From: Dyella psychrodurans
Lineage (GTDB): Bacteria; Pseudomonadota; Gammaproteobacteria; Xanthomonadales; Rhodanobacteraceae
NCBI RefSeq assembly: GCF_003363265.1
Contig: NZ_QRBF01000005.1
Coordinates: 62,001-126,000 of the forward strand
Reading direction: 5' to 3'
DNA length: 64,000 bases
How positions within the stretch are numbered: the first letter of the stretch is position 1; each line of letters opens with the position of its first letter. Under the pieces are notes generated by a model. The model saw only the letters and a program-made list of their open reading frames with translations. It had not been told where the DNA came from and made no database searches. The position numbers and the translations under genes were made by a program. Below, one piece after another: positions 1-64,000 of the stretch.

Positions 1-44
1 TCCTTTTCGGCCTGCGAGAATGTGATGTTCGTGTTGTCCATCAT
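1..44 (-). CDS. Partial hypothetical CDS running off the left edge
   Basis: A minus-strand reading frame opens at position 44 with two consecutive ATG codons and reads MMDNTNITFSQAEK before leaving the window. A purine-rich AGGGA lies about six bases upstream of the first ATG. It starts 41 bases after the stop of hda on the same strand, so it could be the next gene of that operon. Only 14 residues are visible, so no family can be assigned and the start itself is tentative. Confidence 0.4.
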   Translation of the reverse strand, partial: MMDNTNITFSQAEK

Positions 45-85
45 GCGATCCCTACCATGAAGAACCTTCTACGGCCCGCGTTTTC

Positions 86-781
86 TCAGCTCGCCTCGCG
101 CAGAAACGCGCGCAGGAATGGAACAGTGATCCGCCGCTGCGCCGCCAGCGACGCCTGATCCAGGCGATCGAGCAGATCGAGCAAGGCGCCGATGTCGCGC
201 GCGTAACGCGCGAACAGCCAATCCAGCACCGTGTCGTCCAGCTCGATGCCGCGTAACTTGGCCTGGTTCTTCAGCACTTCGCGCCGCTCCGCATCGTCCA
301 GCGGCTTGAGCGCGAACTGCGTACAAGCGCCCAGACGGGAACGCAGATCAGGCAGCGTTAACGGCAATTGCGCCGGTACCGATTCGGCCGCAAAGAGCAA
401 TGCCGTGCCTTCGGCGCGCGCACGGTTGTAGAGATCGAACAAGGCATGCTCGGCATCCCGTTCGCCGGCCATCGCATCGAGATCGTCGAGCGCGAGGAAT
501 TCGCTGCCCGCGACGCCCCGAATCGCCGCGGCGTGATCGCGCACTGTTTTCAACGGCAGATATTGCACGGCGCGGCCCGCTTCGCTGGCCGCCTGACAGG
601 CCGCCATCAGAAGATGGCTTTTGCCGCTGCCGGATATGCCGCTCACATACAGCCACGGCGCGCCCGGTTGCATGGCAAGCGTACCCAGCGCAGCCACCAC
701 GGCCGCATTGGTGCCTGCATGGAAATGCTCAAAACGCTGGCGACGCGGCCAGCGCAGGCTCAACGGCAACTGCGCGGTCAT
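86..781 (-). CDS. hda: DnaA regulatory inactivator Hda
   Basis: A DnaA-like AAA+ protein of 231 residues. In the known family, Hda bound to the DNA-loaded beta clamp stimulates ATP hydrolysis by DnaA and so prevents re-initiation of replication. The N-terminus carries QLPLSL (residues 4-9), matching the clamp-binding motif of Hda. A Walker A loop, GISGSGKSH, is at residues 48-56, and LALDDLDAM further on fits Walker B. It has no C-terminal DNA-binding domain IV, which separates it from DnaA itself, and the length is typical. Its start overlaps the stop of the upstream permease gene by 4 bases (ATGA), so the two are probably translationally coupled. Confidence 0.93.
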   Translation of the reverse strand: MTAQLPLSLRWPRRQRFEHFHAGTNAAVVAALGTLAMQPGAPWLYVSGISGSGKSHLLMAACQAASEAGRAVQYLPLKTVRDHAAAIRGVAGSEFLALDDLDAMAGERDAEHALFDLYNRARAEGTALLFAAESVPAQLPLTLPDLRSRLGACTQFALKPLDDAERREVLKNQAKLRGIELDDTVLDWLFARYARDIGALLDLLDRLDQASLAAQRRITVPFLRAFLREAS

Positions 782-1944
782 GGCTTGGACGAATCCCCGC
801 CTTGAATGACGCGCGTCTGCGCATGCACGTCGCCGCTTTTGTCCTCGGCGATGTCGACATCGACCTCGGCGATCGCCGTGTCCGGCGGACCTTCTTCGGT
901 ATACAGGTCGCTTTGCTTGTAGCGTTCGGCGAGATACCGCAAGAGGACGAGAATCACCGAGGCCGCAGGCAAGGCCAGCAGCACGCCCAGGAATCCGAAC
1001 AGATAACCGCCCGCCAGCACGGCGAAGATCACGGCCACAGGATGCAGCCCGATTTTTTCGCCCACGAGCCTGGGCACGAGGACATAGCCTTCAAGCAACT
1101 GGCCGATGACGAAAACGCCCACCACCATCAGCAGATGCGTCCAATCGCCGTGCTGCACCAGCGAGGCGATGATCGCCGCGACAAAGCCGGTGATGAAACC
1201 GAGATACGGCACGAAGCTCAGCAACCCCGCGACCATGCCTATCAGCGGGCCGACCGAAATGCCGACCACCGTCAACGCCGTGCCGTAGTAGATCGCAAGC
1301 GCCAGCATCACCAGCAACTGTCCGCGCACGAACGCACCAAGTACGGCGTCCGACTCGCGCGCCAGATGCGCGATGGTGGGTTCGATCGAGCGCGGCAATA
1401 TGCGATCGATCCACGTCACCAGGCGATCCCAGTCGCGCAAGAGGTAGAACCACACCACCGGGATCAGCACCAGGTTGGTCAACCAAGCCACCACGCCGAG
1501 ACCCGAGCGCGACAGCTTGCCGAGCACACTGCCGATCGAACCGATGTGCGACTTGATCTCGGCGATCAACCGGTCGGTGTCGAAGGCATTCGGATCCAGA
1601 TGCAGTTTCGCCTGCAACCAGGGCAGCGCGGCGTCCCTGCACCACTCCACGTAGCGCGGAAAGTTCTCCACCAGGTTTTCGATCTGGCGTGCGATCAAAG
1701 GCACCAGCAAAAGCAAAGTGGCGACGATGGCCAGGATCAGCACGATGAACACGATGCTTACCGCCAGCGCGCGTCCGATACCCAGCCTTTCCAGCCGGTT
1801 GGCCATCGGATCGCCCAGATACGCCAGCATCGCGGCAACCGCAAAAGGCATCAGCACGGGCGCAAGCAGCCACACCAGCAACCCGATGGCGACGGTGATC
1901 GCCAGCAACTGCCAGCGGCGGGATGTCTCTTGGCTTATGGACAC
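778..1944 (-). CDS. AI-2E/PerM family membrane permease
   Basis: A 388-residue polytopic membrane protein of the AI-2E transporter (PerM/YdgG/TqsA) superfamily. Hydrophobic segments sit near residues 13-42, 60-85, 150-170 and in a dense C-terminal cluster around 205-335 that includes the family-typical stretches FVPYLGFITG and GFLGVLLALPAASVILV. The last 50 residues are acidic and probably cytoplasmic. Members have been linked to autoinducer-2 export or to Na+/H+ antiport; nothing here decides the substrate. It precedes hda with a 4-base overlap, an arrangement seen in related gammaproteobacteria. Confidence 0.85.
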   Translation of the reverse strand: MSISQETSRRWQLLAITVAIGLLVWLLAPVLMPFAVAAMLAYLGDPMANRLERLGIGRALAVSIVFIVLILAIVATLLLLVPLIARQIENLVENFPRYVEWCRDAALPWLQAKLHLDPNAFDTDRLIAEIKSHIGSIGSVLGKLSRSGLGVVAWLTNLVLIPVVWFYLLRDWDRLVTWIDRILPRSIEPTIAHLARESDAVLGAFVRGQLLVMLALAIYYGTALTVVGISVGPLIGMVAGLLSFVPYLGFITGFVAAIIASLVQHGDWTHLLMVVGVFVIGQLLEGYVLVPRLVGEKIGLHPVAVIFAVLAGGYLFGFLGVLLALPAASVILVLLRYLAERYKQSDLYTEEGPPDTAIAEVDVDIAEDKSGDVHAQTRVIQGGDSSKP

Positions 1945-2017
1945 GAATGGCTCATCGGTGTGGGCGTGACGGGAAGTGTCGCCGATGTCGATAGCCGTTC
2001 AAAGTCTTGCGCCCGCC

Positions 2018-2596
2018 TCAGACCGCGCGGCGGGTGTGCCATGCGCGATGCGACCAGCGCACTACGTAGTCCGCCCCACTGGCTACGCAAAGCGCGGCCA
2101 CCAGCCAGACGAAGGGCGTCGCGTCCGGCGCCGGCCAGTGGGCCAGCGCCAGCAGCACGGTGAGCAGATAGACGATCTGCATCAGCGTGCAGGCTTTCGA
2201 CAGCAGACTGGGCTGCGGATAGATGCGACCGATCAGAAGCCGCCAAAGCAAGGCGCCGCACGCGATCACCAGATCGCGTCCGCATACGATCGCCGCGAGC
2301 CACAACGGCGCCTCACCCAGCCAGGCCAGAATCACGAAGCAGCTGACCAGCAGCAATTTGTCGGCGATCGCGTCCAGCATGCCGCCAAGCCGGCTTTGCC
2401 AGCCGTAATGGCGCGCCAGGAAGCCATCCAGTCCGTCCGACACGCCCGCGACGGCCACCAGCATCAGCGCGGAGGACCATTGTCGATGCCACAGCAGCCA
2501 GCAGATGGGCGCGACCAGCAGCACCCGCAGCATGGAGATGGCGTTGGGCAAATGTCGCCAGGGCGAATGCGACGCAGCGGGCATCGCGGCGACCAT
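2018..2596 (-). CDS. CDP-alcohol phosphatidyltransferase family protein (PgsA-like)
   Basis: A 192-residue integral membrane enzyme. The CDP-alcohol phosphotransferase signature D-x2-D-G-x2-A-R-x8-G-x3-D-x3-D is intact, from DGLDGFLAR through GGMLDAIAD, near residues 54-80. The N-terminal segment LPNAISMLRVLL is typical of PgsA-type phosphatidylglycerophosphate synthases. It would transfer a phosphoalcohol to CDP-diacylglycerol at the inner membrane, but the acceptor cannot be fixed from sequence. A second in-frame ATG four codons downstream could be the true start. It lies 6 bases after the DUF2066 gene and is probably co-transcribed with it. Confidence 0.85.
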   Translation of the reverse strand: MVAAMPAASHSPWRHLPNAISMLRVLLVAPICWLLWHRQWSSALMLVAVAGVSDGLDGFLARHYGWQSRLGGMLDAIADKLLLVSCFVILAWLGEAPLWLAAIVCGRDLVIACGALLWRLLIGRIYPQPSLLSKACTLMQIVYLLTVLLALAHWPAPDATPFVWLVAALCVASGADYVVRWSHRAWHTRRAV

Positions 2597-2602
2597 GGGC
2601 GT

Positions 2603-3604
2603 TCAGTGCAGCCAGCGCAGGCTGACGTCTGCGCCATCGTGCGCGCTGCCCTGCATCAGGCGACCACCCGCAGTCAGGTTGGCAGCCAGTCCATCGAGCG
2701 GCGTGCCGGCTTTCACCGCAAGCAACAGGCCATCATCCTGCGCGCCCAGCGTAGTGACCTTCTGCACCGACGGATCGGACCGAAGCACGGTCAGCAAGTT
2801 GGCGTAGTCCATCGCCGAATGCACGCCGGACACCCAGAGCTTGCCGTCGACCGTGGTGGCACCGATCACGTTCAGCGCCTGGCCGAGACGATCGGCGGCG
2901 GTGTTGCCGCCACCGGCGAGCAGATCGTTGCCGCTGCCCTGGGCATTCCAGTGCTGGGCCTGACCGCCGCTGATGAGGGTCCAGTCCGCGCCGTTGGCAT
3001 GCACATCGCCCAACAGCACCAGTCCGGTGTGATACAGACGGCTGATAGCCGACATGGCGGCCGGATCGGCCGTGGAGAGCTTGTCCAGGTCCGGAAGCTG
3101 GGAAGGATCGGCGAAGCTGACCGGATAACCGCGCTTGCCCACGGCATCGGCAAGCGCGCCGAGATCGCCCTTGCCGAGAACCTTGCCATCGGCGCCGCGG
3201 ACCACCAGCAAGACTGGCGGCTTCACGCCTGCGGTGGTGGCTCCCAACCCCGTGATCAACCGCTGCACGGCACCCTGGTCGAAAGTGATTGCCAAGGTGA
3301 GCGTGGGCGGATTGCCCTCCCCGCGCTGATACTGGAAATTCTTGACGATGCCGGCGGCATTCTGCAGGGCATCGCCGTAACCGGCCTTGCCGGTGAGGTC
3401 TTCGCCACCCGAAACGCGCGTCAGCACCTGCCCCAGCGCCGTGGAGAAGGCCTGGCCGCGCTGGGCATCGCTCACGTCGGACACCGGCACCACCACCGTG
3501 TATGGCGAGGTGGGCGGTGGCGCGACCTGGCTGAGGGCGATCCGCGGCAACCCCGTAACGAAGCCGAGCAGCAAGGTGACGATCAGCAGACGTGACAGGC
3601 GCAT
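2603..3604 (-). CDS. DUF2066 domain exported protein
   Basis: A 333-residue protein of unknown function. It begins with a clear Sec signal peptide (MRLSRLLIVTLLLGFVTGL, cleavage near residues 22-26), followed by the domain of unknown function DUF2066, with YTVVVPVSDVSDAQRGQAF early and a conserved G-D-x-T-G region after it. The protein is probably periplasmic. It is transcribed divergently from purM and heads the run DUF2066, CDP-alcohol transferase, PerM-like permease, hda. This gene order recurs in related bacteria, but no biochemical role is established. Confidence 0.8.
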   Translation of the reverse strand: MRLSRLLIVTLLLGFVTGLPRIALSQVAPPPTSPYTVVVPVSDVSDAQRGQAFSTALGQVLTRVSGGEDLTGKAGYGDALQNAAGIVKNFQYQRGEGNPPTLTLAITFDQGAVQRLITGLGATTAGVKPPVLLVVRGADGKVLGKGDLGALADAVGKRGYPVSFADPSQLPDLDKLSTADPAAMSAISRLYHTGLVLLGDVHANGADWTLISGGQAQHWNAQGSGNDLLAGGGNTAADRLGQALNVIGATTVDGKLWVSGVHSAMDYANLLTVLRSDPSVQKVTTLGAQDDGLLLAVKAGTPLDGLAANLTAGGRLMQGSAHDGADVSLRWLH

Positions 3605-3700
3605 GGGCGGGCCGGACTCAGGGCGGGGATATGAAGGAAAGTCTGCCCAATCCGACGCTTAACGTCTATCATTGGATGTTTTCCGAAGCGCAGGTTCACC

Positions 3701-4732
3701 ATGTCCGACGCCCTCACCTACCGCGCCGCCGGCGTGGATATCGATGCCGGCAATGCCGTGGTCGAACGCATCAAGCCGCTGGTCAAGCGTACCTTCCGAC
3801 CCGAAGTGATGGGCGGGCTGGGCGGCTTCGGGGGCCTGTTCAACCTCGGCACGCGCTACAAGGAGCCCGTGCTGGTGTCGGGCACCGACGGCGTGGGCAC
3901 CAAGCTCAAGCTTGCGCAGCAGCTGGGCCGTCACGACACGATCGGCATCGATCTGGTCGGCATGTGCGTGAACGACGTGCTGGTGCAGGGCGCCGAGCCG
4001 CTGTTCTTCCTCGATTACTTCGCCACCGGCAAGCTGGATGTCGACACCACGGTGGCCGTGGTCGGCGGCATCGCCAAGGGTTGCGAGCTGGCCGGCTGCG
4101 CGCTGATCGGCGGCGAAACCGCGGAAATGCCCGACATGTATCCGCCGGGCGAATACGACCTGGCCGGCTTCACTGTCGGCGCAGTGGAAAAAGAAGCCTT
4201 GCTCAGCGGCGACAACGTGGTGGCCGGCGACGTAATTCTCGGCGTGGCCTCCTCCGGTCCGCATTCCAACGGTTACTCGCTGATCCGCAAGATCGTCGAG
4301 CGCGCGGGCAGCCCGCTCGATCTCGACATCGGTGGCGTGAAGCTCGCCGACGCACTGATGGCGCCCACCACGATCTACGTCAAGCCGATGCTGGAACTGC
4401 TCAAATCCTCGGTTCCCGTGCATGGCATGGCGCACATCACCGGTGGTGGCCTGAAGGAAAACATCATCCGCGTTGTACCCGACGGACTGGGCCTCCACAT
4501 CGACGCCTCCGCCGTCGTGCTGCCGCCGGTGTTCGACTGGCTGATGCGCGAAGGCAATGTGCCGCGCGAGGAAATGTGGCGCACGTTCAATTGCGGCGTC
4601 GGCTTCACCATTCTCCTGCCGCGCGATGCCGTCACCGCAGCATCGACCCTGCTGGCAAAACACGGCTTGAAGACCTCGGTGATCGGCGAAGTCGTCCCTG
4701 CAAAGGGCGATGAGCGCGTTCATATCGGCTGA
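3701..4732 (+). CDS. purM: Phosphoribosylformylglycinamidine cyclo-ligase PurM
   Basis: A 343-residue AIR synthetase that closes the imidazole ring of formylglycinamidine ribonucleotide with ATP (fifth step of purine synthesis). Family motifs are clear: [13 protein letters not shown] near residue 60, the GGETAEMP loop near residue 140, [10 protein letters not shown] near residue 180 and [11 protein letters not shown] near residue 245. The length matches bacterial PurM (about 345). It is followed after 37 bases by purN, the usual pairing. Its start is set by homology to the conserved N-terminus [14 protein letters not shown]. Confidence 0.97.
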
Positions 4733-4769
4733 ATCACTCCCTCTCTCTTTCAGGGAGGGGCCGTCACCC

Positions 4770-5432
4770 ATGCCTTCGCCTCTTCGCATCGCAATACTGG
4801 CTTCCGGACGTGGCAGCAACTTCGCCGCGCTCCTGGCTGCGCGCGATCGCGGCGAATTGCCGGTGGAATTTGTTTTGGTTGGCAGCGACAAAGCCGATGC
4901 AGGCGCGCTGCAGCTCGCAGAGATGGCAAGCATTCCAACGCTGGTGCTGGACCCGCGCGACTACGCCGAACGCCGCGATTACGATTTCGCGCTTTTCGAA
5001 CGCATCGCGGCCAGCAAACCGGATTTGCTGGTGCTTGCGGGATTCATGCGCATCATCGACGGCGACGCGCTCAAACCGTGGGTAGGCCGGATGATCAACA
5101 TCCATCCGTCGTTGCTTCCGAAGTATCGCGGCCTGCACACGCATCGTCGCGCCATCAAGGCCGGCGATCGCGAACACGGCGCCAGCGTGCACTACGTGAC
5201 TGCCGAGCTGGATGGCGGTCCAGTGATTGCTCAAACCGCATTGATGATCGGGCCGGACGATGACGAGAACACACTTGCCGCGCGACTGTTACCGCTCGAG
5301 CACCAGTTGCTGCCTGCTGTTGTTGCACTGATCGCCGCTGGGCGGTTGTCGTTCCATGCCGACGTCGTCACCTTCGACGGCGAACCCCTTCGCAAACCCT
5401 TGCGGTGGCAAGACGGCGCGCTGGTCCGCTGA
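4770..5432 (+). CDS. purN: Phosphoribosylglycinamide formyltransferase PurN
   Basis: A 220-residue folate-dependent GAR transformylase (third step of purine synthesis). Visible motifs are ILASGRGSNFAAL at the N-terminus, the active-site region INIHPSLLPKYRGLHTH with the catalytic Asn and His, and TAELDGGPVIAQT. An upstream in-frame ATG at 4710 lies inside purM; I chose 4770 because it has the purine-rich GGGAGGGG directly upstream and gives a family-like N-terminus. It is co-directional with purM. Confidence 0.96.
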   Translation: MPSPLRIAILASGRGSNFAALLAARDRGELPVEFVLVGSDKADAGALQLAEMASIPTLVLDPRDYAERRDYDFALFERIAASKPDLLVLAGFMRIIDGDALKPWVGRMINIHPSLLPKYRGLHTHRRAIKAGDREHGASVHYVTAELDGGPVIAQTALMIGPDDDENTLAARLLPLEHQLLPAVVALIAAGRLSFHADVVTFDGEPLRKPLRWQDGALVR

Positions 5433-5483
5433 CCTTCGCACTTGCAATCAAGCGTTCAGGATGCCGGCGTACACTGCCGCTCC

Positions 5484-6191
5484 ATGCGCATACTCAAACT
5501 CTCCCGCACCTTGCTCGCCGGCGCCACGCTGGCCGTGTTCACGACTGCTGCGTTTGCCTCGGGGCCGACGCCGTTCACCGCGACCTATCAGGTTTCGCGC
5601 GGCGGCGAGGCAATGGGTGAGGCGACCATCACGCTCAAGTCGCTCGGCAACGGCGAATACGAGTACAGCAATCAGATCCACGGCACATCCGGGCTCGCTG
5701 CCATGGTCGGCGCCAATACCAGCGACGTCACGCGCTTTCGCTGGAACAACAACGCGCCGGAAACCGAAACCTACAACTCCAAGGTGAGTGCGTTCAAAAC
5801 CAAGCAACGCATCATGCAGGTGGACTGGAATACCAAGCAGGTAAGCGTCGACGACGGCAAGGGCCCTACCAACTATGCCGCCGCGCCAGGCATGGTTGAC
5901 CGCAACACGACGCTGCTGGCCATTGGCCTGGCGCTGCGCAGCGGCAGTCAGAGCGTGACGTTGCCGATAGGCGTCAAGCAGCGCGTAGAACAGCAGCAGT
6001 TCAAGGTGCAGGGCACCGAAACAGTGAAGGTGCCGGCGGGCAGCTTCCAGGCCGAACGCGTGACGCGCACCGATTCGGACAAGCACTTCGACGCGTGGTA
6101 CGTGCCCAAGCAGTTTCCGCTGCCGGTGAAGATGGAGCAGAGCGAAGGCGGCGATCTCACCATGCAGCTGGTTCACTACAGCACGCCATAA
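5484..6191 (+). CDS. DUF3108 domain exported protein
   Basis: A 235-residue secreted protein with a signal peptide (MRILKLSRTLLAGATLAVF, cleavage near FASG) followed by the DUF3108 fold: FTATYQVSRGGEAMGEATITL, a middle part rich in beta strands, and a C-terminal segment FDAWYVPKQFPLPVKMEQ. Function is not established; DUF3108 proteins are often found near purMN in proteobacteria and are presumed periplasmic or outer-membrane associated. An upstream ATG at 5442 would put the signal peptide internally, so 5484 is preferred. The last base of its TAA stop is also the first base of the foldback element. Confidence 0.8.
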   Translation: MRILKLSRTLLAGATLAVFTTAAFASGPTPFTATYQVSRGGEAMGEATITLKSLGNGEYEYSNQIHGTSGLAAMVGANTSDVTRFRWNNNAPETETYNSKVSAFKTKQRIMQVDWNTKQVSVDDGKGPTNYAAAPGMVDRNTTLLAIGLALRSGSQSVTLPIGVKQRVEQQQFKVQGTETVKVPAGSFQAERVTRTDSDKHFDAWYVPKQFPLPVKMEQSEGGDLTMQLVHYSTP

Positions 6192-6456
6192 GAGCCTGTC
6201 TACGATCTCTGCGCGGCCTGCACTGGCTCTGTTTGTTCGCCAGGCAAGGAGGAGCGAGGGCGCGTATGTCGATACGTAACCGAGCGAGGACGCCGCATGG
6301 CGAACAAACAGAACCAGCCCTACGGGTGGTGTCTGAACGGCCGTCATGCGGCAGCGCGCGGCTTGACCAGACAGCCAGTCTGCACTGCGCCACGCACTAC
6401 CACCTGACGGCCGCTCAGACACCATGCAGGCCGCGCAGAGATCGTAGACAGGCTCT
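6191..6456. repeat. Foldback (MITE-like) element with 32-bp perfect terminal inverted repeats
   Basis: Bases 6191-6222 are an exact reverse complement of bases 6425-6456 (32 of 32). Two further inverted pairs are nested inside: about 6223-6242 with 6298-6317 (one mismatch by eye) and about 6330-6348 with 6405-6423 (one mismatch). The element would fold into a three-way junction on one long stem. There is no transposase. No clear target duplication is visible. It fills most of the gap between the DUF3108 gene and the murA terminator. A non-autonomous transposable element or large REP-like element fits best. Confidence 0.8.
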
Positions 6457-6461
6457 AAGAC

Positions 6462-6488
6462 AAACGGGCCGCTGACGCGGCCCGTTTT
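6462..6488. terminator. Bidirectional intrinsic terminator between DUF3108 gene and murA
   Basis: An 11-bp perfect stem (AAACGGGCCGC paired with GCGGCCCGTTT) with a TGAC loop is followed by T residues on the plus strand and by a T-run equivalent on the minus strand. It sits between two convergent genes and can serve both. Confidence 0.8.
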
Positions 6489-6510
6489 CATTTCCATCTT
6501 GCGATCCGCG

Positions 6511-8056
<1,546 letters not shown>

Positions 8057-8219
8057 TGTTCTTCCACTGCGGAGATCCTGAACGCCGGCCGGCAAAAGAT
8101 TCGGGCCATGGGCGTCAGGCATCAAGATAGAATGCGAATATGCCATGTTAATGGAAATCTGCTGTCGCAGAAACGACACGGACCGACCGGCGGCCACCGC
8201 TAGCCGTCACTGAGGACGC

Positions 8220-9230
8220 ATGAACGCACCCATCGCCAAAGCCAAATCCACCCGGGTGGACGCCGCCGCCATCGTGCATAGCGCGCGTACGGTGATCGCC
8301 ACCGAGGCGGCCGCCATCCGCGCCCTGGAGCCCAGGATCGACGGGGCTTTCGTGGATGCCTGCCGGATCATCCTGGCCTGCAAGGGTCGTCTGGTGGTCA
8401 CCGGCATGGGCAAGTCCGGCCACGTGGGCCGCAAGATCGCCGCCACCCTGGCCTCCACGGGCACCCCGGCCTTCTTCGTCCATCCCGGCGAAGCAAGCCA
8501 TGGTGACCTGGGCATGATCCTGCCCCAGGACGTGGTGCTGGCGCTCTCCAACTCTGGTGAGACGGACGAGATCCTGTTCATCCTCCCGGTAATCAAGCGC
8601 CAGGGCATCCCGCTGATCGCCATCACCGGCAACCCGGATTCCTCCATGGCCGGCCAGGCCGACGTGCATCTGGATGCCGGCATCTCGGCCGAGGCCTGCC
8701 CGCTGGGCCTGGCCCCCACCGCCAGCACCACCGCCGCCCTGGTCATGGGCGATGCGCTGGCGATCGCACTTTTGGAAGCCCGCGGGTTTACCTCTGAGGA
8801 CTTCGCGCGTTCTCATCCCGCCGGAAGCCTGGGCCGCCGTCTGCTGCTGCATATCAGCGACGTCATGCACACCGGCACCGGCGTCCCGATGATTTCACCC
8901 GATGCGAGCCTGACCGAAGCCCTGATGGAAATGACCCGCAAGCATCTCGGCATGACCGCCGTGGTCGACCACGATCAGCGCCTGCTGGGCGTGTTCACCG
9001 ACGGCGACTTGCGCCGCGCGCTGGACGACGACGGCGTGGACCTGCGCAATGCCAAGGTCAGCGACCTGATGACACGCGGCCCCAAGGTCATCGGCGCGGA
9101 CAAGCTCGCCATCGAAGCTGCGCAGCTGATGGAGAAATACCAGATTCACGCGCTGCTGGTGGTGGACGAGGCGCAACGTGTCGTAGGCGCGCTCAACATT
9201 CACGACCTGCTGCGCGCACGCGTGGTCTGA
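8220..9230 (+). CDS. kdsD: D-arabinose 5-phosphate isomerase KdsD (KpsF/GutQ family)
   Basis: A 336-residue isomerase that converts ribulose 5-phosphate to arabinose 5-phosphate, the first step towards Kdo of lipopolysaccharide. The SIS sugar-isomerase domain covers about residues 40-175 (GMGKSGHVGRKIAATLASTG, HPGEASHGDLGM, LALSNSGETDE), followed by two CBS domains (about 210-330). Ten bases separate it from kdsC, and the run continues with lptC, lptA and lptB, so Kdo synthesis is coupled to LPS transport. A GGACGC-type upstream region gives only a weak ribosome site. Confidence 0.95.
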   Translation: MNAPIAKAKSTRVDAAAIVHSARTVIATEAAAIRALEPRIDGAFVDACRIILACKGRLVVTGMGKSGHVGRKIAATLASTGTPAFFVHPGEASHGDLGMILPQDVVLALSNSGETDEILFILPVIKRQGIPLIAITGNPDSSMAGQADVHLDAGISAEACPLGLAPTASTTAALVMGDALAIALLEARGFTSEDFARSHPAGSLGRRLLLHISDVMHTGTGVPMISPDASLTEALMEMTRKHLGMTAVVDHDQRLLGVFTDGDLRRALDDDGVDLRNAKVSDLMTRGPKVIGADKLAIEAAQLMEKYQIHALLVVDEAQRVVGALNIHDLLRARVV

Positions 9231-9240
9231 CGGGAATTTC

Positions 9241-9783
9241 ATGGATTACCTCGCACATCTCCCTGCCGAGCTGCTTGCCCGTGCCGCCAGGATTCGCCTG
9301 GCTGCCTTCGACGTCGATGGCACGCTTACCGATGGCCGTCTGTGGTACAGCGAGAGCGGTCACGAAACGAAGGTGTTTCACGTGCACGACGGCCTGGGCC
9401 TGAAACGGCTGCAAGCGAATGGCGTGCACGTTGCGATCATCAGCGCGCGCATCAGCCACCCCGTGGCGTTGCGTGCGGAAGAGCTCGATATCACGCACGT
9501 CTATCAGGGACAGGGCAACAAGCGCGATTGCCTGGAGCAGATCATCGAGGCCCTGAACCTGCAGCCGGAAGAAGCCGCCTTCGTGGGCGACGATCTCCCC
9601 GATATCCCCGCGATGCGCATCGCCGGGCTTTCCGTGGCAGTCGCCAACGCCCACCCGTGGGTGGCCGAACAGGCGCATTGGCAGACCCGTCTTGCCGGCG
9701 GCCAGGGTGCCGTGCGCGAAGTGTGCGATCTCATCCTGCATGCGCAGGGCAAGACGCTGGCGGAACAGGAGCACTGGCGATGA
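9241..9783 (+). CDS. kdsC: 3-deoxy-D-manno-octulosonate 8-phosphate phosphatase KdsC
   Basis: A 180-residue HAD-family phosphatase. The catalytic loop AAFDVDGTLTDGRL supplies nucleophile Asp24 and acid/base Asp26; later motifs are IISAR (motif II) and FVGDDLPDIPAM (motif IV). The compact cap-less form and length fit KdsC, which forms tetramers. It removes phosphate from Kdo-8-phosphate. Its stop overlaps the lptC start by 4 bases. Confidence 0.95.
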   Translation: MDYLAHLPAELLARAARIRLAAFDVDGTLTDGRLWYSESGHETKVFHVHDGLGLKRLQANGVHVAIISARISHPVALRAEELDITHVYQGQGNKRDCLEQIIEALNLQPEEAAFVGDDLPDIPAMRIAGLSVAVANAHPWVAEQAHWQTRLAGGQGAVREVCDLILHAQGKTLAEQEHWR

Positions 9784-10460
9784 ACTTTCGCCAATACCTG
9801 CGCGATAACCGCACCACCGTTGCGATCGTGATACTGGCCATCGCGGCACCTGCAAGCTGGATGCTGCAGCGCTGGGTGGCGGGCACGACGCCGGTCAACG
9901 ATTTCGTGGGACCGCCGATTGCCGATTACGTCCTCTACAACTCCACGGTGTGGAGCTACGACGTCAACGGGTTGTTGAGCTTCACCATGAGCGCGCCGCG
10001 CATGGATCGTCGCGCCGGCGACGAGTCGATGTACATCAACACTCCGGTGTTCGATATCAAATCGAAAAAACCGGGCGTACCGGATTGGCACGGCAACGCC
10101 CCGTTCGGCTGGGTCAACAAGAGCGGCACGCTGATGCAGCTCAATGGCCCGGTGTACATGCAGCGCCCTGCCTTCAAACAAAGCGCCACGGGAGTATTGA
10201 GTCCCATGGCAACATTATGCACCTCCAATGTCACCGGCTGGCCGAAAGAAAACCGCATCCAAACTGCGGACCCGGCCGTCATGACGCAGGGAGCGAGCGT
10301 AATGAATGGCGTCGGCATGCGCGCCAGCCTAAACGATAACCATCTGGAGTTGCTCAATGACGTGCACGGCCTGCTGTATTCAAGCCAGAACAATGCTGCG
10401 GCTAAGCCTGTTGACTGCCGGTCTCTTGCTCCTGCAGCCAGCATTGGCAAGGCAGGATGA
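9780..10460 (+). CDS. lptC: LPS export system protein LptC
   Basis: A 226-residue bitopic inner-membrane protein with one transmembrane helix near residues 14-30 (TVAIVILAIAAPASWML) and a periplasmic beta-jellyroll. It links the LptB2FG transporter to LptA in lipopolysaccharide transport. The ATG at 9780 overlaps the kdsC stop. The C-terminus is unusual: the frame continues for about 22 codons beyond the start of lptA, giving a 68-base overlap and a low-similarity tail after residue 204. Either the tail is native or the original stop was lost. Confidence 0.85.
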   Translation: MNFRQYLRDNRTTVAIVILAIAAPASWMLQRWVAGTTPVNDFVGPPIADYVLYNSTVWSYDVNGLLSFTMSAPRMDRRAGDESMYINTPVFDIKSKKPGVPDWHGNAPFGWVNKSGTLMQLNGPVYMQRPAFKQSATGVLSPMATLCTSNVTGWPKENRIQTADPAVMTQGASVMNGVGMRASLNDNHLELLNDVHGLLYSSQNNAAAKPVDCRSLAPAASIGKAG

Positions 10461-11013
10461 TCGCAATCAGCCGATCCATGTCGTTCACGCCGACAGCATG
10501 GACGGTTACAACCAGCCCAACTCGGTAAGCACCTTCACCGGCACCGTGCTGATGACCCAGGGCACCATGAAGCTGACCGGCGAAGTCGCCAAGATCTGGA
10601 CGGCCAAGGAAGACACGTCCGTCGACCACATCGTCGTGACCGGCACGCCGAAGAAGCGTCCGCACATCGAGCAGATCGACGACAACGGCAACCTGATGAC
10701 CGGCGATGCCGATCAGCTGTACTACGACAACGTCAACAGCATCGCGATTCTCACCGGCCACGCGATCGTGCATCAACAGAACAAGGGCGACGCCAACGGC
10801 GCCAAGCTCACGTACAACACCAACACCGGTTACATGGTGGGCGAGAGCGGCGGCGAAGGTCCGGTGTCGATGATGTTCCTGCCCAAACAGAAACCGCTGC
10901 CGCCGCCGAAGCACGGCGCGCCGGCAGCCGCAACCACCGGCGCACCTGCTCCCGCACCCGCCAAGCCAGCCGCAGCGCCGGCATCCGCCAGCAGCGCGCC
11001 GACCAAGGGATAA
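10393..11013 (+). CDS. lptA: LPS transport periplasmic protein LptA
   Basis: A 206-residue periplasmic protein with a signal peptide (MLRLSLLTAGLLLLQPALA) followed by an OstA/LptA beta-jellyroll (HADSMDGYNQPNSVSTFTGTVLM). It would bridge LptC and LptD and carry LPS across the periplasm. The last 40 residues are an Ala/Pro-rich, probably disordered tail. The start at 10393 is fixed by the signal peptide but lies 68 bases inside lptC and has no convincing ribosome site, which suggests translational coupling. Confidence 0.9.
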   Translation: MLRLSLLTAGLLLLQPALARQDDRNQPIHVVHADSMDGYNQPNSVSTFTGTVLMTQGTMKLTGEVAKIWTAKEDTSVDHIVVTGTPKKRPHIEQIDDNGNLMTGDADQLYYDNVNSIAILTGHAIVHQQNKGDANGAKLTYNTNTGYMVGESGGEGPVSMMFLPKQKPLPPPKHGAPAAATTGAPAPAPAKPAAAPASASSAPTKG

Positions 11014-11022
11014 TCGTTACTC

Positions 11023-11739
<717 letters not shown>

Positions 11740-11881
11740 TACTCCATTCAAACCCGCCGCACAAGTTGCAATTTGCGCCGTTTCACATCCGCGAACACGG
11801 CCTGCGCCTCCGCTCGCGGCGGCTATGGCCGGCACTCCGGCGAAGGGTTAGGATGAGGCCAAATCCACCTCTTTGGCAGGC

Positions 11882-13363
11882 ATGAAACCGGGACTTCAGT
11901 TTCGCCTCAATCAGCAACTGGCTCTCACGCCACAATTGCAGCAGGCCATTCGCCTGCTGCAATTGTCGCAGCTGGAGCTGGCCGCGGAGTTGCGCCAACT
12001 CGCCGAAGCCAATCCCTTGCTTGAGTTCGCCGAAGACGCCGAACCGGAGCAGGAGGAAGAAGCTGTCGACGGCGAATTCGAAACCGAATTCCAATCGGCG
12101 TCTTCCAGCAACGGCGATTCGTCCACAAGCAACGAAAACGATGAAGCTCCGGATTGGACCGAAGCCGAGATCAGCACCGACGAGCCGATCGATTTTTCAT
12201 CGACCAACGGCAGCAGCAGCGGCAGCAGCAGTCAGAACAACCGCGACGACGACGGCATGGAGCCGCAGAACGTGGCGCCGGAGTCGCTGCAGGAACACCT
12301 GCTGTGGCAGCTCAATCTCACACCGATGGATCCCCGCGCCAAGGCGATTGCCACAGTGCTGATCGACGCGCTGAATACGGACGGCTATCTCGCGGAAGGC
12401 CTGGACGCCGTGCTCGCCGCGCTGCCGCCGCATTTGAAGGCCACGCTGGACGAAGTGGAAAGCGTGCGCCGGCAACTGCAACATTTCGATCCTGCCGGCG
12501 TCGGCAGCATCGACCTGCAGGATTGCCTGCGTGCGCAACTCGAGCAGTTCGATCCGAACACGCCGCATCGCGACCTTGCACTGCGCATCGTGGAGAGCGA
12601 GCTGGAGCTGTTGGCGCGCAACGACATGGCCAAGCTTGCTCGGCGGCTGCATGCCAGCGAGGAAGACACCACCACCGCCGCCATCCTGATCCGTAGCCTG
12701 GATCCGCGCCCGGGTGCCGCCATGGACACCACCCCGGTGGAATACGTGGCGCCCGACGTCTACGCCCGCAAGGACGGCACCCGCTGGCGGGTGGTCCTGA
12801 ACCCGGACAGCCAGCCGAAACTAAGTCTTAACCAGCACTATTGCAGTCTAATCGCACGGGCCCGCAGCGACGACGCGAGTTGGATGCGTGGTCAGCTGCA
12901 GGAAGCACGGTGGCTTATCAAGAGTTTGGAGTCCCGTGCCGAAACACTGTTAAAGGTGGCGGAAGCCATCGTGCGCCGGCAGAGCGCCTTCCTGGACTAC
13001 GGCCCGGAAGCGATGCAACCGCTGGTGCTGCGCGAAGTAGCTGAGGAGGTAGGTATGCACGAATCGACCATTTCACGTGTAACTACCCGCAAGTACATCC
13101 ACACGCCGCGCGGTACCTACGAACTGAAGTATTTCTTCTCCAGTGGCGTTTCCACCGAGGATGGCGGCAGTGCGTCGGCCACCGCCATTCAAGCCATGCT
13201 GCGCAAACTCGTCGACGGCGAAGATCCGCGCAAACCTTTGTCGGATCAAGCACTCGCCGAAGAGTTGCACAACAAAGGCATTCAAGTAGCTCGCCGTACC
13301 GTCGCCAAATACCGAGAAATCCTGCGTATTCCGAGTTCGAGCGAGCGACAGCGCAGCAGCTGA
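11882..13363 (+). CDS. rpoN: RNA polymerase sigma-54 factor RpoN
   Basis: A 493-residue sigma-54 factor that directs transcription from -24/-12 promoters with help from AAA+ activators. Region I is Gln/Leu-rich (QQLALTPQLQQAIRLLQLSQ, residues 9-28). An acidic, Ser/Asn-rich region II linker spans about residues 50-125. The core-binding and DNA-binding domains follow, ending in the RpoN box ARRTVAKYRE near the C-terminus. I chose ATG 11882; a TTG three codons earlier is possible. The window also contains an NtrC-family activator and a consensus sigma-54 promoter at 59251-59266. Confidence 0.96.
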   Translation: MKPGLQFRLNQQLALTPQLQQAIRLLQLSQLELAAELRQLAEANPLLEFAEDAEPEQEEEAVDGEFETEFQSASSSNGDSSTSNENDEAPDWTEAEISTDEPIDFSSTNGSSSGSSSQNNRDDDGMEPQNVAPESLQEHLLWQLNLTPMDPRAKAIATVLIDALNTDGYLAEGLDAVLAALPPHLKATLDEVESVRRQLQHFDPAGVGSIDLQDCLRAQLEQFDPNTPHRDLALRIVESELELLARNDMAKLARRLHASEEDTTTAAILIRSLDPRPGAAMDTTPVEYVAPDVYARKDGTRWRVVLNPDSQPKLSLNQHYCSLIARARSDDASWMRGQLQEARWLIKSLESRAETLLKVAEAIVRRQSAFLDYGPEAMQPLVLREVAEEVGMHESTISRVTTRKYIHTPRGTYELKYFFSSGVSTEDGGSASATAIQAMLRKLVDGEDPRKPLSDQALAEELHNKGIQVARRTVAKYREILRIPSSSERQRSS

Positions 13364-13520
13364 ACGGCTCGCGGTGTCATCACACCTCGGAACTTGCGAC
13401 CAGTCGGAGCGTTCTTATATTCGAGACCAAGGTTTAGCTTCACGGTGCAACGATCGTTTCACGGCGATCAGCGCATCGATCAACGCCGCCCCCCGCGGCA
13501 GCTCTAGAAGGAGGCGTACC

Positions 13521-13844
13521 ATGCAATTCCAACTCAGTGGCCAAAAGATCGATGTCACCCAGGCTCTGCGCAATCACGCTCAGTCCAAACTCGATCGATT
13601 GACCCGCCTCGACGACCGCATAGTCAGCCTGAATATCGTTCTTTCTGTGAACAAGCTTCAACAACGCGCCGAAGGAACGCTCAACGTGGCAGGCAAGTCG
13701 CTGCATGCCGCGGCCGCCGAGAACGACATGTACGTCTCCATTGACCATCTGTTCGACACGCTCCTGGCTCAACTTCGCCGCTACCGTGAAAAGCTGTGTA
13801 ACAAGCACCAGCGTGAAGTACGGGAGGTTCGTCAATACGTTTAA
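13521..13844 (+). CDS. hpf: Ribosome hibernation-promoting factor, short form
   Basis: A 107-residue HPF/RaiA-family protein that binds the 30S decoding region and favours 70S/100S hibernating ribosomes in slow growth. The N-terminal fold [20 protein letters not shown] is followed by [20 protein letters not shown], typical of the short HPF class. A strong AAGGAGG site at 13508-13514 supports ATG 13521. It follows rpoN by 157 bases, the widely conserved rpoN-hpf order. Confidence 0.93.
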
Positions 13845-13980
13845 CTCCCTCCGCCCGCCCCTTCCCGGGGCGGGCGACTCCCCGCCACCGGACCGCGCGA
13901 CGACGCGCCGCCGGGCCCAAACTGGCACAATGTTCCTGCCGCCGCCCCAACCAGGCCACCCGCGGCGCAAAGGAACGCAC

Positions 13981-14931
13981 TTGGATCGCCTCACCGCACG
14001 ACAACTCTTCGACGACATCCACGAGCGCATGGCGCTGCGCTGGGTCGCGGGCATGCGTGGGGAAACGCGCGTGCTCGAATACGGTTCGACGCCGGCCCGC
14101 CGCCCCTCGCTGGTCGGCTATCTCAATGTGATTTATCCGAACAAGATCCAGATCATCGGCACCGAAGAGCTGAGCTATCTCGACGCCCTGGACTCGCGCC
14201 AGCGTTGGGAGGTCATCCACAAGGCCGCCGGGACGCAGCCGGTCGCCTTCATCGTAACCAAGGACCAGCCGATCCCCTCCGACTTGCGCGAAGTCGCCGA
14301 GGAAACCAACACCCCGCTGTGGATCAGCGCCAAGCGCGGCCACGAACTGCTGACCTGGATGCAATACCACCTGGCGCGCACGATGGCGCCGCGCCTGACG
14401 TTGCATGGCGTATTGCTGGAAGTTTTTTCGATCGGCGTGTTGATTACCGGCGAAGCCGGTTCGGGCAAAAGCGAACTTGCGCTGGAACTGATCAGCCGCG
14501 GCCATCGCCTCGTCGCCGACGATGCGCCCGAATTCACCCTGATCGCGCCGGACGTCATCGACGGCGCGTGTCCGGAGCTGCTGCAAGACCTGCTTGAAGT
14601 GCGCGGCCTGGGCGTGCTCAACGTGCGCGAGATGTTCGGGCATACCTCGGTAAAGACCTCCAAGTACCTGCGCCTGGTCGTGCATCTCAAGCCGATGCGC
14701 GAAGGCGAATACACCGACGCCCTGACGCGCCTCACCGGCGATGTCGGGCATCGCGAAATCTTCGACGTGATGGTGCCGATGATCACCCTGCCCGTCGCCC
14801 CCGGACGCAACCTTGCCGTGCTGGTGGAAGCGGCCGTGCGCAGCCACATGCTCAAGAGCAAAGGCATCGATCCGGCGCTGAGCTTCATGGATCGCCAGGC
14901 CCACCAGATGCGTCGACTTCCACCTTGGTGA
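13981..14931 (+). CDS. hprK: HPr kinase/phosphorylase HprK
   Basis: A 316-residue bifunctional enzyme that phosphorylates and dephosphorylates a serine of HPr. The Walker A motif is [15 protein letters not shown], followed by the HprK signature ([14 protein letters not shown]). The N-terminal domain begins [10 protein letters not shown], as expected. I chose a TTG start at 13981 because AAAGGA lies about 7 bases upstream; ATG 13930 would add a proline-rich extension. ptsN, which often lies between hpf and rapZ in proteobacteria, is missing here and hprK occupies that place. Confidence 0.93.
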
Positions 14932-14935
14932 TCTC

Positions 14936-15829
14936 ATGAGTCAAACCGAAAACCTCATCATGGCCGACGATCCGAACGCCATTCACCTGGTGGTGCTCAC
15001 CGGCATGTCCGGCGGCGGCAAAACGGTCGCACTGCGCGCGCTCGAAGATCTCGAGTTCTACTGCGTCGACAACCTGCCTAGTGCGCTGCTGCCGCAACTG
15101 GTGGAAGCCGCCACGCGCGGCGACAGCCGCCGTCGCCGCATTGCCGTCGGCGTGGACGTGCGCAATCGCGACGAAGATTTCCGGCATATGCCGCAAGTGT
15201 TGTCGGCACTCGCGGTAAACGTGCATGTGCATTTGATCTTCATCGATTGCAGCGATGCCGTGCTGACGAAGCGTTTCTCCGAGACACGCCGCCGCCATCC
15301 CCTGGCCTCGCGCGGCAGATCGCTGGCAGATGCCATCGCGGAAGAACGTCGACTGCTGCGCCCGCTGATGGCGATCGCCGAGCGCGTGATCGATTCCTCC
15401 GAATTGAACGTGCATCAGCTGCGCCGCCTGATCGCCACCGGATACGCACAAAGCACGGCCGGCCTGACCTTGATGTTCCAATCGTTCGCGTTCCGTCGGG
15501 GTCTACCGCTGGATTCGGATTTCGTGTTCGATGCCCGGTGCCTGCCCAATCCGCACTGGGAACCGACTTTGCGCCCCCTGTCGGGCAAAGACGCTCCCGT
15601 GCGCGAGTTTCTGGAGCGGCAACCGATGGTCGAGGAATACGTCGCCGACACGACGCGCTGGCTGGATGCCTGGCTGCCCCGCTTCGAAGCGGACGACCGC
15701 AGCTACGTCACCATCTCCCTCGGATGCACCGGCGGTCGTCATCGCTCGGTCTATCTGGTCGAAATACTGGCCGCGCACTACCGCGCCACACGCGAAGGTG
15801 TGTTGACCTTCCATCGTGAACTTGAGTGA
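14936..15829 (+). CDS. rapZ: RNase adapter protein RapZ
   Basis: A 297-residue protein of the RapZ/YvcJ family. The N-terminal P-loop GMSGGGKTVALRALEDL is near residue 23, and the C-terminal domain contains ISLGCTGGRHRSVYL, a hallmark of the family. In enterobacteria it delivers GlmZ small RNA to RNase E and so controls GlmS; whether that small RNA exists here is unknown. It follows hprK by 4 bases and precedes the PTS genes. Confidence 0.93.
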   Translation: MSQTENLIMADDPNAIHLVVLTGMSGGGKTVALRALEDLEFYCVDNLPSALLPQLVEAATRGDSRRRRIAVGVDVRNRDEDFRHMPQVLSALAVNVHVHLIFIDCSDAVLTKRFSETRRRHPLASRGRSLADAIAEERRLLRPLMAIAERVIDSSELNVHQLRRLIATGYAQSTAGLTLMFQSFAFRRGLPLDSDFVFDARCLPNPHWEPTLRPLSGKDAPVREFLERQPMVEEYVADTTRWLDAWLPRFEADDRSYVTISLGCTGGRHRSVYLVEILAAHYRATREGVLTFHRELE

Positions 15830-15872
15830 TTCCCATGTTGTCACAAGCAAACTCTTTAGAAGCCGCCGTGTC

Positions 15873-16265
15873 ATGAGCGTCGGCGTGTTACTGATGACTC
15901 ACGAGTCGGTCGGCCAAGCGCTGGTGAAAGCCGCCCGTCATGTGTTGCCGAACCTGCCGCTGCGCGTTGCCACGGTCGAGATACCGGCGCGCTCCGATCC
16001 GGATGTGATGCGCACGCTCACCGCCAAGCACGCGCGTGAACTGGATCACGGTGACGGCGTGCTCGTGTTGGCTGATTTGTATGGTGCGACCCCCTGCAAC
16101 ATCGGGTTGTCGCTGGGAACGTTGGGTGTAAGGCTGCGTTGCGTGTCAGGATTGAATCTCCCGATGCTGCTGCGCGTGCTCAATTACGCCGACAAGCCGC
16201 TGGATGAACTTGCGGAAATCGCGGCCAGCGGCGGTCGCGGAGGGATCTTCATAGACCATGCTTGA
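15873..16265 (+). CDS. PTS EIIA component, mannose (Man) family
   Basis: A 130-residue EIIA-Man-type domain protein. SVGVLLMTHESVGQAL carries the phospho-accepting histidine (His9 with the start used here), and VLVLADLYGATPCNIGLSL is the second family motif. No EIIB, EIIC or EIID gene is present nearby, so this looks like a regulatory PTS rather than a sugar importer. The frame is open from 15816, but ATG 15873 gives the standard N-terminus. It overlaps the HPr gene by 8 bases. Confidence 0.9.
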   Translation: MSVGVLLMTHESVGQALVKAARHVLPNLPLRVATVEIPARSDPDVMRTLTAKHARELDHGDGVLVLADLYGATPCNIGLSLGTLGVRLRCVSGLNLPMLLRVLNYADKPLDELAEIAASGGRGGIFIDHA

Positions 16266-16527
16266 AAAAGAAATTGTCGTCTCCAACAAACTGGGCTTGC
16301 ATGCGCGCGCATCGGCGAAGCTGGTGCAGCTCGTGCAAGGTTTCAAATCCACTGTCTGGCTGATCAGCAAGGGACGCGAAGTGAATGCTCAAAGCATCAT
16401 GGGCGTGATGATGTTGGCCGCCGGCATCGGCACGCCGCTCACCGTCCGCGCGGAAGGGCCCGACGAAACCAACGCGTTGAGCGCGGTGGTGGAGCTGTTC
16501 GAACGTAAATTCGACGAAGGAGCGTAA
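16258..16527 (+). CDS. ptsH: Phosphocarrier protein HPr
   Basis: An 89-residue HPr. The active-site histidine is in LGLHARASAKLV (His15 region), and the regulatory serine is in NAQSIMGVMML, the site used by HprK. It passes phosphate from EI to the EIIA component. It is translationally coupled to the EIIA gene and lies 124 bases ahead of ptsI. The presence of HprK and an intact serine site supports metabolic control through HPr-Ser-P. Confidence 0.95.
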   Translation: MLEKEIVVSNKLGLHARASAKLVQLVQGFKSTVWLISKGREVNAQSIMGVMMLAAGIGTPLTVRAEGPDETNALSAVVELFERKFDEGA

Positions 16528-16651
16528 GCATGCCGCAAGGAACCGGGAACAACGAACGCCAGGCCTGCATCGACGCGGCATGTGAGCTGCGCGCGGCCAC
16601 GTTCGCTTTCCCATCCTTGTCGTTCGCGCTCATCCCGGCAGGAGGCAGCCC

Positions 16652-18391
16652 ATGAGGCAAATCCTGCCCGGCACGATGGCATCGCGCGGCATGACGCTGG
16701 GTCGCGCACGACTGGTCCAGCCCAGCCGCTACCTGGTCGACACGCGCCCACTTACCCAGGATGAGGTTGCGTCGGAACTGGCGCACCTGCACACCGCGCT
16801 GGAAACCGCGCGGCAGGAACTGCGCGAACTTCGCGGCAAGCTGCACGGCGCGCTGGCGCGCGAAGTCAACGAATTCATCGACGCGCACAGCCTGCTGCTC
16901 GACGACGCCGAACTGCTGCGCGGCCTGGATGAAATGATTACCGTCGGCCGTTACCGCGCCGGCGCCGCGCTGAAGAAACAGCGCGATCGCCTTGCCGGCG
17001 TGTTTGCCGCGATGGACGATCCCTATCTGCGCAGCCGCATGGAAGACGTCGACCAGGTCATCGGCCGGGTGATTTCCGCGCTGCAACGCCAGACCAGCGT
17101 CGAAGAACGCAAACTGGCGGCGCGCGTGGGCGAAATCCTGGTCGCCGATACGCTGGCGCCGGCCGACATGGCGCACCTGGCGGGCAACGGTCTGCTTGGC
17201 GTGATCACCAGTTCCGGCAGTCCTTATTCGCACAGCGCGATCCTGGCGCGCAGTCTCAGCCTGCCGATGCTGGTGGGCACGCGCGATGCTCTGGCGACCA
17301 TCCACGACGACGACTTGATCCTGCTCGACACCGAGCACGGCGAAGCGATCGTGCATCCGACCGCGCAGGACCTCGCACGCTATCGTTCATGGCAGCGCGA
17401 AGCGATACTTGAAGGACGCCGGCTCGCCAGCCTCGCCAACGCGCCGACACGCACCCGCGATGGCATCGACGTGCACCTGTTGGCGAACGCCGAATCGCCA
17501 GGCGATGTCGCGATGGCTCGCGCACGCGGTGCGGACGGCATCGGCCTGTACCGCACGGAATTTTTGTTCCTGCGCCACAAGGGCCTGCCTTCGGAAGACG
17601 AGCAGTTCATCGCTTATCGCGACGTGGTGCTCGGCATGGGCGGCGCGCCGGTCACCATCCGCACGCTCGATCTGGGTGCCGACAAAGCCGACGCGGCAGG
17701 CCTCGCGATTCGCGGCGAGGAAAATCCCGCGCTCGGCGTGCGCGGCGTGCGACTGTCGTTGCGCCATCCCGCCGTGTTCACCACGCAGATCCGCGCGATT
17801 CTTCGCGCCGCCTGCTACGGGCCCGTGCGCGTGCTGGTACCCATGGTGACCCAGCCCGACGAACTCATCGCCGTGCGCACGCTGTTCAAGCTGGCGCGGC
17901 AGGAGCTGAAGCGCGAAAACATCGACCTGCCGGAAAAGTTGGCGCTCGGTGCGATGATCGAAGTGCCGGCGGCGGCGATCAACGTGCGCGCACTGCTTGA
18001 ACACGCCGATTTTCTCGCCATCGGCACCAACGATCTCGCGCAATACGTGCTCGCGGCGGACCGCGGCAACGATGCACTGGAAAACATTTACAACCCGCTG
18101 CAACCTGCCCTGCTGCGCTTGCTGTCGCACGTGATCGGCGCGGGCCGGCGCGCTGGCAAGCCGGTGAGCCTCTGCGGTGAAATCGGTGGCGATGTGAATT
18201 TCACCGCGTTGCTGCTCGCGCTCGGACTGAAGGAATTCAGCATGCACCCGAGCCAGATACTTCATGTGCGCGATCGGCTTGCCACGCTCGATCACGACCG
18301 TTTGCGCCAGCACGCGCCGTTACTGATTCGTTCGCGCACGCATGAGGAAGCCGAGATGCTGCTTGCTGGCATCACAGGCTGCGAACATTAG
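16652..18391 (+). CDS. ptsI: Phosphoenolpyruvate-protein phosphotransferase (PTS Enzyme I)
   Basis: A 579-residue Enzyme I that autophosphorylates with PEP and feeds HPr. The phosphohistidine region is SSGSPYSHSAILARSL near residue 190; the PEP-binding domain carries GIGLYRTEFLF near 295 and the C-terminal LCGEIGGD region, where the usual Cys-Gly-Glu is seen. The length is normal. A GGAGG site precedes ATG 16652. It ends the rapZ-EIIA-HPr-EI run and is convergent with the LysR gene. Confidence 0.95.
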   Translation: MRQILPGTMASRGMTLGRARLVQPSRYLVDTRPLTQDEVASELAHLHTALETARQELRELRGKLHGALAREVNEFIDAHSLLLDDAELLRGLDEMITVGRYRAGAALKKQRDRLAGVFAAMDDPYLRSRMEDVDQVIGRVISALQRQTSVEERKLAARVGEILVADTLAPADMAHLAGNGLLGVITSSGSPYSHSAILARSLSLPMLVGTRDALATIHDDDLILLDTEHGEAIVHPTAQDLARYRSWQREAILEGRRLASLANAPTRTRDGIDVHLLANAESPGDVAMARARGADGIGLYRTEFLFLRHKGLPSEDEQFIAYRDVVLGMGGAPVTIRTLDLGADKADAAGLAIRGEENPALGVRGVRLSLRHPAVFTTQIRAILRAACYGPVRVLVPMVTQPDELIAVRTLFKLARQELKRENIDLPEKLALGAMIEVPAAAINVRALLEHADFLAIGTNDLAQYVLAADRGNDALENIYNPLQPALLRLLSHVIGAGRRAGKPVSLCGEIGGDVNFTALLLALGLKEFSMHPSQILHVRDRLATLDHDRLRQHAPLLIRSRTHEEAEMLLAGITGCEH

Positions 18392-18417
18392 CGCAGCGAC
18401 TCGTCATTTCCGCGTCA

Positions 18418-19302
18418 TTAACTGGCGGATACCGAATCCAGGAACGCCTCCAACACCGCACCACGATACTTTTCTCGGTGCAGCAATATCGACAACTTCC
18501 GCCGCAGGTCCAGGAAAGGCGTTTCCAACGCGACCAATCGCCCATTCGCGATGGCATCGGTCACCGCCACTTCCGGCAAACAGGCGATGCCGAGCCCCGC
18601 CGTCACCGCCTGCTTGATGGACTCGATCTGATCGAGCTCCATCACCGTCTCGCCCGGCGGCAATTGGGCCAGCACGCGTTCGCTGGTCGTACGTGTTGCC
18701 GATCCGGGCTCGCGCAACACCCAGCGCGCACCGGCAAAATGTTCGGGTTTGAGGCTGTGCTTTTTCGCCAGCGCATGATCCGGCGGCGCGCATACCACCA
18801 GCGCGTCATCGCGCCAGGGCCGAACTTCGATCAGGGGATGGGCGACCGGCCCCTCGACACAGCCGACATCGAGGCTGTGATCGAGCATCGCTGCCGCAAT
18901 GTCGCCGGTATTGGCCACCCGCAGGCGGATGGCTACCTGCGGATACACCCGCACGAAGTCGCCGAGCAGCTCGCCCACCCGGTAATTGCCGATGGTATTG
19001 CTTGCACCGATGCGCAGATCGCCTGCCAGCGCCAACGTCTTGCCGGTCGCCCGCCGCCCGAATTCGGCATGGCGCTCGAGCAACTCCTGCGCCAGCGGCA
19101 GCAGCTCGCGGCCGCGTGCGTTGAGGCGCAACCGGCCCCGCTCCCGGTCGAACACCGGCGCATCGAGCTGCCGCTCCATCTCGGCCAGGGCCATGCTGGC
19201 GGCCGGCTGGGTCATATAAAGCCGCTCGGCGGCGGCGCGTACGCTGCCATGCAGGGCGATCTGCACGAAAACCTCAAGCTGGCGCAGGCTTACGTTGATC
19301 AT
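18418..19302 (-). CDS. LysR-family transcriptional regulator
   Basis: A 294-residue LysR regulator. The N-terminal winged helix-turn-helix (SLRQLEVFVQIALHGSVRAAAERLYMTQPAASMALAEMERQLD region, residues 5-48) is followed by a periplasmic-binding-like effector domain from about residue 90. It resembles the YeiE/CysB-like branch often next to yeiH. It is divergent from the YeiH-family gene with a 92-base AT-richer gap, so it probably controls that gene and itself. Confidence 0.9.
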   Translation of the reverse strand: MINVSLRQLEVFVQIALHGSVRAAAERLYMTQPAASMALAEMERQLDAPVFDRERGRLRLNARGRELLPLAQELLERHAEFGRRATGKTLALAGDLRIGASNTIGNYRVGELLGDFVRVYPQVAIRLRVANTGDIAAAMLDHSLDVGCVEGPVAHPLIEVRPWRDDALVVCAPPDHALAKKHSLKPEHFAGARWVLREPGSATRTTSERVLAQLPPGETVMELDQIESIKQAVTAGLGIACLPEVAVTDAIANGRLVALETPFLDLRRKLSILLHREKYRGAVLEAFLDSVSAS

Positions 19303-19394
19303 CAGCCAATCTTATACATTGGATCAGATATTTCAAATTTTCCTAATATGTGCCGGCGTGGACAATACGCCCATCCGCACACCGACCACCCACT

Positions 19395-20432
19395 ATGAGC
19401 AGCACGACAGTCCCCATGACTCCCTCCAGCCTCCGCCTCCGTGCATCAGGTCTCATCCTGGCTGTCGGCATTGCGCTGATCGCCTGGTGGCTGGGCCACC
19501 GCATCCCCGTGATCGGCGGTCCGGTGTTCGGCATCGTGCTCGGTATCGCGGTGCGCAACCTGTTCTCGCCCTCGGACAGCTTCAATCCGGGCATCCAGTT
19601 CGCCGGCAAGCAGATCCTGCAGTGGTCGATCATCGCGCTGGGATTCGGCCTGAGTCTCACCCAGGTCGCCAAGACCGGGATGGAGTCGCTCGCCGTCACG
19701 ATGGTGACCATGACCACCGCCTTCGTCACCGCCTACGCGCTCGGCCGCATGATGAAGGTGCACGACAAGCTGCAGATCCTGATCGGCGTCGGTACCGCGA
19801 TTTGCGGCGGTTCGGCCATCGCGGCGGTCACGCCCATCATCAAGCCGGATGATCACGACACCGCGTTCGCGATTTCGACCATCTTCCTGTTCAACGTGGT
19901 CGCCGTACTGCTGTTCCCGCTGCTGGGGCACATGCTGCACCTGTCCGACCTCGGCTTCGGCCTGTGGGCGGGCACGGCGATCAACGATACGTCCTCGGTG
20001 GTGGCAGCGGGCTACAGCTACAGCACCGCGGCGGGCGACTACGCCACGATCGTGAAGCTGACCCGCGCCACGCTGATCATTCCCATCTGTCTCGTGCTGG
20101 CGATTGCGATGGCAGTGCGTGCGAAGCGTGCTTCGAAACAGTCCGGCGTGACGGGCGATTTCAGCCTTGGCCGCATCTTCCCGTGGTTCATCCTGTGGTT
20201 CCTGGTCGCCTCGACCGTGCGCACGATGGGTCTGGTACCGGTGGCGATCCAGCCCGCGATTCACCTGGCCGCGGAGTTCATGATCATCGTGGCGCTGACC
20301 GGCATCGGTTTGTCGGCCAACCTGCGCAAGATGGCAGCGGCCGGCATACGTCCGATCCTGTTGGGCCTGGGCGTGTGGGCAGCCGTGTCGATCAGCAGCC
20401 TTTTGGTACAGCTGGCCATCGGGCAGCTTTGA
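19395..20432 (+). CDS. YeiH family putative sulfate/anion exporter
   Basis: A 345-residue membrane protein of the UPF0324/YeiH family (Cons_hypoth698). About ten hydrophobic segments are visible; family motifs include GGPVFGIVLGIAVRN, IGVGTAICGGSAIAAVTPII and AGTAINDTSSVVAAGYSY. Members are implicated in sulfite, sulfate or taurine-derived anion efflux. ATG 19395 follows the LysR-divergent promoter region; a later ATG at 19416 is also possible. Its substrate cannot be read from the sequence. Confidence 0.88.
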   Translation: MSSTTVPMTPSSLRLRASGLILAVGIALIAWWLGHRIPVIGGPVFGIVLGIAVRNLFSPSDSFNPGIQFAGKQILQWSIIALGFGLSLTQVAKTGMESLAVTMVTMTTAFVTAYALGRMMKVHDKLQILIGVGTAICGGSAIAAVTPIIKPDDHDTAFAISTIFLFNVVAVLLFPLLGHMLHLSDLGFGLWAGTAINDTSSVVAAGYSYSTAAGDYATIVKLTRATLIIPICLVLAIAMAVRAKRASKQSGVTGDFSLGRIFPWFILWFLVASTVRTMGLVPVAIQPAIHLAAEFMIIVALTGIGLSANLRKMAAAGIRPILLGLGVWAAVSISSLLVQLAIGQL

Positions 20433-20447
20433 TCGAACAGGGACGCA

Positions 20448-21134
20448 TCAGCGCCCCTGTTCCGCCAACGTCAAAGCGACCTTGTCACGCAGATAGACCG
20501 GCAACGCCAGTTCAGGCGCCTGCGCACGACCCGCCTTGAATTCAGTCACCGCGAGCGTCGCCACATGACGCGCTTGCGGATAGCAGGCACCGTCGGCCGA
20601 ACGAAGCGAACCATCCAGCTTGCTCCGCAACGTCTCCGCATACGTAGCCCAACCCGTACCCACCACTCGCCACGCGGCTGCTTGCGGCAACACCAGCGAC
20701 TCCGCCTTGCACACGCGCTCTTCATCGAGCGCGATCAAACCACCACCGCCATCGCGTCGATAGCTCGCGGCATAGATTTCGCCCATGCGGGCGTCGATCA
20801 CGGCGAGGATATCGGCATCGTCCTCGGGCGCTTCCAGCGCCAGCGCTGCAAGCGACGACACGGTGACCACCGGCACTCCCAGCGCCATCGCCATGCCCTG
20901 CGCCAGCGACACCGCCAGGCGCACGCCGGTAAACGCCCCGGGGCCACGCCCCACGGCAATACCGTCCAGTGCGTGCTTGCCGATGCCTGCTTCGGCGAGC
21001 AGCTCATCGGCCATAGGCAAGACGCGCTCGGCTTGACGGCGCGGCGCCAGCTCCGTGCGTGCAATGACGGTTTCGCCGTGGACCAGCGCGACCGAACAGG
21101 CTTCAGTAGCGGTTTCGATGGCTAGCAGATTCAT
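20448..21134 (-). CDS. tsaB: tRNA threonylcarbamoyladenosine biosynthesis protein TsaB
   Basis: A 228-residue ASKHA-fold protein that scaffolds TsaD and TsaE in making t6A37 on ANN-decoding tRNAs. Diagnostic motifs are LLAIETATEACSVAL at the N-terminus, then DGIAVGRGPGAFTGVRLAVSLAQGMA near residues 57-85. Length matches TsaB. It is convergent with the YeiH gene (15-base gap) and 21 bases after the glycosyltransferase-like gene. Confidence 0.94.
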   Translation of the reverse strand: MNLLAIETATEACSVALVHGETVIARTELAPRRQAERVLPMADELLAEAGIGKHALDGIAVGRGPGAFTGVRLAVSLAQGMAMALGVPVVTVSSLAALALEAPEDDADILAVIDARMGEIYAASYRRDGGGGLIALDEERVCKAESLVLPQAAAWRVVGTGWATYAETLRSKLDGSLRSADGACYPQARHVATLAVTEFKAGRAQAPELALPVYLRDKVALTLAEQGR

Positions 21135-21155
21135 TCGGCCATTCTCGCACCAAGC

Positions 21156-22109
21156 TCAGTAGCGCTTCGCTTTCGGGTTGTAGTAGCTCGTATCCGTGGA
21201 CTCAAGCAATTTGCGCATCGCCGGGCCAGGGTTGCGAAAGCCATACGCAGCCAGCACTTCTTTCTTGCCGGGAATGTCGTACTGGCCCGTCACGCCCTCG
21301 CGCGGCGTGCCATCTGCGGGCACATCCGTCGGGCGCCGCAATTGTTCCGGCCAGTGTTGTGCGTGCAGCGTCAGCGCCGGGCACCAGTGGCGATTCAGCG
21401 GATGCACGGGCTCGCGTTCTTTGATCCCGATGAACGCACGCGCGCCGAACTCCCGTACGAACGCCTGATAAAAGTCGTATTCGAGCGTGTTCTCGATGGT
21501 CGGCTGGATGCTGTCGATCATCGTGAAGAAACGCGGATCGTTGCGCGCAATGAAAAATTGCGTCGATAACGTCTGCTTGCGTTTCACATAGAAATCGTTG
21601 CCCACCGTTTCAGCGACTTTGGCCAGGCCCAGCTTCACTTTCGCGAAGGGGTGATGCAGGCGCCGCCACTGCGGGCGCTGATCGGTGCTCCACGTCGATG
21701 CGGCGAGATACGCCTGCGGGTTTCGATCCAGCAGATCGATGTAACGCTGGATGATGCCCTGGTCGAACACCCACGTATCGGCTTCCACATGCACCAGATA
21801 CTGCGGGTTGTAGACCTCGACGGCGGTACGGCAGGACTGCTGCAGCAGATTCAGCGCACCATAGATGATGGTGCGTGGCTGGCAGCGGACCAGCACATCT
21901 TCCATGTGCGGCTCGTACGTCGTATCCGAGCACGCATGAACGATCCGCCAGGGCTCGGGATAGTTGAGCTTGATAATCTCCTGATTGATGCGCGCGCAAT
22001 CCGGGCGCTCGTGGTTGGTCATGCAAACGACCGCTTTCGGCCGCGGTGCGACCGTGGCGGGATGAGGCAACCCAGCCGTCGCGATATCGACCTCGTTCCT
22101 CGTTTCCAT
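21156..22109 (-). CDS. Hypothetical protein, possibly GT-A-fold glycosyltransferase-like
   Basis: A 317-residue soluble protein that I do not recognise with certainty. After an early beta strand (KAVVCMTNHERPDC) it has LVHVEADTWVFDQGIIQRYIDLL, which resembles the DxD strand and following helix of GT-A glycosyltransferases, and a His/Trp-rich end (HPLNRHWCPALTLHAQHW). No signal peptide or membrane helix is evident. An in-frame start six codons upstream (22127) is possible. It is divergent from valS and upstream of tsaB, but context does not suggest a role. Confidence 0.55.
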   Translation of the reverse strand: METRNEVDIATAGLPHPATVAPRPKAVVCMTNHERPDCARINQEIIKLNYPEPWRIVHACSDTTYEPHMEDVLVRCQPRTIIYGALNLLQQSCRTAVEVYNPQYLVHVEADTWVFDQGIIQRYIDLLDRNPQAYLAASTWSTDQRPQWRRLHHPFAKVKLGLAKVAETVGNDFYVKRKQTLSTQFFIARNDPRFFTMIDSIQPTIENTLEYDFYQAFVREFGARAFIGIKEREPVHPLNRHWCPALTLHAQHWPEQLRRPTDVPADGTPREGVTGQYDIPGKKEVLAAYGFRNPGPAMRKLLESTDTSYYNPKAKRY

Positions 22110-22286
22110 TCCTACCCGCTGCCCCACTTAGGATTGCCCGAAGGCCGGCCCGGAAATATATAGGATTTGCCCCCATCCTTCCCGGAACCGGCCGGCTTTG
22201 GCAGGCCCGCCCCCGACCCTTACAATGGCGGCTTTACGCCCAACCCTACGCGTGCCGCAGTCCAGGCGCGCAAACGCGAGTCCCCG

Positions 22287-25115
22287 ATGGAAAAGAGTTT
22301 CGAGCCCCGCCCGATCGAGTCGAAGTGGTATGCCCGCTGGGAAGCCAGCGACGTATTCCGCCCGTCGGGGCACGGCGAGCCGTACTGCATCCTGCTGCCG
22401 CCGCCGAACGTGACCGGCACCCTGCACATGGGACACGCCTTCCAGCAGACCGTGATGGACATGCTGATCCGCTATCAGCGCATGCGCGGCCTGAACACGC
22501 TGTGGCAGGTCGGCACCGACCACGCCGGCATCGCCACGCAGAAGATCGTGGAGAACCAGCTCGCGGTGGAGAACAAGAGCCGCCACGACCTGGGCCGCGA
22601 GCCGTTCGTCGAACGCGTGTGGCAGTGGAAGGAAGAATCCGGCTCCACCATCACCAACCAGATGCGCCGCCTCGGCGTCGCAGCCGATTGGTCGCGCGAG
22701 CGCTTCACCATGGACGAAGGCCTCTCCGCCGCCGTCCGCAAGGTGTTCGTGGAATGGTACCGCGCGGGGTTGATCTATCGCGGCAATCGCCTGGTGAACT
22801 GGGACCCGGTGCTGGGCACGGCCGTGTCCGATCTTGAAGTGAACAACGTCGAGCGCGACGGCCATATGTGGTCGATTCGCTATCCCGTCACCGATAGCGG
22901 CGAAAGCATCGTCGTTGCCACCACGCGCCCGGAGACCATGCTTGGCGACGTCGCCGTGGCCGTGCATCCGGAAGACGAGCGTTATCAACATCTGATCGGC
23001 AAGACGCTCACGCTGCCGCTCACCGGCCGCCAGATTCCGGTGATCGCCGACGACTATGTCGATCGCGAGTTCGGCACTGGCTGCGTGAAGATCACGCCTG
23101 CGCACGACTTCAACGACTACGCCATCGGCCAGCGTCACAGGTTGACGCCGATCGACATCTTCACACTCGACGCAAAGGTCAACACCAACGCGCCGGCGAA
23201 GTACCAGGGCATGGATCGCTACGAAGCGCGCAAATCCGTGCTCGCCGATCTGGAAGCGGCCGGCCTGCTGGTCGAAACCAAGCCGCACAAATTGCAGGTG
23301 CCGGTGAGCCAGCGTTCGGATGCGGTGATCGAACCGATGCTCACCGACCAGTGGTTCGTCGATCTCACCAGCGATGTGCAGAAAGACGGACGTGCCGGCG
23401 GTCGCAAGGCGATCACCGAACCCGCGCTCGACGCCGTGCGTTCGGGCGAGGTCAAGTTCGTGCCCGAAAACTGGACCACCACGTACACGCAGTGGCTGGA
23501 AAACATCCAGGACTGGTGCATCAGCCGTCAGTTGTGGTGGGGCCATCGCATTCCGGCGTGGTACGACGAAGCGGGCAACATCTTCGTGGGCGAAGACGAA
23601 GCCGACGCACGCGCGCACGCGTCTGTCGCGCCGATCGGCAAGCTGACGCAGGATGAAGACGTTCTCGATACGTGGTTCAGCGCCGCGCTGTGGCCCTTCT
23701 CCACGCTCGGCTGGCCTGCGAATGGCCCGGTGAAAAACGAGCGCGGCGAGATCGTCGCCAACTGGGAACACGACAAGATCTTCCTGCCGAGCGCGGTGCT
23801 GGTCACCGGTTTCGACATCATCTTCTTCTGGGTCGCGCGCATGGTGATGGCGACCAAGTACTTCACCGGCAAGGTGCCGTTCCGCGAGGTGTACATCAAC
23901 GCGATCGTGCGCGACGCGGAAGGCCAGAAGATGTCCAAGTCCAAGGGCAACACGCTCGATCCGCTGGACTTGATCGACGGCATCGAACTCGAACCGCTGG
24001 TGGAGAAATCCACCAAATCGCTGCTGATTCCGCAGGTGCGCGAGAAAGTCGAAAAGCGCATCCGCAAGGACTATCCGAGCGGCATCCCCGCCATCGGCAC
24101 CGACGCTCTGCGCTTCACGTTTGCCGCGCTCGCCAGCTACAGCCGCACGATCAACTTCGACATCAAGCGTGCCGAAGGTTACAAGGCCTTCTGCAACAAG
24201 CTGTGGAACGCTGCGCGATTCGTGCTGATGAACCTGCCGGAAGGCGAGTTGCCCGCGCCGCAAGGCGCACCGGCAACGGAAGCCGAACGCTGGATTCTCA
24301 CGCGCCTCAAGCAGACGCTGGGCGAAGTGGAACAGCACTTTGCAAGCTATCGCTTCGACCTGCTGGCGCAAGCGCTCTACGAATTCACCTGGAACGAGTT
24401 CTGCGACTGGTTCCTTGAGCTCTCCAAGCCGGCCTTGAACGGCGACGACGCCGCGGCCGCCGCATCGACGCGCCATACGCTGGTCGTCGTTCTGGAAACC
24501 GTGCTGCGCGCGCTGCATCCGATCGTGCCGTTCATCACGGAGGAAATCTGGCAATCGGTGGCGCCGAAGCTGGGCATCAAGGCCGACGGTATCCTGCAGC
24601 GTTCGTGGCCGAAGGCGAGCGATATCGTTGCGGACGACGCGGCAACCGCGGAAATCGAATGGTTCAAGAACGTACTGAGCGGCATCCGCCGCATCCGCGC
24701 GGAAATGAACATCGCACCGGGCAAGACGATTCCGCTGCTGCTTGCCGACGGCGACGCCGCCGATCGCGCGCGCGCCGCCAAGTTCGCCGCACAGATCAGC
24801 TTCCTCGCTCGCGTGGATGCGCCGCAATGGATTGAATCGGGTGCGAACGAACCCGCTGCCGCAGCGGCAGTCGTGGGCACGATGCGCGTACTGATTCCGC
24901 TGGCCGGCCTGATCGACCTCGGTGCGGAGAAAGCGCGTCTCGCCAAGGAAATCGGCCGCATCGAAAGCGAGATCAAGAAGTGCGAAAGCAAGCTCGGCAA
25001 TGCAAACTTTGTTGCGAATGCGCCGGTGGAAGTTGTGGCACAGGAGCGTCAGCGCATTGCCGACTGGGGTACGCAGCTCACAGCATTGCGTGAGCAGTTG
25101 CAGAAGCTGGGCTAA
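22287..25115 (+). CDS. valS: Valyl-tRNA synthetase
   Basis: A 942-residue class I aminoacyl-tRNA synthetase. The HIGH signature appears as [15 protein letters not shown] near residue 45 and the KMSKS signature as [14 protein letters not shown] near 550. The editing (CP1) domain lies between, and a C-terminal coiled-coil arm ([20 protein letters not shown]) is characteristic of ValRS. An upstream frame reaches 22167, but ATG 22287 gives the conserved N-terminus [15 protein letters not shown]. Confidence 0.97.
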
Positions 25116-25124
25116 TGCCTTGCT

Positions 25125-25254
25125 CCCTCTCCCCTATGGGGAGAGGGCTGGGGTGAGGGGCCACTCTTGCGTGGCGGTCAATCAAAGCATCGTTTCAATA
25201 GAGTTTGGGGCAAGCCCCGCCCCTCACCCTACCCTCTCCCCAAAGGGGAGAGGG
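25125..25254. repeat. REP/BIME-like doublet of CCCTCTCCCC hairpins
   Basis: Two 10-bp perfect hairpins, CCCTCTCCCC with GGGGAGAGGG at 25125-25147 and again at 25232-25254, face each other. The sequence following the first (CTGGGGTGAGGGG) is inverted ahead of the second (CCCCTCACCCTA), so the pair can also fold on itself. It lies between the convergent valS and rimI and may end transcription from both sides. Related hairpins occur at 35710 and 57834. Confidence 0.75.
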
Positions 25255-25267
25255 AAAAGGCGTCGCG

Positions 25268-25738
25268 CTATGGCGAGGTAAACTCCAACGCCATCACAAT
25301 CGCATCCTCGCGCCCGCCATGCGCGGGGTAGTAACGCGGCCGACGCCCGATCTCGCGAAATCCCATCGATGCATAAAGCTGCTGCGCATTCGGATTCGAC
25401 GGCCGCACTTCGAGAAACACTCGCTCGGCACCGTTCCAGCGCGCGATATCCAGCAAGCGGCGCATCAAGTGACGTCCGAAGCCCTGCCCCCGCTGCTCCG
25501 GATCGATGCACACGTTCAACACATGCGCTTCGCCCGCGCCAACCGAAAGAATGCCGTAACCGATAACCCGGCCTTCCAGGCACAGCACCCATGCGGGGTG
25601 TCCAGCCTTGAGGCAATCGCCGAAGATGCCCAGGGTCCACGGGAAATCGTAGGACGCACTTTCCAGCGCACTGACACGCGACAGATCTTCGCGACGCATC
25701 GCGCGCATCTCCAGGGAGGGGCGCGCTACGGCAACCAT
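25268..25738 (-). CDS. rimI: Ribosomal protein bS18 N-acetyltransferase RimI
   Basis: A 156-residue GNAT acetyltransferase. The acetyl-CoA loop is seen as VCIDPEQRGQGFGRHLMRRLL (Q/R-x-x-G-x-G/A type), preceded by GEAHVLNVCI and followed by FLEVRPSNPNAQQLYASMGFREIGRRPRYY, the RimI pattern. It acetylates the N-terminal alanine of S18. It overlaps the holD-like gene by a single base, the same pairing as holD-rimI in E. coli. Confidence 0.9.
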   Translation of the reverse strand: MVAVARPSLEMRAMRREDLSRVSALESASYDFPWTLGIFGDCLKAGHPAWVLCLEGRVIGYGILSVGAGEAHVLNVCIDPEQRGQGFGRHLMRRLLDIARWNGAERVFLEVRPSNPNAQQLYASMGFREIGRRPRYYPAHGGREDAIVMALEFTSP

Positions 25739-26214
25739 TACGCTGTGCCGCCTGTCGCGACAGCGCGGCGCATGCTGCGCAAGGCATGCCAGAGCCGGCG
25801 CTTGGACGCTGCCTGGCCAAGCACATCGGCCGGCGCATCCGCCAACACGATATGCGCATCGCGCATGACATCGGCAGGTAGCACGCGTCCCAGGGCATGC
25901 GCCTGTGCCTGGCCGAACACCAGATAGGCCCGCGCATGCGGCACCTGCATCGTTTCGCTAGCGGTCGCCTCGACGCGCGCCGCGCGCGCGAACTGCGGCC
26001 CGAACGCGCAAAGCACGCGCCCGATCAGATCGAGCTCTCGCACGGCACATCCAGGCGGCAGCACAACCACCACACCGCCCTGGACCGGCAACTCCGCCAT
26101 GGATGCCACCGGCTCGACGGGCGCAGACGCCACCGCGCGCAGGCGCCAGGGCATCACGCCCAGTGCACGCAGCACGCGATCGCGGTGCCCCGGGCTGGCG
26201 ACCATCGCGCTCAT
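25738..26214 (-). CDS. HolD-like protein (putative DNA polymerase III psi subunit)
   Basis: A 158-residue protein. The N-terminus RDRVLRALGVMPWRLR resembles the short peptide of psi that contacts chi (a leucine-x-x-x-x-glycine-x-x-x-tryptophan pattern), and the C-terminal SKRRLWHALRSMRR fits the helix at the end of psi. The middle is Ala-rich and diverged. The position immediately before rimI matches holD of enterobacteria. ATG 26214 overlaps the pssA stop by 4 bases. Similarity is weak, so the assignment rests largely on context. Confidence 0.6.
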   Translation of the reverse strand: MSAMVASPGHRDRVLRALGVMPWRLRAVASAPVEPVASMAELPVQGGVVVVLPPGCAVRELDLIGRVLCAFGPQFARAARVEATASETMQVPHARAYLVFGQAQAHALGRVLPADVMRDAHIVLADAPADVLGQAASKRRLWHALRSMRRAVATGGTA

Positions 26215-26987
26215 GTCACGCCACGGCGCGGGCGCCTGCGGTGTGTGGCCAGGCCCCACAGCGTCACCGCCGGTCCGGACAGGAGATAAAGCGAGAACAC
26301 CGCCAACAGCACGCGCGGCGGATCGACAAAGAACGGCACCAGAATCAGCACGGCGACAAGGATCCACAGGAACGGCACCTTATCCCCCATCGGCAACGAC
26401 TTGAAGCTGTAGTAGCGGAAGCGGCTGACCATCAGCAGGCCCACCACCACCGCCAGGAAGGGCGTGAACATGTCGAGTTCAGGGCCGGAGACCTGGAATT
26501 TCTCCATGCTCCATACGAAGGACATGCATACCGCGGCCGCGGCCGGGCTGGCCAGTCCCTGGAAATAGCGCTTGTCGATCACGCCCACCTGGGTATTGAA
26601 GCGCGCCAGGCGCAGCGCCGCGCAGACGGCGTAGATGAACGCAGCGGCCCAGCCGACCTTGCCCCACAGCGGCCCGTACTCGCTCAGGCTGGACAGCGAC
26701 CAGTTGTACATGACCAGGGACGGTGCGAGGCCGAAGCTCACCAGATCGGACAGCGAGTCGTACTGAACGCCGAATTCGCTCTGGGTATGGGTCAGGCGCG
26801 CCACGCGACCGTCCATGCCGTCCAGCAAGGCAGCCACGAACACCGCGATGGCCGCCTCGGTAAACCGCCCCCCGATGCTGACCACGATGGCATAGAAGCC
26901 GGAGAACATCGCGCCGGTCGTAAACAGGTTCGGCAGCAGATAAATACCGGGATGCCGGGGCGCCCGGACTGGCGTGGTATCGCTCAT
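26211..26987 (-). CDS. pssA: CDP-diacylglycerol-serine O-phosphatidyltransferase PssA
   Basis: A 258-residue membrane enzyme that makes phosphatidylserine from CDP-diacylglycerol and serine. The CDP-alcohol phosphotransferase motif is complete (DGMDGRVARLTHTQSEFG, then DSLSD), after the typical LPNLFTTGAMFSGFYAIV. Several membrane helices follow. This is the multi-spanning subclass II type rather than the peripheral E. coli enzyme. It is divergent from the DUF4124 gene. Confidence 0.92.
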   Translation of the reverse strand: MSDTTPVRAPRHPGIYLLPNLFTTGAMFSGFYAIVVSIGGRFTEAAIAVFVAALLDGMDGRVARLTHTQSEFGVQYDSLSDLVSFGLAPSLVMYNWSLSSLSEYGPLWGKVGWAAAFIYAVCAALRLARFNTQVGVIDKRYFQGLASPAAAAVCMSFVWSMEKFQVSGPELDMFTPFLAVVVGLLMVSRFRYYSFKSLPMGDKVPFLWILVAVLILVPFFVDPPRVLLAVFSLYLLSGPAVTLWGLATHRRRPRRGVT

Positions 26988-27095
26988 GAATCAATCCGTG
27001 ACGGGATGCGCGCAGTGTAAACCATCCGGTGCTTGAGTCCGGATCGCGCGGGTTGTTAACTAGTGCATCGCACGCCCACCTTCTGGAGTCCGCCC

Positions 27096-27527
27096 ATGCG
27101 TCGTCTGTCCATCGCCCTTGCGTTGCTGCTGGTCGCGCCGCTGGTTTCGGCCCAGGTTTATAAGTGGACGGATGCCCATGGCACCACGCATTACTCCGAG
27201 AGCCCACCCCCGACGGGCACAAAGTACAGTCAGGTCACCGTAACCGGTTCAGAGGAGCCGATCTCGTCCGGGTCAAGCAGCGCACCCGCATCCGCGACGC
27301 CCACTTCGTCGTCCTCGCAAGACGGCAACAACAGCCAACCCATGGCCGACACGCCGGAAAACCGCGCCAAAATGTGCGCATCGCTGAAAACCAACATCGG
27401 CACCCTGCAAGGCAGCGGCCCCGTGGTCATGCAGAACGGCGGACAGACGCAGGTGCTGAACGCGGACCAGCGCAAGCAGCAATTAGATGCCAGCCAGTCC
27501 CAGTACCAGCAGTACTGCGGTAGCTAG
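27096..27527 (+). CDS. DUF4124 domain exported protein
   Basis: A 143-residue protein with a signal peptide (MRRLSIALALLLVAPLVSA) followed directly by the DUF4124 core QVYKWTDAHGTTHYSESPP. A Ser-rich low-complexity stretch comes next, then a C-terminal helical part with Cys residues (MCASLKTNI, QQYCGS). DUF4124 proteins are common and uncharacterised periplasmic proteins in Xanthomonadales. ATG 27096 has a TGGAG site upstream; the frame opens earlier at 27063. Confidence 0.8.
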   Translation: MRRLSIALALLLVAPLVSAQVYKWTDAHGTTHYSESPPPTGTKYSQVTVTGSEEPISSGSSSAPASATPTSSSSQDGNNSQPMADTPENRAKMCASLKTNIGTLQGSGPVVMQNGGQTQVLNADQRKQQLDASQSQYQQYCGS

Positions 27528-27612
27528 CCATAAAACGTAGTCCGCGCTCCAGACCGGAGAGGAAGCCGTACGGCCAGCTATAATCGCGGCTTTCACCCCG
27601 GATTCGCCGCAC

Positions 27613-29310
27613 ATGCGCCTTAGCCAATTCCACCTGGCCACCGTCAAGGAAGTCCCCGCCGACGCCGAAATCGCCAGCCACCAGCTGATGATTCGCGCCG
27701 GCATGATCCGCAAGCTCGCCGCCGGCCTCTACACCTGGTCGCCGCTGGGCCTGCGCGTTCTGCGTAAGGTGGAGCAGATCGTGCGCGAGGAAATGAACCG
27801 CGCCGGCGCGATTGAAATGCTGATGCCGTCCGTGCAGCCTCGCGAGCTGTGGGAGGAAACCGGTCGCTGGGAAAAATTCGGCGGCCAGCTGCTGAAGATC
27901 AAGGATCGCAAGGAGCAGGAATTCTGCTACGGCCCCACGCACGAGGAAGTGATCACCGACTTCGCGCGCAATGAACTGAAGAGCTACAAGCAACTCCCGA
28001 TCAACTTCTATCAGATCCAGACCAAGTTCCGCGACGAGATCCGTCCGCGTTTCGGCGTGATGCGCGCGCGCGAATTCCTGATGAAGGATGCGTACTCCTT
28101 CCATCTCACCCAGGAATCGCTGGCCGAAACCTATGAGGTGATGTATCAGGCGTACTCGCGCATCTTCACGCGCCTTGGCCTGAAATTCCGTGCAGTGCAG
28201 GCCGACACCGGCGCCATCGGCGGCAACGCCAGCCACGAATTCCAGGTGCTGGCCGATTCGGGCGAAGACGCACTCATCTTCTCCGATGGCTCCGATTACG
28301 CCGCCAACATCGAGAAAGCGGAAGCGGTCGCGCCCGCCATCGCTCGCCCTGCCCCGGCGGCAACGCTGCAACGCGTGGATACGCCGCGCGTGCGCACCAT
28401 CGAAGATGTCACCGCGCATTTCGGCGTCAGCGCCGACCGTGTGATCAAGACCGTGCTGGTACGCGGCAAGGATGGCCTGGTCGCGCTGTGCCTGCGCGGC
28501 GATCACGAGATCAACGAAGTGAAGGCCGCAAAACTCGCAGAAGTGCCGGATGAATCCGTGCTCGCTTCCGAGGAAGAAATCCTCGCCGCCACCGGTACGC
28601 GCCCCGGCTTCATCGGCCCCGTCGGCCTGCCCGATTCGATTCCGGTGATTGTCGACCGCAGCGCCGCCGTGCTCGCCGACTTCATCTGCGGCGGCAACGC
28701 CAACGACACCCACTACACCGGCGCCAACTGGGATCGCGATGCACGCATCACGCGCGTCGAAGACATTCGCCAGGTGGTCGAAGGCGATCCCTCGCCGGAT
28801 GGCCACGGCACACTGCGCATCGCTCGCGGTATCGAAGTGGGCCACGTCTTCCAGCTCGGCAAGAAATACGCCGAAGCCCTTGGCGCCACCGTGCTCGACG
28901 ACCAAGGCAAGAAGCAGGTGATGCTCATGGGCTGCTACGGCATCGGCGTCAGCCGCATCGTCGCCGCCGCCATCGAACAGAGCCACGACGACGCCGGCAT
29001 CATCTGGCCCGAGCCGATGGCGCCGTGGCGCGTGGCGCTGTGCGTGATCAATCCCAAGAACGCACCGGACATCAACGCAGCCGCCGAATCGCTTTACAAC
29101 GAACTCACCGCTCGCGGCATCGAAACCGTGTGGGACGATCGCGGCCTGCGCCCCGGCGCCATGTTTGCCGACATGGAATTGATCGGCATTCCGCATCGCG
29201 TCGTTGTCAGTGAGCGCGGACTTGCCGCCGGCACGCTGGAATATCGCGCACGCAACGCCGCCGAACCCAGCGCCATTACGCGCGACGAGTTGTTTGAACT
29301 GTTAGGCTGA
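27613..29310 (+). CDS. proS: Prolyl-tRNA synthetase
   Basis: A 565-residue class II aminoacyl-tRNA synthetase of the bacterial ProS type. Motif 2 and motif 3 regions are visible ([48 protein letters not shown]), and the INS editing domain lies between them at about residues 225-400. The C-terminal anticodon-binding domain begins near residue 470. It ends at a strong intrinsic terminator. Confidence 0.97.
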
Positions 29311-29331
29311 AATCAGTCTTCCATTGAACCG

Positions 29332-29357
29332 AAAAGGCCGCTTAATGCGGCCTTTTT
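29332..29357 (+). terminator. Intrinsic terminator of proS
   Basis: A 10-bp stem AAAAGGCCGC with GCGGCCTTTT, loop TTAAT, followed by a T-run, begins 22 bases after the proS stop codon. Confidence 0.85.
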
Positions 29358-29394
29358 CGTTTCGCGGACGCCATGGCATCCATGGCCGCCTTAA

Positions 29395-29583
29395 TGCCGC
29401 GATCATTAACAGTATTGAAATACACAAATAAGATGATTCGCACACGAAATGACCGATTATCTTGCAGCCATTTCTTTGCAATCACGCAATATATGCGGGA
29501 GAATTAAAAATGCTCCCGGGCATTAATCACATAATTCACTATCCCGGAATATCCCCCTCAACCTCGTTACCGGAGTTACGCCC
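29395..29583 (+). promoter_or_regulatory. AT-rich upstream region of the H-NS-like gene
   Basis: This stretch is clearly more AT-rich than its neighbours and carries short A/T runs (ATTAACAGTATTGAAATACAC) and a small inverted repeat AATGC-TCCCGG-GCATT around 29507-29523. AT-rich, flexible DNA ahead of an H-NS-type gene fits autoregulation by the product. I could not fix -35 and -10 boxes with confidence. Confidence 0.45.
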
Positions 29584-29907
29584 ATGGCCATTGATATCAA
29601 GAGTCTCAACCATAATCAGCTCAATGACCTGATCAGCAAGGCCCAGTTGCGCCAGAACGAGCTGCGCAAGGAAAAAGTCGGCAAATTGCGCGAGAAAGTC
29701 CACGCACTCATCAAGGCCGAAGGTTATACGTTTGAAGACATATTCGGCAGCGGCGTGCGCGCCAAGCGCCGCGGCACCGGTTCGGTGGCACCGAAATACC
29801 GCAATCCCGCCGATCCCGAGCAGACCTGGTCCGGTCGCGGCAAGCGTCCGCGCTGGTTCAGCGATGCGTTGAAAGCCGGCAAAAAGGAAAAGGATCTGGC
29901 GATCTAA
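29584..29907 (+). CDS. H-NS family nucleoid-associated protein
   Basis: A 107-residue DNA-binding protein. The first half is a coiled-coil oligomerisation segment (LNDLISKAQLRQNELRKEK), and the C-terminal H-NS domain carries the AT-hook-like core as YRNPADPEQTWSGRGKRPRWF, matching the family pattern W-[ST]-G-R-G-x2-P-x-W. Such proteins silence AT-rich, often foreign, DNA. It stands alone between two terminators. Similar proteins in Xanthomonas are called XrvA/H-NS-like. Confidence 0.93.
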   Translation: MAIDIKSLNHNQLNDLISKAQLRQNELRKEKVGKLREKVHALIKAEGYTFEDIFGSGVRAKRRGTGSVAPKYRNPADPEQTWSGRGKRPRWFSDALKAGKKEKDLAI

Positions 29908-29931
29908 TTCGCGCCCTGCCGAACTCCTGTG

Positions 29932-29967
29932 ACAACAAAACGCCGGCGCAAGCCGGCTTTTTGTTGT
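29932..29967 (+). terminator. Intrinsic terminator of the H-NS-like gene
   Basis: GCCGGC paired with GCCGGC around a GCAA loop (29942-29957), extended by flanking ACAACAAAA and TTTTTGTTGT with one mismatch, then T residues on the plus strand. It starts 24 bases after the stop codon. Confidence 0.85.
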
Positions 29968-30253
29968 CCAAATCGCGATAAATCCGCCAGCCCGTCGGGC
30001 AATAAGGAACGCATCGACATCGCGCAATCAAAGACGCCGAGGGTGGTGAATCTCGATAGCTCACGGAAGAACGTCACATTTGCCTCACGCACATAAAACG
30101 CAATCGGAGCGCGGCAAACCCTGTCGTTCCGCTCGGTGTTTTCCGATAGGTCTATGTGCGACGCCTGCTTTACTTTCCCAATGACCATCCGACGCCGACG
30201 TCGGGGACAGCGCATGGCAGCGCCTGGATGGCTCGGATAACGCTACTCGTCGC
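29968..30253. other. Intergenic stretch upstream of the MASE1-like gene
   Basis: About 290 bases between the H-NS terminator and the next ribosome site hold no convincing gene on either strand. Short open frames exist but have no ribosome site or recognisable product. The region probably contains the promoter of the downstream membrane protein gene, but no clear boxes or operators were found. Confidence 0.5.
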
Positions 30254-30267
30254 AAGGAGTGGGTCGT

Positions 30268-31911
30268 ATGGGGAAGGGAATTCTGGATAATCTTTGGGCG
30301 CGACAGCTGGCTGTGGCACTGGGGTACGCACTGATGTACTGGGTAGTGGCGCAAACCTTTGCCAGCGCACCATGGCCGTTCGCGGCGTCGCTTCGCGTGA
30401 CGTGCTTACTGGTGATGCCGTATCGCTACTGGTTGGCATTGGTGGTCGGCGAAATAGGGCCGCTGATCTACAACAATATCGAATTTGTCGACCGATTCGG
30501 TTTGACCTATGCCGCCATTAATACCATTCCGAGCGTTGCTGTTGGCATGCCGGTGGTGTGGTGGTTCCGCAGTCGTGCGGCTTTGTTTCCTGCACGTCAT
30601 CTGGTCGATATCAAGAAGCTTTTGTGGTGCGTGCTGACGTTGTCGGTGGTGTGGGGGCTCCTGTACTACGCGACGGTATCGACCGCGCGCTTGCCTACCG
30701 GGCCATACCGTGTCCCAGAAGGAACGTTCTTTTTGTATTTAAGCAACCTCTACCTGGCAATGCTTGTCATCGTGCCTTGGGTGGTCATGATCCGCGTCTA
30801 TCCTCGAAAGAAAGAATGGCGACTTCCTCCATTTCGGGTGCTGATAGCCGGTGCGCTGGTGCAAGACGTCGCCATGGCAACGTTTGCGTTAGCGGCTCTT
30901 GCGTTTCTGCATCATGTCGCTATCGACATGATGAAACCTGCAGCGATGATGGCCTTGTTTCTTCCACCCGCATGGTTAGTGCTCAAGCATGGGTGGGGTG
31001 CGGCTGTACTGGGCACACTTTCGCTTGTCGCGATGTGTTCGCTGCTGGAATGGAGCTGGACAGCAGAGTTGGGTATCCCTCAAGCGCAGATGTTTGTGGC
31101 CATTGCCATGACATGTCTGCATACCTTTGGAGCACGCATCTCCACGCAGCTACATCAATACGAAAAGTTGGCGCTTGACGCCAAAAACAGGCAAGACGCC
31201 GTCCAGCATGCCCTGGTTTCGGGCGAGCATCGTCTGAAGCATAACTCGCAGGCGCTGGAAAGCATGGCAGGTATCCTGCGCCTCGACTATGCCTATATGC
31301 TGGAACATTTCGTGCCCCAAACGGACCAGGCGGATTTCAGCCAGCAGGCATTGCTTTTGCAACGGCATATCCACCGCCTGGCCGAGAACACTCACCCCAG
31401 CGCATGGCGGGAGCGTGGTGTGGGCGCCGCGCTTTACGAAACCATTGGACTGGCACTGCGCGAAGCCGACATCGCCTATTGGTGCGACATACCCGTACGC
31501 GACTTGAACTTCTTGAGTCAGAACTTGCAGGCAGGTGTGTACCGCGTGGCTTGCGAAGCGGTGACTCGCGTCAGCGCGTCACCCTCCTGCATCGGTGTTC
31601 GTCTGGCTGTGCGGATCGGACGGCTGCATGGCATCTCTGGGGCGGTGCTGCGCATTGAGAGCATGGCGAACGAAACGCATGTGGCCCATGCCGTGTTGCA
31701 AGCCGAGGAACGTCGCCGTGTGGCGCCCAAGCTGGGCGCCAGCATGAACAACCTGGATGAGCTACGACGATTGACAGAGGTGTTCGACGGCTTGCTGCAC
31801 TATCGCAGCCTGGCCAACGGTATACGCATATCGGTGTTGTTATGCGAGACAAGTTCACAGGTACGGCGACAGCGTAAACATAGGATGCCTATGCGCCTGT
31901 GGGTGAGATGA
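30268..31911 (+). CDS. MASE1-like membrane sensor with degenerate histidine-kinase-like C-terminus
   Basis: A 547-residue protein. The first 295 residues contain about eight hydrophobic segments with aromatic-rich loops, resembling the MASE1 sensory domain. A helical linker (QLHQYEKLALDAKNRQDAVQHAL) leads to a region that resembles HisKA_3/HATPase proteins: LRLDYAYMLEHFV and QAGVYRVACEAVTRVSA, in the position of the N-box, but the usual Asn and the G1/G2 glycine boxes are not visible. It therefore may not bind ATP. AAGGAG eight bases upstream supports ATG 30268. No response regulator is adjacent. Confidence 0.6.
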   Translation: MGKGILDNLWARQLAVALGYALMYWVVAQTFASAPWPFAASLRVTCLLVMPYRYWLALVVGEIGPLIYNNIEFVDRFGLTYAAINTIPSVAVGMPVVWWFRSRAALFPARHLVDIKKLLWCVLTLSVVWGLLYYATVSTARLPTGPYRVPEGTFFLYLSNLYLAMLVIVPWVVMIRVYPRKKEWRLPPFRVLIAGALVQDVAMATFALAALAFLHHVAIDMMKPAAMMALFLPPAWLVLKHGWGAAVLGTLSLVAMCSLLEWSWTAELGIPQAQMFVAIAMTCLHTFGARISTQLHQYEKLALDAKNRQDAVQHALVSGEHRLKHNSQALESMAGILRLDYAYMLEHFVPQTDQADFSQQALLLQRHIHRLAENTHPSAWRERGVGAALYETIGLALREADIAYWCDIPVRDLNFLSQNLQAGVYRVACEAVTRVSASPSCIGVRLAVRIGRLHGISGAVLRIESMANETHVAHAVLQAEERRRVAPKLGASMNNLDELRRLTEVFDGLLHYRSLANGIRISVLLCETSSQVRRQRKHRMPMRLWVR

Positions 31912-31955
31912 TCGCGTGCTCACTTCATTGAGGACAAAGGGGCAATTAGCGATAG

Positions 31956-32402
31956 CTAGACGCAGTTAACTGGGTTATCGCATATCGCAGCCTGCACTCT
32001 GACCTGCACCGACCCATCGCTTTGAGGCGCCGCCATCACGGTGATGGTGTCGTCCTGATAGATCGTTTGCGACGAAGCGCTGGCACGTGGCATAGGCATG
32101 ATATCAACACGCTGCGCATCCACCCCCACCGGCAACGCAAAAACCGTATCGCCGACCTCACCGATCGCCGCATGCACCGTGCCGTTGCGATCATTGATCT
32201 GGATATAGCGAACGCCATCGCGCTCGAACACGTAGGCATGCCAATACGGACTGACGCTGTGATCGGGCGCATTAGGCCAGGATTGGCCCAGTCCTGTGGC
32301 CGGAGCCGCCGTCTGTGCCATGGCAACGGTGGCCGTCAGGCTAACGGCGACGACGCCTGCACAAACGGTTTGACGAACTACCTGAGAAACGAAACGGAAC
32401 AT
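31956..32402 (-). CDS. Hypothetical exported protein
   Basis: A 148-residue protein with a signal peptide (MFRFVSQVVRQTVCAGVVAVSLTATVAMA in part, cleavage after VAMAQ) and a compact domain with WHAYVFERDGVRYIQINDRNGTVHAAIG. Two cysteines near the C-terminus (ICDNPVNCV) could form a disulfide. I do not recognise the family. It is convergent with the MASE1-like gene (44-base gap) and divergent from the RHS-type gene. Confidence 0.65.
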   Translation of the reverse strand: MFRFVSQVVRQTVCAGVVAVSLTATVAMAQTAAPATGLGQSWPNAPDHSVSPYWHAYVFERDGVRYIQINDRNGTVHAAIGEVGDTVFALPVGVDAQRVDIMPMPRASASSQTIYQDDTITVMAAPQSDGSVQVRVQAAICDNPVNCV

Positions 32403-32613
32403 GGCGCGTCCTCTGCGTGAGTGATGTCTTCCCCCGTGCACCGAAATGTACCAAGAGGATTTCATAAGCGAGGCAAGACTCTTTCCTCGCGATGAGTCCG
32501 CCTATTCCTCTTCGATAGGTAGAAACCTTACGACCAAACCTCCCTACTTCGATTTCCACGCGGTCACTTTGGGTGTGCGATGCAGGGACACAGAACCCAA
32601 GGGAGGGAGACGT

Positions 32614-33597
32614 ATGCGTCACGCCAAGACAACACACCATGCCACACGCCCTATTTGGCGCACGATCTGGCTACTGACCTGCCTGCTGCTCTGTGGCGCA
32701 GCGCATGCCGACAAAGTCACCTACATTCTCACTGATCCGAATGGCACGGTCCTGGCCGAAGCGGACGCTCAAGGCAACATCACCAAGACCTTCGACTACC
32801 GGCCCTACGGTGAGCAGGCATTAGGCCAGCCACCGAACGGCCCGGGTTACACCGGCCACGTCAACGATCCGGATACCGACCTGGTGTACATGCAGGCGCG
32901 GTATTACGACCCGGAGACGGGACGGTTTTTGAGTGTGGACCCGGCGGGGCCTGCGCCGGGCGATGTGTTTGGGTTCAATCGCTATGCGTATGCCCATAAC
33001 AACCCCATCACCAATGTCGACCCAAACGGTCGCGAATCGGCATCGCTCACTCTGCAAGGGGTGACCGCACTGCAAGCCGACATCGCTCAGACGACACCTG
33101 CCCAGGCGAGTCAGGCGCTAATGGCGATGAGTCTGATCCCGGGGATCGGCGACATCCCCAACATCGCGCAAGCAGTGCATGACCCTTCGTTTCCCAATAT
33201 TGCCGTAGCTACCATCGGCGTAGTGGGTTCGGAGGTGAGTGGCCCGGTAGCGGGGGTGTTCAAAGAAGTCGCTGAAGTCAAAACAGCGAACCAGTTAGGA
33301 AAAGAAGGCGAAGCGGCGGTGCGGGCGGTCTACGACATCGGCGATAAGAAGTCGATAATGGTCAATGGCCGTACGCGAGTTCCCGATGGGGTGAAGCCAG
33401 GTGAGAGTCTTAGCGAAGTGAAGAATGTGGGCAAGCTAAGCCTTACGGGGCAGTTACGAGATTACCGGGACTTTTCTCAAAGCGAAGGATCGCGATTCAA
33501 CTTGTACACTCGGCCCGACACACAATTTTCGGGCCCCTTGCAAGACCAATTTGATCAGGGTCTTATCAACCGGATGGATATTCCACCAGCCCAATGA
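32614..33597 (+). CDS. Sec-exported mini-RHS protein with C-terminal REase-fold toxin domain
   Basis: A 327-residue polymorphic-toxin-like protein. Residues 1-32 are a signal peptide (IWLLTCLLLCGAAHA). Residues 37-140 form a single RHS-associated core: YRPYGEQAL, YTGHVNDPDTDLVYMQARYYDPETGRFLSVDP, NRYAYAHNNPITNVDPNGR. After a hydrophobic linker (PGIGDIPNIAQAV), residues 225-327 resemble Tox-REase-7: LGKEGE (Glu233), RVPD (Asp258), SEVKN (Glu268, Lys270), then QLRDY, the order of a PD-(D/E)xK nuclease. It lacks the long YD-repeat barrel of full RHS proteins. GGGAGGGAGA precedes the ATG. Its stop overlaps the next gene by 4 bases. Confidence 0.75.
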   Translation: MRHAKTTHHATRPIWRTIWLLTCLLLCGAAHADKVTYILTDPNGTVLAEADAQGNITKTFDYRPYGEQALGQPPNGPGYTGHVNDPDTDLVYMQARYYDPETGRFLSVDPAGPAPGDVFGFNRYAYAHNNPITNVDPNGRESASLTLQGVTALQADIAQTTPAQASQALMAMSLIPGIGDIPNIAQAVHDPSFPNIAVATIGVVGSEVSGPVAGVFKEVAEVKTANQLGKEGEAAVRAVYDIGDKKSIMVNGRTRVPDGVKPGESLSEVKNVGKLSLTGQLRDYRDFSQSEGSRFNLYTRPDTQFSGPLQDQFDQGLINRMDIPPAQ

Positions 33598-34292
33598 CGA
33601 CAAAACGATCTAAAACAGCCCGGGTACCGTTGACGACGGAAGCGCTTGAGCATCTCATGCGCCACAAGCCAAGAGAATTGGACAGGATGAGATTGACAGA
33701 GGAGGAGACAGCACGCCTGCGTGAAATCAACAGGACAAGAGAGCAAGAGATAGCCGAGCGCGTCGCGCGAATGCGCTTGGAACAGGAGTCACTATTGCGT
33801 GAATTGCACGCCGTCGGAATGAAAATCGAATATGTAGTTGACTTGATCGGCATGTCTCAACGCTATGAGCAAGCCATCCCCATTTTGCTGAAGCACTTGG
33901 TGATGCCTTACTCGGATGCGACAAGAGAAACCATTGCGCGCTCCCTGGCCGTCCGTGAGCCTGAAGTGCAGAAGGCATGGCCGATCCTGGTTGAGGAATA
34001 CCGCAAGGCCCCGATGGGCTGGGGGATCAAGGGGCCTGGCGATATCAACGAATACCGCCTCGGAGCGAAGAATGGCTTGGCTTGCGCGTTAGCGGTTGCC
34101 GTCACGGACGAAACGCTGGAAGAGCTGATCGACATCGCCAAAGATCGTACGCAAGGCGAAAGCCGACTCCTGCTGCTTTCGGCGTTGAAGAAGCGCCGCA
34201 AGAAGAATCCCCTGGCAGCACAGGCGATTGAAGAACTGGCGAGCGACCCTGATCTCGCAAAGGAAATCGCGTCATGGCGAAAACGTAGATAG
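33594..34292 (+). CDS. Putative immunity protein for the RHS toxin
   Basis: A 232-residue soluble protein with a charged, probably coiled-coil first third (RLTEEETARLREINRTREQE) and a helical-repeat remainder (AIPILLKHLVMPYSDATRETIARSLAV; LIDIAKDRTQGESRLLLLSALKK) that resembles HEAT-type repeats. It starts inside the stop codon of the toxin gene (ATGA), the usual toxin-immunity arrangement. No family assignment can be made by eye; the role is inferred from position. Base composition is less GC-rich than in the housekeeping genes. Confidence 0.6.
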   Translation: MTTKRSKTARVPLTTEALEHLMRHKPRELDRMRLTEEETARLREINRTREQEIAERVARMRLEQESLLRELHAVGMKIEYVVDLIGMSQRYEQAIPILLKHLVMPYSDATRETIARSLAVREPEVQKAWPILVEEYRKAPMGWGIKGPGDINEYRLGAKNGLACALAVAVTDETLEELIDIAKDRTQGESRLLLLSALKKRRKKNPLAAQAIEELASDPDLAKEIASWRKRR

Positions 34293-34337
34293 GCGTCAAT
34301 GTAAAGAAGGTGGGCAAAGCACTTTCTTAACACTCTG

Positions 34338-35600
34338 TCAGAGCGATCGCCGTGGCGCCACCAGCAATTCGCCAAACATCAGGCCACCCACCAGCGAAAT
34401 TAGCAGCGTGACCAGTAACAGGCTGGTATCGAAACCCAGCCCCGTATTGCGATCAAGCAGCAAGGACACGCCGCGAAAACCCACGCTGCCCGGCACCAGC
34501 AGCAGGATGCCCGGTTCGCGAACAACGGCACCCGGCCGGCCGGCATACCTGGCATAGAGATTCGACAAGGCACTCAGCAGAAGACCGCCCAGAAACACTC
34601 CGAACGGCGCGGCAGGCAAATTGACCGAAATAAGCCCACCCAGGCGCGTGGCGAGATAACCCACGATCACCGCGCCAATGACCACCGGCCAATCCCGTTT
34701 GGCCGCCCGGAACAGCATCGCGAACGCGATCGCCGCAACCAGCAGCGCCGGATAATCCACCCACGCCGGCAACGCAGGCAATTCGAAATCGCGCGGTTCG
34801 ATGCCGAACACGGCGCAAACCTGCGTAGCAGCCGCCACGCCAAAGGTGAGTTTGAGCAAGGTCGACATCGCGCCGCCCATGCGCGCCATGCCCGAGACCA
34901 GGTGCTGGCTGGAAATCTCGCGCACCGCCGTGGTGAGCGACATGCCCGGCACCAGGATGATCAATCCCGCCAGCACCACCGATTTGATCGCCAGCGGCAC
35001 CACGAACGCGCTGAACACGATCGCCACCAGGGTGGCCACCATCGCGCAGATCGCATCGCTCGCCACGGCCAGACGCGGCCGCGTCGCCGACAAGATGCTG
35101 ATGCCGCCGATGATCAGGCCGACGGCTGTCGCCACCAGCACATCCACCCAGGCACTGTGCAAAAACAGCGCATCGATGGCCCCGGCCGAAAGACCGTAGC
35201 TGATGACCAGCCCCACTTTCTGACGGCGCGTGTCAGGTAGCTCCAGCGCGCGAAGCAGGCGAAATCCCTCGCGCAGATCCAGTTCACCGGCAATCACACG
35301 GTCGGCGATTTCGTCGGCGCGGCAAAGCTTGTCGAGGTTGACGTCGCCGGGCGGCAAACGCACCACCTGCGTGGCGTGCGCCACACGCCCCTCATCCCCC
35401 TGCGCCAGATCCGCAAAGGAAATGATGATCGCCGTCGGACTGGACCATACGTCCGCACTCAAGCCGATACGTTGCGCCGAACCGGAAATGGCCATCTCCA
35501 GGCGCGGCGAGGAAGCACCGTACTTGTGCAACCGGCACGCCAGTTCGATCAGGAAGGCTATGCGCGTATTGAGTGCCGTGGTGGCGAATTGGACGCTCAT
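34338..35600 (-). CDS. Threonine/serine exporter family protein (ThrE type)
   Basis: A 420-residue membrane protein of the ThrE family. The N-terminal cytoplasmic/DUF1212 part has ELACRLHKYGASSPRLE, followed by about ten hydrophobic helices in two blocks (DUF1212 helices to about residue 260, DUF3815-like helices after), with VLAGLIILVPGMSLTTAVREIS and LLLVPGSVGFRGVSLLL as family motifs. Corynebacterial ThrE exports threonine and serine; the exact substrate here is unknown. It is convergent with the immunity gene. Confidence 0.88.
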   Translation of the reverse strand: MSVQFATTALNTRIAFLIELACRLHKYGASSPRLEMAISGSAQRIGLSADVWSSPTAIIISFADLAQGDEGRVAHATQVVRLPPGDVNLDKLCRADEIADRVIAGELDLREGFRLLRALELPDTRRQKVGLVISYGLSAGAIDALFLHSAWVDVLVATAVGLIIGGISILSATRPRLAVASDAICAMVATLVAIVFSAFVVPLAIKSVVLAGLIILVPGMSLTTAVREISSQHLVSGMARMGGAMSTLLKLTFGVAAATQVCAVFGIEPRDFELPALPAWVDYPALLVAAIAFAMLFRAAKRDWPVVIGAVIVGYLATRLGGLISVNLPAAPFGVFLGGLLLSALSNLYARYAGRPGAVVREPGILLLVPGSVGFRGVSLLLDRNTGLGFDTSLLLVTLLISLVGGLMFGELLVAPRRSL

Positions 35601-35709
35601 GCAGCAGCCACCCTTCGGGTGACTCGGCAGAATGTGTTTGTAGAGGCAATAGATAAGCGCATGGCGACATTCTTACCGGAAGCGCGTCCTTTGTGCATGC
35701 GTTGCGAAG

Positions 35710-35731
35710 CCCTCTCCCCTTCGGGGAGAGG
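35710..35731. repeat. Single CCCTCTCCCC hairpin
   Basis: CCCTCTCCCC at 35710-35719 pairs with GGGGAGAGG at 35723-35731 around a TTC loop. It matches the hairpins of the valS/rimI doublet and sits between the NfeD gene and the ThrE gene, where it may act as terminator or RNA-stabilising element. Confidence 0.65.
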
Positions 35732-35742
35732 AAGAAATGCGC

Positions 35743-36189
35743 TTAGCCCGGCCGTACCTTCAACGTCGTCCCTTCCACGGCTACCACTTCGACCGTCGTA
35801 CCAACTGGCAGATCAGGTCCGCTCACCAGCCACTGCCCATCGCCCACGCGAGCTTTACCCCGTCCGTTGACGATCGCTTCGATCAGCACGTAGCGCCCGC
35901 CGATCAACTGCTCGCCACGGCGATTCAAGCGTGCGTCACCCGGCTCGTCATGTTGCAGTTTCGGACGCAGCACGTACCAGTAGACCGCGCAGGACACGAA
36001 CGCCAGCACCGCGAAGGCGACTGCCTGGAACAGCAACGACGTACCCGGCACGACCAGCACCAGCACGCCCGTTGCCGCCGCACCGATGCCGATCCACAAC
36101 ATGAAGTAGCCGGGCATGATCACCTCGATGGCGATCAGCACCAGCGCAACGATCCACCACAAATAATGCGCGGCAATGCTTGCGAACAT
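35743..36189 (-). CDS. NfeD family protein
   Basis: A 148-residue protein with membrane helices in its first 80 residues (HYLWWIVALVLIAIEVIMPG; LFQAVAFAVLAFVSCAVYW) and a C-terminal OB-fold NfeD domain (GRGKARVGDGQWLVSGPDLPVGTTVEVVAVEGTTLKV). NfeD proteins pair with stomatin-like SPFH proteins, and here the gene follows the qmcA-like gene by 44 bases, the classical pairing. It lacks the ClpP-like protease domain of long NfeD forms. Confidence 0.9.
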   Translation of the reverse strand: MFASIAAHYLWWIVALVLIAIEVIMPGYFMLWIGIGAAATGVLVLVVPGTSLLFQAVAFAVLAFVSCAVYWYVLRPKLQHDEPGDARLNRRGEQLIGGRYVLIEAIVNGRGKARVGDGQWLVSGPDLPVGTTVEVVAVEGTTLKVRPG

Positions 36190-36233
36190 GGATGGCTCCG
36201 TAGGATGTCTTCGTCACGCCAACGCGTTTGCGC

Positions 36234-37187
36234 TCAGCTTACCGGCGGTGGGGCGCGACGCGCGGCGATCTTCTCTTGCTGCTGGCCCAGCGATTCCTTC
36301 GCCAGTTCGGCGATGCCCGCCAGCGAACCGAGGATGCCTGTCGCCTCCATCGGCAACAGCAGCATCTTCTGGTTGGGCGAATTGGCCATTTCCTTCAGTG
36401 CCTCGACGTACTTGTTGGCGATGAAGTAATTGAGTGCATTGACGTTGCCGCTGGCAATCGCCTCGGACACCATCGACGTCGCCTTGGCCTCCGCCTCGGC
36501 CGAACGCTCGCGCGCCTCGGCCGCGCGGAATGCTGCTTCTTTCTCACCCTCGGCCGCCAGGATGACCGACTGTTTCTCGCCTTCGGCCTTGAGGATCGCG
36601 GCTTGGCGGAAACCTTCGGCTTCGAGAATATTCGCTCGCTTCTCGCGTTCGGCCTTCATCTGCCGCGCCATCGAGTCGATCAGGTCGCGCGGCGGCGCGA
36701 TGTCCTTGATCTCGATGCGGTTGACCTTTACACCCCATGGATGCGTGGCTTCGTCGACGACCTTCAACAACTTTGCATTGATCGCATCGCGCTGACTCAA
36801 CGACTCATCCAGGTCCATCGAACCGAGCACGGTACGAATGTTGGTCATGACCAAGGCGAGCGCGGCCTGTTGCAGATTGGCCACTTCATACGCGGCTTTG
36901 GCGGCGTCCAGCACCTGGTAGAACACCACGCCGTCGACACGTACCACCGCGTTGTCCTTGGTGATCACGTCCTGGCTTGGCACGTCCAGCACCTGCTCCA
37001 TCATGTTCATCTTGCGGCCGATGCCGTACATGACGGGAATGAGAAAGTGCAGACCGGGCGATAGTGTGCTGATGTATTTGCCGAAACGTTCAACAGTCCA
37101 TTCGTAACCCTGCGGAACGACACGCACCAGCTTGGCCAGTACGACGAACACGAGCACGATGATGACCAATGCAACGATACTTCCCAT
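36234..37187 (-). CDS. qmcA: SPFH/Band 7 membrane protein (QmcA-like stomatin)
   Basis: A 317-residue SPFH-domain protein with one N-terminal membrane anchor ([19 protein letters not shown]), a Band 7 domain ([28 protein letters not shown]), and a long Ala/Glu coiled coil ([27 protein letters not shown]). Such proteins form large ring assemblies in membrane microdomains. Length and order with NfeD fit QmcA/YbbK. It lies 63 bases downstream of the sensor kinase gene on the same strand. Confidence 0.92.
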
Positions 37188-37250
37188 GGCAACCCCTCCT
37201 TTTGATCGGCTGAGTATAGGGCAGCCGAGGAGTCGGTCCAGTTGGGGCGA

Positions 37251-38630
37251 TCAGCTGGCGGTAGCGCTCTGAGGCAAGACCAGCGTGACCCGCAGGCCGC
37301 CGTCTTCGCGATTGGCCAGTGCGATGCGCCCGCCGTGCGCCTCGCTGATCTCGCGCGCCAGCGCCAGACCAAGGCCCGTGCCGGAACGCTTGGTGGAATA
37401 GAACGGCAGCAGCGCCTGCGCCAGTACCGCCTCGCTCATGCCGGGACCGCGATCGGCGACTTCGATGCGCAACTCGTGCCCGACCACGTTCAGCCCGAGG
37501 GTGACGCCTTCCGGCGCGCTGCCCGATTCGTGCGCATTCTTGATCAGGTTGATCAACACCTGTTCGATCTGCACCGGATCGAACCAGCCCGGCTGCGAGG
37601 GGGCGTTCCCCTGCAATTGAAACCGGCAATGCAAAGCGAGTGCATCCAGGAACGGCTTCCATTCGATCGCCGCGATACGCGGCGCCGGCAACTTGGCAAA
37701 ACGCGCGTAGCCATCGATAAAGCCATGCAGATGACGCGCGCGCTCGCCGATCGTGGCAAACACCCCGGGCAGGCGTTGCACGTCGCCCCTCCGCGCGAGT
37801 TCGGCACCGGAATGGGCGAGCGAGGAAATCGGCGCCAGCGAGTTGTTCAACTCATGGCTGACCACGCGAATGACACGCTTCCAGGCGGCCACTTCCTGCC
37901 GCGACAGTTCGCGCGTCATGCGGCGGAACAGTTGCAGCCGATGCGGACGTCCCTGCAAACGGAAAGCGCGCTGCGAAAGATGGAAGGTTTCCTCGCTGCC
38001 ATCCATTTCCACACTGAACAGCGCGTCTTCGGTGCCTTCGATCGCCTTGCGCAACGCTTCCGGGGCGTCGGCGATCAAGGTGGCGAAATGCAATCCGTTG
38101 AGGGTGCGCCCTTCGTTGAACAAATGCCGCGCGGCGATGTTGGCATACGCCACACGGTCGCCGGCATCGGTCAGCACGAGTGCGACCGGCGTGTTCTGCA
38201 CCACCGTATCGAGCAGCAATTCGCGCTGCGCGAGATTCTGGCGCTGCTCGCGCAACGTCTGCCCCAGCTCGTTGTGCATGTGGATCAAATCGCCCAGCTC
38301 GTCGCGACGATTCAGCGCAATGGAAATACTGAAGTCGCCATCGCGGTAACTGGCCACCGCGCTTTCCAGTGCACGCAGCAAGCGCTTGACCGGATCCATC
38401 ACGATATGACCGAGCCACCAGCACAATGGCAACAGCACGAGGGCGCAAATGACAAATATGTCGACGCGAGAAGGTTGGAAGACCGAAGCATGTCGTCCCA
38501 TGGCTTCCTGCATCCACGCAAACGCTTGCGGCAGCGGCCACTCGGTCACGCCGATATAGACCAGCGCACCGGTCAGTGCGGCCAGGGCAAGCAACAGAGT
38601 GAGGCGCCCCTCCAGCGACCTCAACCGCAT
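37251..38630 (-). CDS. NtrY-like sensor histidine kinase
   Basis: A 459-residue membrane kinase. Transmembrane helices are near residues 8-27 and 57-77, flanking a very small periplasmic loop (about 28 residues). A HAMP segment (VMDPVKRLLRALE onward) and a PAS domain (residues 135-235) follow. The H-box is VVSHELNNSLAPISSLAHS with phospho-accepting His259; N-box (LINLIKNAHES), G1 (VADRGPGMSE) and G2 (GTGLGLALAREI) are intact. It follows the NtrC-family gene on the same strand, so the two form a two-component pair placed immediately behind the exporter cluster. The small loop suggests sensing within or near the membrane. Confidence 0.9.
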   Translation of the reverse strand: MRLRSLEGRLTLLLALAALTGALVYIGVTEWPLPQAFAWMQEAMGRHASVFQPSRVDIFVICALVLLPLCWWLGHIVMDPVKRLLRALESAVASYRDGDFSISIALNRRDELGDLIHMHNELGQTLREQRQNLAQRELLLDTVVQNTPVALVLTDAGDRVAYANIAARHLFNEGRTLNGLHFATLIADAPEALRKAIEGTEDALFSVEMDGSEETFHLSQRAFRLQGRPHRLQLFRRMTRELSRQEVAAWKRVIRVVSHELNNSLAPISSLAHSGAELARRGDVQRLPGVFATIGERARHLHGFIDGYARFAKLPAPRIAAIEWKPFLDALALHCRFQLQGNAPSQPGWFDPVQIEQVLINLIKNAHESGSAPEGVTLGLNVVGHELRIEVADRGPGMSEAVLAQALLPFYSTKRSGTGLGLALAREISEAHGGRIALANREDGGLRVTLVLPQSATAS

Positions 38631-38665
38631 CGTTCGGCCTTGCTCAGGTACATGAGGTGCGGCAT
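38621..38665 (-). CDS. Possible 14-residue leader ORF overlapping the kinase start
   Basis: After a strong AAGGAGAG site an ATG at 38665 opens a 14-codon frame (MPHLMYLSKAERCG) whose stop lies a few bases inside the kinase gene. It would couple translation of the kinase to ribosomes arriving from upstream. It is too short to judge by coding signals and may not be expressed. Confidence 0.25.
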   Translation of the reverse strand: MPHLMYLSKAERCG

Positions 38666-38679
38666 CGACGCTCTCCTTG

Positions 38680-38696
38680 GAACATATGCCATGTTC
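38680..38696. promoter_or_regulatory. Inverted repeat GAACAT-N5-ATGTTC between regulator and kinase genes
   Basis: A perfect 6-bp inverted repeat with a 5-base spacer lies in the 103-base gap between the NtrC-family gene and the kinase gene. It could be an operator or a small hairpin; no further copies were noticed. Confidence 0.35.
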
Positions 38697-38733
38697 TACA
38701 ACGCCAATGGCGGTATGTACTACTGCCCGAAGG

Positions 38734-40077
<1,344 letters not shown>

Positions 40078-40248
40078 TCGTTTCCTACACATGCCGGCAT
40101 AGATGCGGCTCCTGCCGAAAAGGTTGCCATGACCGCCGGCCCACGTATATGAAAATCGGTCACGCCGCCTACGTACCGTACTGCAACCCACTGATTGCGC
40201 GAGAACACTGGGGCATTATTCAGAGTCGGCCGCGTGCCCGGAGCCCGA

Positions 40249-41424
40249 TCATTGACCCCGCGCTACCTCCGTAGGCGCTGCGTCGTTCATCTTCTGCGCC
40301 AACGGCAGCGCATCGGTCACCAGATGCACCAGGAAACGGCCCGGCTGCTCCATCATCACCATGTGCGCAGAATCGGCGAACAGCACCAGGTGCTTCGAAG
40401 GCGCCTGCAGCTTGTCGAACCATTGCTCGGCAAGTTCATGGGAAGTGGTCTCGTCGTGCGCGCCGACGAAGAGGATCACCGGGCAACCGAACTGCGTGAC
40501 ATGGTCGAAATCGACCGCCGTCACGGAATCCATCAGATGCTGGATCGTGAATACGCTTCCCTTGTCGATCGCATCCAGTTCCTGCTGGCTGTAATCGGGC
40601 GACAGCTGCTCGGCATCGGAGTCGAATGCATAGTTCTTCCGGCCATAGGCGAGACCGCCGTAAGACATCTCCCACTTGCTGCGCACGCCCAGTCGCTGAA
40701 GCGTCAGGGGCGCCGTGCCCGGATAGGGCGCAATGGACTCAAGTTCCTTGATCGCTTGCGCATCGCCGCTCGCCTTCGCGCTACGCAAGGCGAAGTCGAA
40801 TCCCACTTCCTCATTGCGGCGCACATTCACCACCTGCCCCACGCCGATATAGGCGTAGAACCATTCCGGATGCGCTTGCGCCAGGCGCGTGCCCAGCACC
40901 GTGCCCCACGAATGCCCCATCAGGAAAATCTTCTGCTTGCCATAGTGCTCGCGCAGGTACTGCACGACCTTCGCGGCATCGTCGGTCATGCCGTCGATGG
41001 TCATGCCCGGCGCCATCTGCTTCTCGGTGTTGGCCGCGTAGGTCTTGCCCGCGCCGCGCTGATCCCACTGCACCACGGTGAAGTAATCCTCCCACGGCGA
41101 CTGATAGGTGTAATCGGTCGGCATGCTCGGCGATGCGGGACCGCCATGCAGCACCAGCAAAATCGGATTGCGGCGATCCCTGCCGCGAATGGAAAGCCAC
41201 TGGTCGATACCGTTGATATGCACCTTCACCGAGGCCTCGATGCCGTTCGGCGACACGATGCGGCGGCTGTTGGCGATGATCGCGGTGACATCGGCTCGCG
41301 TCATCGTCGGCGGATTGGCCTTTGCGGAAGCATCGTCCTGCTTCGTCGCGTCGGCATGCAATGGTGCCATCGCAACCATGGCTACGCATGCCGCAAGGCG
41401 GCACAGTGTTCGGGACATCTTCAT
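40249..41424 (-). CDS. Exported S33-family alpha/beta hydrolase (proline iminopeptidase-like)
   Basis: A 391-residue protein with a signal peptide (LCRLAACVAMVAMAPLHADA) and an alpha/beta hydrolase fold. The oxyanion HGGP motif (LVLHGGPASPS, residue 93) and WDQRGAGKT are typical of S33 prolyl aminopeptidases. The nucleophile elbow is GHSWG with Ser172; the Asp is in FVGAHDETTSHE and the His in ADSAHMVMMEQP. It probably removes N-terminal residues from peptides in the periplasm, but esterase activity cannot be excluded. It starts 37 bases after the last permease gene with AAGGAA upstream, so it is likely part of the exporter operon. Confidence 0.85.
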   Translation of the reverse strand: MKMSRTLCRLAACVAMVAMAPLHADATKQDDASAKANPPTMTRADVTAIIANSRRIVSPNGIEASVKVHINGIDQWLSIRGRDRRNPILLVLHGGPASPSMPTDYTYQSPWEDYFTVVQWDQRGAGKTYAANTEKQMAPGMTIDGMTDDAAKVVQYLREHYGKQKIFLMGHSWGTVLGTRLAQAHPEWFYAYIGVGQVVNVRRNEEVGFDFALRSAKASGDAQAIKELESIAPYPGTAPLTLQRLGVRSKWEMSYGGLAYGRKNYAFDSDAEQLSPDYSQQELDAIDKGSVFTIQHLMDSVTAVDFDHVTQFGCPVILFVGAHDETTSHELAEQWFDKLQAPSKHLVLFADSAHMVMMEQPGRFLVHLVTDALPLAQKMNDAAPTEVARGQ

Positions 41425-41461
41425 GTTGTTTTTTCCTTGTTGATGTTGATAGTTCCTGCCC

Positions 41462-42679
41462 TCACGCGGATCGTGTCGCCACCACCGGCGGCACGGCCGC
41501 GGCGCGCAACGCAGGGCCAAGCACGGCGAGCTGACCGAGTGCCCACAGCACCATCGCGCTGGCCAACAAATACGCGACGGGCAGATGAGTGACCTCGTAC
41601 ACCTTCATCAGCACGATGTTGAGCGCATAGGCGAGCAGCACGCCGATGAGGATGCCCAGGGTCACGATCAGGAAATTCTCGGTCTGGAAATAGCGCAGGA
41701 TGTCCGCGCGCGTGGCACCGATGGCGCGGCGGATACCGATCTGCCTGCGACGTTGCTGCACCCAGAAACTCGCCAGGCCGACGATGCCGAGTGCCGTCAC
41801 CAGCATCAGCGCAAGAATCACGCCCGACAAAATTCCGATCATCGAGCGATCGCTGCGGAAATAGCGCTCGCGCAGATCGCTGACGAGACCGCTGTCTTCA
41901 TGATCGAACACCACCTCGGGCGCGATCCTGGGTATCGCCAACACGGCTTCGCGAAAAACGCGCGGCAGATCCTGCGGCGCCGCCTGGATCACATAGGTAC
42001 CGGCGAGCTGGTTTTCCGGCTTCACGGGCACGAACACGGAAAATTCCTCCGTGCCGGCACCGCGGCCTTCCGGTTGCGGAATCGCCAGATGATCGATGAT
42101 GCCGATCACGCGAAAGTGAAAGCCGACACACCAGAATTCCTTGCCCAGCGGATCTTCGCGCGACCACAAGGCATCCGCCAATGACCGGGTCACCAGCACC
42201 ATCGATTCCTTCGGTTCGAAGTTGTTCTCGATGGGCCGGTAGTCGTCCTGCGTAGGCATGCGGCCGGCCAACAGGCGCACGCCCAGCATGCGCAGACTCG
42301 CCGCGTCGCCGTTGTACATGTTGGCGATATGGTCGTAATGCTGCCCGGCGGGATCGGTAGTGACCCCGTTGATGAATTGGCGCGGGCTGAACGGCACGGT
42401 GTTGAGGACACCTGCCGCTTTGACTCCTGGCAGCGCCGAAAGACCGGCCACCATGCGGGCGTTGAGGTCACCGGCGTGCTCGGGAGCGTAGCCATCCACC
42501 GCGATGTAGGCCAACGCCTTTTCGTCCACGCCGCTCGTGATGCGCATGGACTCGATGCGATTGACGATAAGAAAGCAGGCATTGCACAGCACCGCGCAAG
42601 CCAGCGCGATCTCCAGAGCGATCAGGAACGTCGCGACTCGATGGCGGCGAAGTGCGGTCAGAATCGGGCCTATCTGCAT
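41462..42679 (-). CDS. FtsX/MacB-type ABC permease, subtype A, pair 6
   Basis: A 405-residue permease, last of the twelve. One N-terminal helix (ATFLIALEIALACAVLCNA), a periplasmic MacB-type core (about 40-275), and three C-terminal helices of the FtsX domain, with GIVGLASFWVQQRRRQIGIRRAIGATR between the second and third helices. The C-terminus PPVVATRS is the mark of subtype A. Its partner is the subtype B gene 10 bases upstream. ATG 42679 is preferred over GTG 42688 because GAGGT sits 7 bases ahead and it aligns with the MxIRPIL start of the other A genes. Confidence 0.9.
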   Translation of the reverse strand: MQIGPILTALRRHRVATFLIALEIALACAVLCNACFLIVNRIESMRITSGVDEKALAYIAVDGYAPEHAGDLNARMVAGLSALPGVKAAGVLNTVPFSPRQFINGVTTDPAGQHYDHIANMYNGDAASLRMLGVRLLAGRMPTQDDYRPIENNFEPKESMVLVTRSLADALWSREDPLGKEFWCVGFHFRVIGIIDHLAIPQPEGRGAGTEEFSVFVPVKPENQLAGTYVIQAAPQDLPRVFREAVLAIPRIAPEVVFDHEDSGLVSDLRERYFRSDRSMIGILSGVILALMLVTALGIVGLASFWVQQRRRQIGIRRAIGATRADILRYFQTENFLIVTLGILIGVLLAYALNIVLMKVYEVTHLPVAYLLASAMVLWALGQLAVLGPALRAAAVPPVVATRSA

Positions 42680-42689
42680 GATGCGCACC

Positions 42690-44018
42690 TCACAGGGTTT
42701 TCAGTTGCAAGGCCGGCGCGATGCGGCTTGCATGCAGCGCCGGCAACGTCCCCGCCAGCAGGCTGACCAGCACAGCCAGCAGGAACGTCGAGCCAAACAT
42801 CACCAGATCCATGTGGGCCAGATCCGCATAGGCGACCGGCTGCGCACGCACCCATTGCAGGCCAAGCAGCGTAAGCAGCCAGCCGCAGGTGCCTCCGAGC
42901 ACGCCGATGGCTCCCGCCTCGAACAGGCACTGCATGAATATCTGTTTGCGCGAAGCACCCAACGCGCGGCGTATGCCGATTTCACCGCCGCGCCGCAGGA
43001 ACTTCACCAGCAGAAGGCCGACTGTGTTGCACAGGCAGATCAACAGAAACGACAACGCGAGCCAGGTTTGCAAACGCACATCGCTGGGCACCACCTGGTT
43101 GAATGCAAGCCAATCCATCAGATTGCGCAGTCGCGTGTTGTCCGCATACCCGATGCGGCCCGCCGCTTTCTGCTGCGCGGCATAGTCGGCGAGAAAGTTG
43201 CGATACGACGCAACTTTCGCAGCGGAACCCAGCTCCACCCAAAGGCCGATCCACACGCAACCGGCACCCACCAGGTGCCCCGCCACCTTCGGTGCTTCCC
43301 AGCAATTGAATTGTTCGAAGTTGCCGTCATTGATTTGCAAGCTGGTAAAGAACGGCGTGAAGACATCCTGCGGCTTGGCGTAGTAATCGGCTGTCTGCCC
43401 GTGCGAAAAGCGGCCCCCGACCACGTAATAGAATTGCGGCGTCGGACGCCAGGGCTTCAGCACGCCCACGATGCGCACGTCCGCATCGTGCAAGCGCAGC
43501 ACGCGCCCCACGCTGTTGGCACCGCCATAGAGCTTGTCGTTGAGATCCGCCGAAATCACGGCAACGCGGCTTCGGTGCGTATCGTCGTCAGCGCTCCACG
43601 GGCCGCCATACTGAAACGGCACATTGAACATGGTGAAGAAATCCGCGGTCGGCGACAACAGCATCCCCATCGAGGGAGGCTGCTGGACATCCTGCGCTGC
43701 GATCTTTACCGGACTTTCCACGACCAGCGTTTGCCGGTCGGCCTTGTGCGCGCTCCACAAATCGACGGCGGACTGATAATCCAGCATGTCCGGCGGTTCG
43801 TTGTGATGACTGGGCGAAAGCGGCGGATTCGCATCGATCTGCGCATAAAAAATCGAATCGCTCTTGCCGGGCAACGGATTGCCCGACAGCAAATGCATGA
43901 CCGTCAACGTAGTCATGCTTGCGCCGATACCCACGGCGATCGCCAGCACCATCAGCGCCGTCAGCACCTTGTTGTGCCTGAGACTGCGCAGCGCGAGATC
44001 CATGTAGTAACCCATCAT
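42690..44018 (-). CDS. FtsX/MacB-type ABC permease, subtype B, pair 6
   Basis: A 442-residue permease. It begins with the subtype B pattern YYMDLALRSLRHNKVLTALM, followed by a periplasmic core containing LYGGANSVGRVL and three FtsX-domain helices with GLLLVKFLRRGGEIGIRRALGAS. The periplasmic cysteine pair of subtype B is present (FNCWEAP...GAGCVWIG). It belongs to the later set of pairs (4-6), which share TTLTV-x-H/K-LLSG-x-PLP after the first helix. GAAGGA precedes the start. Confidence 0.9.
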   Translation of the reverse strand: MMGYYMDLALRSLRHNKVLTALMVLAIAVGIGASMTTLTVMHLLSGNPLPGKSDSIFYAQIDANPPLSPSHHNEPPDMLDYQSAVDLWSAHKADRQTLVVESPVKIAAQDVQQPPSMGMLLSPTADFFTMFNVPFQYGGPWSADDDTHRSRVAVISADLNDKLYGGANSVGRVLRLHDADVRIVGVLKPWRPTPQFYYVVGGRFSHGQTADYYAKPQDVFTPFFTSLQINDGNFEQFNCWEAPKVAGHLVGAGCVWIGLWVELGSAAKVASYRNFLADYAAQQKAAGRIGYADNTRLRNLMDWLAFNQVVPSDVRLQTWLALSFLLICLCNTVGLLLVKFLRRGGEIGIRRALGASRKQIFMQCLFEAGAIGVLGGTCGWLLTLLGLQWVRAQPVAYADLAHMDLVMFGSTFLLAVLVSLLAGTLPALHASRIAPALQLKTL

Positions 44019-44036
44019 GCTTTCGTCCTTCGCCGC

Positions 44037-45266
44037 TCAGACCGATCGCGTCGCCACGACCGGTGGCACAGCCGCGGCACGCAAGGCAGGACCAAGCACA
44101 GCCGCCTGTCCGATGGCCCAGAGCGTGACGGCTCCGATCGGGAAGTAAATCGCCGGCAACCGCGGCAACTCGTAGTGCATGATCAGGAACAGGTTGATGC
44201 CGTACGCGAGCACCATGCCGAGCGCGATACCGATCGTGGTCAACAGGAAGTTCTCGGTCTGGAAGTAACTGAGAATGTTGCGGCGCGTGGCACCCAGCGC
44301 ACGGCGCACGCCGATGCTGCGATTGCGCTGCGCCACCCAGAAGCTTGCGAGGCCGACGATACCGAGCGCGGTCACGACCAGGAGTGCGATGCATACGCCC
44401 AGGAGAATGCCGGCCATCGCGCGATCGTTCCGGAAGTAGTTGTGGCGCAGCTGGTCCTCGGTGCCCTTGTTCAGAACGATCCGATTGGGATCGAGCGCCT
44501 TCAGTTTCGCCAGTGCTTCCTTCAACACCTGGTCGCGATCCTGTGGCGCGCAGCGCAGCACATAAATCGCTCCCTGCGACATGGCGATGCGGATCGGATT
44601 GATCACGCTGTATTGGGCACCCTTTTCAAACTGATTCGGCCGCGCCAGTTGCTTGAGGACACCAACGACAGTCAGTGGAATGCCCTGCCCCACATACACC
44701 TGCTTGCCGAGCGGACTCTGACCGGGCCAAAGACGATTGGCGACGGCCTGGGTGACCAAGGCCGATTTCGGCAGTGCGTTGAGGTCTCCTTTTCTCAGAC
44801 CCGCGAATACCTTGTCGAGATCCTGGTATTCCTCGGGCTGAAAATCGCGTCCGGCGACAACCTGCAACCCATAGGTCTGCACCATGTTTTCGCCAAAGTA
44901 CTGCGCGGAGTTGATGGTGTCCTTCTGCTGGGTCTGATCGATGCGCAGGCCCATGTTGGACGATGAATCGCCAAAGGGAATCTGGTTCATCATCGTGACC
45001 GATTTCACGCCCGTGATCTGCCGAAGCGCCGCCACATCGGCGGCACTGCGCGCCATGCCGTCCGAAGGCATGCCGATATAGGCCATGTGAACGTAGACGA
45101 GTTCATGCTCGGCGATGCCCGTGGTCATGTCCATGCGCTCAAGACGCTGGCCGATCAGGAACACCGCATTGCAGACGATGGCGCAGGTCAGCGCGATTTC
45201 CGCAATCAACAGGCAGGCCGTGAACTTGTGCCGGCGCAACGTGGAAAGAATGGGCCGTATATCCAT
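44037..45266 (-). CDS. FtsX/MacB-type ABC permease, subtype A, pair 5
   Basis: A 409-residue permease starting MDIRPILSTLRRHK, with one helix (ACLLIAEIALTCAIVCNAVF), a periplasmic core, and FtsX-domain helices with GIVGLASFWVAQRNRSIGVRRALGATR. It ends in PPVVATRSV. The stop of its B partner lies 1 base upstream of this start, the tightest coupling in the array. AAGGGGA provides the ribosome site. The frame extends upstream to 45335 inside the partner gene, but homology fixes the start here. Confidence 0.9.
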   Translation of the reverse strand: MDIRPILSTLRRHKFTACLLIAEIALTCAIVCNAVFLIGQRLERMDMTTGIAEHELVYVHMAYIGMPSDGMARSAADVAALRQITGVKSVTMMNQIPFGDSSSNMGLRIDQTQQKDTINSAQYFGENMVQTYGLQVVAGRDFQPEEYQDLDKVFAGLRKGDLNALPKSALVTQAVANRLWPGQSPLGKQVYVGQGIPLTVVGVLKQLARPNQFEKGAQYSVINPIRIAMSQGAIYVLRCAPQDRDQVLKEALAKLKALDPNRIVLNKGTEDQLRHNYFRNDRAMAGILLGVCIALLVVTALGIVGLASFWVAQRNRSIGVRRALGATRRNILSYFQTENFLLTTIGIALGMVLAYGINLFLIMHYELPRLPAIYFPIGAVTLWAIGQAAVLGPALRAAAVPPVVATRSV

Positions 45267-45267
45267 A

Positions 45268-46572
45268 TCAGTTCCCCTTGAGCTGCAATGCCGGCGCCAC
45301 GTGGCAGGCACGCCACGCCGGTAGAAGACCGGCAATCAGACTTGCGCCGACGGCGATGATCAGCGTCGTCAACAACATGGCGATGTCCATGCGTGCCAGT
45401 TCTGCGTAGTCGGCAGGCTGCTGGCGAACCAGCCACAGGCCGAACAGTGCCAACAGCAAGCCACCCAAGCCACCCAGCAAGCCGACGACACCCGATTCGA
45501 TGAGCAACTGCCCGAACAATGCGCGCTGCGATGCGCCCAACGCGCGTCGCACACTCAGCTCGCTCGCGCGACGCATGAATTTGGCGAGCATCAAGCCCAC
45601 GGTATTGATCAGGCATACCGCGAGGAAACCAAGCGAAAGCCACATCTGCAGGCGCGTATCGCTCGGCACTACCTGCAGGTAATCCAGCCACTGCATCAGG
45701 TTGCGCAAACGTACATTCGGCGGACGCAGGAACCGTCCGGCGGTGTGCTGGTCCTGCGAATAATGTTCGAGAAAACTCTTGTAATCGGCCACGCTCGCCG
45801 GCGTATCAAGCTGCACCCAGAATTGCAGCCACGTGCAGTTCACCGTTTCCAGGTGCTCCGGGTCGCCGCCGGAATTGCCCCAGCAATCGGTGGAGCCGTC
45901 GTGTTCCATCTTCAGGTCGCGTGCCGTGGTCAACGGCAGATAGACGTCCTCGTCGCTCGCGTAGCTGCCCATGTACCACTCGTAAAAGTGCGGATTGGGA
46001 TGCCAGTCGCCCAGCACGCCGATGATGCGGAAGGCCGTTTCCTGCAATCGCAGCACCTGCCCGACGCTGTTCTTGCCACCGAACAACTTGTCGTTGAGCG
46101 ACGCGCTGATGACGGCGACGCGAGCCTTGCCCTCGTCTTCGGTGTCGACCCAACCCGTGCCGTACTTGAAGGGCACGCCGAACATGGGAAAGAAATCGGA
46201 ACTCGTATAAAGCGCGACGGCCTGGAACGGATCGACAGTCGATTGCGTCGGCTGCAACGGCACCATGCCGCCCGTCATCAGCGCTTGTCTTGCCGCACGC
46301 TTGGCGTGCAGGAGGTACATGCCGTCCACCCAGGACAACTGTTCCGGCGGCTCGACGTTTGGTCCGTAATCGACCATGTCGCGCGGATCGATCTGCGGGT
46401 AGTAGAGCGAACCGCTGCGCTGCGGCAGCGGATCGCCCGAAAGCACATGCAGCACCGTCAGCGTGGTCATGCAGGCGCCGATACCCAAGGCAATGGCGAG
46501 CACCATCAGCGCCGTCAGAGCCTTGTTGCGCTTGAGACTGCGAAAAGCAAGGTCAAAGTAATACGCGAACAT
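45268..46572 (-). CDS. FtsX/MacB-type ABC permease, subtype B, pair 5
   Basis: A 434-residue permease starting FAYYFDLAFRSLKRNKALT. The periplasmic core has LFGGKNSVGQVL and the cysteine pair STDCWGNSG...VNCTWLQFW. The FtsX part reads GLMLAKFMRRASELSVRRALGAS, slightly diverged from the EIGVRR pattern of the others. The protein ends in APALQLKGN, the subtype B ending. A clear AAGGAG precedes the ATG. It lies 13 bases after the A gene of pair 4. Confidence 0.9.
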   Translation of the reverse strand: MFAYYFDLAFRSLKRNKALTALMVLAIALGIGACMTTLTVLHVLSGDPLPQRSGSLYYPQIDPRDMVDYGPNVEPPEQLSWVDGMYLLHAKRAARQALMTGGMVPLQPTQSTVDPFQAVALYTSSDFFPMFGVPFKYGTGWVDTEDEGKARVAVISASLNDKLFGGKNSVGQVLRLQETAFRIIGVLGDWHPNPHFYEWYMGSYASDEDVYLPLTTARDLKMEHDGSTDCWGNSGGDPEHLETVNCTWLQFWVQLDTPASVADYKSFLEHYSQDQHTAGRFLRPPNVRLRNLMQWLDYLQVVPSDTRLQMWLSLGFLAVCLINTVGLMLAKFMRRASELSVRRALGASQRALFGQLLIESGVVGLLGGLGGLLLALFGLWLVRQQPADYAELARMDIAMLLTTLIIAVGASLIAGLLPAWRACHVAPALQLKGN

Positions 46573-46585
46573 GAGTACGCGCTCC

Positions 46586-47806
46586 TTATGTCGGCTGAGT
46601 TGCTACCACCGGTGGCACAGCGGCTGCGCGCATGGCTGGGCCGGATACCGCCACCTGCCCGATCAACCACAACGCGAGCGCACCGAACGGCAAGTAGTAC
46701 CAGGGCATGCGATCGAGTTCGTATTGCTTCATCAGGTAGAGATTGACGCCATAGGCCATCACCATGCCGAGCACCACGCCTGCCGAACTGAGCAGGAAGT
46801 TCTCGGTGCGGAAATAATTGAGAATGTCGGCGCGCGTCGCCCCGACTGCCCGGCGGATGCCAATCTGCCGACGACGCTGTCCGACCCAGAAACTGGTGAG
46901 GCCCACGATGCCGAACGCCGTCACGGCCAACATCACCGCGCACACAAGGACCAGAATCCACACCATGCTGTTGGTGTCTGCGTAGTACTTGTCGCGAATG
47001 GACTGGAAGGTGGCGCCCTTCACCACCGCCTGTGGACTCGTAGCCTGCAATTTCTCGACGGCCTGCTGCAGGACGCGATCGCGGTCGGCAGGCGTACTGC
47101 GCAACACATAGTTGCGCATCACATCATCGGCGCCGACGGGAAAGAAGGCGTTGTAGTAGGACTTGCTTTCGTTGCTTGTCCACAAACGGGGGCGCAACAC
47201 ATCAGCCACCACCCCAACAACGGTGTAATAGTTCGGCTTGGAATACAGCGTCTTGCCCAGCGCCGATTGGCCTGGCCAGAGTTGCTTGCTCAAGGCATCC
47301 GTAATGATGACGACGTGCGTGTTTGGCAATGCAGCATTGTTGATCGCGTTATCAACATATTCGCTGTCGTTGAAATACCGCCCCTCGCGCAGTTGCAGAC
47401 CCATCGCGCTCTGGAAATCCTGACCGACGAAATAGAGGGTGACGTTAGTGTTCTTCTGATCGGTGACAGACGAATCGGGCGTGATGCCGAAGCTCCAGCC
47501 CCAATTGTTGTTCGTCAGTGGAAGCGTGTGCACAACGCTCACGGCTTGTACGCCGGCAATCGAACGCAGCGCGGCGAGATTGCGCTGAGTATCACTGCCT
47601 ATCAACTTCGGATCGGTGCCTTGCAAGGACACCGAAACAAGCCCCTGTTCGTCCATGGCGTTGGAAAGTCGCATCTGCTTCACTCTTCCGCTGATCATGA
47701 ATACGGCATTGCAAAGCACGGCACATGCCAGTGCGATCTGCAGCACGATCAAGAGCGTCGGGATGCGGTGCTTTTTGAGGCTGGAAACAATCGGGCGAAT
47801 TTCCAT
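46586..47806 (-). CDS. FtsX/MacB-type ABC permease, subtype A, pair 4
   Basis: A 406-residue permease starting MEIRPIVSSLKKHR, with first helix TLLIVLQIALACAVLCNAVF, a periplasmic core, and FtsX-domain GIVGLTSFWVGQRRRQIGIRRAVGATR. It ends PPVVATQPT, a slightly changed subtype A ending. GAGGTGATT precedes the ATG. The frame is open upstream to 47989 within the partner gene, which I reject on homology. Its B partner ends 7 bases before the start. Confidence 0.9.
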   Translation of the reverse strand: MEIRPIVSSLKKHRIPTLLIVLQIALACAVLCNAVFMISGRVKQMRLSNAMDEQGLVSVSLQGTDPKLIGSDTQRNLAALRSIAGVQAVSVVHTLPLTNNNWGWSFGITPDSSVTDQKNTNVTLYFVGQDFQSAMGLQLREGRYFNDSEYVDNAINNAALPNTHVVIITDALSKQLWPGQSALGKTLYSKPNYYTVVGVVADVLRPRLWTSNESKSYYNAFFPVGADDVMRNYVLRSTPADRDRVLQQAVEKLQATSPQAVVKGATFQSIRDKYYADTNSMVWILVLVCAVMLAVTAFGIVGLTSFWVGQRRRQIGIRRAVGATRADILNYFRTENFLLSSAGVVLGMVMAYGVNLYLMKQYELDRMPWYYLPFGALALWLIGQVAVSGPAMRAAAVPPVVATQPT

Positions 47807-47813
47807 AATCACC

Positions 47814-49118
47814 TCAGGCAGCCTTGAGTTGAGGAGCTGGCGCCACGACACAGGCGCGCCAGGCGGGCAATAGTCCGGCGATGAGGCTGGCCACAAGCGC
47901 CACGGCAAATGTGACGAGGAACATTTCGACATCCAGGTGCGCGAGGCTCGCGTACTGGGCGGGCTGGTGTCGGACTCCCCATAGCCCAAGTACCGCCAGC
48001 ACTAGGCCCAGTACGCCACCCGCGACACCGACGATCGCCGCTTCAACCATGAACTGCGTAAAGATGTCGCGCCGGGTGGCACCCAATGCGCGGCGCACGC
48101 CGATCTCGCGCGAACGACGCAAACATTTCGCCAGCAGGAGACCTACCGTGTTGACGACGCAGATCAGCAAAAAGCCGAACGCCAGATAGGTTTGCAGTTT
48201 GGCGTCGTTGGGCACCACCTGTTGGTCGCTTAGCCAGCTCATCAGGTCCAGCAACGACGTTTCCGAACGCTTGAAGCGTCCCAGCGCCACTTGCTGCTTC
48301 GCGTAGCCATCGAGGAACATGCGGTAGTTGGCAACCGCCGTACTGTCGTCCAACTGCACCCACATGCCGAGCCACTCGCACGGCGCAGATTCCAGATGCT
48401 GGAGATCGCTGACCGACGCATAGCACTCCGTATCCTGCGGCCCCTTGTCCAGGGAACGTGCAGTCTTCAGTGGCATGAACACCGCATCGCCGTCGCCGTA
48501 ATCGTGGCCGCCCAGGTCCGTGGCATAAAAGCGAGGTTGCGGCGCCCAGTGCTTCAGCACGCCGACGATACGGAAGTCGCGATCGTCGATGCGTATCGTC
48601 TTGCCCACGCTATTGGCACCGCCGAACATCTTGTTGTTGAGAAAATCGGCGATTACGACCAGCGTTGCACGGCTTTCGTCGTCATCGGCGGTCCAGCCGC
48701 TTCCGTACTGAAATGGCGCATTGAACAGCGCGAAAAAATCCGCCGTCGTCATCACGCCATCCGCGAAATAAGGATGATCGTTGGGATGCTGCGTATCGAT
48801 CTTCGCGTCGATAAGCGCCATCGCAGCCTGCCGCACCGCACGATGCGCATGCATCAGGTTCATGGCATCGGTGTACGACATGATGCTATCGGGCTTGGTC
48901 TGCCCCGGGACATAGCCTTCCAACGGATTGGGATCCACGCGCGCATAGAAAAGGTTTGCGCTCTTCTCCGGCAGCGGATCGCCAGACAGCAGCTTCAGCA
49001 CGGTCAACGTGGTGATCGACGCGCCAATACCGAGCGCAAGCGTCACGATCATCAGTGCCGTAAGAATCTTGTTGCGCCTGAGACTTCGCACAGCAAGATC
49101 GAGATAGTAACCAAGCAT
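47814..49118 (-). CDS. FtsX/MacB-type ABC permease, subtype B, pair 4
   Basis: A 434-residue permease starting MLGYYLDLAVRSLRRNKIL. The periplasmic core has MFGGANSVGKTI and the cysteine pair TECYASVSD...SAPCEWLGMW. FtsX-domain text is GLLLAKCLRRSREIGVRRALGATR, with an extra Cys. It ends APAPQLKAA. GGGAGGGG lies just upstream of ATG 49118; the open frame reaches 49520 but runs into the A gene of pair 3. It is the first member of the second set of pairs in transcription order. Confidence 0.9.
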   Translation of the reverse strand: MLGYYLDLAVRSLRRNKILTALMIVTLALGIGASITTLTVLKLLSGDPLPEKSANLFYARVDPNPLEGYVPGQTKPDSIMSYTDAMNLMHAHRAVRQAAMALIDAKIDTQHPNDHPYFADGVMTTADFFALFNAPFQYGSGWTADDDESRATLVVIADFLNNKMFGGANSVGKTIRIDDRDFRIVGVLKHWAPQPRFYATDLGGHDYGDGDAVFMPLKTARSLDKGPQDTECYASVSDLQHLESAPCEWLGMWVQLDDSTAVANYRMFLDGYAKQQVALGRFKRSETSLLDLMSWLSDQQVVPNDAKLQTYLAFGFLLICVVNTVGLLLAKCLRRSREIGVRRALGATRRDIFTQFMVEAAIVGVAGGVLGLVLAVLGLWGVRHQPAQYASLAHLDVEMFLVTFAVALVASLIAGLLPAWRACVVAPAPQLKAA

Positions 49119-49162
49119 TGCACCCCTCCCAAGGTAGACTTCCATGTAAAGAAAAGCTCGCG

Positions 49163-50419
49163 TTACACCGATCTCGTCGCCACCACTGGCGGCACGTTCG
49201 AAGCGCGACGCGCAGGAACGAATACCGCAATTTGCCCAAGCACCATTACCACGAGCAAGCCAAGAAGCACGTAGTACACGGGCAAACTCTGCATCTCGAA
49301 CTTGCTCATGAGCAGGCGATTCAAACCGATCGCCATCACAACACCGACGACCGCACCGACACCGGCAATCATCAGGTTCTCCAGCTGGAAGTAATGCAAG
49401 ATGTCGATCTTGCGCGCGCCCAGCGCACGCCGCACGCCGATCTGGCGATGCCGCTGTCCGACCCAGAAACTGGTCAGGCCGACGATTCCCGCTGCGGTGA
49501 CCGCAAGCAGAATCAGGCACACCACGCCCATCAGCACCGCCATGCCGATGTCCGCCCGGTAAGCATCGCCGCGGATATCGCCGAACCGCTTGACGCCGTC
49601 GTCTTCATCGATCACACGCAACGGATTGCCGTTGTAAAGCGCCGCGGCGGCAGTGCGCGCCACGGCGTCCAGCTGACCCGGCCGCGTGCGTACGGCGTAG
49701 CGTGAGAACGTCGCATTGATCCGGAACGGCATCAAGGTCGAGTACCAGGTGAAGTTGTCGCCCCAGCCGACGGCCGGCGTCTGCATGCGCCTGACCACGC
49801 CGATGATCGTGCTGGGCGTGCTGCTGCCATCGAAATAAACCACCTTCCCCACCGCTGAGCCATCAGGGAACAGCCGTTTGGCCAAATCTTGGGTCACGAT
49901 GACAATCGGCGGCTCGCCCTGGTCGCGCATGCCTTTGTGGGCGATTTCGGATGCGTTGAAATTGCGTCCTTCAACGATCTGCAGTCCGAGCGTTCCGATC
50001 ATCTGCTCGTCGCCGAAGTACATGGCGGTGTGTACATCGTTCTTCCCCGGCGTCTGCTCGCCAGGCTTCACGGCAACGCCTCCCACCCAACTCGAATTGA
50101 GCAAGGGCAACGAGGTGATCGACGTGACCGACGTGACATCCGGCTGACGCCTGAGCGTATCGAGATCCTGACGGAGCATGCTGTCGAGCTGCTGCACGCC
50201 CGCCGGCGTATCCATGCTCGGCGCCCCCACCCATTGCTGGGTGATCAGCAGCAGATTGCTTTCGTCGATGCCCGTCGGCCGGTGCACCTTCTCCACGCGG
50301 CTGTAGATGATGAACACCGCGTTGCACACGATCGCCAGCGTCAGGGCGATCTGCAAGGCAATCAGCACGACGCCGGCCTTGTGTTTGCGTAGCGCTGCAA
50401 GAATGGGATGGAGGCTCAT
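49163..50419 (-). CDS. FtsX/MacB-type ABC permease, subtype A, pair 3
   Basis: A 418-residue permease, the longest A subunit, starting MSLHPILAALRKHKAGVVLI. The first helix is followed by the set 1-3 signature RPTGIDESNLL. The FtsX domain contains GIVGLTSFWVGQRHRQIGVRRALGARK, and the protein ends PPVVATRSV. AAGGACA precedes the ATG. Its B partner ends 16 bases upstream. Confidence 0.9.
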   Translation of the reverse strand: MSLHPILAALRKHKAGVVLIALQIALTLAIVCNAVFIIYSRVEKVHRPTGIDESNLLLITQQWVGAPSMDTPAGVQQLDSMLRQDLDTLRRQPDVTSVTSITSLPLLNSSWVGGVAVKPGEQTPGKNDVHTAMYFGDEQMIGTLGLQIVEGRNFNASEIAHKGMRDQGEPPIVIVTQDLAKRLFPDGSAVGKVVYFDGSSTPSTIIGVVRRMQTPAVGWGDNFTWYSTLMPFRINATFSRYAVRTRPGQLDAVARTAAAALYNGNPLRVIDEDDGVKRFGDIRGDAYRADIGMAVLMGVVCLILLAVTAAGIVGLTSFWVGQRHRQIGVRRALGARKIDILHYFQLENLMIAGVGAVVGVVMAIGLNRLLMSKFEMQSLPVYYVLLGLLVVMVLGQIAVFVPARRASNVPPVVATRSV

Positions 50420-50435
50420 GAGCGTGTCCTTGTCC

Positions 50436-51761
50436 TCAGTTCGACTTCAGCTGCCAGGCGGGCTGAACGCGCGAGGCACGGAAAGTGGGGTAGATGCCGG
50501 CGAGCATGGTGGACACCACGGCGACCACCAGCGTCAGCAGCAGAAGCTCGAAGTCCAGATGCGCAAGGTTCGCGATGTCCTTCGGCAGAACCCAGCTCAC
50601 GCTATGAATGCCGATGCCGGTCAACAAAAGACCGAGCACGCCGCCGCTCAGGCCGACGATTCCCGCCTCGACCATGAATTGCGCATAGATCGCCGCGCGC
50701 GGCGCACCGATGGCGCGGCGAACACCGATTTCGTTACTGCGGCGCAGGAACTTCGCCAGCAGCAGGCCCGCCGTATTCACCAGGCAAACCACCAGCAGGC
50801 CGATGGCCACCAGCAGCGACACCTCGGTATCGGTGGGAACCACATGTTCCGCGTCGAGCCAATCGTGCAGATTGCGCAAGCGATTGTTCGGCGCCCAGGC
50901 GAAGCGACCGGAATGCTGTTGCTCGCGGGCGTAACCGTCCAGGTAGTCCTTATAGGTCTTGGCATCGGCCGTGCTGTCCAACTGGGCCATGTAGCTGATC
51001 CAGATGCACGACGAAAGCTGCAGCCCCTTGAAGCCCGACTGCGCGGGTATTTCGGAACAGTTGGTGTTGCCGTCGTTGGCCATGCTCACATCGATGGCAC
51101 GCATGAACGGAATGAACAAATCATCGGCGTTGGTGGTGAAACCGCCGGTGTTGACCACGTCGTAAAAGCGCGGTTGGGGCGCCCACTTGTTCAGCACGCC
51201 GACGATGCGATAGTCCTTGCCATCGACATCGATGATCTTGCCCACGCTGTTGGCGCCGCCGAACAGCTTCTGATCGAGCTTTTCGCTGATGACCACCACG
51301 GCCGCGCGCTGCTCGTCGTCGGCCGCGCCCCAGCCGCTGCCGTATTTGAACGGCGCATCCGTCATGGCGAAGAACTCGTTGAAGACCGCATGCCCCATGA
51401 CATTGATGGGATGCTTGCCCGCCTCGGACGGCACGACCGACGGCGTGATCATGTACATCGCCGACTGGTACTTGGCGCGGTGATCGCGCATCAGCGCGAT
51501 GGCGTCGGTGTAGTCGAGCGCATCCGGCGGATCGCCGTTGTCCCCGGCACCGCCGTGTCCTTTCGGCCCCCACATTTCAATCTGCGGCACGTAAAGCTGC
51601 GACGACTTCCATGGAATGGGATCGCCCGACACCGCGCGAAACACGGAGTACGTGACCATGGACGCAGCCACGCCAAACCCCACCGTGAGTATCATCAACA
51701 GCGTAAGTCCGGGACTTCGCTTGAGACTGCGTACCGCCAGATCAATGTAATACCCCAACAT
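50436..51761 (-). CDS. FtsX/MacB-type ABC permease, subtype B, pair 3
   Basis: A 441-residue permease starting MLGYYIDLAVRSLKRSPGL. After the first helix it has MVTYSVFRAVSGDPIPWKSS, the signature of pairs 1-3. The periplasmic core has LFGGANSVGKII and the cysteine pair NTNCSEIPA...LSSCIWISY. FtsX-domain text is GLLLAKFLRRSNEIGVRRAIGAPR; the end is PAWQLKSN. The first helix is diverged at SPGLTLLMIL compared with the NPxLTALM of the other members. Confidence 0.9.
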   Translation of the reverse strand: MLGYYIDLAVRSLKRSPGLTLLMILTVGFGVAASMVTYSVFRAVSGDPIPWKSSQLYVPQIEMWGPKGHGGAGDNGDPPDALDYTDAIALMRDHRAKYQSAMYMITPSVVPSEAGKHPINVMGHAVFNEFFAMTDAPFKYGSGWGAADDEQRAAVVVISEKLDQKLFGGANSVGKIIDVDGKDYRIVGVLNKWAPQPRFYDVVNTGGFTTNADDLFIPFMRAIDVSMANDGNTNCSEIPAQSGFKGLQLSSCIWISYMAQLDSTADAKTYKDYLDGYAREQQHSGRFAWAPNNRLRNLHDWLDAEHVVPTDTEVSLLVAIGLLVVCLVNTAGLLLAKFLRRSNEIGVRRAIGAPRAAIYAQFMVEAGIVGLSGGVLGLLLTGIGIHSVSWVLPKDIANLAHLDFELLLLTLVVAVVSTMLAGIYPTFRASRVQPAWQLKSN

Positions 51762-51810
51762 GGGCGCCTCCCTCATTGTGTTGATGACTCTCTCGCGAGA
51801 GCTTCGTCCT

Positions 51811-53037
51811 TCAAACTGATCGCGTTGCTTCCACAGGCGGTACGTTGGATGCACGCAGCGCAGGCGCCAGCACGGCACACTGCCCCAGCAACAGCAACGT
51901 CACCACCCCGGCCAGCACATACCCCGGTGCCAGCCGAGCCATTTCAAACTGTTTCATCAGCCAAAGATTCAATCCCAACGCGAGTACGCCGCCGAGCAGC
52001 ACGCCGCCCACGCCGATCAGCAAGTTTTCGGTAAGGAAGTAGCTGAGAATGTCGTGGCGCGTCGCGCCCAACGCACGGCGCACGCCAATTTGCTTGCGCC
52101 GCTGCCCGACCCAGAAACTGGTAAGCCCGACGATACCTGCTGCGGTGATCGCCAGAAGAATCACGCTGATCGACGCCATCAGGATGGCCATGCCGCGGTC
52201 GCTCTTATAGGCCTGCGCGCGCACCTGCGCGAAAGTCTTCACGCCATCTTCGGGGCTTATCACCCGCAGACGGTTGGCCGCATACAACGCCGCGCGCACG
52301 CGCTTGGCGACATCGTCCAACTGACCTGGCTGCGCGCGGACCACGTAGTTGGTCGGCGTGACCAGCTGATGGAACGGCATCAACGTCGAGCAATCGGACC
52401 ATTGCGCCATCGCGCTGTCGACATATGGCGTCTGCATGCGTTCGACCACGCCGATGATGATGCTCGGCTTGTCGCTGACATATGCCATCTTTCCGACCGC
52501 CGACTCGCCGGGGAACAAACGCCTGGCCAGCTCGCTGGTAATGATGAGAACCTGCGGCGCGATCTTGTCGCGCCCGCCAATCTCGCCGATTTCGTCGGAT
52601 CGGAAGTTACGCCCTGCCACAAGCTTGAGCCCAAGTGTGGGCAGCGCATTTTCGTCCGCGAAGTAAATCGCGGTGTTGGAGACGAAATTCAGCTTGTCCG
52701 GGCTATGGCCGATACCGTACGTAATACCGCCGCTGCTCAACGGATATCCATCGGTTGCATAAGCATTGGCTACGCCTGGAACCTTGCGCAGCGTCGCCAG
52801 ATCATCCGCCAACAACGACGATATGTCGCCTTTCGTAGGTTTGTTGGCCCACTGATTCTGGATAACGAGCAAATGGCTTTCGTCCAGCCCGGTCGGTTGC
52901 GAAAGATGCGCCAGCCGCTGATGGATGATGAATAAAGCGTTGCAGACGATTGCCAACGTCAGCGCGATCTGCAACGCAATCAGCAAGGTACCAGCCTTGT
53001 GATGCTTGAGCGTGGCGAGGATGGGTCGGATCTGCAT
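51811..53037 (-). CDS. FtsX/MacB-type ABC permease, subtype A, pair 2
   Basis: A 408-residue permease starting MQIRPILATLKHHKAGTLLI. Its first 60 residues are nearly the same as those of the pair 1 A gene (IALQIALTLAIVCNALFI, then PTGLDES), pointing to a recent duplication. FtsX-domain text is GIVGLTSFWVGQRRKQIGVRRALGATR; the end is PPVEATRSV. ATG 53037 is preferred over ATG 53043 because the GAGG site is about 8 bases away and it aligns with the other A starts. Confidence 0.9.
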   Translation of the reverse strand: MQIRPILATLKHHKAGTLLIALQIALTLAIVCNALFIIHQRLAHLSQPTGLDESHLLVIQNQWANKPTKGDISSLLADDLATLRKVPGVANAYATDGYPLSSGGITYGIGHSPDKLNFVSNTAIYFADENALPTLGLKLVAGRNFRSDEIGEIGGRDKIAPQVLIITSELARRLFPGESAVGKMAYVSDKPSIIIGVVERMQTPYVDSAMAQWSDCSTLMPFHQLVTPTNYVVRAQPGQLDDVAKRVRAALYAANRLRVISPEDGVKTFAQVRAQAYKSDRGMAILMASISVILLAITAAGIVGLTSFWVGQRRKQIGVRRALGATRHDILSYFLTENLLIGVGGVLLGGVLALGLNLWLMKQFEMARLAPGYVLAGVVTLLLLGQCAVLAPALRASNVPPVEATRSV

Positions 53038-53047
53038 CGTCATCGCC

Positions 53048-54364
53048 TCAATGGGATTTCAGCTGCCACGCGGGTTGCACGCGCGACGCCCGCCATGTCG
53101 GATAGAACGCGGCGCCCAGTGTCGCGACCAGCGAGCAAAGCAAGGTCAGCCCCACCAGGCCAAGATTGATATGTGCGAGTCGGGCAATGTCAGGCTCAAA
53201 CACCAGGCCGACGCCAAGCACTCCCAACCCGGTGAGCATCACACCGGCCAGCCCGCCACTTACGCCTACGATGGCCGCCTCGGCCAGATACTGAAGCCAT
53301 ATTTCCCGTCGCGACGCACCCAGCGCACGGCGCACACCGATTTCCCCCGCGCGACGCATGAACTTGGCCAACATCAGACCGACCGTGTTTACAAGGCAAA
53401 CCAGAAGAAAACCTAGCGATAGCACGAGTGAGATGCGCGTCTCCGGCGGGACGACGCGTTCGTAATCCATCCATTCAGTCAAATTGCGCAGCGTTACATA
53501 TGACGGCCAGTGAAAACGTCCCGCCTGGCGCTGTTCATCGGCATAGCCAAGCAGGTAGCTGCGATAGGCGCGCACGGCTGCCGCATCCGGCAGCTCAACC
53601 CAATAGGACACCCATGCACATTCCGATTGCAGCCATCCGTCGAACCCAGGCTTCCTCCCACCGCTTCCAAAGCAGTTGTCGTTGCCGGCCGTTTCGGTCT
53701 GCGTGTCGATCGCCCGGGTGAACGGCAGGAAGAAATCGGGTGGATCGGTAAATCCGCTGGAATTATTCACATCGTAGAAGCGAGGCCGCGGATTCCAATC
53801 CGCTGCCACGCCGATCACCTGGTAATCATGGTCATCCAGATGCACCGTCTGGCCGACGCTATTCGCACCGCCGAACAATTGCTGATTGAGCTTGCTGCTG
53901 ATAACAACCACGGTAGCGCGCGCCTCATCCTGCGCGGCGTTCCAGCCGCTGCCATAGAGGAAAGGCACCTCGAACATTGGGAAAAAGTCGGCGTAGGCGG
54001 CATAGCCGCTGACAGCGAACGGTTCCCGGGCAGCATCGCGCGGCACCAGCGTGAAGCCCACCGGATAGATGGCCGTCTGACGCGCGGCCTTGTGTTCGTG
54101 CATCAGGGCCGTGGCATCTTTATAAGTCAGCGCATCAGGAATATCTCGTCCCCGCGCGCGACTATCCGGCCCCCATACGTCGATCTGGGGTGCGAACAGC
54201 TGCGTCGATTTGTCGGGCAACGGATTGCCCGACACGGCACGGAACACCGCGTAAGTGGTCATCGACGACGCCACACCGAAACCGACGGCCATCACCATCA
54301 AAGCCGTCAGGATCGGATTGCGCCGCAGGCTATGCAGACCAAGTCGCAGGTAATAGGCGAGCAT
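53048..54364 (-). CDS. FtsX/MacB-type ABC permease, subtype B, pair 2
   Basis: A 438-residue permease starting MLAYYLRLGLHSLRRNPILT. The core carries TYAVFRAVSGNPLPDKS, LFGGANSVGQTV and the cysteine pair NDNCFGSGG...QSECAWVSYW. FtsX-domain text is GLMLAKFMRRAGEIGVRRALGASR; the end is PAWQLKSH. It closely resembles the pair 1 B gene, including the RLGLHSL start and the FEPDIARLAH loop near the end. Confidence 0.9.
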   Translation of the reverse strand: MLAYYLRLGLHSLRRNPILTALMVMAVGFGVASSMTTYAVFRAVSGNPLPDKSTQLFAPQIDVWGPDSRARGRDIPDALTYKDATALMHEHKAARQTAIYPVGFTLVPRDAAREPFAVSGYAAYADFFPMFEVPFLYGSGWNAAQDEARATVVVISSKLNQQLFGGANSVGQTVHLDDHDYQVIGVAADWNPRPRFYDVNNSSGFTDPPDFFLPFTRAIDTQTETAGNDNCFGSGGRKPGFDGWLQSECAWVSYWVELPDAAAVRAYRSYLLGYADEQRQAGRFHWPSYVTLRNLTEWMDYERVVPPETRISLVLSLGFLLVCLVNTVGLMLAKFMRRAGEIGVRRALGASRREIWLQYLAEAAIVGVSGGLAGVMLTGLGVLGVGLVFEPDIARLAHINLGLVGLTLLCSLVATLGAAFYPTWRASRVQPAWQLKSH

Positions 54365-54403
54365 GCAGCCCTTACTCCCCTCTCAATGTGAAACGTTGCG
54401 TGT

Positions 54404-55639
54404 TCATGCCGGACGCGTCGCCTCCACCGGTGGTACGCGCGAAGCGCGCAATGCAGGTGCGAATACCGCGCCCTGGCCGAGCACGATCAGCAACACCACC
54501 CCGCTCAGCACGTAGGTCAGCGGCATGATCCCCAGTTCGAAGCGCGTCACCAGCCACAGATTCAGGCCGAAGGTCAGCACGATGCCGACCCCAATGCCGC
54601 CGACGCTGATCAACAGGTTCTCGGTAAGGAAGTAATGCAGGATGTCGCGATGCGTTGCGCCGAGCGCGCGGCGCACGCCGATCTGCCGGCGACGCTGCCC
54701 CACCCAGAAGCTGGTGAGTCCGACGATGCCCGCGCCCGTAATGGCCAACAACACCACGCAGATGATGCCCATCAGGATGGCCATGCCGCGATCGCTGTCG
54801 TAGGCGCGTCGACGCACCTGCGCAAAGCTCATCAGGCCGTCCTTGGGATTGATGATGCGCATGCGGTTGGCCGCGTACAGCGCCTTGGGCGCCTCCTGCA
54901 TCGCCGCTGCCAGCTGGCCCGGCTTGGCACGCACGATGTAGAACACACCCAGGGGCGATGCATCGCGTATGGGCCATACCATCGACTGTTCCGCATACGG
55001 GATGGCCCAGGCGCCAAGACGCGAGCGCTGCATCGTTTCGACGATACCGACGATCGTCACCGGCGTGCTGCTCATGGAGTAGAAGCTTTTGCCCAGCGCA
55101 TCGCCGTTCGGATACAACTTGTCCGCCATGGCCTTGCTGATGATGGTGACCGGCGGCACCACCACGTCACGCTGACCCGCGTCCTTGACTTCGTCGGCGC
55201 GGAAATCGCGTCCGGCGATCAGCTTCAATCCGAGCGTGTGCAGGAAATGCTCGTCGCCGGAATAGACCGTTGCATCGGTGGTGGGCTCGACCTGGTCGAC
55301 CTTGAGCGTAATGAAATTGTCGCTGCCGCCGACGGTCGACAACGGGTAACTGTCGCTTTGCGTGGCGTCCTGCACCGCCGGCAGGTTGCGCAGCGTGGCC
55401 AGATCCTGCTCTACGTTGGCCGCGGCCTGCTGCTTGTTGTACTGCTCTCCCCACATGTTTTCGATCACGAAGACATTCGATTCATCGACGCCGGTGGGCT
55501 CGGCGATATGCGCGAGGCGCTGGTGAATGATGAACAGCGCGTTGCACACGATCGCGAGCGTCAACGCGATCTGCAGTGCGATCAGCAAGGTGCCCGCCTT
55601 GTGTTTGCGGAGCGCGGCGAGAATGGGTTGGATATGCAT
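54404..55639 (-). CDS. FtsX/MacB-type ABC permease, subtype A, pair 1
   Basis: A 411-residue permease starting MHIQPILAALRKHKAGTLLI, with the same first helix as the pair 2 A gene and EPTGVDESNVFVI after it. FtsX-domain text is GIVGLTSFWVGQRRRQIGVRRALGATH; the end is PPVEATRPA. GGAG lies 8 bases before ATG 55639; a second ATG at 55645 is too close to that site. Its B partner ends 15 bases upstream. Confidence 0.9.
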   Translation of the reverse strand: MHIQPILAALRKHKAGTLLIALQIALTLAIVCNALFIIHQRLAHIAEPTGVDESNVFVIENMWGEQYNKQQAAANVEQDLATLRNLPAVQDATQSDSYPLSTVGGSDNFITLKVDQVEPTTDATVYSGDEHFLHTLGLKLIAGRDFRADEVKDAGQRDVVVPPVTIISKAMADKLYPNGDALGKSFYSMSSTPVTIVGIVETMQRSRLGAWAIPYAEQSMVWPIRDASPLGVFYIVRAKPGQLAAAMQEAPKALYAANRMRIINPKDGLMSFAQVRRRAYDSDRGMAILMGIICVVLLAITGAGIVGLTSFWVGQRRRQIGVRRALGATHRDILHYFLTENLLISVGGIGVGIVLTFGLNLWLVTRFELGIMPLTYVLSGVVLLIVLGQGAVFAPALRASRVPPVEATRPA

Positions 55640-55654
55640 GCTCATTTCTCCGCC

Positions 55655-56965
55655 TCAATTCGATTTCAGCTGCCAGGCCGGCTGTACCTGCGCGGCACGC
55701 CACGCCGGATAGACCGCCGCCACCACCGTCGCGACGACGGCGACCGCCACGGTCAGTGCCACCAGCGAAATATCCAGATGCGCCAGCCGCGCGATCTCCG
55801 GTTCGAACAACAACCCGACGCCGGACATGCCTGCCGCGGTCAGCAGCAATCCCACGATGCCTCCGGCCAGACCGACCGAACCGGCCTCCACCAGATACTG
55901 CGAGTAAATTTCATGCCGGGTCGCGCCGAGCGCGCGGCGCACGCCGATCTCTCCGGCCCGGCGCATGAACTTCGCCAGCAGCAAGCCGATCGTGTTGACC
56001 AGGCAGATCACCAGGAAGCAAAGCGCCACCACCAGCGAGATGCGGCTTTCCTCCGGTATCACATGCTGCTTCTCCAGCCATTGCGGCACGTCGTCCAGGC
56101 GCACATTGGGGGCCCAGCCATAGCGTCCGGCGCGCTGCTGATCGGCGGCATAGCCCTCGATAAACTGCCGGTAGCGCGCCACGTCGGCAGACGTATTGAG
56201 TTCCACCCACGGCATCAGCCATATGCAGTTGCTTTGCAGCCACTCGTCCCAGCTCCTGAATGTCAGGTGCCCGCGGCAGCTGTTGCGACCGGTGTTGTCG
56301 ATTTTCAGATCGAGCGCGCGATTGAGCAGCAGGAAGAAATCCGGCGGATCGCCAAAACCGCTCTCGCCCCACACGGCGTAGAAGCGCGGACTCGGGTTCC
56401 AATGCCCGGTGATGCCCACCACGCGATAGTCATGGCCGGAAAGGGTGATTTCGCGCCCCACGCTGTTGGCACCGCCGAACATGCGCTGGTTGAAAGAGTC
56501 GGAGATCACCACATCCGCGGCGCGGCTGTCGTCGTCGGCATTGCTCCAGGCGCTGCCATACAAAAACGGCACGTCGAACATCGGGAAGAAATCGCCGGTC
56601 ACCGCATAGCCCGTCGCCTGGCTTGGAACGCTGTTGGCATCATGCGGCAGCGCGGAAAGCATCAGCGAGTAGATCAAAGTCATCCGCGAGGACTGGTGGG
56701 CCCGCATCAACGCCATCGCGTCGACATAATTCAAAGCGCCCGGCGGCTCGCCATGGTCATTTTGTTGCGGCCCCCAGCTGTCTATCAGCGGCACGAACAG
56801 CTGCGACGACTTTTCCGGTATCGGATCGCCGGACACCGCGCGAAACACCGAATACGTCACCATCGACGCCGATACGCCAAAAGCAATCGCCATGACCATC
56901 AACGCGGTAAGCGCAGGGTTGCGCTTCAAGCTGTGCAAGCCGAGTTGTAGGTAGTAGTTGAACAT
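55655..56965 (-). CDS. FtsX/MacB-type ABC permease, subtype B, pair 1
   Basis: A 436-residue permease, the first permease of the operon, starting MFNYYLQLGLHSLKRNPALT. The periplasmic core has TYSVFRAVSGDPIPEKSSQL, MFGGANSVGREI and the cysteine pair RNSCRGHLT...QSNCIWLMPW. FtsX-domain text is GLLLAKFMRRAGEIGVRRALGATR; the end is PAWQLKSN. The ribosome site is weak (GGGATC). A 117-base gap with a 9-bp hairpin separates it from the ATPase gene. Confidence 0.9.
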   Translation of the reverse strand: MFNYYLQLGLHSLKRNPALTALMVMAIAFGVSASMVTYSVFRAVSGDPIPEKSSQLFVPLIDSWGPQQNDHGEPPGALNYVDAMALMRAHQSSRMTLIYSLMLSALPHDANSVPSQATGYAVTGDFFPMFDVPFLYGSAWSNADDDSRAADVVISDSFNQRMFGGANSVGREITLSGHDYRVVGITGHWNPSPRFYAVWGESGFGDPPDFFLLLNRALDLKIDNTGRNSCRGHLTFRSWDEWLQSNCIWLMPWVELNTSADVARYRQFIEGYAADQQRAGRYGWAPNVRLDDVPQWLEKQHVIPEESRISLVVALCFLVICLVNTIGLLLAKFMRRAGEIGVRRALGATRHEIYSQYLVEAGSVGLAGGIVGLLLTAAGMSGVGLLFEPEIARLAHLDISLVALTVAVAVVATVVAAVYPAWRAAQVQPAWQLKSN

Positions 56966-57049
56966 GAAGATCCCATGGATGTTGACGTGTCTGACGACCG
57001 GATGTCGCGCACCCGCGTTGCGGCGCGGGCGAGCGCTCCTGCTTCCAGC

Positions 57050-57071
57050 CCTCCCCTGTCCGCAGGGGAGG
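57050..57071. terminator. Hairpin between ATPase and first permease (possible attenuator)
   Basis: CCTCCCCTG at 57050-57058 pairs perfectly with CAGGGGAGG at 57063-57071 around a 4-base loop. There is no T-run on the minus strand, so it is more likely an RNA-stability or partial attenuation element than a full terminator. It could lower permease expression relative to the ATPase. Confidence 0.45.
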
Positions 57072-57082
57072 ATCGACTTCGA

Positions 57083-57805
57083 TCAGCCGCGTACTTGGCC
57101 GGCGGCTGCGGTATAGGCGGTGTGGAAGCGCGGATCTTCCGCGAGATCCACCACCTGGCCGTCGATGATGTGCACGTTGCGCTGCGCGCGTGCGGCCAGT
57201 TCCGGATCGTGCGTCACCATCACGATGGTGGCGCCTTCGCGGTGGATTTCTTCCAGCAGTTCCAGCACGCCGCGCGCCATCTGCGTATCCAGGTTGCCGG
57301 TCGGTTCGTCGGCGAGCAGCAAACGCGGACTGCCGGCAAGCGCACGGGCAATGGCGACGCGCTGCTGCTGACCGCCGGAGAGTTCGGCCGGATAATGCTT
57401 GGCGCGCGAAGCGAGGCCCACGCGCTCCAGCGCATTCATGATGCGCTCCTTGCGTTCGGGCGTCTTCATGCCGCGATAGCGCAGCGGCACTTCGACGTTG
57501 TCGAACACATTCAGATCGGGAATCAGGTTGAAGGCCTGGAAGATGAAGCCGATCTTTTCGTTGCGGATCTTCGAGCGCGCATTGTCATTGAGCTGGCTCA
57601 CTTCCATGCCATCGAGGTGATACTCGCCGCCCGTGAAGGTTTCCAGCAGGCCGGCGATGGTGAGGAAGGTGGTCTTGCCCGAACCGGACGGACCGGTCAC
57701 GGCCACGAACTCGCCTTCTTTCACGTCGATGTTGAAGTCGCGGAGCGCGTAGGTTTCCACCACTTCGGTGCGATAGACCTTGGAGAGATGCGTCATCTTC
57801 AGCAT
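57083..57805 (-). CDS. ABC transporter ATPase, MacB/LolD type
   Basis: A 240-residue nucleotide-binding subunit. Walker A is GPSGSGKTTFL near residue 38, Q-loop in FIFQAFNLIPDLNV, signature LSGGQQQRVAIARAL, Walker B LLLADEPTGNLD, H-loop VMVTHDPELAA. The DEPTGNLD and FQxFNLIP motifs are typical of ATPases that work with FtsX/MacB-type permeases (MacB, LolD, FtsE). It is the only ATPase gene next to twelve permeases. ATG 57805 gives a standard N-terminus; the frame extends to 57892. Confidence 0.93.
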   Translation of the reverse strand: MLKMTHLSKVYRTEVVETYALRDFNIDVKEGEFVAVTGPSGSGKTTFLTIAGLLETFTGGEYHLDGMEVSQLNDNARSKIRNEKIGFIFQAFNLIPDLNVFDNVEVPLRYRGMKTPERKERIMNALERVGLASRAKHYPAELSGGQQQRVAIARALAGSPRLLLADEPTGNLDTQMARGVLELLEEIHREGATIVMVTHDPELAARAQRNVHIIDGQVVDLAEDPRFHTAYTAAAGQVRG

Positions 57806-57833
57806 GAGTTTTATCCTTCGGTTGGGTTTTGCC

Positions 57834-57926
57834 CCTCCTTCTCTTGGCTGAAGGAGGCTGGGACGGGGTGAAGGCTCGTCGTAAAGACTCACCCCACCCC
57901 AGCCCTCCTCTGCGAACAGAGGAGGG
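57834..57926. repeat. REP/BIME-like doublet between adaptor and ATPase genes
   Basis: Two hairpins face each other: CCTCCTT with AAGGAGG (57834-57857) and CCCTCCTCTG with CAGAGGAGGG around a CGAA loop (57903-57926). The sequence between them (GGCTGGGACGGGGTGA and TCACCCCACCCCAGCC) also pairs, giving a cruciform-like fold of about 93 bases. The layout matches the doublet at 25125-25254, though the stem sequence differs somewhat. It lies within the exporter operon and could shape mRNA processing. Confidence 0.65.
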
Positions 57927-57934
57927 AGTAACTG

Positions 57935-59206
57935 TCAGCGACTGATCACGACACGCTGCGCGCCTTTGAAGTTGTCGGTACCGGAGATCACGATGTTGTC
58001 GCCTTCTTTCAGGCCATCGAGGATTTCCACTTTGTCGATGCTGCTTTCGCCGGCGCGGATGGGCGTCTTGGTGGCGATGCCGTCGCGCACGACGTAGGCG
58101 TAGCTGCCGCCGGATTCGTCGACAAACGAACCGCGCTGCACGGTGAGCACGTTCTCGCGATGGTCGAGCAGGATGCGCACGGAAAGGCGCTGGTTCTGGC
58201 GCAGCTGCTTGGGTGTGCTGCCATCGAAACGCACGCGCGCAGCGACTTCGCCGTTGACGACTTCAGGCGAGATGGCGCTGACGATGCCCTTCCAGTTGTT
58301 GTCGTTGCCGCTGATCTCACCCGTCATGCCAATGGCGAGATCGCGCGCGAAACTTTCCGGCACCTTCACTTCCACCTCGAGCGCGGACAGATCGATCACG
58401 CTGAGCAGTTGCGCGTCCTTCGCGACAGTCGCGCGTTCGGCGATGAAAAGCTGGCCGACCTGACCATCGACCGGCGAGCGCACATTGAGGTTGTCGACCT
58501 GGCGCTTCAAATCCTGCACCAACAGGACCTGACGATCATGCGCGAGCTTCTTCGCCTGGATGTCGAAGTTGCCAGTGTTGTTGTTGAGGTTGAGATCCGA
58601 TTGAGCATGCTGCAGCGCGATATCGGCCTTTTCGACCGCGTCTTTGGCGCGGTCGACATCCATCTGCGGAACACCGCCCTGCGTATACGCTTTTTGATAG
58701 CGATCCAGATCGCGCTTGGCGGTCTGGTCGTCGATCTTGGCGTTGTCATACGCCTTCTGCATCTGCGACTTTTGCTTGAGCGCATCGTTCTGCGCGCGCA
58801 GGTAATCCACTTCCATCGCATCGGCGTTGGATTCTTCCTGAGCGAGCTTGTTGACGAGCTCCGGGCTGTCGATCACGGCCAGGACCTGGCCCTTCTTTAC
58901 CGTGTCGCCGGCATGCACCTGCAAGGTGACCGCGCCGCCATACGTGGCATACATCGTGGGGCTGACCGCCGCGACCACCTGGCCTTCCGCCGCGATATCG
59001 CGCACGAACGGGCCGCGCTCCACGGTGGCGAAGGCAAGGCGCGAGGCGCTGACGGATGCGTCGGCCGAGAACAGTCGCGCAATGCCGGGCAAGACGAGCG
59101 CCAGCACGATCAAGGCCGCCACGCCGCCGCCTATCCACAGCAGCTTCTTCTTGCGGCTCGGCTTGACCTGGATCAGTCGGTCCTGCGCTGAAGTATCACG
59201 AATCAT
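57935..59206 (-). CDS. HlyD/MacA-type periplasmic adaptor subunit
   Basis: A 423-residue membrane-fusion protein. A short basic N-terminus is followed by one membrane anchor (LLWIGGGVAALIVLALVLPG, residues 23-43). A split lipoyl/barrel-sandwich region begins with GAVTLQVHAGDTVKKGQVLA, an alpha-helical hairpin spans about 125-240, and the second lipoyl half is VRSPVDGQVGQLFIAERATV. A beta-barrel and a membrane-proximal domain end the protein. It would connect the permease to an outer-membrane TolC-type channel, for which no gene is seen here. It is the first gene after the sigma-54 promoter. Confidence 0.92.
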   Translation of the reverse strand: MIRDTSAQDRLIQVKPSRKKKLLWIGGGVAALIVLALVLPGIARLFSADASVSASRLAFATVERGPFVRDIAAEGQVVAAVSPTMYATYGGAVTLQVHAGDTVKKGQVLAVIDSPELVNKLAQEESNADAMEVDYLRAQNDALKQKSQMQKAYDNAKIDDQTAKRDLDRYQKAYTQGGVPQMDVDRAKDAVEKADIALQHAQSDLNLNNNTGNFDIQAKKLAHDRQVLLVQDLKRQVDNLNVRSPVDGQVGQLFIAERATVAKDAQLLSVIDLSALEVEVKVPESFARDLAIGMTGEISGNDNNWKGIVSAISPEVVNGEVAARVRFDGSTPKQLRQNQRLSVRILLDHRENVLTVQRGSFVDESGGSYAYVVRDGIATKTPIRAGESSIDKVEILDGLKEGDNIVISGTDNFKGAQRVVISR

Positions 59207-59250
59207 GGTGAAGTCCCTGGCCGCGGACAGTGCGGCCCCACACCCTTCTC

Positions 59251-59266
59251 AGCAATCTGCGTGCCA
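59251..59266 (-). promoter_or_regulatory. Consensus sigma-54 (-24/-12) promoter of the exporter operon
   Basis: Read on the minus strand the sequence is TGGCACG-CAGA-TTGCT, matching TGGCACG-N4-TTGCW at all specified positions, with ten bases between the GG and GC dinucleotides. Transcription would start near 59240, about 34 bases before the adaptor ATG at 59206. rpoN and an NtrC-family activator are both in this window. Confidence 0.85.
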
Positions 59267-59332
59267 GCGCGAGGAGCGCGAATTATTGACGACTGATCAA
59301 TGACTTGCCTAAATGGTCGCTTGCGATGCCGC

Positions 59333-59377
59333 TGTCCGCGGACACTTGGCCGGACAAATGGACAGGCCGCGCGGACA
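59333..59377. promoter_or_regulatory. TGTCC/GGACA operator array, putative activator-binding site
   Basis: A perfect 12-bp palindrome TGTCCGCGGACA sits at 59333-59344, followed by three more GGACA half-sites at 59352, 59360 and 59373. Another GGACA lies at 59225. The palindrome centre is about 98 bases upstream of the inferred start of transcription, the usual place for an NtrC-type enhancer. The neighbouring activator gene is the obvious candidate to bind it. Confidence 0.6.
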
Positions 59378-59379
59378 GG

Positions 59380-59949
59380 CTATTTCTGAAGCACGGCCGA
59401 TTCGGCATTCGCGATATGCAGCGCCACGCGGCTTCCGAGCGGCGACAAAGAGGCCGCGGGCACGTAATCCAACACGTAGAGGCCGGCAAAGCGACACAGA
59501 GAGAAACTCACCACCCTGGCGCTGTTGGGCCGAAGCCACTGCCCGGGTCGTCCGGCCGATGGGCCGATGTCCGATTCGTGGGGCGCAGTCACCGCATCCC
59601 ATGCGAGATAGTCGGTATCCGGCAGCAGATGCAGGCGTGCACGCGGGCGACCAAGGCGATCGATGCACTCCCACCATTCGCGCGGGCCGTCGTCGGTCAC
59701 CACGCTGGTGGCGCACAACCAATGCGTATCCAGCAACGGCGCGAACGCGCGTTGTGCCACGAGCAATCCTGGCGGATGCGCTTCGGAGATGACCGCGGAC
59801 GACGTGGCATGCAGGTAGAGCACGACACCCAGATCCGGAAGCGTCCGAAGCAGGCGTTGCGGTGTAATTCGCCGCATGCGTCGCGACAAAATCGTCGGCG
59901 ACACATGACGGCATAGCGGTGTGGAATGAGCGGCCAGCCAGCCGAACAT
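59380..59949 (-). CDS. Conserved hypothetical protein linked to hemP
   Basis: A 189-residue protein that I do not recognise. It has a mixed composition with no signal peptide and includes LGVVLYLHATSSAVISEAHPPG, DDGPREWWECIDRLGRPRARLHLLPDTDYLAWD and FSLCRFAGLYVLDYVPAASL. AGGAGATCGCC upstream of ATG 59949 is a strong ribosome site and supports coding. It follows hemP by 116 bases on the same strand, and downstream of the Fur box, so a role in haem or iron handling is plausible. Competing frames on both strands lack such a site. Confidence 0.6.
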   Translation of the reverse strand: MFGWLAAHSTPLCRHVSPTILSRRMRRITPQRLLRTLPDLGVVLYLHATSSAVISEAHPPGLLVAQRAFAPLLDTHWLCATSVVTDDGPREWWECIDRLGRPRARLHLLPDTDYLAWDAVTAPHESDIGPSAGRPGQWLRPNSARVVSFSLCRFAGLYVLDYVPAASLSPLGSRVALHIANAESAVLQK

Positions 59950-60065
59950 GGCGATCTCCTGAGTGAAGACCCGGCTGGCATGAAGTGCGCGCTGGCAACA
60001 GGTGTGGATTATTCAACACGCCCTACCCTGTGCAAGGAAGAGCGACGCGTCGAACAAGCGACGGA

Positions 60066-60266
60066 TTACTTGGTGAGGATCAACTTGCCGTTGCGCGTAA
60101 GGCGCAGGTGGTACTCGCTGCCCAGATGCTGGATCACCAGCTCGCGCTCGCCCGCCAGCAGGCGCTGGCTGGAGATGCGCCGCACGGGAGTCACGGGGAC
60201 CGTGTCCGTCGTCGGGAGCATGGGCGGAGGCGTGGGGCGGGAAAGGGTTAGCGTGCTGGCGGACAT
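60066..60266 (-). CDS. hemP: Hemin uptake protein HemP
   Basis: A 66-residue protein whose second half carries the HemP core [19 protein letters not shown] followed by [18 protein letters not shown]. HemP is a small, iron-regulated protein usually found with haem-uptake receptors; in Burkholderia-type bacteria it acts as a regulator of haem uptake. The first 28 residues are Pro/Thr-rich and variable. A Fur-box-like site lies about 33 bases upstream of the ATG. Confidence 0.88.
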
Positions 60267-60298
60267 GACTCAGCTCCATCGTCGGGTGACGATCAAAT

Positions 60299-60317
60299 GA
60301 TAATAATTCTCATTTAA
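60299..60317 (-). promoter_or_regulatory. Fur-box-like operator upstream of hemP
   Basis: GATAATAATTCTCATTTAA matches the 19-bp consensus GATAATGATAATCATTATC at 13 positions by eye, within a wider inverted repeat AAATGA-N9-TCATTT (60295-60315). The AT-rich site stands out from GC-rich surroundings and lies directly before hemP, as expected for iron repression. Confidence 0.75.
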
Positions 60318-60369
60318 TAGTCAAGCCGCCTGATCCGGGCGCTTGTCGCCCGGTGGAGGCCGGGTCCGG

Positions 60370-61338
60370 CTAGGCAAACATCCGCTCCAACCGCTCCTTC
60401 AGGGCGAGGTCGAAGCGCGGCAGCACGTCCAGTGCGGCGAGGTTCTGCTCCAGCTGCTCTTTTCGACTGGCCCCCAGCAACACCGTGGAAACATGGGGAT
60501 TGGTCAGGCACCACGCGATGGCAAGCTGTGCGGGCGTCGCGCCCAGTTCCGCGGCGATGGCAGGCAACTCCTTCACCTTGTCCACGCGCTCGCCGCTTTC
60601 GCCCAGCACCATGTCCCGCAACCATTCGTACCCCGGTTGCGTCAGGCGCGAGCCTTGCGGCACGCCCTGGTTGTATTTGCCGCTCAGCAAACCGGATGCG
60701 AGCGGCGACCAGATGGTGGTGCCCATCCCATAGCTTGCGTACAGCGGTGCGTACTCCTGCTCCACACGTTCGCGATGCAGCAGGTTGTACTGCGGTTGCT
60801 CGACCACCGGCGCATACATGTGCATGGCCTGCGCGATGCGATGCGCCTCGTGGATCGCGGCGGCGGACCATTCGCTTGTTCCCCAGTACAGCACCTTGCC
60901 CTGGCGGATCAGCGTATCCATCGCGGCGACCGTTTCCTCGATCGGCGTGTCAGGATCGGGGCGGTGACAAAAATAAAGATCCAGATGCCCCACGCGCAGA
61001 CGTTCCAGCGCCTGATGACAGGCTTCGATCACATGCTTGCGCGACAAACCACGCTGCGTGGGACGCGGTTTCTCCGCTGCGCCGAAATACACCTTGCTCG
61101 AGACGCAATAGCTGTCGCGCGGAAAGCGCAGGTCCGCCAGCACATCGCCCATCAGGCGTTCGGCTTCGCCGTGATTGTAGGTTTCCGCGTTGTCGAAGAA
61201 ATTGACCCCGCGATCCCAGGCCAATGCCAGCAATTCGCGCGCCTCCGAGCGTCCGACCTGCCGCCCGAAGGTGACCCACGCGCCGAAGGAAAGTGCAGAC
61301 AGCTGCAAGCCGGTGCGGCCAAGGCGACGGTATTGCAT
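60370..61338 (-). CDS. Aldo/keto reductase (KCNAB/YghZ-like)
   Basis: A 322-residue NADPH-dependent aldo/keto reductase of the potassium-channel-beta subgroup. The catalytic tetrad region is seen: FFDNAETYNHGEAERLMG (Asp, Tyr), the Lys in YCVSSKVYF, and the His in LDLYFCHRPD. The nucleotide-binding end shows VLLGASRKEQLEQNLAAL. The physiological substrate is unknown. GGGAGATTTTC gives a good ribosome site at ATG 61338. It lies upstream of hemP but a separate iron-controlled promoter lies between them. Confidence 0.92.
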   Translation of the reverse strand: MQYRRLGRTGLQLSALSFGAWVTFGRQVGRSEARELLALAWDRGVNFFDNAETYNHGEAERLMGDVLADLRFPRDSYCVSSKVYFGAAEKPRPTQRGLSRKHVIEACHQALERLRVGHLDLYFCHRPDPDTPIEETVAAMDTLIRQGKVLYWGTSEWSAAAIHEAHRIAQAMHMYAPVVEQPQYNLLHRERVEQEYAPLYASYGMGTTIWSPLASGLLSGKYNQGVPQGSRLTQPGYEWLRDMVLGESGERVDKVKELPAIAAELGATPAQLAIAWCLTNPHVSTVLLGASRKEQLEQNLAALDVLPRFDLALKERLERMFA

Positions 61339-61562
61339 GAAAATCTCCCGATGGTAAGCAAGTCCCGGATACCTGCGTCGCGCACCGATCCTTTCTCCGG
61401 CGAATGCGCAAGCAGGTTTATCCGCAAAGGCTACTACCAGTACAACAGCAACATGTCACAAATTCGTGCATGGCCCGCAACCATAATTCCCCGTGGCGGC
61501 CCAAGCAGGATGCGCGACAAGTCGAATGCCGCATTGGCGCACGGCCCATGAAGCGACAGAGG

Positions 61563-62375
61563 TTACTCGGGCTTGAAATCTTCGATGACGCTATCGAGCG
61601 TGCTGTCGGGGCTCTTGACCTGCAGCAATAGCGCTATCCGGTATTTATCGAGATAGGCGAATGTCACTTTATTGGTCACGCCGCCATTTTCATCGATGAT
61701 CTGGCACTCGAGTTCCAGCGCCTGCCCTTCGATCGCCGGATTGATTTGCGACGCGGCGTAACGCTTGCCGGCATCGCAGACAACCTGTCCGGGATCCGTG
61801 GAGATTTCTTTTCCGGCCACGCCATAGAAGTACGTGAAATTCATATGGCCATCGGTCTGCGTATCGAAACGCACGACCTTGCGCGCCTCCATCACAGGGG
61901 GAAGCGCGGACGCATTGGAGGAAATGCTCTGCGTCAGGAACGGAAAATAGCCGCGATACGTCAGCTCCAGGCGTGTCGCGCGTTCCCCTTTGTTCGTCTG
62001 CATGAGCTCCATGCGACGCACAAGGCCCTGGCCTGCGTTTTCGAACGTGACCTCAGAGGTGTACGTGGATGGCGAACCCTGGCCAGGCTGGATCGGGGTC
62101 ATCTGATCGCGCGTGTGCACGACGATCTTGCCAAACGGAACCGGTGCGAGCTTGGCACGCACGACGGCGGCTTTCGCTTCAGGACTAAGTGCATCCGTGC
62201 TGAAGTGTTGCGCGAAGTAACTGGAGTGATCGGGTGATCCACCGTTCGGCGGCGCGGAAGCGCCCGATTGGCTCACTGACTGATAGCCGATCACCGTACC
62301 GGCGTATCCGCCCACCAGCGCCCAGATCAGAACCCACATGTAACGCTTTTTGTTCGCCGCAACTGCAACAGCCAT
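61563..62375 (-). CDS. Hypothetical membrane-anchored protein
   Basis: A 270-residue protein with one helix near the N-terminus (YMWVLIWALVGGYAGTVIGYQ) and a mainly beta, presumably periplasmic remainder (GKIVVHTRDQMTPIQPGQGS; LEVTFENA-like strands; YRIALLLQVKSPDS). Two Cys (QVVCDAGKRY and LECQIIDEN) might pair. No family recognised. ATG 62375 is chosen over GTG 62393 because AGAGGG lies about 6-10 bases upstream. Confidence 0.6.
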   Translation of the reverse strand: MAVAVAANKKRYMWVLIWALVGGYAGTVIGYQSVSQSGASAPPNGGSPDHSSYFAQHFSTDALSPEAKAAVVRAKLAPVPFGKIVVHTRDQMTPIQPGQGSPSTYTSEVTFENAGQGLVRRMELMQTNKGERATRLELTYRGYFPFLTQSISSNASALPPVMEARKVVRFDTQTDGHMNFTYFYGVAGKEISTDPGQVVCDAGKRYAASQINPAIEGQALELECQIIDENGGVTNKVTFAYLDKYRIALLLQVKSPDSTLDSVIEDFKPE

Positions 62376-62386
62376 TGCCTGCCCTC

Positions 62387-62408
62387 TGGTCACTGGATTC
62401 GAACCCGC
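62387..62408 (-). other. tRNA 3'-end-like fragment
   Basis: On the minus strand the text GCGGGTTCGAATCCAGTGACCA resembles a T-arm plus acceptor end with CCA. There is no D-arm, anticodon arm or matching 5' acceptor strand in the preceding 76 bases, so this is not a functional tRNA gene. It may be chance or a relic of tRNA-targeted integration. Confidence 0.2.
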
Positions 62409-62489
62409 AGATTACCGCAGATCGACAAAGGCGAACGAGACGATCTCGCCCCGCCGTGAACGGGAAAAAGCACGTATTCAGTTGGGTCG

Positions 62490-63008
62490 CTAGACGATGA
62501 TCGCGTGGCGCTGCAACGCGCTCATCAGCAACCACAAAACGATCGCGGCAATCGCACCCGCAAGAACATCATCCAGCATCACGCCTAGCCCGTCTTTTAC
62601 GTGACGGTCCAGCCAACGAATCGGCCAAGGCTTCAACACGTCGAAAAAACGGAACAGAACGAAAGCTGCGACCACGATCCACCATGGCGCAAGAAGCGCG
62701 GGAAGCAACGCGATCCATTGGCCGACGAATTCATCCCAGACAAGGCTGCGGTGATCGTCCACGCCCAGGGATCGTCCCGCGATGTCGCAAGCTATTACGC
62801 CGATCACGAAGCCGATAACGATCACGAGCACATTGATCGGCAATGACAAATGGCGCAGCAACAGCCATGGCAGAATCGCCGCGAGTGATCCAAAGGTGCC
62901 TTGTGCGACAGGAGCGAGACCCGAGCCGAAACCGCAGGCCAACCAGCCCGCTGGCGTGGACAGCAAGGCGTGCCGTTGCTCGGAGGTAAGTGTCTTGCGA
63001 TCGCTCAT
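62490..63008 (-). CDS. pgpA: Phosphatidylglycerophosphatase A
   Basis: A 172-residue membrane phosphatase that converts phosphatidylglycerophosphate to phosphatidylglycerol. Family motifs are FGSGLAPVAQGTFGSLAAI near the N-terminus, then VDDHRSLVWDEFVGQWIALL and FRFFDVLKPWPIRWLDRHVKDGLGVMLDDVLAG, with about four membrane helices. It overlaps the thiL stop by 4 bases, and the thiL-pgpA order is widely conserved. Confidence 0.95.
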   Translation of the reverse strand: MSDRKTLTSEQRHALLSTPAGWLACGFGSGLAPVAQGTFGSLAAILPWLLLRHLSLPINVLVIVIGFVIGVIACDIAGRSLGVDDHRSLVWDEFVGQWIALLPALLAPWWIVVAAFVLFRFFDVLKPWPIRWLDRHVKDGLGVMLDDVLAGAIAAIVLWLLMSALQRHAIIV

Positions 63009-63964
63009 GTGCCGAAATGATCCCAGCCGCGATGTTCGAATGCCAGCCGTTGGCCGTCGGCACCGTGCACTTCGACGCCGCTGCCTTCGACGATGCGGCC
63101 GATCTTGGTGGCACCGCAGCCTAGTCTGGCAAGGTCGGCCTGTACCGTGGCGACATGCTTCGCGGGAACGGTGAAGCACAGCTCGTAGTCGTCGCCGCCG
63201 CTCAATGCAAGATCGCGTGATGCCTGCTCGCCGAAGAGATCGAGCAACGCCGAGGAACGTGGCAGCAACGACGCGTCGATCTCCGCTCCCACGCGACTCG
63301 CTGCGCAGATATGCCCCATGTCGGCAAGCAGGCCGTCGGAGATATCGATGCATGCGTTGGCGTTTCCACGCAACGCAAGGCCCGCAGCGACGCGCGGCGT
63401 CGGACGATTGAGGCGTTCGATCAGATACGTCGCGCGGGCATCAGCGCCTGCAGCTTCTTGCACAAGCTTGAGGCCCGCCGCGGCATCACCGAGCGTGCCG
63501 GTAACGCAGATTGCATCGCCAATCTGTGCACCTGCACGGAGCAACGCTTGACCTGGCGGCACGAAACCGTGGACGGCAACGCTGAGCGTGAGCGCACCGC
63601 GCGTCGTGTCGCCACCGACCAGTGCAAGCCGATACGGCTGCGCCAATTGCGCAAAGCCGGCAGCCAGTCCTTCGATGAAGGCAACGTCGGCATTCGGCAA
63701 GGTGAGTGCCAGCAACGCCCAGGCAGGCGTGGCACCCATCGCCGCAAGATCGGACAGATTTACCGCCAGCGATTTCCAACCGATATCCGCGGCAGCGGTA
63801 CCATGCGGAAAATGCACGCCGTCGACCAGCGTGTCGATCGCAACGACCAGTTCCTGCCCTGCCGGCACACCGAGCAACGCGGCATCGTCACCGATACCCA
63901 GATGCACATCATCGCGCGCTTGCGCAGTGAGTTCGCGGATACGGTCGATGAGGGAAAATTCCAT
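63005..63964 (-). CDS. thiL: Thiamine-monophosphate kinase ThiL
   Basis: A 319-residue ATP-dependent kinase that makes thiamine diphosphate from the monophosphate. It is related to PurM/AIR synthetases. Motifs are LGIGDDAALLGVPAGQELVVAIDTLVDGVHF, LSDLAAMGATPAWALLALTL, LVGGDTTRG, and DISDGLLADMGHICAAS. The length matches ThiL. It starts 36 bases from the window edge, so upstream regulation is not visible; no thiamine riboswitch can be seen in what remains. Confidence 0.96.
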   Translation of the reverse strand: MEFSLIDRIRELTAQARDDVHLGIGDDAALLGVPAGQELVVAIDTLVDGVHFPHGTAAADIGWKSLAVNLSDLAAMGATPAWALLALTLPNADVAFIEGLAAGFAQLAQPYRLALVGGDTTRGALTLSVAVHGFVPPGQALLRAGAQIGDAICVTGTLGDAAAGLKLVQEAAGADARATYLIERLNRPTPRVAAGLALRGNANACIDISDGLLADMGHICAASRVGAEIDASLLPRSSALLDLFGEQASRDLALSGGDDYELCFTVPAKHVATVQADLARLGCGATKIGRIVEGSGVEVHGADGQRLAFEHRGWDHFGT

Positions 63965-64000
63965 GGGACCGGTTTACTCCCTCTTCTCTTTCTGACCAAT

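Follow-up and report, generated by a model that had tools for sequence, protein, structure and literature searches.

In the 64,000-nt window of Dyella psychrodurans DNA analyzed here (contig NZ_QRBF01000005.1, positions 62,001 to 126,000), an adaptor gene, one ATPase gene, twelve MacB/FtsX permease genes (six A/B pairs), a hydrolase gene, and the genes for an activator and a kinase make up an array that stands behind an apparent -24/-12 promoter (Table 1). The question raised by this locus is whether that promoter is a genuine sigma-54 promoter and, if so, what switches it and which other genes answer to the same switch.

The promoter ahead of the adaptor gene

The initial annotation had claimed a full match to the sigma-54 consensus on the minus strand, and this claim is borne out: TGGCACGCAGATTGCT has no mismatches to TGGCACGNNNNTTGCW. 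It has the GG at -24, the GC at -12, and the fixed spacing by which sigma-54 promoters are judged, and the -24/-12 convention gives the same transcription start that had been proposed, near 59240. The site had been placed correctly, upstream of the adaptor gene; however, 44 nt (59250-59207), and not the 45 claimed, separate it from the ATG at 59206.

Sites with up to two mismatches number 20 in the window, compared to 17.3 expected from shuffled sequences. Since the degenerate motif thus occurs at chance frequency, it was rejected as evidence, and only the perfect match and its conservation can carry the claim. The promoter is the sole site without a mismatch within the window, and the perfect motif occurs seven times in the 4.54-Mb genome (its reversed pattern once); at four of these seven perfect sites, a palindrome is lacking within about 1.5 kb, and two of the four are in apparent flagellar regions. 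Among comparison windows stepped across the 64-kb sequence itself, in which the last 110 bp was scored, a perfect site was found in 0 of 2,362 and a site with one mismatch in 2 of 2,362. The 53 nearest adaptor orthologues (adaptor identity of at least 66%, our own genome included) carry a perfect site in 45 cases, one mismatch in 5, and two mismatches in 3. Within the genus as grouped here (16 genomes, our own included), the sigma-54 site and the upstream palindrome discussed below are both perfect in 16/16 genomes, with a spacing of 78 bp, and among distant members of the family, with adaptors that are 51 to 57% identical, 13 of the 14 genomes read (from 16 such genomes) have a sigma-54 site with no more than one mismatch. 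It is extremely improbable that the -24/-12 match arose by chance in G+C-rich DNA, a reading that the chance frequency of degenerate matches might favor but that we rejected because of the 0/2,362 comparison windows with a perfect match and the conservation of the perfect site in 45/53 orthologues. The promoter is almost certainly real. A sigma-70-like match between the palindrome and the promoter (59311-59282, minus strand) was also seen; such matches are no more common than in shuffled sequences.

The annotation had also linked the exporter to RpoN and to an activated, all-or-none type of control. The link to RpoN and the dependence on an activator are well supported by the sequence; however, "all-or-none" is an over-reading, since the need of sigma-54 promoters for an activator does not equal bimodality. 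The rpoN gene is the only sigma-54 gene found in the genome (one PF04552 match) and lies within the window, about 46 kb from the adaptor promoter. Similarly, the description of the promoter as heading an exporter operon fits the gene arrangement, because, as far as the last permease, the genes share one direction and the gaps between them are no longer than 132 nt, but one transcript spanning 18 kb is only putative. Counts of internal sigma-70 promoters (3, compared to 6.2 in shuffled sequences) and terminators (20, compared to 16.4, with a standard deviation of 4.7) in the array were uninformative.

Table 1. Features of the 64-kb window, in order of position
Feature	Position	Strand	Remarks
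rpoN	11882..13363	+	PF04552 E 1.6e-69, match at 12881-13354
Histidine kinase (HAMP, HATPase_c), probable activator partner	37251..38630	-	AtoS-like by NCBIfam, below cutoff
NtrC-type sigma-54 activator: receiver, AAA+ with GAYTGA, Fis HTH	38734..40077	-	Start ATG 40077
Alpha/beta hydrolase, proline-iminopeptidase type	40249..41424	-	PF12146 71.7 bits; start ATG 41424
Permease B6	41462..42688	-	Pfam scan; start uncertain, GTG 42688 or ATG 42679
Permease A6	42690..44018	-	Placed by 42-51% identity to other A permeases
Permease B5	44037..45266	-	Placed by 42-46% identity to other B permeases
Permease A5	45268..46572	-	Pfam scan
Permease B4	46586..47806	-	Pfam scan; start examined
Permease A4	47814..49118	-	Pfam scan; start examined
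Permease B3	49163..50419	-	Pfam scan
Permease A3	50436..51761	-	Pfam scan; start examined
Permease B2	51811..53043	-	Pfam scan; 57% identical to B1
Permease A2	53048..54364	-	Pfam scan; 57% identical to A1
Permease B1 (MacB_PCD + FtsX)	54404..55645	-	Matches C-terminal half of ADOP TIGR03434
Permease A1 (MacB_PCD + FtsX)	55655..56965	-	Matches N-terminal half of ADOP TIGR03434
Separate ABC ATPase (LolD/MacB/DarD-like)	57083..57805	-	PF00005 111.6 bits; ATG 57805 with Shine-Dalgarno
HlyD/RND-type periplasmic adaptor	57935..59206	-	PF16576 48.8 bits; TIGR01730 127.5 bits, cutoff 94.9
Stem-loop GGCCGC-N7-GCGGCC, predicted mRNA 5' end	59219..59237	-	Directly before Shine-Dalgarno AGGGA
Sigma-54 (-24/-12) promoter TGGCACG-N4-TTGCT	59251..59266	-	Predicted +1 at 59240; 0 mismatches
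Palindrome, probable enhancer site (UAS) of activator	59333..59344		78 bp upstream of -24 element
Further TGTCC half-sites upstream of palindrome	59350..59379		Seen in sequence; by eye in many relatives

Pfam scans covered 10 of the 12 permeases, with B5 and A6 assigned via identity; the A permeases are 42 to 57% identical to one another, the B permeases 37 to 57%, and A to B only 22 to 30%. By eye, the N terminus of the hydrolase resembles a signal peptide, and a gene of G018 that resembles the hydrolase has its own palindrome and sigma-54 pair (L161). Across 27 named loci, adaptor identity is 91% for Dyella dinghuensis and ranges from 76 to 91% for most of the other contigs of Dyella, Rhodanobacter, and Frateuria. 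The distance from the adaptor gene to the activator gene, both in the same direction, ranges from 3.4 to 35.5 kb, with a median of 13.8 kb, in 61 of 71 family genomes; the genomes left out had no close adaptor (G037 and G068), no close activator listed (G013), the two genes on different contigs (G009, G030, G039, G046, and G053), an adaptor in pieces (G056), or the two genes on one contig but 1.2 Mb apart on opposite strands (G023). Based on this range, the number of permeases seems to vary widely (genes were counted in our own genome only), and the permease array (41462-56965 in the window, and its counterparts in relatives) appears to expand and contract while the promoter ahead of it stays the same.

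The leader of the adaptor mRNA

The predicted adaptor mRNA would begin with a stem-loop. Across 53 leaders, 87.1% of the stem cells pair, compared to 21 to 39% in slid versions. Double-change cells in the stem number 17, compared to 4.8 (standard deviation, 1.9) after shuffling, and 0 of 500 shuffles had a count as high, although related sequences inflate double-change counts in such an alignment; likewise, 0 of 500 shuffles reached the covariation score of the stem. Pairs in which any double change occurs (5, compared to 3.1, with 49/500 shuffles as high) do not exceed the range of the shuffles in number, and RNAalifold kept four pairs, its covariation term being just -0.08. Folding energy failed as support for the stem, since the mean z of the 53 adaptor leaders (-0.21) is no better than that of shuffles; the z values of three micropeptide leader classes are positive. 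By eye, 8 of the 53 leaders have no such stem (L050, L053, L054, L062, L063, L064, L065, and L070), and L066, L067, and L071 have a different stem. Rows kept in this set include one leader that extends 2 nt too far (G017, L052) and three that match from residue 2 and include the start codon (L061, L068, and L069). Some leaders of the 67-aa micropeptide class (L200, L201, and similar ones) seem, by eye, to have a short stem near the start, e.g., GGACC...GGTCC; their folding energy is unremarkable.

A 5'-terminal stem is known to protect the ompA mRNA, and by analogy we propose that the stem described here may protect the long exporter mRNA. Alternatively, the element may act at the DNA level, as an additional activator site close to the start point, and not as an RNA hairpin. 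The element in our genome does contain TGTCCGCGGCCA, one mismatch from the palindrome, and a folding energy no better than that of shuffles would suit a DNA site; however, in other genera both sides of the stem change together while the upstream palindrome stays fixed. On balance, we regard the DNA site as unlikely, if by no means negligible.

The palindrome and its candidate activator

The palindrome TGTCCGCGGACA has no mismatch in 51 and a single mismatch in 2 of the 53 nearest orthologues. It lies 67 to 96 bp from the -24 element, and 76 to 81 bp from it in 46/53, and a palindrome and sigma-54 site with at most one mismatch each were found together in 0 of 2,362 comparison windows. Among the 14 distant family members (adaptor identity of 51 to 57%), 7 have a palindrome with 0 to 2 mismatches, and the other 7 have none at this threshold. 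Outside the family, 23 genomes of the order were read, and six of them (G073, G082, G091, G099, G106, and G112) have a sigma-54 site with 0 to 2 mismatches together with a palindrome with 0 or 1; among the 12 of these order genomes with an adaptor identity of 44% or less, only G073 keeps both, the other 11 having at least three mismatches in both elements.

The product of the array's activator gene matches PF00158 (220.8 bits), PF00072 (74.5 bits), and PF02954 (42 bits), all above the cutoff. The kinase gave no separate HisKA match in the Pfam scan; by eye, its H-box histidine is readable in the sequence. The adaptor and activator genes share a contig in 63 family genomes, and in 61 of these the activator gene lies downstream of the adaptor gene with the same orientation; the remaining two are G023, the exception, and G056, which was left out because its adaptor is in pieces. 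The 12-residue helix of the activator's helix-turn-helix motif is identical in 30/30 close activators read and in 12/20 distant activators; among the other 8 distant ones, 7 differ only in ending with RRL instead of RRM, and the helix of the G118 activator reads LGLTRQSLYRRM. Our own genome encodes four other full activators, and their helices are different. The activator query extended 25 codons beyond the probable ATG (40077) on the upstream side, a probable cause of the stop codons flagged within some activator matches.

As judged from these sequences, we are fairly confident that the activator encoded in the array switches the promoter through the palindrome. The palindrome could instead be bound by another regulator, with the array activator working elsewhere. 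Of 30 genomes read, 18, including our own, also have an exact palindrome 160 to 163 bp ahead of pcm (14 of 15 genomes within the genus), and no sigma-54 site with two or fewer mismatches was found within 400 bp of these 18 pcm palindromes, so that the palindrome may have another use or another binder. The 7/14 distant family members that keep the promoter but not the palindrome point in the same direction, as does the nature of the evidence for binding by the activator, which is a correlation between a conserved helix and a conserved site. Against another regulator stand the near-fixed spacing between the palindrome and the sigma-54 site (79 bp at 67 of the 91 micropeptide promoters described below), the position of the activator gene behind the adaptor gene in 61/63 genomes, and the activator helix, which is almost as invariant as the palindrome itself. 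We therefore consider another regulator improbable and retain the array activator as the candidate. The pcm palindrome of our own genome is at C16:37447 (L112:1501-1512), where, by eye, a TolC-like gene then follows; in G067, the full palindrome and sigma-54 pair is found ahead of pcm (L154).

The micropeptide genes and a probable shared switch

When defined as an exact palindrome followed after 48 to 76 bp by the sigma-54 motif, the pair was found in 52 of 119 relatives and its reversed pattern in none. It was found in 0 of 364 genomes of the same class outside the order; the class sample comprised 369 genomes, and its matches were our own genome and one family member. The search in relatives gave 82 sites, of which 49 were tallied as the main adaptor promoter. 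The other 33, sorted by eye, precede 19 micropeptide genes, 10 A-type permease genes outside the main array, and 1 each of a second adaptor gene, a hydrolase homologue, pcm, and a transposase-like gene. The focus of the initial annotation on the exporter was consequently too narrow, since the promoter signature also stands ahead of micropeptide genes and of detached permease genes in relatives. By eye, the detached A-type permeases with their own pair are those of L163, L165, L171, L178, L179, L180, L255, L256, L259, and L260. The second adaptor start, with both the pair and the leader stem, is that of L262 (G053), where the reading frame ends after 43 aa and is apparently broken. In our own genome, the exact pattern matches only the array and the C10 peptide gene; at the other peptide promoters, a single mismatch falls in the palindrome or in the last base of the motif.

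The micropeptides start with MKFE (or MKLE, MKYE, and similar) and have the consensus MKFETLMLxSLFxACxLxCxLTLGAMLx. A protein profile search blind to the promoter gave 124 matches in 71 genomes, although the profile may be biased toward promoter-bearing members, because it was built from peptides found via sigma-54 promoters. The 113 matches with an E value of 1e-7 or better were examined, and 11 weaker ones (E values of 3.4e-7 to 0.1) were dropped. Upstream of 91 of these 113 genes there is a sigma-54 site with 0 or 1 mismatch and, at 69 to 81 bp, a palindrome with 0 to 2 mismatches; the spacing is exactly 79 bp in 67/91. Of the remainder, 21 lie in tandem, no more than 350 bp from another peptide gene, and the last one combines a sigma-54 site that has two mismatches with a palindrome that has one, at a spacing of 79 bp. 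The same combination of sites was present in 0 of 3,403 control windows from the 64-kb sequence. A first random-window control, with 248/3,840 windows passing, was discarded because those loci contain real sites.

The 91 peptides with a promoter fall into three length classes, of 27 to 29 aa (37 peptides), 43 to 53 aa (28 peptides), and 62 to 73 aa (26 peptides), and many members of the longest class have a two-cysteine tail such as CALPPDGVVCPR. Our own genome has five MKFE genes (C4:1721, C4:1853, C10:166542, C12:383435, and C2:114158), all outside the window, which lies on contig C12; four have the pair, and one stands in tandem behind another, the tandem being that on C4. Searches with MKFE peptides found no family in NCBIfam (two peptides; E value of 0.001) or in Pfam (three peptides; E value of 1); the peptides searched did not include a 28-aa copy. 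The profile search revealed peptides in 33 of 43 family genomes and, at an E value of 1e-7, in 0 of 28 order genomes. The ten peptide-free family genomes have an adaptor identity of 69% or less, and the peptide-bearing ones have an adaptor identity of at least 71%, with the exception of G037. This genome keeps an MKFE gene with its promoter (L322) but, as judged by search score, lacks a close adaptor and a close activator; its transposase-like gene also carries the pair (L155), which may be due to chance. In L170 and L261, a secreted-looking protein, possibly a beta-lactamase-like hydrolase as judged by eye, is encoded downstream of an MKFE gene.

Small, hydrophobic, multicopy, and often tandem peptides might also be toxins of type-I-like toxin-antitoxin systems, or selfish repeats, with nothing but the promoter in common with the exporter. 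This explanation is quite improbable, as all 113 copies have either the exporter-type pair (one of them a weaker version) or a tandem position, and the peptides occur in 33/43 family genomes and, G037 apart, only where the adaptor is at least 71% identical. With the same pair ahead of both, the exporter and the micropeptides look like one switchable regulon, and we conclude that they very likely are.

How this regulon would work can be envisioned as follows. The kinase would sense a signal and phosphorylate the activator, which would then bind the palindrome and the flanking half-sites, oligomerize, and loop to the holoenzyme, so that transcription of the array starts. The output would comprise the adaptor, the single ATPase, the six A/B permease pairs, the hydrolase, and possibly, by read-through, the activator and kinase themselves. 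The same activator would turn on scattered genes that have the same enhancer and spacing, namely, those for the MKFE membrane peptides and, in relatives, those for extra permeases and a hydrolase. It is with considerable confidence that we propose the core of this scheme, a genuine sigma-54 promoter with a palindromic enhancer that is switched by the two-component activator and kinase of the array. The peptides would most likely be coexpressed partners (small subunits) or cargo of the exporter, two roles that together we rate at somewhat below an even chance. More tentative still is the suggestion of a family-wide regulon in which an expandable exporter is combined with single-helix MKFE peptides that act as interchangeable subunits or cargo and retune the choice of permease pair, with the 5' stem protecting the mRNA.

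In several respects the system resembles those of the NtrC/AtoC/ZraR type: it has a -24/-12 element, an activator with receiver, AAA+, and Fis domains, an adjoining kinase gene, and an upstream palindromic site at about the distance of 100 to 150 bp that the available part of PMC7057263 gives for enhancers. It differs in that the activator loop reads GAYTGA where the NtrC type has GAFTGA, a tyrosine at this position being recorded for a small number of instances in the same part of that source (PMC7057263), in that the activator gene is about 18 kb downstream of the promoter, and in that one palindrome is common to micropeptide genes across the genome.

The exporter itself is related to several known types. 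Compared with ADOP (TIGR03434), A1 resembles the N-terminal half and B1 the C-terminal half (the two proteins compared), but here the halves are two separate genes, scoring 172.5 (A1) and 186.1 (B1) bits, below the cutoff of 622.3. In addition, the array has ATPase and adaptor genes, whereas ADOPs are described as orphans. The best NCBIfam model for the ATPase is DarD of the darobactin exporter DarBCD, and the adaptor also matches the DarC and MacA models; however, the scores are below the equivalog cutoffs (DarC, 80.1 of 450; DarD, 255.8 of 375 bits), as are those for the MacA and MacB models of MacAB-TolC. The MacB model has the ATPase and permease in one chain, whereas the ATPase gene here is separate (57083-57805), and unlike both DarBCD and MacAB-TolC, the array combines twelve permease genes with one ATPase gene. 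The micropeptides may be likened to the AcrZ/KdpF type, with which they would share a single hydrophobic stretch, a length of about 28 aa in the shortest class, and coregulation with a transporter. Unlike that type, the MKFE peptides form a family of paralogues that fall into three length classes and are served by several promoters per genome.

A link between such permeases and sigma-54 promoters is known in outline, since the available part of a 2025 PLoS One study (PMC12316311) reports enrichment of sigma-54 promoters at COG0577 MacB/FtsX permeases in gamma-Proteobacteria, Opitutia, and Bacteroidia. That part contains no enhancer palindrome, permease array, micropeptide, or leader stem, and the words Dyella, Xanthomonad, and small protein are absent from the main text. 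A 2011 study tied sigma-54 to the bacterial exterior, and its available part does not describe the palindrome, arrays, or peptides (PMC3162934). No description of the regulon, the peptides, or the palindrome, including its exact string, was found in the literature searched, and the micropeptide regulon appears to be new.

In conclusion, through the shared promoter signature, one two-component activator can be linked, in a testable way, to a large array of MacB/FtsX-type permeases and to a family of micropeptides that annotation may miss, because many members are only 28 aa long. Since the 79-bp enhancer spacing is nearly fixed, membership in the regulon is predictable from sequence in related genomes, and coregulation provides a first clue to the roles of both the peptides and the permease pairs.
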